Positions 1 through 38,781 of a stretch of 38,781 nucleotides of DNA are shown here, in pieces. The notes below the pieces were generated by a model. The model did no database searches and was not told where the DNA came from. It worked only from the letters and a program-made list of their open reading frames with translations. Positions within the stretch are counted from its first letter, which is position 1, and every line of letters starts with the position of its first letter. The position numbers and the translations under genes are program-made. Source of the DNA: Desulfobacula sp. (GTDB lineage Bacteria > Desulfobacterota > Desulfobacteria > Desulfobacterales > Desulfobacteraceae); contig JANQML010000001.1 of NCBI GenBank assembly GCA_028280105.1, positions 1 to 38,781 of the forward strand, written 5' to 3'.

Positions 1-111
1 GAAAAGGCTTACATAGCTCGTTATGCGCGCCTTTTCCCGCCTTGAATACGAATAAAAATTCGGCGCAATATGTAAAGATTATTTCCACTCGCTGCCTAAC
101 CCTGGAAAATC

Positions 112-891
112 CTAGCCTTGGGACTGACATTTTTGGACCACTTCAACCAGCCGTGCGACCAGGTGATCGTGATAGATTTTCCCGCCCTCTGCCGTCGCCT
201 TTGACGGCTCTCCGGCCGTACCGCCGGAATCGGATGTGAATTGTTTCATTTCCGCTTCACTGCTGGGCACATAACAGAGGGTATCCCCATTAAATGACGG
301 GTCAACACTGTACAGGTCTCTTTCAGGATGGGGGTTGTCAACGGCCCGGTCAAGCTTGACCAGATCCGGATGACGATGCATCATATGGGAGGTTTCGATC
401 TCTTCGGCATGGCCCACACCTCCCCAGCCAAGGGATTGAATAATGCTTTTGGACATATAGGCCGGATCAAAGATAACCACGTTCACCCCCAGTTCCCGTT
501 TGGCCTTTTCACCGGCGATCTGGAGCCAGGTGATATTGACGATCCGATGACCGTTTACCAGGACAAAATGTTTAAATCCGTGATGTTTGAGTGATGCCAT
601 CACGTCAAAGGCCACCTCTGACAAGACTTCCGGGCGGATGGTAATGGTTCCGGGCAGCACCATGTGGTGGGGACTCCAGCCGAACCACAGCGGCGGGGCC
701 ACAGGTGCCTTTGTCTTTTTACCGGCATCTTCTGCCAGGGTCATCGCCACCATGGTGTCGGTTCCCACGGGCAGATGCGGGCCGTGCTGTTCCGTGCTGC
801 CAAAGGGGAGAAGAATTGTCCGGTTGCTCTGCGCCACCATCTCCTTTACCTCTTCCCAGGTCATGTTCTGTAACCTTACTGAATCAGCCAT
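112..891 (-). CDS. Creatininase-family amidohydrolase
   Basis: This 259-residue protein belongs to the creatininase family, metal-dependent cytosolic enzymes that open cyclic amides or cleave related amides. The signature GSTEQHGPHLPVGTD at residues 31-45 supplies E34, H36 and D45, which match the metal-binding and catalytic positions of creatininase, and GHAEEIETS at 160-168 supplies the later acidic cluster. The usual NGHGGN or NGHYEN loop is NGHRIVN here (113-119), so the residue two after the loop histidine, a metal-binding Glu in true creatininase, is Ile. The substrate therefore may not be creatinine. An AGGAGGTG ribosome site five bases before the ATG fixes the start. The gene is divergent from the GntR regulator and shares a 30-bp inverted repeat with it, which suggests joint control with the 5-oxoprolinase/TRAP operon. 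Family call is firm; substrate is unknown. Confidence 0.88.
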   Translation of the reverse strand: MADSVRLQNMTWEEVKEMVAQSNRTILLPFGSTEQHGPHLPVGTDTMVAMTLAEDAGKKTKAPVAPPLWFGWSPHHMVLPGTITIRPEVLSEVAFDVMASLKHHGFKHFVLVNGHRIVNITWLQIAGEKAKRELGVNVVIFDPAYMSKSIIQSLGWGGVGHAEEIETSHMMHRHPDLVKLDRAVDNPHPERDLYSVDPSFNGDTLCYVPSSEAEMKQFTSDSGGTAGEPSKATAEGGKIYHDHLVARLVEVVQKCQSQG

Positions 892-983
892 TCAACACCT
901 CCTTGTTTGACGTACCCGGCCACCGGAAAGGGGAGACCGTCATGCCGCCGCCTCTTTTCGAAATAATTTTCAGATTGATTTTA

Positions 984-1050
984 AAAATATACTTGACATA
1001 GATAAAAAATATACTTGACATATATTTTTTATCTATGTCAAGTATATTTT
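984..1050. promoter_or_regulatory. Perfect 30-bp inverted repeat, probable GntR operator
   Basis: Positions 984-1013 are the exact reverse complement of 1021-1050, with a 7-base spacer (CTTGACA). The 12-mer ATACTTGACATA occurs directly at 989-1000 and 1011-1022 and inverted at 1034-1045. The element lies between the divergent creatininase-family gene and the GntR gene. Repeated half-sites in a divergent promoter are typical of an autoregulated GntR/FCD operator. TTGACA hexamers inside it may double as -35 boxes, but no -10 hexamer sits at normal spacing. The assignment to this regulator is inferred from position. Confidence 0.7.
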
Positions 1051-1092
1051 AATTGCATATAATCTTCTAAAGAATAAGGATGGTTGGCCGTA

Positions 1093-1785
1093 ATGAAACC
1101 TGTTTCAAAAATACAGAAAATCCCCAAACAACCCCTTGCCGTGGCGGCCTATGAAACCATTATTAAAAAAATCATCTGTCTTGAATACCAGCCCAGCCAG
1201 CACCTGGAGGAAAATCTGCTGGTGGAGGAACTGGGCATCGGACGAACGCCCATCCGGGAAGCCCTGGTCAGACTGCAGAGTGAAAAAATGGTGGAATCCC
1301 ATCCCAACAAGGGGGTCATTGTCCGGCCCATCACATTGCAAAACACAAAAGCCATGTTTGAGAGCATGCATATCTTTGAGTTCGGTGTTGTGGATATTGC
1401 CGTCAAAAAGGACTGCAGCCCGTTTATACAAAGATTAAAACAGGCCAATAACACCGTAAAAAAAGCCATCCTGTCCAACAAGGTATTCCACCTGGTGGAG
1501 GCCAACCACGATTTTCATATCAATTTTGCCCGGTGTTCCCAGAATGAATTTTTAATCCGGGGGGTGGCAGATGTCAGAAAAGAAGCCAAACGGTTGTCAT
1601 ATCTGTCATACAACAATGCCATCGATCCGGACCGCCCCCTTGAAAGCCATTACAACGCCGTTGTCAAAGAGCATGAAAAAATGATCAATGCCCTGGCCGA
1701 CAAAGATGCAGAACGGCTCAAACGCCTTCTTCTGGAACATATTGAAACGTTCAGACAGCGCATCATTCTCTTTATGACATCCTGA
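1093..1785 (+). CDS. GntR-family regulator with FCD effector domain
   Basis: This transcription regulator of about 230 residues has an N-terminal winged helix-turn-helix. The recognition-helix signature GIGRTPIREALVRLQSEKMV is followed by the wing SHPNKGVIVRPI. A helical C-terminal half (about residues 85-225) is consistent with an FCD ligand-binding domain, which usually binds a carboxylate. I chose ATG at 1093, 12 bases after AAGGA. A TTG at 1084 would add three residues but lies only 3 bases from that ribosome site. It precedes the TRAP and pxp genes on the same strand and faces the large inverted repeat, so it probably controls uptake and breakdown of the operon substrate and its own expression. 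Ligand not determined. Confidence 0.88.
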   Translation: MKPVSKIQKIPKQPLAVAAYETIIKKIICLEYQPSQHLEENLLVEELGIGRTPIREALVRLQSEKMVESHPNKGVIVRPITLQNTKAMFESMHIFEFGVVDIAVKKDCSPFIQRLKQANNTVKKAILSNKVFHLVEANHDFHINFARCSQNEFLIRGVADVRKEAKRLSYLSYNNAIDPDRPLESHYNAVVKEHEKMINALADKDAERLKRLLLEHIETFRQRIILFMTS

Positions 1786-1843
1786 CGGATTTAACAACCC
1801 GGATGTACGAACCATATCAACATAGAAAAGGGAGGAAAGCTCA

Positions 1844-2833
1844 ATGAAAAAAGCGTTATTTTTTTTAACCGGTATTATCTTTGCCCTGTCTGTCTGCTCT
1901 GTCGCCACGGCCAAAACCCAGTGGGATATCCACCTGAATTATCCGGCGGGAAACTTTCATTCCAAAGGGGCTCAAAAGTTTGCCGATGAAGTGGCCAAAG
2001 CCACCAACGGCGAACTCATCATCAAACTGCATCCGGGTGCGGCACTTGGATTTAAAGGCCCGGAACTGCTCAGGGCGGTTGCCGAAGGGCAGTTGGCCGT
2101 GGCTGAAATCCCCACCGGCATGGTGGAAGGGGATGCCCCGGTTCTGGCCTTGACAGCCCAGCCCTTTATCTCAACCAATGCATTTGAACAGCGACTGCTT
2201 TACCAGTTGGCCAAACCCGTCTATGCAAAAAAGTTAAAAACCTTTAACCAAAAAACCCTTTATACCTCTGTCTGGCCCTTTTCAGGGATCTATACCCAGC
2301 GCCCCGTTAAAACCGAATCCGATCTGGACGGTCTTAAGATGAGAGTATACGACGGCACCGGTCTTGCCTTTGGAAAGGCCACCGGCATTGCCGCCCGGAA
2401 GATGGCATTTTCCGAAGTCTATCCGGCCATGAAAGCCGGGCTTTTGGATTCCATGTATACCTCGTCCGTATCCGGTGTGGATGCCAAAGCCTGGGAAGTG
2501 CTCAAATATTATACCCCGATCAATATTGTGGGACCGGTGAACATGATCAACGTCAACCTGGATGCCTGGAACAAGCTGGATAAAAAAATCCAGGCCATTG
2601 TTCTCGAGGTTGCCGCCCAGATGGAAGACGATATGTGGAATCTTGCCGGTGACATGGATCGCAAAAGCCTTGACGCACTGGTTGAAAACGGTATGACCAT
2701 CGTTCCTGTGAGCAAAGAGTTTAGAAACCAACTCAATGCCGTGGGGGAAAAACTCAGGGCAGAATGGGCAAAAAAGGCCGGTGCCGACGCCCAGGAAATT
2801 TTAGAGCAATACTACCGAATTACCGGTCGTTAA
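1844..2833 (+). CDS. dctP: TRAP transporter substrate-binding protein DctP
   Basis: This 329-residue periplasmic solute-binding protein of the TRAP (DctP/TAXI-type) family has a lysine-starting hydrophobic signal peptide cleaved near VATA|KTQ (residue 23). The mature part has the DctP fold signatures: an early GAQKFADEVAKATNGEL segment and later the carboxylate-binding Arg region around SDLDGLKMRVY. A strong GGGAGG ribosome site lies upstream. It delivers substrate to the DctQ/DctM membrane pair encoded next. A terminator-like hairpin directly after the gene probably keeps this protein in excess of the membrane subunits. Substrate is inferred to be 5-oxoproline or a related small carboxylate from the adjoining pxpABC genes; sequence alone does not prove this. 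Confidence 0.92.
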   Translation: MKKALFFLTGIIFALSVCSVATAKTQWDIHLNYPAGNFHSKGAQKFADEVAKATNGELIIKLHPGAALGFKGPELLRAVAEGQLAVAEIPTGMVEGDAPVLALTAQPFISTNAFEQRLLYQLAKPVYAKKLKTFNQKTLYTSVWPFSGIYTQRPVKTESDLDGLKMRVYDGTGLAFGKATGIAARKMAFSEVYPAMKAGLLDSMYTSSVSGVDAKAWEVLKYYTPINIVGPVNMINVNLDAWNKLDKKIQAIVLEVAAQMEDDMWNLAGDMDRKSLDALVENGMTIVPVSKEFRNQLNAVGEKLRAEWAKKAGADAQEILEQYYRITGR

Positions 2834-2859
2834 GAGATCCGTTTCGTTACACTTGAAAA

Positions 2860-2890
2860 GGCAGGCCGGAATTGATTCCGGTCTGCCGTT
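2860..2890 (+). terminator. Hairpin between dctP and dctQ (attenuator-like)
   Basis: Arms 2860-2871 and 2876-2887 form a 12-bp stem with a single G-U pair and a TTGA loop, followed by GTTCTTTATAA. The U-rich tail is weak, so partial termination or 3'-end protection of dctP mRNA is more likely than full termination. This arrangement fits the need for more binding protein than permease. Confidence 0.6.
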
Positions 2891-2945
2891 CTTTATAACC
2901 GCATAACCGCCGCTTGCCGGCCGCATGGATGTTAGGGTGAAGATA

Positions 2946-3449
2946 ATGAACAGATTAGTGAGGCTTTCAGACAAATTAAGCGATCTTATGGCAAACGTTT
3001 CCGCGATCATACTCGGATTGATGACCCTGGTCATATTGGTGGAAATTGCATTGTGGAGCACCATGAAAAAGACCACGCTGATTGCAGACGAGTACAGTGC
3101 CTATGGACTTGCAGCCATTATTTTCATGGGTGCGGGGTATTGCCTGAAGGAAAAAGGGCATATCCGCATTACCCTTATTCTGGGATTTTTACCGGCCACG
3201 GCTTCACGAATCATCACCTTTGCCGCCACCTGTATCACCACGCTTTTCATGGGCTATCTGTGGTGGTATCTGTTTAAAATGGTCAAATCCGCCATCCGGT
3301 ACGGGTCCACGTCCGGTACCCTGACCAATACCCCGCTGTGGATTCCCCAAACCATCATGCTCATTGGCGCGGCCGTCTTTTTCATTCAGCTGGCCGCCAC
3401 CTGTATCAAAACCTTTTCAGCCATTAAAACCGGCGAGGAGGTCGTGTAA
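2946..3449 (+). CDS. dctQ: TRAP transporter small permease DctQ
   Basis: Small membrane subunit of the TRAP transporter, about 167 residues with four hydrophobic segments (roughly residues 15-40, 55-75, 85-115 and 128-150). The conserved DctQ pattern of an early acidic/charged stretch (ADEYSAYG) followed by GAGYCLKEKGHIRI is present. I place the start at ATG 2946 because AGGGTGA lies five bases upstream; an in-frame ATG at 2925 has no ribosome site. The stop overlaps the dctM start by one base (TAATG), implying translational coupling. The family is recognised by topology and neighbours as much as by sequence. Confidence 0.88.
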   Translation: MNRLVRLSDKLSDLMANVSAIILGLMTLVILVEIALWSTMKKTTLIADEYSAYGLAAIIFMGAGYCLKEKGHIRITLILGFLPATASRIITFAATCITTLFMGYLWWYLFKMVKSAIRYGSTSGTLTNTPLWIPQTIMLIGAAVFFIQLAATCIKTFSAIKTGEEVV

Positions 3450-4759
3450 TGGAATCCGAACTGCTGCTGATGTCCGTCATTGTCTTTGGTAGCCTTTTTA
3501 TTGCCCTGGCCGCCGGCATATGGGTGGGTTTTTCCCTCTTCATTGTCGGGTTTATCGGCATGACCTTTTTCTCATCCCTGCCTGCGGGAAACAACATGGC
3601 CTCCTCGGTGTGGGCCACCATTGAAAAATGGGAGTATGTGGCCCTGCCCCTGTTTATCCTCATGGGAGAGATCCTGTACCGATCCGGTATTTCAGAGCGC
3701 TTATTCAAAGCCCTGGTTCCCTGGCTCTACCGGCTGCCCGGCGGGCTGCTGCTCATGAATATCGTATCCTGCACCCTCTTTGCAGCGGTGTCCGGTTCCA
3801 GTGCCGCCACCACGGCAACCGTCGGCCGGATCACCCTGGCGGAATTTGACAAACTCGGCTATGACAGGAGCCTGTCCATGGGATCGCTGGCCGGGGCCGG
3901 CACCCTGGGTTTTTTGATTCCCCCGTCCCTGATCATGATCGTATACGCCATTCTGGCCGGGGTTTCCATTGGAAAGATGTTCATGGCCGGCATCCTTCCG
4001 GGGCTTCTCCTGGCAGGGGTTTATTCGGTCTATATCATCTTCAGGGGGATTAAAAATCCGGAGATTGCCCCCCAGACCCGGGAGACTTACTCGTGGACGG
4101 ACCGGATACTGGGTCTCAAAGACCTTGCCCCCACCATTATACTGATCCTCATGGTCCTGGGAAGTATCTACGGCGGATATGCCACACCCACGGAAGCGGC
4201 CGCACTGGGGGTATTCGGCGCCCTTGCTTTTGCCGTTATCAACCGCCAGATGACCGTTTCCATCTTTTTTGAATGCCTGAAAGGTGCGGTTAAAACCAAT
4301 GCCATGATCATGCTGATTGTAGTGGGTGCCGGCTTTCTATCCCGTTCAATGGGCTTTTTGGGCATTCCGGCCGCCATAACAGAGGCCATCACCCAGATGG
4401 ATCTCTCCCCCTACATGCTCATGCTCCTTCTGGGTGCCGTTTATATCGTGCTGGGGTGCCTGCTGGACGGATTTTCCATCGTGGTCATGACCCTTCCCAT
4501 TGCACTGCCCATGGTAACCCAGGCCGGGTTTGATCCCATCTGGTTCGGTGTCTACCTGATATTAATGGTGGAGGTCAGCCAGATCACCCCGCCGGTGGGG
4601 TTCAACCTCTTTGTCATCCAGGGGCTGACCGGAGAACCCATAATGAAGATTGCAAAATACGCCTTGCCCTTCTTTTTCCTGATGCTGTTAACCACCGCCA
4701 TCATCACCCTTTTTCCGCAGATTGCCCTCTATCTGCCGGAGCTGATGACAGGTAAGTAA
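3449..4759 (+). CDS. dctM: TRAP transporter large permease DctM
   Basis: Large, 436-residue integral membrane subunit that carries out sodium-driven transport in TRAP systems. It has about a dozen hydrophobic segments and clear family motifs: AAVSGSSAATTATVGRITL in the first half, LGFLIPPSLIMIVYAI after it, and the second-half repeat with PTEAAALGVFGAL and QITPPVGFNLFVIQG. Length is normal for the family. AGGAGG lies close before the start, and the gene overlaps dctQ by one base. With dctP and dctQ it forms a complete importer in front of the 5-oxoprolinase genes. Confidence 0.94.
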   Translation: MESELLLMSVIVFGSLFIALAAGIWVGFSLFIVGFIGMTFFSSLPAGNNMASSVWATIEKWEYVALPLFILMGEILYRSGISERLFKALVPWLYRLPGGLLLMNIVSCTLFAAVSGSSAATTATVGRITLAEFDKLGYDRSLSMGSLAGAGTLGFLIPPSLIMIVYAILAGVSIGKMFMAGILPGLLLAGVYSVYIIFRGIKNPEIAPQTRETYSWTDRILGLKDLAPTIILILMVLGSIYGGYATPTEAAALGVFGALAFAVINRQMTVSIFFECLKGAVKTNAMIMLIVVGAGFLSRSMGFLGIPAAITEAITQMDLSPYMLMLLLGAVYIVLGCLLDGFSIVVMTLPIALPMVTQAGFDPIWFGVYLILMVEVSQITPPVGFNLFVIQGLTGEPIMKIAKYALPFFFLMLLTTAIITLFPQIALYLPELMTGK

Positions 4760-4843
4760 AAAGACGGTTTGGTATGTGAGACATGATACGGAATCAACCC
4801 GAATTTAATCAACCACCATTGAACCTTTGAACGGGAGGTATGG

Positions 4844-5620
4844 ATGAAAACCATTGATTTAAACTGTGACATGGGAGAAAGTTTCGGTGCCTATACCATC
4901 GGTATGGATGAGGCGGTCATGACCCACATCAGTTCCGCCAATATCGCCTGCGGCTGGCATGCAGGGGACCCCCTCGTCATGGACCGCACCATTAAAATGG
5001 CTCTTGAAAACAAGGTCGGCATCGGTGCCCATCCCGGCTATCCCGACCTTCTCGGATTCGGCCGGAGAAATATGGCATTGTCCCCGGAAGAGATCAAACA
5101 ATACCTGATCTACCAGGTGGGTGCTTTAAGCGCCTTTTGCCGGGTTCACCACACAAGGCTTCAGCATGTGAAACCCCACGGCGCCCTCTACCTGGATGCG
5201 GTTGAAAAAAAAGAGACGGCCACGGCCATTGCACAGGGAATTATGGCCCTTGACCCGGACCTGAAATTTGTCGCCCTGGCCGGTAAAAAGGGGGAGACCA
5301 TGCGGCAGGTGGGAGAAGAACTGGGGCTGAAGGTCGTGTATGAGGCCTTTCCGGACCGGGCCTATACACCGGAGGGGACATTGCTGCCCAGAAAAGAGAA
5401 AGGTGCGGTTATCTCTGATCCCGAAACGGTGGCCAAACGGGCCCTGGATATGGCCAGCGGATTTGTCATTGCCGTGGACGGCACCCGCATTGCACTTGAT
5501 GTCCAGACCCTCTGCGTCCACGGAGACAATCTGGATGCGGTCAACCTGGTGAAAACCATTAAAGAGACCCTCCAGGCCAATGAAATCCGGACCAGCCCCA
5601 TGGGTGAAGGAAGTGAATAA
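4844..5620 (+). CDS. pxpA: 5-oxoprolinase subunit A (LamB/YcsF family)
   Basis: This 258-residue LamB/YcsF-family protein has DLNCDMGESFG at residues 5-15, then NIACGWHAGDP and GAHPGYPDLLGFGRR, all hallmarks of PxpA. In characterised bacteria PxpA works with PxpB and PxpC to hydrolyse 5-oxoproline (pyroglutamate) to glutamate using ATP, removing a common damage product. The three genes lie together in the order A, B, C with 2-base and 1-base junctions, as expected for a complex. GGGAGG lies upstream of the ATG. Linkage to a TRAP importer suggests a catabolic rather than only a housekeeping role here. Confidence 0.93.
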   Translation: MKTIDLNCDMGESFGAYTIGMDEAVMTHISSANIACGWHAGDPLVMDRTIKMALENKVGIGAHPGYPDLLGFGRRNMALSPEEIKQYLIYQVGALSAFCRVHHTRLQHVKPHGALYLDAVEKKETATAIAQGIMALDPDLKFVALAGKKGETMRQVGEELGLKVVYEAFPDRAYTPEGTLLPRKEKGAVISDPETVAKRALDMASGFVIAVDGTRIALDVQTLCVHGDNLDAVNLVKTIKETLQANEIRTSPMGEGSE

Positions 5621-5622
5621 GA

Positions 5623-6327
5623 ATGGCTGAGCAAAAGGCGTACCCGGTTTGCAAACCCGCCGGGGATACCGGTCTGATCGTGGAGTTCGGAGAGGGGATT
5701 GATCCGCGTGTGAATGCAAAGGTCAGAGCGGTGGCAGCCGCCGTCAGGAACCGGATGCCGGCGGGTGTTCTGGAGCTGATCCCCACCTACCGGTCTCTTT
5801 TGTTTATCTATGATCCCGGCCGGATTCAGCCCGCCGCATTGATTGATCGGGTTGAGACCCTTGAAAGCGGTATCGACCTGGATGACACAACCGATTCACG
5901 GCTGGTGGAGATACTGGTCTGCTATGCCGGGGAACTGGGCCCGGATATAGACAATGTCTGTCAATCCGCCGGGCTGGATGCGGAAAGGGTCATCGCGCTT
6001 CACACCGCCCCTGAATATCTGATTTATATGGTCGGGTTTACACCGGGATTTGCGTTTCTGGGCGGATTAAATGAAAGCCTTCAGACACCCCGGCTGGAGA
6101 CCCCGCGCATGGCGGTTCCCGGGGGATCCGTGGGTATTGCCAACAACCAGACCGGGATCTATCCCATTACCAGCCCCGGCGGATGGCAGATCATCGGCCG
6201 GACGCCGTTAAAGCTGTTCGCCCCTGAAAGAAAAGACCCGTTTCTATACAAAGCTGGGGACAGGATCAAATTTATCCCCATATCCGAATCTGAATTCCAC
6301 CGGATCAAAAAAGAGGAAGAACGCTGA
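5623..6327 (+). CDS. pxpB: 5-oxoprolinase subunit B (KipI family)
   Basis: This 234-residue protein of the KipI/PxpB (allophanate hydrolase subunit 1-like) family is identified by MVGFTPGFAFLGGL in the middle and by PRMAVPGGSVGIANNQTGIY followed by SPGGWQIIGRTPLKLF near the C terminus. It forms a complex with PxpC for the ATP-dependent ring-opening step. The gene starts two bases after pxpA stops and overlaps pxpC by one base, so the three subunits are probably made in fixed ratio. In Bacillus the homologue KipI also inhibits a sporulation kinase, which is not relevant here as far as the context shows. Confidence 0.92.
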   Translation: MAEQKAYPVCKPAGDTGLIVEFGEGIDPRVNAKVRAVAAAVRNRMPAGVLELIPTYRSLLFIYDPGRIQPAALIDRVETLESGIDLDDTTDSRLVEILVCYAGELGPDIDNVCQSAGLDAERVIALHTAPEYLIYMVGFTPGFAFLGGLNESLQTPRLETPRMAVPGGSVGIANNQTGIYPITSPGGWQIIGRTPLKLFAPERKDPFLYKAGDRIKFIPISESEFHRIKKEEER

Positions 6328-7265
6328 TGGATGACGTTAAAATATTAACCCCGGGCGGATATACCACCATCCAGGACAACGGCCGTTTCGGATACCAGAA
6401 CATGGGCGTCCCGGTATCCGGTGTACTGGATCATTTCGCATTTGCAGTTGCCAACTGCCTGGTGGGCAACCCGGAAAATACCCCTGTCATGGAAATCACG
6501 GTGGTGGGGCCGAGCTTTGAAATCTTCACGGAAACAGATATCGCCCTTACCGGTGCCCAAATGGGCATCCGTGTCAACGGCAATGCTGTTGAACAATGGC
6601 AATCCGTCCGGGTATTCCCCGGAGACCGGGTCTCTATCGGCCAGATTGAGTCCGGCTGCCGGGCCTACCTGGCATTTGGCGGTGGACCGGATCTGCCGGA
6701 CGTCATGGGAAGCTGCTCCACCTATGTGGGCGCCGGGATCGGGGGGCTGAACGGCCGTCCGCTGAAACCGGGCGACACCTTGAAACTCAACCGCCCCTGC
6801 CTGCTGCATGAACGGCGGCAGTTCCCGGAAGACCGGATTCCGGTCTATCCCACCCATGTGACCCTCCGGGCCGTTCCAGGCCCCCAGGATGACTACTTTG
6901 ATATCCGGACATCTCCTCTGTTTAACACGGAATACACGGTCTCGGCCAAGGCGGACCGGATGGGCTGCCGGCTCACGGGTGAATCCATACCCATAAAGAA
7001 CGGCATGCCCAAAAGCATCGTCTCGGAACCCTCCGTGCCCGGTTCCATCCAGATCCCGCCGGATGAACAGCCCATTATCCTTCTGGTAGAGCAGACCGTT
7101 GGCGGGTATGCCAAGATCGCCACCATTATCTCATCCGACATCAGACGGGTGGCCCAGATCACACCGGGTGACACAATCCGGTTTGAAAAAATCGATCTGC
7201 AAACCGCCCACAAGATCCATGCCAAAGAAAAGATCAGGTTCCAAAGATTAAAAGAGATCTTTTAA
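6327..7265 (+). CDS. pxpC: 5-oxoprolinase subunit C (KipA family)
   Basis: This 312-residue biotin-dependent-carboxyltransferase-like (KipA/PxpC, allophanate hydrolase subunit 2-like) protein opens with the signature GGYTTIQDNGRFGYQNMGVP and ends with the conserved EQTVGGYAKIATIISSD segment. It completes the PxpABC 5-oxoprolinase. Its ATG overlaps the pxpB stop. The next gene converges from the opposite strand after a 10-base gap, so this is the last gene of the operon. No terminator hairpin is evident in that gap. Confidence 0.92.
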   Translation: MDDVKILTPGGYTTIQDNGRFGYQNMGVPVSGVLDHFAFAVANCLVGNPENTPVMEITVVGPSFEIFTETDIALTGAQMGIRVNGNAVEQWQSVRVFPGDRVSIGQIESGCRAYLAFGGGPDLPDVMGSCSTYVGAGIGGLNGRPLKPGDTLKLNRPCLLHERRQFPEDRIPVYPTHVTLRAVPGPQDDYFDIRTSPLFNTEYTVSAKADRMGCRLTGESIPIKNGMPKSIVSEPSVPGSIQIPPDEQPIILLVEQTVGGYAKIATIISSDIRRVAQITPGDTIRFEKIDLQTAHKIHAKEKIRFQRLKEIF

Positions 7266-7275
7266 CCCATAGGTT

Positions 7276-7572
7276 TTACAATTTATCTGTTACGCTTTCC
7301 ACCTTGTCCGCCATGGACTGGATCCGGTCCGTCCGCGTCCCCAGCTTAATGGTGGTGGTGATCCGGGGTGCGCCCATCCCGTGGATCTGTTCATGGCATT
7401 TTTTCACCGCATCAAACACGGCATCCCACTCCCCCTCGATATTGGTTCCATAGGCATGGAGCTGGGATTCCAAACCGGCCTCAGCAATAATCCGGTGACA
7501 CTGGGCCACATAATCGGACACAGATACACCCACCCCCAGCGGGACGACACACAGATCAATCATTACTTTCAT
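7276..7572 (-). CDS. MTH1187/YkoF-type thiamine-binding protein
   Basis: This protein of about 98 residues matches the small MTH1187 (formerly DUF77) family: an N-terminal beta strand (VMIDLCVVPLGVG), the SVSDYVAQC helix, a central LHAYGTNIEGEW strand-turn, and a C-terminal TTTIKLGTRTD strand. Members form ferredoxin-like tetramers and some bind thiamine or hydroxymethylpyrimidine; the exact role is unclear. I use ATG 7572, preceded by GGGGG; a TTG two codons earlier is possible. The gene converges on pxpC and no thiamine gene is nearby. Confidence 0.75.
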   Translation of the reverse strand: MKVMIDLCVVPLGVGVSVSDYVAQCHRIIAEAGLESQLHAYGTNIEGEWDAVFDAVKKCHEQIHGMGAPRITTTIKLGTRTDRIQSMADKVESVTDKL

Positions 7573-8094
7573 TTTCAAACCCCCAATCGTTTATAACAGC
7601 AGGCTGTTCCTAAAACCGTCTCTTATATCGCCTGCCCTGTTGTTCAGCCAATAGGGTTTATCTGTACCGCGTTACCGGGTTTTGGGCAAGCTTCATTTTT
7701 TTATTTCAAAAGCCGGGTATCCTCCTAATGGATAAATGGGACTTTTTTGAAACGGAATCTGAGATCCGAAAACATTTGAATTCTTTTGCTGAGAAGTCAG
7801 GCCGGAACCAGTATCATCAAACGAACGTTTTTTAAGACGATAAAAAATGACGGAACAATAGATCCGCCAGTTATTACATTTATTAGATTCAGGGTTGTCT
7901 GCTTTTATACCATAAGTCCTTGTCAACTATATGCCATTTGAAGAAAAAATTTGCACGTCTTTCCAGATGATGATACTGATTTCATCATTGATTTTGAAAC
8001 TTTTATACAGATCTGGTTATTTTTACTTTTTCGTATGTTATCCCGTTAGATAATTGAAAACAGAAGATAAACGGAAACAACAGATCAAATTGTT
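7573..8094. other. AT-rich intergenic region, no gene supported
   Basis: About 520 bases between the thiamine-binding-type gene and the HNH gene. The composition becomes AT-rich towards 8094. A 35-codon reading frame at 7728-7835 (+) has no ribosome site and no recognisable family. GTTAGAT at 8045-8051 fits the integron core site GTTRRRY and could mark the left boundary of the cassettes downstream, but I find no attC-type fold or integrase around it. Confidence 0.5.
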
Positions 8095-9261
8095 ATGGTA
8101 GAAAACATGACTCTAAGAAGATGTATATACTGTTATAAACTCAAAGATGAATCTGAATTCTCTTTGGAACATGCCATTCCACGCTTTTTAGGAGGAGCAT
8201 TTTCGCCGGATTATTTCAAAACAAATGACGTATGTAAAACCTGCAATCGAAATTTAGGGCTATTTGTTGATGCCGCTTTTGCAAAAGATTATTTAGTTAA
8301 TCATGCATTGGCTGATAATTCATATACGTTTTTTAATCCCCAAACCACTAAAACGTTACCCCTAAAGTGTATGGGGAAGTTAGATATTGAAGTTCCCCAT
8401 TTGGAAATTGATGAAATTTGTGAATGGTGGCTTGGACCATTAGGAGAGCAAGTCTTTTGGGTTCGACCCAATGATAAAAGATTATACTGGTATGCTGGGG
8501 GAAATCCAACAAGCGCCAAACAATTTCAGACAAAAGCATATTATATTTTTTCTGAACGCTCTAAAAAGAATATCGCTTTGAGCGTCAATACTTTTAGACA
8601 ATCGTTTAAAAAACAAAAGGTTAAAAAGTTTTTATGCACAAAAACGGATATACACGATCTATCAAAGATTGGATTCTCTGAGCCAGATACAACAGATTCT
8701 GATCGAATAGATTTTTTGAATTCCATTGGAAGCACGAAAAAGAAAGCATCTGTTTCGATGAATATTAAGTTTGATCATAGATTTCTTGCTAAACTTTCTC
8801 TTAGCATTTCCTATTGTCTTTTTGGGAAAAAAGTTTTGGAGCACGAATACGCTCACGAGCTTAGAAAGGGGCTTTGGTATAAAAAAACCGATCCTGTTCC
8901 AAACCTATTCGGAACCACAAATTTAAATACAAATGATAAATTTCTCAAAGAAGTGCTGGGGATAAAAGGTGGCGTCACCATTTGTTTAATGATTCATAAA
9001 GAAGGTTTATCAATGAATCTGAATATAAGCGAAAAAATGCATTGGACTGCTTTAATCACCCCATCAGAAATTTTATCTTCCGAAGACATCCAAAAAATTG
9101 GGGATGGAAAAACTTATCTGTTATTTCGAGATATTCAACAATGCATATCGACGAAGCTTCCGACATTTATTGCACATAAAACAAGTCCAATGAAAATACG
9201 AGAATTATCAAAGGTTGAACAAATTATGGATAAAAATAAAAACTATTTTAAGGACTTATAA
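8095..9261 (+). CDS. HNH-motif protein of unknown function (cassette gene)
   Basis: This protein of 388 residues begins with a zinc-type HNH arrangement: CIYC (C10, C13), EH (E25, H26) followed by AIPRFLGG, then CKTCN (C47, C50, N51). This is the pattern of HNH nuclease domains, so DNA cleavage or binding is plausible. The remaining 330 residues, with WWLGPLGEQVFWVRP, KHFDHRF-like and GGVTICLMI stretches, match nothing I recognise. Start ATG 8095 has a poor ribosome site; ATG 8107 is an alternative that leaves the HNH motif intact. Codon use is far more AT-rich than in the flanking pxp and nadE genes. The gene ends two bases before an attC-like hairpin, so it is probably a horizontally acquired integron cassette, possibly a defence or effector gene. 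Confidence 0.75.
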   Translation: MVENMTLRRCIYCYKLKDESEFSLEHAIPRFLGGAFSPDYFKTNDVCKTCNRNLGLFVDAAFAKDYLVNHALADNSYTFFNPQTTKTLPLKCMGKLDIEVPHLEIDEICEWWLGPLGEQVFWVRPNDKRLYWYAGGNPTSAKQFQTKAYYIFSERSKKNIALSVNTFRQSFKKQKVKKFLCTKTDIHDLSKIGFSEPDTTDSDRIDFLNSIGSTKKKASVSMNIKFDHRFLAKLSLSISYCLFGKKVLEHEYAHELRKGLWYKKTDPVPNLFGTTNLNTNDKFLKEVLGIKGGVTICLMIHKEGLSMNLNISEKMHWTALITPSEILSSEDIQKIGDGKTYLLFRDIQQCISTKLPTFIAHKTSPMKIRELSKVEQIMDKNKNYFKDL

Positions 9262-9263
9262 AA

Positions 9264-9345
9264 CCATAACAAGTCGCTCAACAACGCTCCGTTGCACTCC
9301 GCTCGGACCCGCAAAAAACGCGGGCCGGTTAGCTCAACGTTATTT
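9264..9345 (+). repeat. attC-like recombination site 1
   Basis: The outer boxes are CCATAAC (9264-9270) and GTTATTT (9339-9345). Each is separated by exactly five bases from inner boxes GCTCAAC (9276-9282) and GTTAGC (9328-9333). The inner boxes pair except for one extra base in the left copy, which is the extrahelical base that gives attC sites their polarity. The centre folds into a GGACCCGC/GCGGGCC hairpin. The layout is diagnostic of integron attC; only the last bases of the right core (TTT rather than RRY) depart from consensus. Confidence 0.8.
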
Positions 9346-9372
9346 GCAGTGCAATTAGGAAGGAAAGTCATC

Positions 9373-9762
9373 ATGGAGCAGATAGAATTTTACAAAGCAA
9401 AACTCTCGTATGAAACGGATTCGTGGGATTTAAGTGAATCTCTTAAAAGTGCTGAAAATATTGTTGTTATTGATACTCGCTCAAAAGAAGCTTATGAAAT
9501 CGAGCACATTCCTTCAGCAATTAATATTCCTCACCGAACAATGAAAATTGATACCACTTCGCATCTGGATAAAGGTAAAACCTATGTGACTTACTGCGAT
9601 GGCATTGGTTGTAATGCATCTACAAAGGGCGCACTGAAACTTGCAGAGCTTGGCTTTCAAGTTAAAGAACTACTTGGCGGAATAGATTGGTGGCGCCGAG
9701 ATGGCTATGAAACACATGGCGCCAATGCTACAGTTGGCAAAGAAGTCGTATGTGGTTGTTAG
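9373..9762 (+). CDS. Rhodanese-domain protein (cassette gene)
   Basis: This is a 129-residue single-domain rhodanese. The first motif VVIDTRSKEAYEIEHIPSAI (31-50) and the active-site loop YCDGIGCNAS (C75, second Cys C80) are present, followed by LGGIDWW. C75 is the expected persulfide cysteine; the loop differs from the common CRSG-type loops. The C terminus ends CGC, which could bind metal or form a disulfide. Start ATG 9373 follows GGAAGGAAAG; upstream in-frame codons lie inside the attC hairpin and are not used. The gene sits between two attC-like sites, so it is a cassette. Likely role is sulfur transfer or detoxification; the partner is unknown. Confidence 0.82.
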   Translation: MEQIEFYKAKLSYETDSWDLSESLKSAENIVVIDTRSKEAYEIEHIPSAINIPHRTMKIDTTSHLDKGKTYVTYCDGIGCNASTKGALKLAELGFQVKELLGGIDWWRRDGYETHGANATVGKEVVCGC

Positions 9763-9766
9763 ACAC

Positions 9767-9853
9767 ACATAACAAGGTGCAGCAGCATCGGCCAGCAGGC
9801 TGGCCTGGACGCCCAAACCTTTGGTTTGGCCGCCGCTGTGCTCGGCGTTGAAT
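9767..9853 (+). repeat. attC-like recombination site 2
   Basis: The outer boxes are ACATAAC (9767-9773) and GTTGAAT (9847-9853, an exact GTTRRRY core). Five-base spacers lead to GCAGCAGC (9779-9786) and GCTGTGC (9835-9841), which pair with one unpaired extra base on the left. Two nested central hairpins (GGCCAGC/GCTGGCC and CCAAACC/GGTTTGG) fill the middle. This is the same architecture as the site after the HNH gene but with unrelated inner sequence, as is normal for attC sites. Confidence 0.82.
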
Positions 9854-10285
9854 ATGTCTATAATCGAACTATCAGAGCCTTTGCAGAAAAGGCGTTTGAT
9901 ACTTCTGCCTGTCACCTCTGCTGGCAAGGTGGGGACTTGATTTTGTAATAACGATTAAACCTGGCCCCGTATCAAATAATTCTGGCCAGTACCATTTAAA
10001 TCCGGTCCAGTAACGAATAAACCTGGCTATAATTGAACCTTAAAAACGCTTAACTCCGGCCGAGATTTTCCAATAAATCAGGTCAGGGCGATTATGAAGT
10101 CAGGCCGCGACACCTAACCATTGGCCTGCCGGTATCGACGCCCAAATCCACCTTCAAATTTGTTGTTTATCATATGGGCCATGGGTTGCCCCCCTCCCTG
10201 GCCTGGATCAGGGGGAAGCGCCATTGCAATTTGCCGATGCCCGGTGTAATATCAGACCCGTAAAATCAATTGCAGACAGGTGAAT
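9854..10285. repeat. Gene-free stretch with ~21-bp-spaced degenerate repeats
   Basis: No coding sequence is supported here. Between about 9958 and 10035 a motif like CTGGCCAGTA recurs: GGCC at 9963, GGCC at 9984, GTCC at 10005 and GGCT at 10025, i.e. steps of 21, 21 and 20 bases. Looser copies occur at 10058 and 10081. Repeats at this spacing resemble the multiple transposase-binding sites at the ends of IS21- or Tn7-like elements. No transposase gene is present, so this may be a solitary remnant end. Confidence 0.4.
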
Positions 10286-10894
10286 ATGGGCCCCCACAGA
10301 ATCAGACAGATGATGAAGGCGGAACGGGATCTGGCCAGGCGGCGGTTCCGGCGGCAGCGCAATAAAAACAAGCTGGCAAAACCCGGTGTTCACGACTGCA
10401 TCATTGTGCTGGATCATCTCAAGCCCTCCTATAATATCGGTAAAATTTTCAGAAGCGCGGAAGCCTTTGGTGCAAAGGCGGTCCATCTTATCGGTATCGA
10501 TTATTTTGACCCGGCACCGGGCATGGGCGCATTCAAATGGGTACCGGCCGTCTTTCACAGGGATTTTTTCTCCTGCTACACTCAATTGGTTACCGCGGGC
10601 TATACCCTGTTTATCCTTGAACCGGGCAAGGGCAACCCCATTATGGCGGATCAACTGCCCCGGAAAAGTGCCTTTATTTTCGGGCATGAGGAATTCGGCA
10701 TCAGCTTTGAACCAGGCCTCTTTCCGGAGATCCGGCCGTTGACCATTCCCCAGTTCGGCAAATCCCAGAGCCTGAATGTCAGTGTGGCCGCATCCATTAT
10801 CCTGTACGAATATATCCGCCAGAACGGAAGCTTTGGCAAAGGCAGCCCGGATCTTCAAGCAGCCGGGCAGACAAACAACCCCATTTATGAATAA
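10286..10894 (+). CDS. TrmH/SpoU-family RNA 2'-O-methyltransferase
   Basis: About 202 residues with the three SPOUT motifs in order: NIGKIFRSAEAFGA (50-63), FIFGHEEFGIS (131-141 region) and IPQFGKSQSLNVSVAASI (154-171). These form the trefoil knot that binds S-adenosylmethionine, and N50 and R56 are the usual catalytic residues. A basic N terminus (RDLARRRFRRQRNK) probably contacts RNA. The specific tRNA or rRNA target cannot be read from sequence. ATG 10286, five bases after GACAGG, is preferred over GTG 10280. The gene runs into nadE with an 11-base gap and likely shares its transcript. Confidence 0.88.
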   Translation: MGPHRIRQMMKAERDLARRRFRRQRNKNKLAKPGVHDCIIVLDHLKPSYNIGKIFRSAEAFGAKAVHLIGIDYFDPAPGMGAFKWVPAVFHRDFFSCYTQLVTAGYTLFILEPGKGNPIMADQLPRKSAFIFGHEEFGISFEPGLFPEIRPLTIPQFGKSQSLNVSVAASIILYEYIRQNGSFGKGSPDLQAAGQTNNPIYE

Positions 10895-10905
10895 AAGTGA
10901 GTCTT

Positions 10906-11685
10906 ATGAAAACCGAACAAGTCATTGATCACATTGTCCGCTGGTTGTCCGATTATCTTAACACCTCCGGTTTAAACGGATTTGTCGTCGGTGTGTCCGG
11001 CGGGATTGATTCTGCGGTTACCTCCGCGCTGTGCGCCAAAACAGGCAGCCCGGTGATCGCACTGAACATGCCCATCTGCCAGGCGGCCGATCAGATCTCC
11101 AGATCGTCGGAACACATCAAATGGCTGGAGAACCGGTTTGATACCGTCAAAGGCGAACATGTGGACCTGACCCCTGCCTTTGAAGAGATAAAGTCCACCC
11201 TGCCGGACCGGATTCAGGACGGTCTGACAATGGCCAATACCCGGTCACGCCTGCGCATGCTCACCCTTTACGGATTCTCCACCCATCACCGGATGCTGGT
11301 GGCCGGCACCGGCAATAAAGTAGAGGATTTCGGTGTTGGATTTTATACCAAATACGGGGACGGCGGCGTGGACCTGTCTCCCATTGCAGATTTAATGAAA
11401 TCCCAGGTTTATAAGGTTGCAGAGACCCTGGATATTCTTCCCGATATCCGGCAGGCCGCTCCCACTGACGGACTGTGGGAAGACGGACGGACGGACGAGG
11501 GACAGATCGGGGCGTCCTATGACGAACTGGAATGGGCCATGACCTATCCGGGAACCGGTTCCGGCACACCGCTGAGTGACCGGCAGCGGGAAGTCCTGGA
11601 CATCTACAGACGGTTTAATACCGGCAACCGCCACAAGATGGATCCGATCCCGGTCTGCAGGATTCCCAAAGAGTTATTGGTTTAA
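10906..11685 (+). CDS. nadE: NAD synthetase
   Basis: This cytosolic enzyme of about 259 residues amidates deamido-NAD to NAD in the last step of NAD synthesis. The PP-loop SGGIDS is at residues 31-36, and the adenylation/loop signature PTDGLWEDGRTDEGQIGASY is present. It lacks the glutaminase domain, so it is the short, ammonia-using form. ATG 10906 is preferred over GTG 10897 because GTGAG sits about five bases before it. It follows the trmH-like gene closely. The next gene converges after a 73-base gap with no clear terminator. Confidence 0.93.
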   Translation: MKTEQVIDHIVRWLSDYLNTSGLNGFVVGVSGGIDSAVTSALCAKTGSPVIALNMPICQAADQISRSSEHIKWLENRFDTVKGEHVDLTPAFEEIKSTLPDRIQDGLTMANTRSRLRMLTLYGFSTHHRMLVAGTGNKVEDFGVGFYTKYGDGGVDLSPIADLMKSQVYKVAETLDILPDIRQAAPTDGLWEDGRTDEGQIGASYDELEWAMTYPGTGSGTPLSDRQREVLDIYRRFNTGNRHKMDPIPVCRIPKELLV

Positions 11686-11758
11686 TTTCAAATTGGCTTG
11701 ATCCTGACGGATAAAAAAATAGATCCAGCACGGCAGAGGTAACCATGAGACAAGGATA

Positions 11759-13093
11759 TCAAAAGTACCAGGTCACCCATGCGGAAAGAGAGTCTGAAGG
11801 TTTTTGGGAAAAAGAACGGTTTGGAATCTCATATCCCCCGTACTCTGTACCGTCTCCGCCCCAGTGAAAGGCGCCTGTGACAGAGAGCCTCAGATTGTCG
11901 GACATATCATAAACCAGTCTGGGCAGCAGGATTCCCGATCCGTCGTTCAGATTGACAATGGGGGTGAGGTAGAGGTTCAAAAGAGGATGAAGCTCCAGGT
12001 TGACACTGCCGCTCGCATAAAACCGGCCAAGGGCATAAAGCTCTCCCCGGGCAAGACGTTCGGAGAGCGCCGGGTCTGAAAAATGGTCTGAATAGTCGGC
12101 ATCGGAAAGACCGTTATAGTAAAGTTCGAGAAACCCGTACCAGTTTCTGTCCAGCCAGACCCAGGAGTAGTCGATGTTGGCCACGGCCGACGCATAGGCG
12201 GAACGCCCTCGGCTCTCATCGTTGAGAAAGGTGCCGGTCAGGTTAAACCGCCAGGCTGCGCCACCGGCATAGCCCACCATTCCAATGCCCGCAACCCCGT
12301 CTTCATAGTGCCGGAGCACCATCAGGTCCACCTCTATATCCCCCGCAAAAAAATGGATCTTTGCCCCCAATGAATTCTCATCCAAACCGGTCTGCCCGGT
12401 GACCGGGTCCCGGCGGGCCACATAGACCAGTTCCACATCTGTGTTTTGGATCGCAAACCGGGCAAGGGCCAGATCGTCCCCTGTCTTATAATCCCGTTCC
12501 AGGTCCGTGGGTGCAAAGGGGTTGAAAAGATCCATGGGATTAAAGGTGAATCCATGCCCCCATGTCACGGCCTGGCGCCCGATACGGATCTCACCCCAGG
12601 CCGGGGAGAATGAGACCATAGCCCTGTCCAGACGGTGATAGGAAAATGTTTCTTCGTCTTCATGGACAACTGCGGTCAGATCAAAAAAACGGCGGTCATC
12701 ATTGGGCGGTGCAAACAGCCCGTTGGGAAACAACTCCGGATACCGGTCTTTTAAGGCATTGCCGTCTTTCCGGGTATTGCCGCCACCTGCAAGGGCCTCC
12801 CAGTGGACTTCCGTATAGATCGACGAATTAAAAAAAACCCGATTGTTCAGGCGGTATTCGATAAACCCGTCATAATTCGGATCCAGCCCCACCGCATCTT
12901 GAGCCGTTCCGGACCGGGGGAAAACCGCCCGGTTATAAAGCCTTAAGTGACCGTCCCATTCCGTTTCCACGGCGGTGTTTTCCGTTTCTCCGGCCCAAAG
13001 GGAAGCCACCGGTATCATAATAACCGGCATCCAGACAGATAAAAACAGGCAGGCAAAAAATTTGACGGCTGCCTTGCTAATGAAACGAATCAT
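11759..13093 (-). CDS. Outer-membrane beta-barrel protein (porin-like)
   Basis: This 444-residue protein has a signal peptide (hydrophobic to about residue 34, cleaved near SLWA|GET) and alternating aromatic beta-strand sequence throughout. It ends WVTWYF, the C-terminal phenylalanine signature that directs barrels to the BAM complex. The family resembles large barrel proteins found with exporters, but I do not recognise a named member. Its ATG overlaps the ABC ATPase stop (ATGA), so it is the last gene of the tetR-lolA-like-ftsX-ftsX-ABC operon. It is probably the outer-membrane partner of that inner-membrane machinery. Confidence 0.78.
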   Translation of the reverse strand: MIRFISKAAVKFFACLFLSVWMPVIMIPVASLWAGETENTAVETEWDGHLRLYNRAVFPRSGTAQDAVGLDPNYDGFIEYRLNNRVFFNSSIYTEVHWEALAGGGNTRKDGNALKDRYPELFPNGLFAPPNDDRRFFDLTAVVHEDEETFSYHRLDRAMVSFSPAWGEIRIGRQAVTWGHGFTFNPMDLFNPFAPTDLERDYKTGDDLALARFAIQNTDVELVYVARRDPVTGQTGLDENSLGAKIHFFAGDIEVDLMVLRHYEDGVAGIGMVGYAGGAAWRFNLTGTFLNDESRGRSAYASAVANIDYSWVWLDRNWYGFLELYYNGLSDADYSDHFSDPALSERLARGELYALGRFYASGSVNLELHPLLNLYLTPIVNLNDGSGILLPRLVYDMSDNLRLSVTGAFHWGGDGTEYGGYEIPNRSFSQKPSDSLSAWVTWYF

Positions 13094-13773
13094 TTTGTTC
13101 GGTCATCAAACACAAGGCCGTCTTTGAGACGGATGATCCGTCCGGCATAGTCCATGACCATCCGGTCGTGAGTGGAAAAAATAAAGGTCACCCCTTTTTT
13201 CTGATTCATTTCAGCCATCATCTTAAGCAGGCCCTGACCGGTTTTGGAATCCAGGTTGGCCGTGGGTTCATCCGCCAGAACAATGGAGGGGTGAGAGACA
13301 ATGGCCCGGGCCACGGCCACCCGCTGCTGCTGGCCGCCGGACAGCTCTGCCGGGCGCCGGTCATGCATATTGACCAGCCCCACGTCATCCAGAATGGTCT
13401 GGGCCCGCTCTGCCCGCTCCTTTGCCGGAACACCCTGCATCAGCATGACATACTCGACATTTTCCCGGGCCGACAGTACGGGAATGATGTTATAGGCCTG
13501 GAACACAAAGCCGATCTTGTTCAAACGGAGGGTGGCCAGCTTTGACTGGGATAGATCCGTAATGGTTTCTCCGTCCAGAACAATGGTGCCGGAGCTTGGT
13601 TTATCCAGTCCCCCCATCAGGTTCAGCAGGGTTGTCTTACCGGACCCGGACGGACCTGCCAGTGCGGCAAATTCTCCTTTGGCAATGGAGACGGACACGC
13701 CGGCCAGGGCATGAACATCCAGGCGGCCCTGTTTATAGGTTTTGGTTACATTAACGGTTTCAATACGATTCAT
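13090..13773 (-). CDS. ABC transporter ATPase, LolD/MacB type
   Basis: A 227-residue ATP-binding subunit with Walker A GPSGSGKT (40-47), Q-loop region FVFQAYNIIPVLSARENVE, ABC signature ELSGGQQQRVAVARAI and Walker B IVLADEPTANLD. It belongs to the LolCDE/MacB/FtsE class, which powers extraction or push-out of lipoproteins, peptides or drugs from the inner-membrane outer face rather than classical uptake. It follows two FtsX-type permease genes on the same strand with a 9-base gap and pairs with them. AGGAT lies six bases before the ATG. Confidence 0.93.
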   Translation of the reverse strand: MNRIETVNVTKTYKQGRLDVHALAGVSVSIAKGEFAALAGPSGSGKTTLLNLMGGLDKPSSGTIVLDGETITDLSQSKLATLRLNKIGFVFQAYNIIPVLSARENVEYVMLMQGVPAKERAERAQTILDDVGLVNMHDRRPAELSGGQQQRVAVARAIVSHPSIVLADEPTANLDSKTGQGLLKMMAEMNQKKGVTFIFSTHDRMVMDYAGRIIRLKDGLVFDDRTK

Positions 13774-13782
13774 ATGTTTATC

Positions 13783-15000
13783 CTAATTTTGGGTCATTGC
13801 CTCAACAGGGGTGATCCGCCCGGCCTTGATCGCCGGATAGAGACAGACCAGAAGACCGAACACGAGTATGACGGCATTGGCGGAAAAAAGATCTTCCAAA
13901 AAGAGTAACGGAACCACAATATTTCCCATGCCGACAAACTCTGACCCCCTTGCCAGAAACGAGAGATCAATGCCGCCGGACAAGGCATGGACCGTTGCAA
14001 ACCCCAGAAGATTTCCAACGATTATCCCGACGGTCAAAAGGATGAAGGATTCTGTCAGGACATTGCGGACAATCCAGACCGGTTTCATGCCCAGCGCCTT
14101 GAGCAGACCGAATTCCCGGGTTCGTTCCAGCACTGCCATGAGCATGGTGTTTACCAGTCCAAAGGCCATGGCCGTGAAGACAACCAGGTACCAGAGGAGC
14201 ATAAACGAATCAAACATCTCCAGATATCCTTTGAGCAGGGGGAGCAATTCGGTCCACGGCAGGACCGAAAGCTCCGGCGGCAGATCCTGGGAAAGGGCAC
14301 GTGTGACCCGGTCCAGGGATTCCGGCTCCGGCAGTTTGATACAGATGTTGGTCACGGCGGAATCAACCCGGAGCAGTTCCCGGGCTGCGGCCAGGGTGAT
14401 GAACACATACTGCTTTTCCGTGGCTTCCATTTCCGCCCGGAAAATTCCCCGGATTCGAAAGGCCCTGGAGGCGGTTTCCCGATCCGATCCCTGGGTCATG
14501 AGCACCAGTTTCCGGCCCGGTTTTGTCTCAAAGGTATCTGCCAATGCCTTGCCGATCACAATACCGATATCATCTCCGGATTTGAGAAATTGCCCCTCGG
14601 ACAGCGTGTCTCCGTAAAATGAAATATCAGGTTCCCTGTCCGGTTCAATGCCGACAATGCCGACGCCTTTCGAGTGCCGGGCATTGGAGGCGACCCCGGG
14701 GACCTGGATCCGTGAACTCCACAGGGAGCCGGGAGGCAGGTGCCGCTCCAATACCGCCTTTACAGGAGCGATATCCGGGATACGGTTTTCCACCACCGGG
14801 TCTTCCCTGTACAGTGGTGCCTGGATCTGGATATGACCGGTGAGTGTATCCAACGAATTGGACAGGGTGGAGTCTATCATGCCCCTGGAAAACGCGCTTA
14901 ATATCAGCATGGTCCAGGCACTGATCACCACGGCTGAGAGAATGATCAGGGTCCGTTTCGGATTTCGCCACAGGTTTCTCCATGAAAGTGTTAAAAGCAT
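13783..15000 (-). CDS. FtsX/MacB-type ABC permease (second copy)
   Basis: This 405-residue permease has an N-terminal membrane helix after WRNLWRNPKRTLIILSAV, a large periplasmic MacB_PCD-type domain (about 45-260), then three C-terminal helices with the FtsX signature ERTREFGLLKALGMKP. AAGGAGATCTC precedes the ATG. It is the partner of the paralogous permease encoded just upstream in the operon, a LolC/LolE-like heterodimer arrangement. Together with the ATPase it probably moves lipids or lipoproteins toward the outer membrane; the LolA-like gene in the operon supports that idea. Confidence 0.9.
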   Translation of the reverse strand: MLLTLSWRNLWRNPKRTLIILSAVVISAWTMLILSAFSRGMIDSTLSNSLDTLTGHIQIQAPLYREDPVVENRIPDIAPVKAVLERHLPPGSLWSSRIQVPGVASNARHSKGVGIVGIEPDREPDISFYGDTLSEGQFLKSGDDIGIVIGKALADTFETKPGRKLVLMTQGSDRETASRAFRIRGIFRAEMEATEKQYVFITLAAARELLRVDSAVTNICIKLPEPESLDRVTRALSQDLPPELSVLPWTELLPLLKGYLEMFDSFMLLWYLVVFTAMAFGLVNTMLMAVLERTREFGLLKALGMKPVWIVRNVLTESFILLTVGIIVGNLLGFATVHALSGGIDLSFLARGSEFVGMGNIVVPLLFLEDLFSANAVILVFGLLVCLYPAIKAGRITPVEAMTQN

Positions 15001-15009
15001 GAGATCTCC

Positions 15010-16242
15010 TTATACGGAACGCATGGCATCCACAGGCCTGAGGGTGTGTACCTTGATCGCCGGATAAAGCGCTGTGAGCATGGTGATGATAAAGACAACG
15101 GCCGGTCCGGCTGTGGCCGTGACCAGACTCAACTCCGGCCGCATGAGGCTGGGAATACCGTATTGGCGGAGCATTCCCTCGGCATCCCCCATGGGGATAC
15201 CCGCATGGTTAAAATAGAGGGTCAGACCGCACCCCAAAGCAATACCCAGAACCATACCGCAGGCCGTCAGAAACGCGGATTCATACAAGAGCATTTTGGT
15301 CAGCCGTCCGGGCCGGGCCCCCATAGCCATCAGGGTGCCGAATTCATGGGTCCGTTCAAATACCGTCATGAGAAAGGTATTCATGATACTGAACGACACC
15401 ACAGCCATAAGAATGATATAAAAGATGACACCGCCACCGATATCCATCTGAATGGATTGGACCAGTCCGGGAAGGAGTTCGTCCCAGGACCGGCAGACCA
15501 GGTTTTTTCCGGCCCGGATTCCGGATAATCCCGCGGATATGGCCGATTGTGCGGCCCCTACCGACCAGAGCGAATCACAGACGGCAATGGCCTGATGGAC
15601 ACCGCCGTCCATGACAAATATCTCCTGGAAATAGGCCAGGGGAATCTGTATGCCGGACCGGTCATATTCATCCATGCCAGAGGAAAATATGCCTGCAACC
15701 GATAAAACACTGGCTGCGATGGATCCGTCCCGGGCCGTACCCAGGACCACCAGTTCGTCCCCCACCCCGATTTTCAGATTTTTTGCCAGAAGCGTTCCCA
15801 CCACGGCTGCGCTGGTATCTTTTACCGTGAGATACCGGCCCTCCCGGATGGTGGCGGCCACTGAAGAGATCCGGGTTTCCCGCTCCGGATCAACCCCTGT
15901 GATCATCCCCCCGTAAGTCCGCTGTTCCGAAGAGAGCAGGGCAAAACCGTTGGCACGAAACGTATAGTCCGTCACATGGGACGTCTGTTTCAGAAGCCCG
16001 GCGACAGCCGCCGGGTCGGTAATCACTTTCCGTATCTTTTGATCGTCATTGTACCCGTCAACAATGACCTGCAGATGACCGGTCTGGGTCTTCACGGCCG
16101 AATTGATCATTACCTCGTAGGTTCCGGCCTGCAGAGACATCATAAATACCAGCAGCAGACAGGCAAATGCAATGGCCAGAATCGTCAGGATGGTCCGCCT
16201 GGGATTTCGCCAGACATTGCGCCATGCCATCAGGATCTCCAT
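15010..16242 (-). CDS. FtsX/MacB-type ABC permease (first copy)
   Basis: About 410 residues, with MAWRNVWRNPRRTILTILAIAF-type N-terminal helix, periplasmic domain, and C-terminal FtsX helices introduced by ERTHEFGTLMAMGARP. It is paralogous to the next permease. Three starts are possible: GTG 16248 (4-base GTGA overlap with the LolA-like gene), ATG 16242, and ATG 16230 with GGAG six bases upstream; I give the middle one. Two different permeases with one ATPase mirrors LolCDE, in which LolC and LolE differ. Confidence 0.88.
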   Translation of the reverse strand: MEILMAWRNVWRNPRRTILTILAIAFACLLLVFMMSLQAGTYEVMINSAVKTQTGHLQVIVDGYNDDQKIRKVITDPAAVAGLLKQTSHVTDYTFRANGFALLSSEQRTYGGMITGVDPERETRISSVAATIREGRYLTVKDTSAAVVGTLLAKNLKIGVGDELVVLGTARDGSIAASVLSVAGIFSSGMDEYDRSGIQIPLAYFQEIFVMDGGVHQAIAVCDSLWSVGAAQSAISAGLSGIRAGKNLVCRSWDELLPGLVQSIQMDIGGGVIFYIILMAVVSFSIMNTFLMTVFERTHEFGTLMAMGARPGRLTKMLLYESAFLTACGMVLGIALGCGLTLYFNHAGIPMGDAEGMLRQYGIPSLMRPELSLVTATAGPAVVFIITMLTALYPAIKVHTLRPVDAMRSV

Positions 16243-16244
16243 GG

Positions 16245-17018
16245 TCACCTCATCGGTCTTTTCAGGGCGTTAAGGGTGAACAGACTGTCTCTGAGCGGGG
16301 TGTCGAATTCGATACTTTCGTACAAGAGCTGAGTGTAATCTTCCTCAGACTCGGCATCCATGGACCGCATGATCCATTTAAGCGGAAACGGCCTGCCGCC
16401 CAGGTCTGTGATTTCTTTTGTGATCAGCTCTTTGACCGGTTCAAGATCTTCATCATAGAAAACCTGTGCCATCAACACACCGTCCTCCCTGATTTTCAGC
16501 ACCTGCATCCCCCACACCACCGGGGCTTGGGGGCGGGGAACCGACCGGATCTCATACACGGTAAAGCTGCCGTCCCGCTTTGTTCCAGCCATTTCATGGG
16601 TGTAATCATTGAGAATGCTGTCCGCCTTTGACAGATCGTTATTTGAAAAATCAGACCCCATCCACGACTGGGACATCATGGACGGCGGGATTTTTACCAC
16701 CCGGTTGATCTTGGGATTGTACGTCCACATATCCTGTCCAAGCTTGAGGGTGCCGTTTCCCTTATCCTTTTTCGGTGAAACAATCCGGAAAATGGAATTT
16801 TCCCGTCCCTTGGTCCAGACTTTGATGGTGGTTTTCCGCTCCCATTCGGCCCGGTGGACCGTCATATGGAGGATGGAAACCGAGGTGGTTCCACGCATAT
16901 AATCCCATGCCCGGGCGATGATGGCACGGGCATCCGGCTCCGCACCCGGGGCCGGAACCGCGCCAAACAATCCGATGACAAAAAGCAGTATACAAAATAA
17001 GACTCGTTTCATAGACAT
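16245..17018 (-). CDS. LolA-like outer-membrane lipoprotein-sorting protein
   Basis: This exported protein has 257 residues and a signal peptide cleaved near APGA|EPD. The pattern fits the LolA-like 'outer membrane lipoprotein-sorting' family (half-barrel fold): an early helix ARAIIARAWDYMRG, KTTIKVWTKGREN, LGQDMWTYNPKINRVVKIPPSMM, then W-M-G-S-DFSNNDL and the late FPLKWIMRS strand. Relatives carry lipids or lipoproteins across the periplasm, often with RND or ABC exporters. It lies between tetR and the two FtsX permeases and overlaps or abuts both, so it is probably the periplasmic carrier of this export system. Confidence 0.82.
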   Translation of the reverse strand: MSMKRVLFCILLFVIGLFGAVPAPGAEPDARAIIARAWDYMRGTTSVSILHMTVHRAEWERKTTIKVWTKGRENSIFRIVSPKKDKGNGTLKLGQDMWTYNPKINRVVKIPPSMMSQSWMGSDFSNNDLSKADSILNDYTHEMAGTKRDGSFTVYEIRSVPRPQAPVVWGMQVLKIREDGVLMAQVFYDEDLEPVKELITKEITDLGGRPFPLKWIMRSMDAESEEDYTQLLYESIEFDTPLRDSLFTLNALKRPMR

Positions 17019-17020
17019 CC

Positions 17021-17638
17021 CTATCCTTTTGGGGAACGCATTCCCTCAACCAATACGGTGAAAAATTTTTTTGATGCGATACAGACATCAAACTCACGAT
17101 CCATCCACCCGTGCAGCATCATCCCGTCCATGGTACTCACCAGCCCGGCGGCCACCGAATCTGCGTCCACATCCCCTCGAAAGACACCGGTTTGTTTGCC
17201 TTCGTCAATCAACCGGATAATAATGTTACTGAATGTCCCATACATCTCCAGAAGGGTGGACCGGTATCTGTCGCGCGTAGGCGGATTGCCGGCTGCAGAC
17301 CAGAATTCAATAAAAACGGAAAACGAATCAATTTGTGTGTATGCGGAATTAAAAACCGATTCCATAAACGCCAGCAGTCGGTCGGACGGATCGCCCCCAA
17401 GTCGGGACACCTCAACCATACTTCTGCCGGCCATGCTGTCCACATACCATTCAAACACCGAAAAAAAGAGTTCTTCTTTGCTTTGATGGTATTCGTAGAT
17501 AGTGCCCTTACCCACACCGGCCATATTGGCAATGTTGGAAATTTTTGCTGCGGCATATCCCTTTTTCGCAAATACGGTAAGGGCGGATTCCAGGATCGCG
17601 GTCTCTTTTTTTTTCTTATTTTCTTTACGGATTGACAT
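17021..17638 (-). CDS. TetR-family repressor of the envelope ABC operon
   Basis: 205 residues with an N-terminal TetR helix-turn-helix (ILESALTVFAKKGYAAAKIS, then GVGKGTIYEYHQSKEELF) and a helical ligand-binding C-terminal domain with TSTMDGMMLHGW-type late helices. It is first in the operon with the LolA-like, FtsX, ABC and barrel genes, two bases from the next gene. A 14-bp perfect palindrome lies 73 bases upstream of its start, as expected for autorepression. The inducer is unknown; the tract KENKKKKE at the N terminus is very basic and may aid DNA contact. Confidence 0.88.
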   Translation of the reverse strand: MSIRKENKKKKETAILESALTVFAKKGYAAAKISNIANMAGVGKGTIYEYHQSKEELFFSVFEWYVDSMAGRSMVEVSRLGGDPSDRLLAFMESVFNSAYTQIDSFSVFIEFWSAAGNPPTRDRYRSTLLEMYGTFSNIIIRLIDEGKQTGVFRGDVDADSVAAGLVSTMDGMMLHGWMDREFDVCIASKKFFTVLVEGMRSPKG

Positions 17639-17710
17639 TATTCTGACCTTTTAGTCGGTGTTTAATAATTGTCATTACAACAAAGAACACCTAAGGTCAA
17701 GATAAATTTG

Positions 17711-17724
17711 ACCGACCGGTCGGT
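17711..17724. promoter_or_regulatory. Palindromic TetR operator
   Basis: ACCGACCGGTCGGT is a perfect 14-bp palindrome, a typical TetR-family operator sequence, placed just upstream of the tetR at 17021-17638 (minus strand). It is the likely autoregulatory site for the whole tetR-lolA-like-ABC operon. Confidence 0.78.
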
Positions 17725-17762
17725 ATTTTAGATATGCATTTTACTCCCGTAATCCTGTACCA

Positions 17763-18926
17763 TTATAAACCCGATTCACTATACTCCTTGACCCGGATTG
17801 TAATTTTATAGAGCACGGTCAGAACCAGCAGGCCGATTGCCGCCACACCCGCGGCAATAACGATCTCATGTGTACCGGGGGTATATTCGGTAATCCGATG
17901 CAGCGGTGAAGGAATAAATCCCCCGGCCATCATCCCGAGCCCTTTATCGATCCAAGTCCCGCAGAAAACAAATAGACATGAAAAGATCAGTACGATCTCA
18001 TTTTTCCGGGTTTGGGGAATAAGGAGCAACACGCTTGCCGTCAGCATCAGGAAAACCGATGTCCACATCCATGGAACCATTGCATTGTGACCCTGCAAAC
18101 CAAAGTAAAGATACGTAAAATGATCCACATGACCGGGTATGCCGGAATAAAAGACCACAAACGCCTCGCACATCAGAAAGAAAAGATTGGCAATCAGCCC
18201 ATAGGTTACAATCTTTGCCAACGTCTGAATCGCCTCCTCGCCCGGATCAAATTTCGTCATCTTTTGAATCACTTTACAGAGCAGGATTAACAGTGCCGGT
18301 CCTGACGCAAACGCGGAGGCCAGAAACCGGGGGGCCAGGATTGCTGTCAGCCAGAAACCGCGGCCGGGAAGACCGCAGTAAAGAAAGGCTGTGACCGTGT
18401 GGATGGAAAACGCCATGGGAATGGAAATATAGATCAGGGGCTTTGTCCAGGCAGGCGGTGCCGTGCCGTTGTGCTCGGCTTCCAGAACCTTCCACCCGAT
18501 AACGATGTTCAGGACAAGATAACCTGACAGTACGTTTGCGTCCCAGAAGAGCATGGAACCGGGTGTGGGGTACAAAAATACGTTCAGGATCCGCATGGGC
18601 TGGCCCAGGTGCACCGCAACAAATAAGAGACACATGATAATGGATGCCACGGCAAGAAATTCCCCCAAAATAGTGATCCGGCCAAATTTTTTATAATCAT
18701 GAAGATAGTACGGAAGGATTAACATGACACCTCCTGCGGCAACACCGACAAAGAATGTCATTTGTGCCGTGTAAAATCCCCAGGAGACATCTCTGCTCTG
18801 ACCGGTGACCACCAATCCGGCATTGAGTTGATCATAGTAAAACAGACCGCCCACTGCGATGACCAGCAAAAGTCCGAAAATCCATGCCCAATATATTCTG
18901 CTGCTCTTTAAAGCGAGTTCAATCAT
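17763..18926 (-). CDS. NrfD/PsrC-type quinol-interacting membrane protein
   Basis: About 387 residues with roughly ten hydrophobic helices and the NrfD/DsrP/PsrC family pattern. Examples are the WGFYTAQMTFFVGVAAGGVM segment, HLGQPMRILNVFLYPTPGSM, GRGFWLTAILAPRFLASAFASGPA and GLMWID-like FCGTWIDKGLGMMAGGF. Such proteins pass electrons between membrane quinones and a periplasmic or cytoplasmic iron-sulfur partner. Start ATG 18926 has AAGGA seven bases upstream; ATG 18929 and TTG 18968 are alternatives. The gene follows a tetR gene directly. No iron-sulfur or molybdopterin partner is next to it, so it is an orphan subunit whose partner must be elsewhere. Confidence 0.88.
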   Translation of the reverse strand: MIELALKSSRIYWAWIFGLLLVIAVGGLFYYDQLNAGLVVTGQSRDVSWGFYTAQMTFFVGVAAGGVMLILPYYLHDYKKFGRITILGEFLAVASIIMCLLFVAVHLGQPMRILNVFLYPTPGSMLFWDANVLSGYLVLNIVIGWKVLEAEHNGTAPPAWTKPLIYISIPMAFSIHTVTAFLYCGLPGRGFWLTAILAPRFLASAFASGPALLILLCKVIQKMTKFDPGEEAIQTLAKIVTYGLIANLFFLMCEAFVVFYSGIPGHVDHFTYLYFGLQGHNAMVPWMWTSVFLMLTASVLLLIPQTRKNEIVLIFSCLFVFCGTWIDKGLGMMAGGFIPSPLHRITEYTPGTHEIVIAAGVAAIGLLVLTVLYKITIRVKEYSESGL

Positions 18927-18964
18927 CATCTTATCCTTTGATAATCCTAAGTTTTCATTACATA

Positions 18965-19579
18965 TCAAATGGTTTGATCTATCAATTGGCGCAGGAGCAA
19001 AAGCATTTCTTCCGGATCACTGGATTTTTTATTAATAAACAAATCCATTAAAACAAAAAAATAATCCGCCTTAAAACAGAGTGCCACCAAACGGCAATCT
19101 TTATCGCTTTTGATTTCCCCTTTTGTCTTGGCTGTTTTAACGAGATCGGTAATTTTCTCGATATACATCTGTTCAAAGCGATCAATCTTGTCTGCCCATT
19201 CTCCTTCAACAAATAGTATTTGGCCTATATACTCCCGGGATAATCGCGGTCTTGACGTATAGTAGCGATAATTAAAACCGGCAACATATATGAGCTGATC
19301 CTTGATTTGAGCATCAACGGGAACGGATTCCATTGCCTCTTCAAACAATCGAACCAGGTCGTTGTGGAGCGCTGCAGCAAGCAGGGAAATCTTGTTATCA
19401 AAATGCTTATACAAGGTTCCTAATCCGATCTCTGCATGTATGGCCACGGCTCTGATCGTGGTTTTTTTAAAGCCCTGTTTTTCAAACAACACACGGGCAC
19501 TCTCAAGGATCAGCTCATAGGTTTCAGCTTTCTGTCTTTCACGTCTTTTCCCGATTGGCTTGGCCTCATTCAAAACCAT
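18965..19579 (-). CDS. TetR-family regulator upstream of the NrfD gene
   Basis: 204 residues with the TetR helix-turn-helix (ILESARVLFEKQGFKKTTIR, then EIGLGTLYKHFDNKISLL) and a helical C-terminal half containing RYYTSRPRLSREYIGQILFVEGEW, which recalls the YsiA/FadR-like group. It lies directly upstream of and in line with the NrfD gene. An inverted repeat GTGAAC-AC-GTTCAC (19606-19619) is 27 bases before its start, the probable operator. Ligand unknown. It is likely to control its own transcript and the NrfD gene. Confidence 0.85.
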   Translation of the reverse strand: MVLNEAKPIGKRRERQKAETYELILESARVLFEKQGFKKTTIRAVAIHAEIGLGTLYKHFDNKISLLAAALHNDLVRLFEEAMESVPVDAQIKDQLIYVAGFNYRYYTSRPRLSREYIGQILFVEGEWADKIDRFEQMYIEKITDLVKTAKTKGEIKSDKDCRLVALCFKADYFFVLMDLFINKKSSDPEEMLLLLRQLIDQTI

Positions 19580-19605
19580 TTCTCCTTTATGAACATATTT
19601 TCTTT

Positions 19606-19619
19606 GTGAACACGTTCAC
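19606..19619. promoter_or_regulatory. Inverted-repeat operator for the NrfD-linked tetR
   Basis: The arms GTGAAC (19606-19611) and GTTCAC (19614-19619) are separated by two bases. The site is in the promoter region of the minus-strand tetR and has the size and form of a TetR operator. A related half-site ATGAACAT lies about 15 bases closer to the gene. Confidence 0.65.
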
Positions 19620-19745
19620 TTAATAAAACACGATCACATCAATGTCAACATCTTTCTTAATTCCCTTCAACCCCGGATATTTCAAGTATTATTTTAACCC
19701 CGTATGGATCGCATTGGACGGCTTAATGAGCAGAAACTTTACCTC

Positions 19746-19770
19746 AACCTCAACGTTGCAACGATGAGGT
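19746..19770. repeat. 25-bp intergenic repeat, copy A
   Basis: This 25-base sequence is identical to 31424-31448. It contains the perfect palindrome CGTTGCAACG flanked by the outer inverted pair CCTCA/TGAGG. It lies 16 bases past the stop of the minus-strand rhodanese gene, as copy B lies about 30 bases past the stop of icd. This copy is preceded by an extra ACCTCA. Confidence 0.75.
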
Positions 19771-19786
19771 TTATAGAAGATAAAAA

Positions 19787-20197
19787 CTATTCATCCGTAT
19801 TTAATGGATAATTCAATTTTTCCCATTCTTCCATTCCTCCAATGAGGCTAAAAACAGATTTGTGCCCTGATTTAGCCAATCGTTGTGCAGCAGCTCTACT
19901 GTAGTATCCAACGTAACACACAGTTATAACGGTACCCCCTGTGGGAACTTTGTGATGATTTTTCATAAATGAAACATACGGAATATTTATGGCACCGGGA
20001 ATGTGTCCCATGAATGAAAATGAGTCCTCATCTCTACAATCAACAACGATTATTGAATTGCCTGATTTAAGTTTACTGTTAAGCTCTTCTGGCTGAATAA
20101 ATAAATATTTTCTTTTTTGTAGATATGAAACTGTCAACTCGGCCAGAGACTGAAAAAATTCTCTTAGACTTGGTTTGTGTTGAGATCGTATTGTCAT
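19787..20197 (-). CDS. Rhodanese-domain protein
   Basis: This 136-residue rhodanese has IVVDCRDEDSFSFMGHIPGAINIPY (about 50-74) and the catalytic loop TVCYVGYYSRAAAQRL with C94 as the persulfide cysteine, followed by LIGGMEEW. A second cysteine, C54, replaces the usual residue after VVD. The N-terminal 30 residues (basic, helical) are an extension of unknown role. It is divergent from a frameshifted tetR gene, which probably once controlled it. Rhodaneses of this type move sulfane sulfur or detoxify sulfide or cyanide; exact partner unknown. Confidence 0.85.
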   Translation of the reverse strand: MTIRSQHKPSLREFFQSLAELTVSYLQKRKYLFIQPEELNSKLKSGNSIIVVDCRDEDSFSFMGHIPGAINIPYVSFMKNHHKVPTGGTVITVCYVGYYSRAAAQRLAKSGHKSVFSLIGGMEEWEKLNYPLNTDE

Positions 20198-20418
20198 GAC
20201 ATTGAATCCTTTTTTTTATTGCTAAGCATTTGTATTTAAAGTAATAAATTTTTGTTAAAACCCATTTGACTGCCCTGTTTTAAATGGTGACAGCCAAAAG
20301 GATTTATTAGTCCCGAATATATAGAAATAAAAATATTGATAAAGAGATAAAAATATGATTTTGTCTAATATTGAACAATAAATGATAAATCGTTCCAAAC
20401 TTTCAATACGGGGTTATA

Positions 20419-21026
20419 ATGAATCGAGGTGAGCGGGCAACAACCAGGACAAAATCGGTTATTAAACAATCTCTTTCCGAACTTTTTCATGAGAAAAATT
20501 ATCCAGACATAACTGTCAGTGATATTACAAAAAGGGCAAATATAGGTAGAAGTACGTTTTATAGACACTATAAATCAAAAGCTGAAGTCATGGTAGATTT
20601 TCACAAGGATATGTTCTCAAAGCTCTTCAGCGGGTTATCCATCGAAGAATTATGTCATAGGCCTGAACCACCAAAGGAGTTAGTCGATTTTTTTATAACG
20701 TATCAGCTTCTTGGTAGAAATCACTTTTCATTGATTTATAAATTAGGTAACGATTTAGACTATTTGATTACCAATATCAATCTGGCCCTTACGACAACGG
20801 TGAAGGAATGGCTTCAAAAATCTTATCGCGAAAAAAAAACTGTATTCCTTTAACGATTCTCGCTCAATCTATCGCTGCCTCATACAGCGGACTTTTAATG
20901 TCTTGGTTCTCAACATATCAATCTATAGATGCCAAAAGGTTTGCGATTTACATACATCGGCTTATCTGTTCAATGGTTCGAGAAGCAGGTTTGAAATCAA
21001 AGAATAATCCGTTGACTTATAGATAA
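20419..21026 (+). pseudogene. TetR-family regulator broken by a frameshift in an A9 tract
   Basis: The first reading frame (20419-20853) encodes a TetR helix-turn-helix (ANIGRSTFYRHYKSKAEVM) and part of the ligand domain, ending at residue 144. The second frame continues from about 20840 to 21026 with the expected C-terminal helices (ILAQSIAASYSGLLMSWFST, then AKRFAIYIHRLICSMV), a TetR_C-type ending. The change of frame falls at A9 (20831-20839); a -1 shift there restores one protein of about 200 residues. It may be a real mutation, a slippage-controlled switch, programmed -1 frameshifting or a sequencing error in the homopolymer. It faces the rhodanese gene across 221 bases and would be its natural regulator. 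Confidence 0.75.
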
Positions 21027-21121
21027 AAAAACGGTTAAGGAAGGGCGTTTCAAAAACGGTCAAATAGGGTAAGTGCTGCTTTCTGATTACTGTTCTCATT
21101 CTGGGAAAAGAACCTGTCCAA

Positions 21122-22564
21122 TTATTTGTTGATGTTATAATTTTTTAAAAGTTGATACAAACGAGCCTTTTTAAGACCCGAAATATCACACGCCTTTTTA
21201 ATGTCCCAGTTTATATTTGTCATTAACTCATTCAAATAGTTACTTTCCGCTTCGAAGATAACTTTCTTGCGATAATCTTTCAAACTCGTTAATGGCTCTA
21301 TTTTTATAGTACGGTTCGGGGGGTGTTCGGCATTGGGATACTCGCGACCGCTCTCCATTGACGCCATTGTTTTCACTCGGATATAATCCGGGAGATGCTT
21401 AGCAAACAGGGTTTGGCTGAAAGGATCGACTGCAACGGCAGTTTCTATTGAACTGACAAACTCACGAATATTTCCCGGCCAAGAGTATTTGGTCATCGTT
21501 TCAATAAAATCTGCCGATATCTTCTTATTCCTTAAGTTGTATTGCTGGCAAAATTTTTCAACATAGTGTCCAGCCAATTCTTCAATATCTTTTTGTCTTT
21601 CCCTTATTGGCGGCAGCTCTATAACGAAAGTTCTAAGCCGAAAAAGCAAGTCCTGACGAAAGCTTCCATCTGAAACAAGTTCATCAAGATCCCGGTGTGT
21701 TGCTGAAACCAATCTGAAATCACTTTTACTTTCCTTTTTACTGCCCACAGGTCTAAATTTTCTTTCCTGTAGAACCCTTAGAAGTTTTTTTTGAAGCTCG
21801 ATCGGTAACTCACCGACTTCATCTAGAAACAAAGTGCCCTGATCTGCCTGCTTGACCAACCCTTCATGAGATTTATCCGCACCGGTAAACGATCCCTTAG
21901 TATGTCCAAACAATATACTTTCTGCCAGCGAATCCGGTAAAGATGCGCAATCCACTACTATAAAAGGTTTTGCTTCACGGCTGCTGTTAAAATGTATCGC
22001 CCTGGCAAACAATTCCTTTCCTGTTCCGGTTTCACCGTAAATGATTACATTGGCATCGCTTTTTGCAGCATGCCCCATTAAGGAAATGCACATTAACAAC
22101 CGCGGGCTATCCCCTATGATACCTTTACGGTCAATTTCCAGCGGAGTTTTCAAGATCTGTTTTTGGCTGCGATACTCAAGCGCACGTGTTAATGACAACT
22201 CCAGTGTTTGCAAATCCGCCGGTTTTTGTAAATAGTCCCATGCCCCGCTTTTCAAGGCTAAATCTGCACCACCTTTTTCTCCATAGGCAGTAATAATTAT
22301 AATTTCAGGAGCAAACGGAATAGACTTTACCTTTGGAATAATATCGATACCATTCCCGTCAGGCAGACGGACATCGAGAAAAATCACATCATATTTGTTC
22401 GATTTAATTTTTGTAAGCCCGTCTTTCAATCTAAAAGCAGTGTCAGATTTAAAACCTGCCTCTTCAACCATCCGGGCAAGGGTATAAGACATACCTTCAT
22501 CATCATCGATAATTAGAACCCATGGGGTTTTGCCTTTATTAAATCTAAGTTGATTGTTTTTCAT
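21122..22564 (-). CDS. Sigma54-dependent response regulator (NtrC type)
   Basis: This enhancer-binding protein has 480 residues. An N-terminal receiver domain has the acidic pair near D20-D22, the phosphoacceptor D64 (FLDVRLPDG) and K114. The AAA+ domain follows with Walker A GETGTGKE (177-184), the sigma54-contact loop GSFTGA (224-229), Walker B TLFLDEVGEL (244-253) and the R-finger region. A C-terminal Fis-type helix-turn-helix (DIKKACDISGLKKARLYQLL) binds DNA. It should therefore activate sigma54 promoters. Its start ATG 22564 overlaps the hybrid kinase stop by 20 bases, so the two are a cognate pair. Likely targets are the GG-N10-GC promoters before tctC, acn and the binding-protein gene. 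Confidence 0.93.
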   Translation of the reverse strand: MKNNQLRFNKGKTPWVLIIDDDEGMSYTLARMVEEAGFKSDTAFRLKDGLTKIKSNKYDVIFLDVRLPDGNGIDIIPKVKSIPFAPEIIIITAYGEKGGADLALKSGAWDYLQKPADLQTLELSLTRALEYRSQKQILKTPLEIDRKGIIGDSPRLLMCISLMGHAAKSDANVIIYGETGTGKELFARAIHFNSSREAKPFIVVDCASLPDSLAESILFGHTKGSFTGADKSHEGLVKQADQGTLFLDEVGELPIELQKKLLRVLQERKFRPVGSKKESKSDFRLVSATHRDLDELVSDGSFRQDLLFRLRTFVIELPPIRERQKDIEELAGHYVEKFCQQYNLRNKKISADFIETMTKYSWPGNIREFVSSIETAVAVDPFSQTLFAKHLPDYIRVKTMASMESGREYPNAEHPPNRTIKIEPLTSLKDYRKKVIFEAESNYLNELMTNINWDIKKACDISGLKKARLYQLLKNYNINK

Positions 22565-25109
22565 CCAGCACCTTTCTAACGGCAAATGCTAATTCTGCAT
22601 GCATTAACGGTTTTTTTAGTACCTTATCAACGATTTCTGCATCGTTTATCGATTTTTCTTCCAATGGGTTATTATACCCTGTGAACAGAATGATCGGAAT
22701 CTCGGGATTCTTTTTCCTGATCTCTTTGGACAACGCAATACCTGTCATATCAGCCATCACCTGATCTGTTAAAACCAGGTCAAAATAATCGGGTCTCTCC
22801 TTAAAAGCTTTAGCAGCTTTAATACTGCCGGTAAAAGGCTCTACCTCATATCCGAGCCCCCTTAAGATTCGATCTAAAATATTAAGCAAGTTTTTTTCAT
22901 CGTCCACCAGAAGTATCTTCTCAGATCCCTGCGGTAGATCCAGATTTGATTCTACTTTAATCTTTATGTCTTCATGTTCAATTCGAGGCAGTAAAACAGA
23001 AAAGCAGGCACCTTGTCCTTCTTTGCTTTTAACATAAATAGCGCCTTCATGTTTTTTAACGATACCGTGCACCACAGACAACCCCAAACCCGTTCCTTCC
23101 CCCACGCCTTTGGTTGTAAAAAACGGGTCAAAAATTTTATGTTGAATTTTTGGGTTAATACCGGGTCCGTCGTCTTTTACGTCGATCCTGATATACGACC
23201 CTGGCTGGATATCGGGTCGTAATGGATTGTTCTCTTTAAATTTTTTTTCAGACAACACAACTTCAATAGTACCTCTTTTCTGGCCAATGGCCTGCGCCGC
23301 ATTGGTACACAAATTCATCAAAATCTGTTGCATTTGGATCGGATTGGCTAAAACAAAACCCGATTTTATTTTCTGCTGATATTCTATTTTAATATATTTT
23401 GAAAGCGTTGCCTGTAAAAATCTGATAACTTCTTTAACAAAAGGAGAAAGTGCCATGGGTGTTATCCGGGTCTCCTCTCTCCTGCTGAATGTAAGAATTT
23501 GATTCACCAATGATTTGGCCCGCAGTCCGGCAGTCAAAACCTGGTCTATATCCTGAACCGTTTTTTTATCACCCAAAACTCTTTTTTTAACCAGTTCGCC
23601 GCATCCGATAATTACGCCCAGGATATTATTAAAATCATGGGCAATACCGCCGGCCAGGGTGCCGATTGCCTCCATTTTCTGAGACTGTCTGAGCTGAGTT
23701 TCATATTTTGCTTTCAGTGTCACATCCCGTTTGATGGAAACATATCCGATAAATCTTTCCGATGGGCTCTTAATGGGAGATGCAATAATATCTTCAATGA
23801 GCAACATGCCATCTTTTTTTGACGATGAGATCCGGCCGGTCCAGACGTCACCTTTTTCAACCGTTGTCAGTATCTCATCATAAAGTGCTTTCTCAGATTC
23901 ATCTGTGCCGAGAAACCGGTGATATTTATTGTAGAGTTCATCCAGTTTATATCCCGTGTTTTTTTCGAACACCGGATTCACATACTTAATCCTGCTCTTA
24001 TCATCTGTAATGACTATGTGTTCGGCCACCTGTTCCACTGCTGTTGACAATCGGGTCAGTTCGTTTTGAACCTTTTTTCGTTTCGTAATATCCTGTACCA
24101 GGCCTTCGATATGCTTTAATTCCCCATTTGATTTATATATTGGAAGAGCATTCAGTGAGACCCAGATGATGGTACCGTCCCTCTTGCGAAATTGGACCTC
24201 ATAGGATTTTATCATCTCCTCATTTTTTAGCCGTTTAATATACGCTTCCCTCTGAGCCGGCACCACATAATGCTGAGATCCGATATCCACAACCTTGGTC
24301 ATCAACTCTTCAGGATCTTTATACCCAAGGATTTTAGCAAAAGCGGGGTTTGCATTAAGAATCCGGCCTTCTACAGTGGACTGGAAGATTCCTTCAATGG
24401 CATTTTCAAATATGCTTCTATATTTTTTCTCCGCCTTTTGTAATGCCCCCATTTGAAGGTTTATCTCATTTCCCATATCCTGCAGGGTATTAATCAAAGG
24501 GATAAACTCCGTATAAGGCATATCAACGGGATTGAATTCCCGGCTTTTTGAATTATATGTTTCCACAATATTGTTCAGCAGATTCAATGGCTTTTTCAAG
24601 GACCACCGTAATAAAATGCCTGACATGATAATTAAAGCGATAAAGTTGATCAGAATGATAAAACCAAAATAGAAAAAGAACTGCCGGTTCCATATATTGT
24701 AATAACCAGCAGATAGAGAAATCTCTACCGATCCGACATTTAGCCCGTGATGCGTCAACCTGGTGAATCGTTTGGTCCGGGGTATGGCGTCCCTTTTAAC
24801 TTCAGAGACGACTTTCTCTCCCCGCCCATTTATTATTTCAATACTGGCAATATCGTCATTTTGCAGATAGGATTGGCCGATAACTTCGATAGTTTCAAAA
24901 TCATAATTCCAGACGGGTAGGATTAATATCTCTTTAAGATATGAGATATATTCATCTGCTTTGGCATCCATGTGGGCTTTGGCTTTGGATTGAGCCATTT
25001 CATGGGCAAAGAAAAAAGAAGCTGTTGAGACCAATATCACGGTGATGATCAATCCAACCATCACCTCCTTGATAATGGACCTGTGAGAAGCTTTAAATAT
25101 ATTAATCAC
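22545..25109 (-). CDS. Hybrid sensor histidine kinase (periplasmic sensor, PAS-PAS, REC)
   Basis: 854 residues, in order: membrane helix (about 16-38), periplasmic sensor loop (39-143), second helix (144-167), a linker resembling HAMP, two PAS domains (about 228-345 and 351-470), a dimerisation helix with the phosphorylated H491 in GGIAHDFNNILG, the ATPase domain with N-box NLCTNAAQAI and G-boxes DDGPG and GTGLGL, and a C-terminal receiver (about 731-845) with D782. The start is GTG. It is the probable partner of the overlapping sigma54 response regulator. The small periplasmic domain fits sensing of a carboxylate or of a loaded binding protein, which is an inference. Confidence 0.92.
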   Translation of the reverse strand: MINIFKASHRSIIKEVMVGLIITVILVSTASFFFAHEMAQSKAKAHMDAKADEYISYLKEILILPVWNYDFETIEVIGQSYLQNDDIASIEIINGRGEKVVSEVKRDAIPRTKRFTRLTHHGLNVGSVEISLSAGYYNIWNRQFFFYFGFIILINFIALIIMSGILLRWSLKKPLNLLNNIVETYNSKSREFNPVDMPYTEFIPLINTLQDMGNEINLQMGALQKAEKKYRSIFENAIEGIFQSTVEGRILNANPAFAKILGYKDPEELMTKVVDIGSQHYVVPAQREAYIKRLKNEEMIKSYEVQFRKRDGTIIWVSLNALPIYKSNGELKHIEGLVQDITKRKKVQNELTRLSTAVEQVAEHIVITDDKSRIKYVNPVFEKNTGYKLDELYNKYHRFLGTDESEKALYDEILTTVEKGDVWTGRISSSKKDGMLLIEDIIASPIKSPSERFIGYVSIKRDVTLKAKYETQLRQSQKMEAIGTLAGGIAHDFNNILGVIIGCGELVKKRVLGDKKTVQDIDQVLTAGLRAKSLVNQILTFSRREETRITPMALSPFVKEVIRFLQATLSKYIKIEYQQKIKSGFVLANPIQMQQILMNLCTNAAQAIGQKRGTIEVVLSEKKFKENNPLRPDIQPGSYIRIDVKDDGPGINPKIQHKIFDPFFTTKGVGEGTGLGLSVVHGIVKKHEGAIYVKSKEGQGACFSVLLPRIEHEDIKIKVESNLDLPQGSEKILLVDDEKNLLNILDRILRGLGYEVEPFTGSIKAAKAFKERPDYFDLVLTDQVMADMTGIALSKEIRKKNPEIPIILFTGYNNPLEEKSINDAEIVDKVLKKPLMHAELAFAVRKVLDEKQST

Positions 25110-25142
25110 CCGTGAATTGAATTCCTTTTCATTATAGAGCCG

Positions 25143-25685
25143 TTATAGACTGGATTGTCCCATTTGATATCCCAGTTCCAATGATTTTTTGTTCATCTCC
25201 ATAAAATCCTTTGGGATGGTCGTTTCCAGCACCTTCATAATCGAATCCGGTTCGATTAAACCGGTGATCCCTAACAATGTTCCCAACATACAGATATTAA
25301 AGACAATGGGTTTGCCGATCTGATCCATGACGGTTTCATACATGGGCAGACTGATATGTTTGGCAGCCACCTTCTTTTCCGTGTTTACATATCTGGCGTC
25401 TACCAGAAGCAAACCGCCGGGCCTTATGATCGACGAAAACTTATTATACGCATCTTGAGTCAGACTGACCAGAATATTGGGCTGAATCACTTTGGGAAAA
25501 TTGATTTCACCATCATCAATGATCACATCACTCCTCGTAGCACCACCTCGGGCTGCTGCACCATAACTTTGAGACTGGATGGCATGTTTGTCCTCAAACA
25601 GGGCTGCGGCTTTGGCTAAGATAATGGCTGCAGTGATCACACCCTGGCCGCCGGAACCGGAAAATACAATACGGGAACGTTCCAT
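25143..25685 (-). CDS. korC: 2-oxoglutarate:ferredoxin oxidoreductase gamma subunit
   Basis: 180 residues matching the gamma subunit family of 2-oxoacid:ferredoxin oxidoreductases: N-terminal FSGSGGQGVITAAIILAKAA followed by QSYGAAARGGATRSDVII. Together with KorA, KorB and KorD it converts 2-oxoglutarate plus CoA to succinyl-CoA with ferredoxin reduction. Its ATG overlaps the korB stop by one base. The substrate is inferred from the aconitase and isocitrate dehydrogenase nearby; related enzymes act on branched-chain 2-oxoacids. Confidence 0.88.
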   Translation of the reverse strand: MERSRIVFSGSGGQGVITAAIILAKAAALFEDKHAIQSQSYGAAARGGATRSDVIIDDGEINFPKVIQPNILVSLTQDAYNKFSSIIRPGGLLLVDARYVNTEKKVAAKHISLPMYETVMDQIGKPIVFNICMLGTLLGITGLIEPDSIMKVLETTIPKDFMEMNKKSLELGYQMGQSSL

Positions 25686-26506
25686 TATCTGCCTCCTTTG
25701 GCCTGGGCTTTTTCAATGACCTCATCGTATGCTTCGCAATATTCGGGGACATCAGTGTTTTCTACAAAAACACCCCTCTGGATGAGATCCGGGTTTTCCT
25801 CCAGCTTTTTAGAACCGATTTTTACCGTGTTGGTTTTATAAGCCTCCATCATTTGAACAGCATCCCCTTCTCTGTTTTTACGTCCATAGTAGGTCGGACA
25901 CTGACTTAAAATTTCCACTACCGAAAAACCTTTGTGCATGATGGCTTTTTTAAAATAGTTTTTTGCTTCATTGGCATGGTATACAGTGGTTCGGGCGACA
26001 AATGTGGCACCGGAACTCTTGGCCAGGTCCGCAATATCAAACTCCCGGTCAATGGTGGAATAAGGGGCGGTAGTTGCTTTCTTATTACAACCTGACAATG
26101 GAGAAAATTGGCCGCCGGTCATGCCGTAAATCCGGTTGTTCATCACTATTGCAGTGATGTCGATATTTCTTCTGGCGGCATGGATAAAGTGGTTGCCGCC
26201 GATTGCCAAAGCGTCTCCGTCGCCCATGGCGACCAGGGTTTTGAGATCCGGCTTGGATAATTTTACACCTGTGGCAAAGGTAAGAGCCCGACCGTGAATG
26301 GTATGCAAAGAGTGAAAATCCACATAGCCGGATATCCGGGAAGAACACCCGATACCTGAAGCCATGACAATCTCATTTTTGGACAGTTCAAGCTCATGGA
26401 TCGCTCTCAGCAGGGAGCCTAACACGACACCATGGCCACAACCCGGGCACCAGAGATGAGGAAAAAAGCGGGCTCTGATATAATCCTTAAAGTCAAATTT
26501 TTTCAT
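25685..26506 (-). CDS. korB: 2-oxoglutarate:ferredoxin oxidoreductase beta subunit
   Basis: 273 residues carrying the thiamine-diphosphate site. CPGCGHG near C20 and C23 opens the protein, followed by GIGCSSRISGY. The cofactor and metal motif VAMGDGDALAIGGNH is followed by NNRIYGMTGGQ. This is the catalytic beta subunit of the Kor-type enzyme. The gene lies between korA (one base gap) and korC (one-base overlap), so the four subunits are translated as a unit. Confidence 0.9.
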   Translation of the reverse strand: MKKFDFKDYIRARFFPHLWCPGCGHGVVLGSLLRAIHELELSKNEIVMASGIGCSSRISGYVDFHSLHTIHGRALTFATGVKLSKPDLKTLVAMGDGDALAIGGNHFIHAARRNIDITAIVMNNRIYGMTGGQFSPLSGCNKKATTAPYSTIDREFDIADLAKSSGATFVARTTVYHANEAKNYFKKAIMHKGFSVVEILSQCPTYYGRKNREGDAVQMMEAYKTNTVKIGSKKLEENPDLIQRGVFVENTDVPEYCEAYDEVIEKAQAKGGR

Positions 26507-26507
26507 C

Positions 26508-27659
26508 TTACACCCCCTTTCCCTGGATTATTCGAAGTACGCTTTTAATGTCTTCCGGAGAGAGCAGTTCACCATCGATCCGGTTTGCCAAGAATACTTT
26601 TTCCGGTTGATCTAAGGCGTTTTTAACCTGTGACAGCACCTGGCCCATATTCATTTCCACTACGATCACCGCTTTTGCACCCGCGCATTTCTCCCGGATC
26701 AATCCACTTGGAAACGGCCAAAGCGTCTGCAATTCAAGCACACCGATTTTAAGGCCCTTTTCTCTTTTTTCCTTTGCCATGTGAATGGCAGACCGGGCTG
26801 ACGAACCGTAGGAAATCAGCATGAATTCCGCATCATCCATGAAGTATTCTTTATGCCGGTTAATGGCATTGACGTTATTTTCTATCTTGTCCACCAGATG
26901 TCTTAACAATCCTTTGACAACCTTTGGGTTGTTATTGGGAAACCCCCACATGTCATGAAAAAGTCCTGTAACATTATATCGGTGTTCCGCACCAAAATCA
27001 GACATGGGCAGTCTTCCGTCTTCCCGGGGCAGGTAGGGGTGGTAATCCACACCTTTGGGAACAGAGGTTCTCAACCGGTCAACCACTGGAATTTCTCCAT
27101 GATCAGGGATAACCAGTCTTTCCCGCATATGCCCCACAACTTCATCCAGCAGGATGATGACAGGCGTTCGATAGGTTTCTGCCAGGTTAAAAGCTTCAAC
27201 CGTGATCTCAAAGACATCCTGATGGTTGGAGGCTGTCATCACGACAATGGCATGATCACCATGTGTGCCCCACCGTGTCTGGTTCACATCCCCCTGACTG
27301 ACATGGGTCGGGTTTCCCGTAGATGGGCCGCCTCTTTGCACATTGGCAATAACGCATGGAATCTCTGCCATGCAGGCATATCCCAAGGCTTCCTGTTTTA
27401 AAGAAAATCCAGGGCCGGATGTAGCGGTCATCACCTTGTGTCCGGTTAAGGACGCACCGATGATAGCACCCATAGAGGCGATTTCATCTTCCATTTGGAT
27501 GAACTTGCCACCGTTTTCCGGCAATCTGGATGAGAGCGCTTCTGCAATTTCTGTCGACGGTGTGATGGGATAGCCTGCGAAAAACTCCAGCCCGGCATAC
27601 ATGGCCCCTTCCATGCAGGCTTCGTTTCCCTGCACAAATTTAATATGATTGTTTTTCAT
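26508..27659 (-). CDS. korA: 2-oxoglutarate:ferredoxin oxidoreductase alpha subunit
   Basis: 383 residues of the OFOR alpha subunit. Its start includes GNEACMEGAMYAGLEFFAGY and PITPSTEIAEAL, and later ATSGPGFSLKQEALG and RGGPSTGNPTHVSQGD. It binds the diphosphate and forms the CoA side of the enzyme. It overlaps korD by 20 bases and abuts korB. The domain set is complete and of usual length. Confidence 0.9.
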   Translation of the reverse strand: MKNNHIKFVQGNEACMEGAMYAGLEFFAGYPITPSTEIAEALSSRLPENGGKFIQMEDEIASMGAIIGASLTGHKVMTATSGPGFSLKQEALGYACMAEIPCVIANVQRGGPSTGNPTHVSQGDVNQTRWGTHGDHAIVVMTASNHQDVFEITVEAFNLAETYRTPVIILLDEVVGHMRERLVIPDHGEIPVVDRLRTSVPKGVDYHPYLPREDGRLPMSDFGAEHRYNVTGLFHDMWGFPNNNPKVVKGLLRHLVDKIENNVNAINRHKEYFMDDAEFMLISYGSSARSAIHMAKEKREKGLKIGVLELQTLWPFPSGLIREKCAGAKAVIVVEMNMGQVLSQVKNALDQPEKVFLANRIDGELLSPEDIKSVLRIIQGKGV

Positions 27660-27873
27660 GTTCCTTTTCCTGTTCAGTTTCGATTTGGATCGCTAAATCC
27701 GGGCACCGGATTTCGCACAATTTACAGGCAATACAATCTTCAGACCTTGCAGCTTCAACTTTGCACTGCCGGTTCAGTTTCAGTACATCCCTGGTGCAAA
27801 AGTGGACACAGATCCCGCATCCTTTGCACCACTCCTGATCAATTACATGTTGAATAACATCATTTTTTTTCAT
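27640..27873 (-). CDS. korD: Ferredoxin-type delta subunit of the Kor enzyme
   Basis: 77 residues with two CX2CX2CX3C-type iron-sulfur motifs: WCKGCGICVHFCTRD and CIACKLCEIRCPD. This bicluster ferredoxin passes electrons from the Kor enzyme to the soluble ferredoxin pool. Start ATG 27873 is six bases after AAGAG; an in-frame upstream extension is unlikely. It is the first gene of the kor block and overlaps korA. Confidence 0.9.
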   Translation of the reverse strand: MKKNDVIQHVIDQEWCKGCGICVHFCTRDVLKLNRQCKVEAARSEDCIACKLCEIRCPDLAIQIETEQEKEHEKQSY

Positions 27874-27986
27874 GTTCATCTCTTGTAATGGTGCTGATTT
27901 TACAATCAACAAGTTAATTTTTATTGTTTGACATCCGGCTGACAGCTCAAATCAGTTGAAATCTGAACTGGTTATCCAAATAGACC

Positions 27987-28018
27987 AGGGAGCTGATCTA
28001 AACTATTTCCAGCTCCCT
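27987..28018 (-). terminator. Hairpin between tctA and korD
   Basis: AGGGAGCTG (27987-27995) pairs with CAGCTCCCT (28010-28018) around a 14-base loop, 40 bases past the tctA stop. There is no T-run, so it is more likely an mRNA processing or partial-termination structure that sets the ratio of transporter to kor transcript than a strong terminator. Confidence 0.5.
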
Positions 28019-28057
28019 ATCCATTATTCTGCTGCAGAAAAAAATTTGATTTAGTCT

Positions 28058-29608
28058 TCAGATACCTTCCGTTTTTGTGACTTGAGTACCACTATTTTCA
28101 GACTTTTCTCTCATCCTCTTTTTGATATAACTGATAATATACGGTGCAATGATGCTGGCAAAGGTTATAATCCACAACCCGATGGTAATGGGAGAACTGT
28201 AAAAGGTTGAATAGTCTCCATAGCTGTAGGTCAAAGCGCGTCTGAAATTCACTTCAATCAGGTTGCCCAGTACTAACCCCAGAATAAGGGGGGCCAAGGG
28301 GAAACCTGTTTTTCGCATGATAAACCCGACAACGCCAAATATCAGCATTAACACCAGATCAAATTCGCTGCCATTGATGACATACACGCCAACGATACTC
28401 AATACAGCGACCAACGGCATCAGTATCCAGCGCGGCACCAGTAAAATTTTTGCAAGAAGTCTGACCAACGGCAGGTTCAGGAATATCAAAACCAGGTTGC
28501 CGACAAACATGGAAGCGGCTACCCCCCAAAACATATCCGGTTGATCTGTCAACATGGTCGGACCAGGCGTGACACCCAGAGTGATGAGTGCTGCCAGCAT
28601 CACAGCCGTTGTTTCACTCCCCGGCACACCAAGTACCATCAGAGGAATAAACGATCCCACAGCCGAGGAGTTATTGGCTGATTCAGGTGCGGCCACACCC
28701 CGTAAATCCCCTTTGCCAAATTTCCCTTCTGAACCGGCCATTTTCTTTTCAGTGTTGTAAGCCAGGAAACTTGCAATGGTGGCTCCGGCACCCGGCAGCA
28801 CACCCACAACAAATCCGGTCACACATGACCGGAGGATGCCCGCAATGGCGTCTTTTATCTCTTTGAGTGTAAGAAACACCCGGTTCAGAGGGACAATGGT
28901 CTGTTTCGCATTACTAGCGGATTCAGACAGAAAGAGAAAAAGTTCTCCCACTGCAAAAACACCGATGACAACTACGATAAAATCAATGCCGTCCGCCAAT
29001 TCTCCAATGCCGAAAGTGAATCTGCGCATCCCGCCAAAACTAAGTTCATCAATTCCCACAGTGGCAATGGCCAGTCCCAGAAGGGCACTGAACATCGCTT
29101 TAAGAATACTGCCCTGGGAAAAGCTGGTCAAAGCGGTAAACGCACAAACCATGAGAACAAAATATTCGGATGGACCAAAATCAATGGCCAGCTTGGATAA
29201 ATACGGTGCAAAGATAACCAGTAAAAAAATAGACAGGGTGCCGCCTGAGAAGGATGCCACTGCACTCATTGCCAGGGCAGGACCGGCTTTACCCTGTTTA
29301 GCCAGAGGATTACCGTCAATACAGGTCACAGCAGAGGAAGAAGTACCGGGAACATTTAAAAGAATACTCGAGATGGAGTTACCATATTGTGAGCCGTAAA
29401 AAATCCCGGCAAAAAAGATTAACGCCGAAGAGGCTGGTAACTCAAACTGAAGCACAATAGGAAAAAGAATCGCAATGGCATTTATAGGGCCAATGCCCGG
29501 CAGCATTCCGATGACTGTTCCTAAAAAACAACCGATAACCACCAGCATAAGGTTTGTTCCAGTTAATGCAACGGAAAAACCTTGTAATAATAGATCAAAC
29601 ATATTCAC
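28058..29608 (-). CDS. tctA: Tripartite tricarboxylate transporter, large subunit TctA
   Basis: 516 residues, a large polytopic protein of the TctA family with the signature GMLPGIGPINAIAILFPI, the segment FYGSQYGNSISSILLNVPGT and the second-half GVLPGAGATIASFLAYNTEK. It is the transport channel of the TctABC system, which imports tricarboxylates such as citrate in a sodium- or proton-coupled manner with a periplasmic binding protein. It follows tctB by a 9-base gap. Length is normal. Confidence 0.93.
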   Translation of the reverse strand: MNMFDLLLQGFSVALTGTNLMLVVIGCFLGTVIGMLPGIGPINAIAILFPIVLQFELPASSALIFFAGIFYGSQYGNSISSILLNVPGTSSSAVTCIDGNPLAKQGKAGPALAMSAVASFSGGTLSIFLLVIFAPYLSKLAIDFGPSEYFVLMVCAFTALTSFSQGSILKAMFSALLGLAIATVGIDELSFGGMRRFTFGIGELADGIDFIVVVIGVFAVGELFLFLSESASNAKQTIVPLNRVFLTLKEIKDAIAGILRSCVTGFVVGVLPGAGATIASFLAYNTEKKMAGSEGKFGKGDLRGVAAPESANNSSAVGSFIPLMVLGVPGSETTAVMLAALITLGVTPGPTMLTDQPDMFWGVAASMFVGNLVLIFLNLPLVRLLAKILLVPRWILMPLVAVLSIVGVYVINGSEFDLVLMLIFGVVGFIMRKTGFPLAPLILGLVLGNLIEVNFRRALTYSYGDYSTFYSSPITIGLWIITFASIIAPYIISYIKKRMREKSENSGTQVTKTEGI

Positions 29609-29617
29609 CTGATTCGA

Positions 29618-30058
29618 TTAAAAAAAGTTTAATATTCCGGCTGGAAGGTTCAAACCCAGTAAACGGTCAAAAACCACAAAAAAAGTGATCGCGACTATTA
29701 TAGACACCGGTATGATAAATTTTCGCTTTGCATTAAAAACCCACATGCATATACCCATCAGAACACTGGCACAGATTAAAAATCCAACCTTATGCAGCAC
29801 CAGGCTGTAAATTAGGATGGTGCATATTGTAATCCCTATCTTCTGCAGGCTCTTTAAGTCTGGCCAGGTTACTTTATGCTTTGTGGGCCATATCATGAGT
29901 GCGATTGAAAGCAGTACCATGCATACACCCAAGGCAAAGGAGTAAAATTTTTCATGTGTCGGGTCAAAATCTGCATCCAGATTGTAGGCCGATATGCTGT
30001 AGATCACGCTCATCAGCAGCATGATCAATGCATATTTTCTGTCTTCTGTTATATTCAT
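29618..30058 (-). CDS. tctB: Tripartite tricarboxylate transporter, small subunit TctB
   Basis: 146 residues with four membrane segments in the TctB layout (hydrophobic at about 10-25, 40-55, 78-105 and 110-138). The sequence is weakly conserved in this family; identity rests on its position between tctC and tctA and on topology. It anchors the complex in the inner membrane. Confidence 0.82.
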   Translation of the reverse strand: MNITEDRKYALIMLLMSVIYSISAYNLDADFDPTHEKFYSFALGVCMVLLSIALMIWPTKHKVTWPDLKSLQKIGITICTILIYSLVLHKVGFLICASVLMGICMWVFNAKRKFIIPVSIIVAITFFVVFDRLLGLNLPAGILNFF

Positions 30059-30066
30059 GGCATCAT

Positions 30067-31059
30067 TTATTTAATAATATTCAGTTCCCTGGAAATAGTG
30101 GCAACATTCTCAATCTGATTTCTGACAAAAGCATCGAAATCTTTACCAAATGAAGTGAACTCAGCCAGACCGTTTTTTTCTCTGATTTCGGTCCACTCTG
30201 GCGACATGGCAACAGCTTTTACGGCAGACACCCAGTAATTATAGGCGTCATCTGATATCCCGGCAGGAGCGTAGAATGCGCGCCAGTTTCCGCCAATAAC
30301 ATCATAGCCCTGTTCTTTGGCCGTCTTTGCATCACCCAGTGCGGGAATTTTGTCTTCAGAAAGAACGGCTAAAATACGCACCTTACCGGCTTGGAACTGG
30401 CCGATTATTTCCGAAGCATCTCCTGTGAATGCCGCTGCCCGGCCACCGATTACTTCCAGCATGGCTTTCCCGCCATTATCAAAGGGAATATAATTGATAC
30501 TTCTTAAATTTTTAACACCAGCTTCTTTGGCCACCAACAGCGCCTTTATATGATCCCACCCACCTACAGAACTTGCACCGACAATAGGTGTTTTTTTAGG
30601 ATTGCTTTTGAGCTGGGCGACCAGATCATCCAAGGTTTTATATGGAGAGTCTTTACCGACAACAATTACGCCGTAATCCATACCCAATGCGCCAACCCAT
30701 CTGACATCATCGGCTTTGTAGTCGCCAAACACTTTCTGAGCCAACCGGGTGGCTGTGGCTGCACTGGCAGCTACGATAAGATTTTCATCGTTGTTTCTTG
30801 TGTTAACAACATGAGAAAACGCTTTTCCTCCACCGGATCCCGACATGTTTACAACCTTCATGGAGCCGTCAATAAGATCCAGTTTCTGCATCATCTGAGC
30901 AGCCGGAACGCGACAGGTGAAATCCCATCCGCCGCCGGCACCTGCCGGTGCAAGACATTCACAACCTGATGGCTTTTTAACATCAGCTGACGCAGGTGAA
31001 ATTACGATTAAACCAATAAAACCAACAACCAGTAATAATAAAACAAATACTTTCCTCAT
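30067..31059 (-). CDS. tctC: Tripartite tricarboxylate transporter, binding protein TctC
   Basis: This 330-residue exported binding protein (Bug/TctC family) has a signal peptide (MRKVFVLLLLVVGFIGLIV, cleavage near SPASA) and an early APAGAGGGWDFTCR loop that normally contacts a carboxylate ligand. I use ATG 31059, preceded by GGAGATTATC; an upstream in-frame extension to 31173 has no signal-peptide logic. It is the first gene of the tctCBA operon. A sigma54-type promoter and three activator-like sites lie upstream. The ligand is probably citrate or another tricarboxylate from the neighbouring aconitase and icd, which is an inference. Confidence 0.9.
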   Translation of the reverse strand: MRKVFVLLLLVVGFIGLIVISPASADVKKPSGCECLAPAGAGGGWDFTCRVPAAQMMQKLDLIDGSMKVVNMSGSGGGKAFSHVVNTRNNDENLIVAASAATATRLAQKVFGDYKADDVRWVGALGMDYGVIVVGKDSPYKTLDDLVAQLKSNPKKTPIVGASSVGGWDHIKALLVAKEAGVKNLRSINYIPFDNGGKAMLEVIGGRAAAFTGDASEIIGQFQAGKVRILAVLSEDKIPALGDAKTAKEQGYDVIGGNWRAFYAPAGISDDAYNYWVSAVKAVAMSPEWTEIREKNGLAEFTSFGKDFDAFVRNQIENVATISRELNIIK

Positions 31060-31186
31060 GATAATCTCCATTTTTAAAAGGTAAAAATAATTGCCATGGA
31101 TTTTGATTTTGTTGAGACACCCTCCGCAGCAATAAGCTAATAATCCATGTCGGTCATAATTCCGGCCGGTCATAATCGCGAATAAT

Positions 31187-31203
31187 TGCGAATAGTATGC
31201 CAG
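31187..31203 (-). promoter_or_regulatory. Sigma54-type promoter of tctC
   Basis: On the minus strand CTGGCATACTATTCGCA matches the -24/-12 consensus with GG and GC exactly ten bases apart. It would start transcription near 31175, about 116 bases before the tctC start. Three dyad sites 106-165 bases upstream of the -24 box fit an activator-bound enhancer, and the NtrC-type regulator in this gene set fits. Confidence 0.65.
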
Positions 31204-31308
31204 GAAAATGGGATGAACGCTTTAAATCCTCAAAGTCTTTATCCATGAATGATTTAATGAATAGTTGACGATCTTATTTAAAGACCGGAAAGGTGAATGA
31301 CAGATCAA

Positions 31309-31367
31309 TTCTGATTTTATCAGAAAAAACTCTAATAAAATCAGAAAATAATCTAACTTTATCAGAA
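31309..31367 (-). promoter_or_regulatory. Three 17-bp dyad sites 21 bp apart (activator enhancer)
   Basis: Sites start at 31309 (TTCTGATTTTATCAGAA), 31330 (CTCTAATAAAATCAGAA) and 31351 (ATCTAACTTTATCAGAA). Starts are exactly 21 bases apart, two helical turns, so all lie on one face of DNA. The first is a perfect dyad; the others keep the ATCAGAA half. They lie 106-165 bases upstream of the -24 box of the tctC sigma54 promoter, in the usual enhancer range. Confidence 0.68.
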
Positions 31368-31378
31368 AACCGGATAAG

Positions 31379-31423
31379 AAAAGGGCAGCGTCCGGCTGGA
31401 TCAGATGCTGCCCTTTTTGTTTA
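31379..31423 (-). terminator. Intrinsic terminator after icd
   Basis: AAAAGGGCAGC (31379-31389) pairs perfectly with GCTGCCCTTTT (31407-31417) around a 17-base loop. On the minus strand the stem ends in TTTTCTT, on the plus strand in TTTTGTTT, so it can work in both directions. It separates the acn-icd operon from the tct regulatory region. Confidence 0.75.
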
Positions 31424-31448
31424 AACCTCAACGTTGCAACGATGAGGT
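31424..31448. repeat. 25-bp intergenic repeat, copy B
   Basis: Identical over 25 bases to 19746-19770, with the CGTTGCAACG palindrome and CCTCA/TGAGG outer pair. It lies between the icd stop and the terminator hairpin. See copy A for the shared gene-end position. Confidence 0.75.
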
Positions 31449-31477
31449 AAAATTCAGTATTGCTCTTATGCGAAATG

Positions 31478-32680
31478 CTATTGCGAAAGCTGATCAGCGA
31501 CCTTTTCAAGAAATTGAACAGAGTCCAGAATTTCAACAGCTTCTTCGTCGCAGATGGCTGCCAGGTCACCGGTCATGAAACCGGATTCAATGGTTTCAAC
31601 AACGCTTTTCTCCAACCGGTCTGAAAACGTTACAAGGTCGGAGATCCCGTCAAGTTCTCCCCGTTTTCTCAACGCACCGGACCAGGCAAATATTAAAGCA
31701 ACAGCATTGGTTGACGTTTTCTCACCTTTCAAATGTTTATAATAGTGCCGCTGCACTGTGCCATGGGCTGCTTCATACTCAAAATAGCCATGCGGTGAAA
31801 CCAGAACCGAAGACATCATGGCCAGAGAACCAAAGGCGGAAGCCACCATATCACTCATTACATCTCCATCATAATTTTTACACGCCCAGAGCATTCCTCC
31901 CTTAGTTTTCATCATACGGGCCACCACATCATCGATCAGGGTGTAAAAAAACGCTATGCCGGCTGCTTCAAATTTATCCCTGTATTCATTTTCAAAAATA
32001 TCTTCAAAAATGAGTTTAAATGTCTGGTCGTATTTTTTTGATATGGTGTCTTTGGTGGCAAACCAGCAGTCTACCTTTTCATCCAGGGCATATTCAAAAC
32101 AGGCCGTTGCAAAGCTCCGGATGGATTCATCCGTATTATGCATGCCTTGCAAAATACCCGGACCATCGAGTTCCATGATGGTTTCACGAATCTCTTTACC
32201 CTCGTTATCCGTAAATATGATCTCGGCTTTACCCCCTGTTTCGGTTCTAATTTCTGCATTTTTATAAACATCCCCATAGGCATGTCTCCCGACAATAATG
32301 GGCTTGCTCCAGGATTTGATCATTGGTTTGATATTATTAACCAGAATGGGTTTTCGAAATACGGTACCGTCCAGCATGGCTCGGATGGTTCCGTTTGGGC
32401 TTTTCCACTGCTGCTTCAGACTATATTCTTCCACTCTTTCCCGGTTGGGTGTGATCGTCGCATTTTTAACCCCAACCCTGTATCTTTTGATTGCATTGGC
32501 CGCATCAATAGTTACCTGGTCATCTGTTTCATCCCGATGTTTGATCCCCAGATCATAATATTCGGTTTTCAATTCTATAAAGGGCTGAATCAATTTTTCT
32601 TTAATCAATGGCCAGAGTACACGGGTCATTTCGTCCCCATCCAGTTCCACCAGCGGTGTTAACATTTTAATTTTAGACAT
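31478..32680 (-). CDS. icd: NADP-dependent isocitrate dehydrogenase, eukaryote-like
   Basis: About 400 residues of the homodimeric type II isocitrate dehydrogenase similar to mitochondrial/cytosolic eukaryotic IDH rather than E. coli Icd. Signatures are [20 protein letters not shown] at the start, [20 protein letters not shown] and [20 protein letters not shown], and late [20 protein letters not shown]. It oxidises isocitrate to 2-oxoglutarate, which the nearby Kor enzyme can use. ATG 32680 follows GGAGA by six bases. It is downstream of acn with a 51-base gap, forming an acn-icd operon. Confidence 0.93.
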
Positions 32681-32731
32681 GTTTTTCTCCAATTGCTAGT
32701 AAGAACTTATCGTTTGTTTTTACGTCGAAAT

Positions 32732-34660
32732 TTATACCTGTGTTTTGATCCAGGGCAGCTTTCCACCTGCCTTTAAAATTTGAGCATCCAGTTTGGAAAG
32801 GGAGTGCCGGAGTTGATATTCTTTTTTCCGAGTCAGGTTTTTCAGGCAGATCTGTGAATCCGTTAAATCGTTAATTACTAGAATCATCTGATCGCCCATC
32901 TGGATATCTTCGTATTCCGCTTTGTCGGCAAAGGTCATGGGAACGATTCCAAAATTAATTAAATTGGCCAGATGGATCCGGGCAAAGGATTTAACAATAA
33001 CCGCTTTGACCCCCAGATATTTGGGAGCAAGAGCAGCATGCTCACGGCTAGATCCCTGGCCGTAATTCTCACCGCCGATTATAAACCCACCCCCTTTTTC
33101 CGATGCGCGGTTGCTAAAATCCGGATCTACCATTTCAAACACAAATTTTGAAATTTCAGGAATATTACTGCGAAATGGAAGTATTTTGGCACCTGCCGGC
33201 ATGATATGATCAGTTGTAATATCGTTTTCGACTTTTAGGATGACCTCTCCTTCAAGGGTGTCTGGTAAGGGCGGAAAATCTGGCAAAGGTGCGATATTCG
33301 GTCCCCTGATAATTTCAATCTGCTCAGCTGTTTCCGGTTCCAGGGGCGGGATGATCATATTGGTGTTGACCCTGAATGTTTCAGGCAACTGAATTTTCGG
33401 GTAAGGCATAACCAATTGCCTCGGATCAGTCAGTTTTCCTGTCAATGCAGTGGCAGCGGCTGTCTCTGGGCTGACCAGATAAACATCGGCATCTTTCGTG
33501 CCACTTCTCCCTTTAAAGTTCCGGTTGTAAGTTCTGACGGAAACGGCCTTGCTTGATGGTGCCGCACCCATGCCTATGCAAGCGCCACACGCATTTTCCA
33601 GGATCCGAGCGCCGGCATTGACCAGTTTTCCAAAAGAGCCAGACTCGATTAGATGATCCACCACCTGTCGTGAACCCGGATTAACAGTCAAATGAAGATC
33701 CGGAGAAACGGTCCGGCCGTCCAGAATTCGGGCCGACACTTCCAGATCTTTTAAAGATGAGTTTGTACAACTTCCGATTCCGACCTGCTGAACCGGTAAA
33801 TCTGATAATTCTCGAACCGGTTTAACCTTTCCTGGACTGTGAGGGCAGGCAGCCAAGGGTTCGAGTTCTGCCAAATCAATCTCTATCACTTTATCATATT
33901 CCACCCCCTGATCCGGAAATAACTCTTTGAAATTATTTTCACGGCCCTGGGATTTCATAAAAGACCGGGTCACATTATCACTTGGAAAAATCGAAGTGGT
34001 GGCACCGGTTTCTGTTCCCATATTTGTAATCGTGGCTCGTTCCGGCACGGAAAGGGTATCCACACCGTCGCCAAAGTATTCCAGAACATAGCCGACTCCC
34101 CCTTTAACATCGATCTGTCTTAAAACCTCCAGAATAATATCCTTGGCCGAAACCCAGTCCTGAAGTTCATTGGTCAGGCGGATACCCATAATTTTAGGAT
34201 ATTTTATCCTGAATGGCATCCCTGCCATGGCTGCTGCGACATCAAGACCACCGGCACCCATGGCCATGGCTCCGACTCCGCCGGCGGTCGGAGTATGACT
34301 GTCCGATCCGATCAGCGTTGTCCCTGGAATCACAAAGTTTTCCACATGGAGTTGATGACAGATTCCATTCCCCGGCCTTGAAAAATAGATTCCGTATTTC
34401 TGAGCAATCGATTGTAAAAACCGATGGTCATCTGCGTTTTTAAAATCAGATTGCAAGGTATTATGATCTACGTAACTAACACTTAAATCTGTCTTGACTC
34501 GGGGAACACCTATGGCTTCAAACTGTAAATATGCCATGGTCCCGGTTGCATCCTGAGTCAGTGTCTGGTCTATTTTAAGCGCGATCTCTTTGCCAGGAAT
34601 TTTCTTTCCATCCAGATAATGGGCATCAATGATCTTTTGGGTAAGACTTTTAGCAATCAT
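32732..34660 (-). CDS. acn: Aconitate hydratase
   Basis: 642 residues of iron-sulfur aconitase, which isomerises citrate to isocitrate. The cluster cysteines are C298 (GIGSCTNSS), C358 and C361 (ENACGACIGMG). The small C-terminal domain has GGENYGQGSSREHAALAPKYLGVKAVI. Length fits the shorter (about 640-residue) anaerobe-type aconitase rather than the 900-residue AcnA. Start ATG 34660 is seven bases after GGAGAG. A sigma54-type promoter at 34751-34767 lies about 90 bases upstream. With icd downstream it forms the citrate to 2-oxoglutarate part of the pathway. Confidence 0.93.
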   Translation of the reverse strand: MIAKSLTQKIIDAHYLDGKKIPGKEIALKIDQTLTQDATGTMAYLQFEAIGVPRVKTDLSVSYVDHNTLQSDFKNADDHRFLQSIAQKYGIYFSRPGNGICHQLHVENFVIPGTTLIGSDSHTPTAGGVGAMAMGAGGLDVAAAMAGMPFRIKYPKIMGIRLTNELQDWVSAKDIILEVLRQIDVKGGVGYVLEYFGDGVDTLSVPERATITNMGTETGATTSIFPSDNVTRSFMKSQGRENNFKELFPDQGVEYDKVIEIDLAELEPLAACPHSPGKVKPVRELSDLPVQQVGIGSCTNSSLKDLEVSARILDGRTVSPDLHLTVNPGSRQVVDHLIESGSFGKLVNAGARILENACGACIGMGAAPSSKAVSVRTYNRNFKGRSGTKDADVYLVSPETAAATALTGKLTDPRQLVMPYPKIQLPETFRVNTNMIIPPLEPETAEQIEIIRGPNIAPLPDFPPLPDTLEGEVILKVENDITTDHIMPAGAKILPFRSNIPEISKFVFEMVDPDFSNRASEKGGGFIIGGENYGQGSSREHAALAPKYLGVKAVIVKSFARIHLANLINFGIVPMTFADKAEYEDIQMGDQMILVINDLTDSQICLKNLTRKKEYQLRHSLSKLDAQILKAGGKLPWIKTQV

Positions 34661-34750
34661 CTTGAACTCTCCAATTTTAGCATTTACTTTTCCGGTCATA
34701 CTTTTTCCCAGAGCTATCCCAAAACGCTCAAGGGAATTGATTGAAAGTTT

Positions 34751-34767
34751 AGCAATTAGCATACCAG
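34751..34767 (-). promoter_or_regulatory. Sigma54-type promoter of acn
   Basis: On the minus strand CTGGTATGCTAATTGCT carries GG and GC exactly ten bases apart and an intact TTGCT -12 element. A transcript from about 34741 leaves an 80-base leader before acn. It is the mirror partner of the plus-strand promoter at 34809. Confidence 0.68.
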
Positions 34768-34775
34768 CCGGTTTA

Positions 34776-34792
34776 TTCTGATATTATTGGAA
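34776..34792. promoter_or_regulatory. Activator-site-like dyad between divergent sigma54 promoters
   Basis: TTCTGATATTATTGGAA agrees with the best tctC enhancer site at 14 of 17 positions. It lies between the acn and binding-protein promoters, 9 bases from the acn -24 region and about 17 from the other, which is closer than is usual for such activators. Confidence 0.45.
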
Positions 34793-34808
34793 AATTTTCT
34801 TCTAAACA

Positions 34809-34825
34809 CCGGCATGTAAGTTGCA
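34809..34825 (+). promoter_or_regulatory. Sigma54-type promoter of the binding-protein gene
   Basis: CCGGCATGTAAGTTGCA has GG and GC exactly ten bases apart and a complete TTGCA -12 element. It points at the binding-protein gene starting at 34920, giving a leader of about 85 bases. Only the second base (C for T) and two spacer-side positions depart from consensus. Confidence 0.65.
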
Positions 34826-34919
34826 ATATTACGCTTTAAAATTGTATAAGACCGATTCTTTTGATACTAATTCTGTAAGCGAGATAAATACCGATTGCTA
34901 TATAGATATGAGGAAGTTT

Positions 34920-35876
34920 ATGTTACGCGTAAAAATCCTACCCATTTTTATACTGGTATTAACTATAATAAATCCTTATGCACGTGCACAGACATATAGA
35001 GTTGCCATATTTGATTATGATGACCGGATTAACCATGAACAATCAACGGCAAAATATATTGAAAAGCAATTAAAGAAGATTCAATTAAAAATTATAATCG
35101 ATCAATATTCAGGCAAAAAAGATCTGGCAACTGCTATAAACGTCCTTCAAAAATTAGAAAACGAAAACTATGACTTAGTGATCACCATCACCTCAGATGC
35201 TTTGATTATAGCGCATCACATCTTGAGTAAAACCCCGACTCTTTTTACAAATGTAAATAATCCTTTATTCCTTGGCTTCAAACATCTTGGGCCTCCAGCC
35301 GGTAACATTTCGGGCGTTTCATATTATATAAGTGTAGAAAAGCAGATAAGATTCTATAAATTGATACTGCCCAATTTAAAAAATATTGGATTTATTTTCG
35401 ATCGAAAAAACAAGTCAAAAAGAGTGGAGTTACCAGAGGCAAGACTCGTGTGCAGCGCTATGGATATTGACCATAAAATTGAAGTCATAACTCAGGTAAA
35501 TGAATTGCATAATGCCGCTAACAGACTCATAGAGGCCGGTGTTCAGGCTCTGGTCATAGGTTCCTCAGACCTGCTTTACAACAATATTTCCAAATTTATT
35601 GATCAATGTAACACCGAACAAATTCCGGTATTCTCCTTTAATAAAAAGGGGGTTCAAAATGGTGCTGTGGCAGCTCTATCAAGCGATTATAATTTGATGG
35701 TTGATGAACTGTTGATTCCCATGTCGGTTTCGGTGCTAAAAAAAGAAAAAACTCCGGGACAAATTCCAATCGGATTTTTAAAGAGAAACAGCGTATTTAT
35801 CAATCAATCTCAAACAGAACTATTGGACTTGACCATTCCGACTGATATCCTTAGTCAAGCCATGCTGATTCCATAA
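34920..35876 (+). CDS. Periplasmic ABC-type substrate-binding-like protein
   Basis: About 318 residues with a signal peptide (MLRVKILPIFILVLTIINPY, cleavage near ARA|QTY) and the two-lobed periplasmic-binding fold typical of the ABC_sub_bind (PF04392) family: YRVAIFDYDD, YDLVITITSDALIIAHH, TPTLFTNVNNPLF, and late GVQALVIGSSDLLYNN. No ABC permease or ATPase is adjacent, so it may act as a sensor or chaperone for the hybrid kinase rather than in transport. Start ATG 34920 has AGGA five bases upstream; farther in-frame ATGs lie outside the signal peptide. It is divergent from acn and has its own sigma54-type promoter. Confidence 0.75.
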   Translation: MLRVKILPIFILVLTIINPYARAQTYRVAIFDYDDRINHEQSTAKYIEKQLKKIQLKIIIDQYSGKKDLATAINVLQKLENENYDLVITITSDALIIAHHILSKTPTLFTNVNNPLFLGFKHLGPPAGNISGVSYYISVEKQIRFYKLILPNLKNIGFIFDRKNKSKRVELPEARLVCSAMDIDHKIEVITQVNELHNAANRLIEAGVQALVIGSSDLLYNNISKFIDQCNTEQIPVFSFNKKGVQNGAVAALSSDYNLMVDELLIPMSVSVLKKEKTPGQIPIGFLKRNSVFINQSQTELLDLTIPTDILSQAMLIP

Positions 35877-35926
35877 TAATATCCTGAACGATCCTTTAGG
35901 GTAGCAAATGACTTCAACATATTCCA

Positions 35927-38137
35927 CTACCCGACACACCCCAGGCTCGGATCCTGAACGGCGATTCCCCTGCGCTGCCGTTTCTTTTTTTTAACCTGGC
36001 ACAGCAGGGTTTTGTAGACCGGAAACCCCGATATCGGATCAAACTGATCCATATCGGTTAAAATGTTCACATTGGCCTTTTTCCATTCATCCGTCCCCTG
36101 GGGGCCGCCGCCGCCCACGGGCGCATATACAAAGCCTTCCATGATATCTTCCGTCACATGAGCCCGCATCATCACCGACCCCCTGTCAGTCTTAATCACC
36201 ACCGGGTCATGGGTCTCTATCTTTCTGGCGGCCGCATCCGTAGGATTCATCTGAACCATAGGGTATGGATATTGATCCATAAAATCCGGTATGGCCCTGA
36301 GACAGGATTTCATATCCGGCTTAAACGGACCGGTTCCCAGGATCAGGGGATACCGTTTCAGCATCCGGGGATTGCTGACCGGGGTTTCGATGGATTCTTC
36401 ATATTGAGGCAGCCCGTCGTATCCGAATCGGTCAAGAAGGGTGGATTTAATCTCAAATTTTCCAGAGGGGGTTTCAAATCCGGGTTTCCCGTCTTTTCTC
36501 AATAATCCTTTTTCCCACTTGCGATAGACCATGGGTATGGGTTGGGTCCGTACGGTGTTTTTCGGTGCCTGCTCCAGATCCGCCACAGTATATCCGCTCC
36601 CGTTCACCACCTGCTCCAGGAGTGCATGGCTGCTTTGGGGATATAGATGCCCGTAGCCCAGGCGGCGGGCCAGTTCAGCCAGGATGTCATAGCTGGGCCG
36701 GGCATCCCCAACAGGCTCGATCATCTTCTTTCTCAGCCGTAGGGCATTTCCGTAGTAGCAATAGGATTCCTGCTCAAATGCGGTTGTGGCCGGCAGGACA
36801 ATATCTGCCCAGGCCGCATCCCGGGTCAGCTGAAGATCCATGGAGACCATAAAGTCCAGTTCTTCAAATGCATTCTGCCATTTTTGCGGATCCGGCCAGG
36901 CCGTTAGAATGGAGGCCCCAAGTATAATCAGGGACCGGATTTTATAAGGTTCGGATTCAAGTATGGCTTTTGGCAGGAGACCGGCGTGGGGTTCGCCCCC
37001 GCAAAAATGGGCATAGACCGGAAACCGGTCCTTTCCAATGGACCCATCAAACCCCGGCGTTTCCACCTGGGCGCTTCTGTCCAAAGGAATCATGCTTTCC
37101 CGCCGGGTAAAACACCGGCCGCCCTCCACATCCAACTGACCGGCCAGGGCCCAGAGAACCATAACCGCCCGGATATTCTGGACCCCGCTTTTGGTATATT
37201 CCAGGCCGGTATACATGATATAGCTGGCCCCTTCCGCGTCCGCGATCTCCACGGCCAGCCGTTCAATCCGGTCGGCATCAATACCGGTTACCCCTGCCGT
37301 GTACTCCGGCGTAAAATCCCGGACATAGGTTTTGAATTCCTCATATCCCAGGGTCCAGTCTTCGACAAAGGTTTCGTCAACCCAGCCGTCCCGGATCAAA
37401 ATGTGAGACAATCCCAGGGCAAGGGCACCGTCAGACCCCGGCCGGATGGGCAGCCACTCACTGCCGGGCAACTGGGCCGGCTTTATCCGCCTGGGATCGA
37501 TGACGATAATCTGGGCCCCTTCACGGGCCGCCGTCACCAGCCGGCCGAACATTTCAGGCGGTGTGGCCGTGGAAGGATCCGTTCCCCAGACCAGGATGAG
37601 ATCGGAATTGTCCACGTCCGAAAACATATCGGTATGAAGGCAGCCCATGGTCAACTGGGGGGCAAGCACCCCGAGGGAGGTGTAGCAGGGGGCTCCCACG
37701 CCAAAGGTGTTGGGTGACCCGAATGGGAAAAGGATGCTTGACGCCAGGTAAATCTCGGATCCTTTCAGCTGAAATCCGTCTTTAAAAGACCGTTCATAGG
37801 TGCCGGTACCGGCATAAAACCCGACGGTTTCAGGGCCGTACTTCTGTTTCAGGTCCGTCAGCCGTTCGACCATGATGTCATAAGCCGTATCCCAGGAGAT
37901 GGGCTCGAATTTCAACGTTCCTTTGGGTCCCACCCGTTTCAGCGGTTGTTGGATTCTCTTGTCCGAGTAGATAATCTGCTTTGCACTGCCGGCAATGGGG
38001 CACAGGACCCGGCCGAGGGGTGCGTCCGGATCAGGGGTTAACCGGTCTATCCTGCCTTTTTGATCAAAGTGAACATTGACGCCGCAACCCGGGCTGTGAA
38101 AACAGAGCCCGCAGATGCCGTCCCGTTTTTTTTCCAA
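35927..38137 (-). CDS. Molybdopterin oxidoreductase (DMSO reductase family)
   Basis: About 736 residues. An N-terminal 4Fe-4S site has C9, C12, C18 and C46. The molybdopterin-binding lobes follow, with YAGTGTYERS, FGSPNTFGVGAPCYTS, DNSDLILVWGTDPSTATPP and a late GTGPFKPDMKS. C151 in GVGAPCYTS is the likely metal ligand, as in Cys-type members such as sulfur-compound reductases. I place the start at TTG 38137, seven bases after AAGGAGG; the ATG at 38233 would overlap the upstream methyltransferase gene by 79 bases. No twin-arginine signal is visible, so it is probably cytoplasmic. No iron-sulfur or membrane subunit is adjacent. Substrate unknown. Confidence 0.85.
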   Translation of the reverse strand: MEKKRDGICGLCFHSPGCGVNVHFDQKGRIDRLTPDPDAPLGRVLCPIAGSAKQIIYSDKRIQQPLKRVGPKGTLKFEPISWDTAYDIMVERLTDLKQKYGPETVGFYAGTGTYERSFKDGFQLKGSEIYLASSILFPFGSPNTFGVGAPCYTSLGVLAPQLTMGCLHTDMFSDVDNSDLILVWGTDPSTATPPEMFGRLVTAAREGAQIIVIDPRRIKPAQLPGSEWLPIRPGSDGALALGLSHILIRDGWVDETFVEDWTLGYEEFKTYVRDFTPEYTAGVTGIDADRIERLAVEIADAEGASYIMYTGLEYTKSGVQNIRAVMVLWALAGQLDVEGGRCFTRRESMIPLDRSAQVETPGFDGSIGKDRFPVYAHFCGGEPHAGLLPKAILESEPYKIRSLIILGASILTAWPDPQKWQNAFEELDFMVSMDLQLTRDAAWADIVLPATTAFEQESYCYYGNALRLRKKMIEPVGDARPSYDILAELARRLGYGHLYPQSSHALLEQVVNGSGYTVADLEQAPKNTVRTQPIPMVYRKWEKGLLRKDGKPGFETPSGKFEIKSTLLDRFGYDGLPQYEESIETPVSNPRMLKRYPLILGTGPFKPDMKSCLRAIPDFMDQYPYPMVQMNPTDAAARKIETHDPVVIKTDRGSVMMRAHVTEDIMEGFVYAPVGGGGPQGTDEWKKANVNILTDMDQFDPISGFPVYKTLLCQVKKKKRQRRGIAVQDPSLGCVG

Positions 38138-38154
38138 AATACCGCCTCCTTGAT

Positions 38155-38781
38155 TTAGTCCGCTCTTCTCTTTCCAATGATGAATTGAGACGTGATATAT
38201 TCCCACAGATTTTGGGTTTTTCTGATTTTCCACAGCACATCCCCGGTTCCCTGGATGGTAAACCCGGGATCAAACACCTGGGGATCTTCCGTCATTATCC
38301 GGCAGATATTTTCCATGCCCCGGCCTTTTCCCGGCCCGTTATTGCGCCCGCTGAGCCAGAGATCCGGACTGGAAACCGTTTCATCCCATGAAAACGGATC
38401 AGAGAATAAAAACCGGGCCGGATGGTTTTGCAGGATACGGTTTACCTCTTCCAGGTGCCGGGTGGGATGGGGCACCTTTTCCAGGATATTGACGGCGGCA
38501 GCCGTGGCAAACCGATCAGACCGGAAGGGAAGGGCCTGGGCATCCGCCACAATGAACTCAACAGCATCGTAATCATAGGCCGGATCCAGTTCACAGGACT
38601 GCTCTTCCGTAATATGCCCCTCGACAATCAGATCAAACCGAAGCTGCCTGTCAAATAAGAGCTGCCTCGCTTTTTTGATAAATGTATACGAGGTATCCAG
38701 ACCCACTACCCGGGGATGTGTTTTGCTCAGCTCGAATGCCAGCCGTCCCACGGAGCAGCCGATATCCAGAGCCCATCCATC
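38155..38781 (-). CDS. Class I S-adenosylmethionine methyltransferase (partial)
   Basis: The start lies beyond the right edge; 208 codons are visible. The first motif is ALDIGCSVGRLAFEL (the class I SAM-binding glycine loop), followed by VVGLDTSYTFI and the later ADAQALPFRSDRF segment. The C-terminal part, with DPFSWDETVSSPDLWLSG and IRKTQNLWEYITSQFIIGK, recalls the methyltransferase associated with ovothiol synthesis, but this is tentative. The gene is upstream of the molybdopterin oxidoreductase with a 17-base gap to its TTG start. Confidence 0.75.
   Translation of the reverse strand, partial: DGWALDIGCSVGRLAFELSKTHPRVVGLDTSYTFIKKARQLLFDRQLRFDLIVEGHITEEQSCELDPAYDYDAVEFIVADAQALPFRSDRFATAAAVNILEKVPHPTRHLEEVNRILQNHPARFLFSDPFSWDETVSSPDLWLSGRNNGPGKGRGMENICRIMTEDPQVFDPGFTIQGTGDVLWKIRKTQNLWEYITSQFIIGKRRAD

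Follow-up and report, generated by a model that had tools for sequence, protein, structure and literature searches.

A gene block at 21122–35876 of a 38,781-nucleotide stretch of DNA from Desulfobacula sp. (the window) is probably an island for the inducible catabolism of citrate, or of a closely related tricarboxylate, placed under an NtrC-type regulator and a sigma54 switch. It carries tctCBA, acn, icd, korDABC, a hybrid kinase, an NtrC-type regulator and a divergent PF04392 gene. The strongest evidence is a predicted operator of three palindromes at tctC, a feature absent from the preliminary description of this DNA. The host bacterium is a relative of sulfate reducers and the gene block is patchily distributed; the assembly holding the window has 6.5% contamination. 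The features are listed below.

21122–22585, minus strand: NtrC-type response regulator with REC, sigma54-interaction AAA+ (GSFTGA loop) and C-terminal Fis-like HTH
22545–25109, minus strand: membrane hybrid histidine kinase with two PAS domains, a C-terminal receiver and a periplasmic sensor region of ~110 aa
25143–25685, minus strand: korC, gamma subunit of 2-oxoacid:ferredoxin oxidoreductase (profile matches)
25685–26506, minus strand: korB, beta subunit (profile matches)
26508–27659, minus strand: korA, alpha subunit (profile matches)
27640–27912, minus strand: korD, ferredoxin-like delta subunit (profile matches)
28058–29608, minus strand: tctA, large membrane subunit of the tripartite tricarboxylate transporter (TTT; PF01970 above cut-off)
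29618–30058, minus strand: tctB, small membrane subunit (PF07331 above cut-off)
30067–31059, minus strand: tctC, periplasmic binding subunit (PF03401 above cut-off)
31187–31202, minus strand: predicted sigma54 −24/−12 promoter of tctC, TGGCATACTATTCGCA, implied start ~31176
31310–31324: predicted operator (UAS) copy 1, proximal, perfect palindrome TCTGATTTTATCAGA
31331–31345: predicted operator copy 2, TCTAATAAAATCAGA, 21 bp from copy 1
31352–31366: predicted operator copy 3, TCTAACTTTATCAGA, 21 bp from copy 2
31478–32692, minus strand: icd, NADP-dependent isocitrate dehydrogenase of eukaryote-like type (PRK08299)
32732–34660, minus strand: acn, short-type aconitate hydratase (PRK07229)
34751–34766, minus strand: predicted sigma54 promoter of acn-icd, TGGTATGCTAATTGCT, implied start ~34741
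34777–34791: single operator-like site TCTGATATTATTGGA between the divergent acn and SBP promoters
34810–34825, plus strand: predicted sigma54 promoter of the binding-protein gene, CGGCATGTAAGTTGCA, implied start ~34836
34920–35876, plus strand: PF04392 periplasmic binding protein (SBP), proposed kinase co-receptor; adjacent transporter genes absent

Genes were called with Pfam and NCBIfam profiles, which bear out the preliminary description in placing uptake, aconitase, Icd, Kor, kinase and activator genes together. The genes for TctA, TctB and TctC adjoin in the TTT layout, and korDABC has the four-subunit alpha-beta-gamma-delta layout. Acn scored 962 bits against its model (cut-off 612), Icd 647 bits against the NADP-Icd model (cut-off 335) and KorA 527 bits against the generic 2-oxoacid:acceptor alpha model (cut-off 411). 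The 2-oxoglutarate-specific models for KorA (NF007206, 381 versus 579) and KorB (NF007207, 292 versus 364), and likewise those for the gamma and delta subunits, stayed below cut-off, so the substrate of Kor is assigned from context. The best solved relatives of TctC are distant, and an Rfam search of the window gave zero matches. The acn-icd genes are likely to end at a terminator at 31379–31417, a GC-rich hairpin that has a short T-run behind it whichever strand is read; it came from an inverted-repeat search and was missed by a terminator scan limited to loops of 3–8.

This tctC occurs in 5 of 389 sampled genomes: that of the window, G078, G262, G295 and G246, a small sample in which G246 and G262 share a genus. 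Upstream of it lie three 15-bp palindromes that are 21 bp apart, and hence on one helix face, with the nearest centre 116 bp upstream of the −24 element. Exact matches to the tandem operator were found in four of the 389 sampled genomes of the order, every one upstream of tctC, against a chance expectation of ~0.017 in total (a rough base-composition estimate) and 0 for a reversed-pattern control among the matches listed. The predicted operator is specific enough to single out one locus in the genome that carries it. One-mismatch matches in G091, G103, G238 and G144 lay inside reading frames of 241–938 aa, with a tct gene absent from the 3 kb read, and were judged chance. From proximal operator to promoter the distances are 116, 119, 118 and 222 bp, or 11.05, 11.33, 11.24 and 21.14 turns at 10.5 bp per turn; the 222 bp of G295 is taken from a degenerate proximal copy, and its next copy lies at 243 bp (23.14 turns).

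A regulator ortholog and the tandem operator co-occur in four of the five genomes with this tctC (window, G078, G262 and G295), which span more than one family. In G246, with an 83% tctC, there was no regulator match at E≤1e-120, which is weak evidence because this genome is 81% complete and its tctC lies near a contig end; upstream of this tctC, the operator and a good sigma54 site were not found. IHF-like sites with at most one mismatch numbered zero upstream of tctC in the window, G078 and G262. There was one such site with one mismatch in G246. G295 had two, one exact and lying between operator and promoter, the other with one mismatch and overlapping the operator.

The preliminary description had also placed a sigma54 promoter of the GG-N10-GC form ahead of each of tctC, acn and the SBP gene, with starts near 31175, 34741 and 34836. 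Scan, shuffles, placement and conservation agree with these promoters, and the starts fit the computed 31176, 34741 and 34836. We scanned the whole window on both strands using hand-set weights on the sigma54 consensus TGGCACG-N4-TTGCW; the sites at 34810 (plus strand), 34766 (minus) and 31202 (minus) ranked first, third and ninth, the last tied with the eighth. Of 1,000 shuffles of these upstream regions (coding strand, dinucleotide composition preserved), 14 (tctC), 1 (acn) and 0 (SBP) did at least as well. Similar-scoring sites elsewhere in the window fall inside genes, and since comparable sites do occur there, the case for the promoters rests on position and conservation. The likely starts of tctC (31059) and acn (34660, from alignment with G078) leave both promoters intergenic; the ORF listing's starts, 31173 and 34762, run over them.

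At tctC, four of the five genomes (window, G078, G262 and G295) have the promoter. All four sequences, TGGCATACTATTCGCA, TGGCACACAATTCGCT, TGGCACGCTATTCGCT and TGGCACACTTCTCGCG, share an unusual −12 box, TCGC, and were equalled by 14, 25, 1 and 38 of 1,000 shuffles, respectively. The acn promoter is kept in G078 as TGGTACGTTATTTGCT (0 of 1,000 shuffles as good), and icd has one in G295 (4 of 1,000); in the 300 bp tested before the icd-acn group of G262 a sigma54 site is missing (429 of 1,000). The SBP promoter was seen in the window island and was absent from the three others, that is, in one of four.

The genome has an rpoN-type gene (PF00309). Rather than a short OmpR-like regulator of BctDE/TctDE type, the island encodes one of 487 aa that matches PF00072, PF00158 and PF25601, covering REC and the sigma54-interaction AAA+ domain. 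Its HTH was placed by C-terminal alignment and by NorR, LuxO and NtrX models that reach its end; Pfam gave no HTH match. The sequence GAFTGA itself stands in the corresponding loop of G078 and G262; the window has GSFTGA there and G295 has GAFTSA. The counterparts match at 72% (G078), 73% (G262) and 57% (G295), and their C-terminal helix regions are similar across the four islands, unlike those of two paralogs. Four of the next-best regulator matches (G012, G017, G059 and contig C377 of the same genome; 47–50%) were set aside, the neighbouring DNA read being without tct or acn.

We propose that a periplasmic signal, probably citrate, would be sensed by the hybrid kinase (PAS-PAS-HisKA-HATPase-REC) alone or through the PF04392 or TctC protein; the ~110-aa sensor region had no Pfam match, and its PDB matches were at chance level (best E 0.028). 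A role of the PF04392 protein as kinase co-receptor is proposed: linkage and missing transporter genes fit, and in all four islands it is without directly adjacent ABC genes, with the caveat that the G078 contig has an ABC-type SBP_bac_5 protein 1.4 kb from the PF04392 gene and ends in a permease fragment. Domains and gene linkage suggest that the activated kinase phosphorylates the regulator. As the conserved promoter, the operator and their co-occurrence indicate, the regulator would bind the three palindromes and drive sigma54 polymerase at tctC from ~116 bp upstream. With less certainty, it may also drive the acn-icd and SBP promoters, which have one operator-like site between them. Aconitase, isocitrate dehydrogenase and 2-oxoglutarate:ferredoxin oxidoreductase would then turn imported citrate into succinyl-CoA, with NADPH and reduced ferredoxin as further products.

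For korDABC, kinase and regulator, whose genes overlap or almost touch, neither a sigma54 site of their own (615 of 1,000 shuffles as good) nor an operator of their own was found within the window, so they would need read-through from tctCBA. A 145-bp gap separates tctA from korD, and the scan recognised no terminator in it. A stem with a long loop is visible in this gap, and a T-run is missing. Expression of the regulator by such read-through would create a positive feedback loop. Predicted control by the regulator is well supported for tctCBA, supported by promoters for acn-icd, and for kor would follow from operon structure only. The earlier idea that one system sets every step holds in part: the tctC, acn and SBP promoters, the linked regulator and the co-occurring operator favour it, whereas kor has no site of its own and the SBP promoter is confined to one of four islands.

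The regulator may instead govern tctCBA and its read-through alone, with the acn-icd and SBP promoters under another enhancer-binding protein or none and co-location reflecting metabolic clustering. The tandem operator stands solely at tctC in four islands, no operator lies near the strong acn promoter of G078 (best score 5.2 bits), and the genome has five other NtrC-type regulators at E≤1e-80 (18 scored of 231 candidates). Yet the site at 34777, not one of the nine copies (four genomes, both orientations) on which the operator matrix was trained, ranks fourth in the 38.8-kb window (15.2 bits, against 10.8 for the one after it) and lies precisely between acn and the SBP gene, at about −43 and −52 from the divergent promoters, nearer than enhancers usually are. 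Both islands with this acn type (window and G078) also hold tctCBA and the regulator, and on balance we judge control of tctCBA alone unlikely. Also rather unlikely is a broader reading, in which the tctC tandem enhancer serves all island promoters and the orphan PF04392 protein, not TctC, reports citrate to the kinase; enhancer and acn promoter would then interact over ~2 kb in G078, without a local operator, and over 3.4 kb in the window, with the 34777 site as helper.

That the substrate is another tri- or dicarboxylate (cis- or trans-aconitate, isocitrate, tricarballylate or 2-oxoglutarate) is similarly doubtful. TTT binding proteins vary in ligand, but among characterised TTT systems citrate uptake is the role identified most often (PMC5812351). 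A second island of the same genome has tcuAB for tricarballylate, whereas tcuAB and prpF are not among the genes identified here, and aconitase, Icd and Kor are the three steps that lead on from citrate, retained in islands with other subfamilies. In G262 the same tctCBA-SBP-kinase-regulator set is accompanied by kor, an aconitase of 914 aa and an Icd of 413 aa, the last two being of subfamilies unlike the window's; in G078, whose contig stops 268 bp past the regulator, icd and kor were not seen. This exchange of enzyme subfamilies with retention of the pathway supports citrate catabolism. Of 80 comparison loci, nine were annotated and 71 left out, including L089 (the same DNA as L086). Among 11 annotated outgroup tctCBA loci, nine have a regulator of 223–259 aa whose match covers the receiver only and two are without a recognised regulator.

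The enzymes could also be mainly biosynthetic or housekeeping, with promoters for general nitrogen or carbon control, which we find very improbable. Kor-type enzymes are reversible, and the sole other PF00180-family frame of the genome looks leuB-like by eye. Against this stand the physical union with tctCBA and a kinase, the patchy presence of this TctC and the other copies of each enzymatic step. Elsewhere the genome holds further aconitase genes and pieces of korA, one of these next to a gene pair of succinyl-CoA-synthetase type. The island icd is not its sole isocitrate dehydrogenase either, as a monomeric one lies on contig C43. The island is peripheral and separate from the housekeeping TCA cycle; read as housekeeping TCA control, a reading rejected because of these copies, the preliminary description is unsupported. 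Contig C43 also bears the second sigma54-linked tricarballylate/citrate island (tcuAB, tctA, acn, the start of korDA, and prpF-like, monomeric IDH and citrate-lyase-type genes). There too a sigma54 activator accompanies acn, kor and a tricarboxylate transporter, but the activator is one-component and PrpR/PrdR-like, the transporter (TctA 30%) and aconitase (54%) differ, and the Icd is of another family.

As read from its sequence, the island is a variant of known sigma54-linked or regulator-linked carboxylate-uptake systems. The regulators of the Bct, Tct and Cit systems are of OmpR or CitB type and are not known to use sigma54. Bordetella pertussis BctCBA/BctDE, Salmonella TctCBA/TctD and Corynebacterium glutamicum CitAB-tctCBA each join a TTT citrate transporter to a linked regulator, and in Bordetella the TTT binding protein also joins in signalling (PMC5812351). 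The island shares this arrangement but differs in its NtrC-type regulator, its predicted sigma54 promoters and the enzyme genes within it. In DctB-DctD, too, an NtrC-type regulator at tandem upstream sites drives a carboxylate transporter, in that case for C4-dicarboxylates, although that transporter is of a different family and the regulon is not known to include TCA enzymes. Pseudomonas aeruginosa MifS-MifR is a sigma54-dependent two-component system for uptake of the TCA-cycle acid 2-oxoglutarate that requires RpoN; expression of idh, icd, sucA, sucB and lpd3 was reportedly unaltered in mifSR mutants (PMC4482717). Whereas MifS-MifR covers transport only, the island promoters suggest that some enzymes are included. 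In the sulfate reducer Desulfovibrio vulgaris many sigma54 regulators are tied to catabolic operons, and the text of that regulome study lacks the words tricarboxylate, aconitase and TCA cycle (PMC4641369). Among the matches listed from open-licence literature, with few subscription papers covered, there was no report of sigma54 acting on tctCBA together with acn or icd.

Its patchy presence suggests that the island has probably passed between lineages, and it offers a natural case in which one switch and transporter are combined with differing subfamilies of the same enzymes. If the tctC enhancer did serve all promoters, the island would be a portable sigma54 module of import plus TCA steps, its switch kept while aconitase and Icd are exchanged for non-orthologous ones. 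The predicted operator and the natural case of exchanged enzymes allow a direct test of whether sigma54 control can couple uptake to steps of the TCA cycle in bacteria related to sulfate reducers, and of whether the orphan binding protein acts as the sensor.

On the minus strand, the genes of the island run from right to left as acn–icd, a hairpin, tctCBA, korDABC, a hybrid kinase gene and an NtrC-type regulator gene, with a gene for a PF04392 periplasmic binding protein (SBP) divergent from acn. The frames of korD and korA, of korB and korC, and of kinase and regulator overlap, and kor lies 33 bp from the kinase gene, so korDABC–kinase–regulator looks like one operon. The tctA–korD gap contains a long-loop stem (27990–28030), which no T-run follows on the minus strand; it might adjust the kor portion of a long transcript.

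The preliminary description placed sigma54 promoters before tctC, acn and SBP. All three were recovered when the entire window was scanned without guidance; only 14, 1 and 0 of 1,000 shuffles, respectively, scored as well, and the base rate of sites scoring at least 17.5 was 0.17 per kb of strand (55 across eight loci). No comparable site was found upstream of korD (615/1000 shuffles equal) or the kinase gene (313/1000) in the window. Three palindromic operator copies, spaced by two helical turns, lie upstream of tctC and are the predicted target of the regulator. A matrix scan added a fourth site.

31310, upstream of tctC: operator copy TCTGATTTTATCAGA
31331, upstream of tctC: operator copy TCTAATAAAATCAGA
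31352, upstream of tctC: operator copy TCTAACTTTATCAGA
34777, acn/SBP gap: operator-like site TCTGATATTATTGGA, fourth in the window, 15.2 bits

The relaxed pattern TCTRAYNNNATCAGA had five exact strand-hits at four places in the genome, three of them the tctC operator copies. With up to one mismatch, the single-site pattern gave 120 strand-hits and its reversed control 20; the near-palindromic pattern inflates this count, and lone operator-like sites therefore carry little weight. Specificity is much greater for the tandem pattern. With up to three mismatches its sole match in the genome was the tctC operator (reversed control, one hit), and across five genomes matches away from tctC occurred only in G078 (three mismatches) and G246 (two), with two control hits in total. 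Eight of the 389 genomes sampled from the order matched with at most one mismatch. Four matched exactly (the Desulfobacula genome, G078, G262 and G295), each upstream of tctC, where roughly 0.017 exact matches would be expected by chance from base composition; the one-mismatch hits of the remaining four fall within reading frames.

This tctC (81–83% identity) was present in five of the 389 genomes, our own counted, and a phylum sample of 395 genomes, overlapping in part with that of the order, added two matches at 49–50%. Within the family (85 other genomes), the regulator matched best in G078 (72%; next best 50%); its matches in G262 and G295 were 73% and 57%. The fifth genome, G246, had no regulator match at E ≤ 1e-120, and upstream of its tctC we found no operator and a best sigma54 site of 15.3 (263/1000 shuffles equal). 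As neither operator nor regulator was found in G246 and the other four have both, their presence agrees in five of five genomes, a tally to be read with caution since G246 is 81% complete and has its tctC near a contig end. The G295 regulator (L201:3437–4960) reads GAFTSA at the usual GAFTGA of sigma54 activators; operator and promoter are retained there. At 11 outgroup tctCBA loci (nine annotated of 80, plus two phylum relatives), the DNA read held no adjacent NtrC-length regulator: nine had a 223–259-aa frame matching the receiver only, and L097 and L104 had no matching regulator frame. In this annotated sample, the NtrC-type pair is confined to the four islands.

In G078, SBP is divergent from acn (77%), which is followed by tctCBA–kinase–regulator; icd and kor were not seen on this 18.2-kb contig, which stops 268 bp past the regulator. 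In G262, a 647-bp gap separates tctCBA from a group that consists of a 413-aa PF00180 Icd, then a 914-aa aconitase and korABC; SBP–kinase–regulator is divergent. G295 has tctCBA, SBP, a 406-aa Icd and korA close to a contig end, and a separate contig starts with korC–kinase–regulator; these two contigs, which are not joined, suggest the same gene order as in the window, and no aconitase was seen in their island DNA. Citrate degradation by the island is argued most strongly by the persistence of the same steps in islands whose aconitase and Icd come from different subfamilies (within the same Pfam families).

The tctC promoters share TGGCA and a TCGC −12 box. They lie 116, 119, 118 and 222 bp from the proximal operator, holding the helix face within 0.3 turn (10.5 bp per turn); the last distance, in G295, is measured from a degenerate copy with three mismatches. 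The acn promoter has a counterpart in G078 (TGGTACGTTATTTGCT; 0/1000 shuffles as good), and G295 has an icd promoter (TGGCTCTCAAATTGCT; 4/1000). No sigma54 site was found upstream of icd in G262 (429/1000 equal) or of SBP in the other three islands (962, 680 and 672). A promoter of the kinase gene's own was seen in G262 only (6/1000), and none in G078 or G295 (743 and 579). This strong site (TGGCATATTGTTTGCG, L087:11545), directly upstream of the gene, suggests autoregulation.

The matrix that found the 34777 site was trained on nine copies, that site left out, and the next-ranked match in the window (10.8 bits) is within acn. Some 19 bp separate the site from the acn −24 element; it sits near −43 for acn and −52 for SBP, closer to the promoter than usual enhancers. 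glnA has low-affinity 'governor' NtrC sites, which this placement recalls. G078 acn has no operator-like site (best 5.2 bits), and G295 has a weak match (13.4 bits) at position 4741, inside the SBP frame and 151 bp upstream of the icd promoter. The tctC enhancer might act on acn across 2–3.4 kb, or a different activator might serve acn.

A housekeeping TCA cycle is unlikely to be the island's role, given other genes in the 5.93-Mb assembly: C369 has an aconitase-family frame of 891 aa, C43 a second short-type acn and a monomeric IDH gene, and korA pieces (84–94% identical) stand at contig ends of C43, C123 and C330, the last adjoining two genes with domains of succinyl-CoA-synthetase type (PF02629/PF00549 and PF08442/PF00549). 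C43 (1–19295; L074 and L203) holds a second, tricarballylate/citrate island with tcuA, tcuB, tctA (30%), a prpF-like gene preceded by the −24/−12-like TGGCACAACTTGTGCA, and a sigma54 activator resembling PrpR/PrdR that scores below both cut-offs. Besides acn, it carries the start of korD–korA at the contig end, citrate-lyase-type alpha, beta and ACP genes and a PrpD-family gene; a putative binding-protein gene (L074:4860–5999) had no Pfam match.

The island genes have a G+C of 0.36–0.47, against 0.51 leftward (1–17638) and 0.55 rightward; the 3.5 kb directly to the left (17639–21121) are also low (0.41). The corresponding values are 0.52 against 0.59 in G262 and 0.525 against 0.534 in G078. 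Lateral transfer is suggested, though not shown, by the low G+C together with the patchy presence.

Elsewhere in the window, G+C dips to 0.376 at 8001–10000 between stretches of 0.52, with frames of 388 and 156 aa. Three TetR-type genes, an NrfD-like membrane protein and a rhodanese lie within 4 kb beside the left end of the island (17021–20853), and a molybdopterin oxidoreductase with G+C above that of the island occupies the right flank (35927–38233).

The closest sigma54 precedent we found is MifSR, which governs 2-oxoglutarate transport and whose mutants, according to the available text, leave idh, icd, sucA, sucB and lpd3 expression unchanged (PMC4482717). In the accessible text of three further sources, a TTT review has tctCBA controlled by two-component systems without the word 'sigma' (PMC5812351), a Desulfovibrio sigma54 study lacks 'tricarboxylate', 'aconitase' and 'TCA cycle' (PMC4641369), and a 2025 sigma54 survey lacks 'tricarboxylate', 'citrate', 'tctC' and 'aconitate' (PMC12316311). 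Pathway-cluster regulators in Desulfobacteraceae are, in the portion available, mostly single-component activators, for example sigma54-dependent ones (PMC11887813), so the two-component version would be a variant of a common theme of the family. The proposal that one sigma54 system sets citrate import and every downstream step holds in part: the case is stronger than claimed for tctCBA and plausible for acn–icd, and we infer such control for kor. Judged from its sequence, the island is probably a new testable regulon and does not represent a novel type of system.
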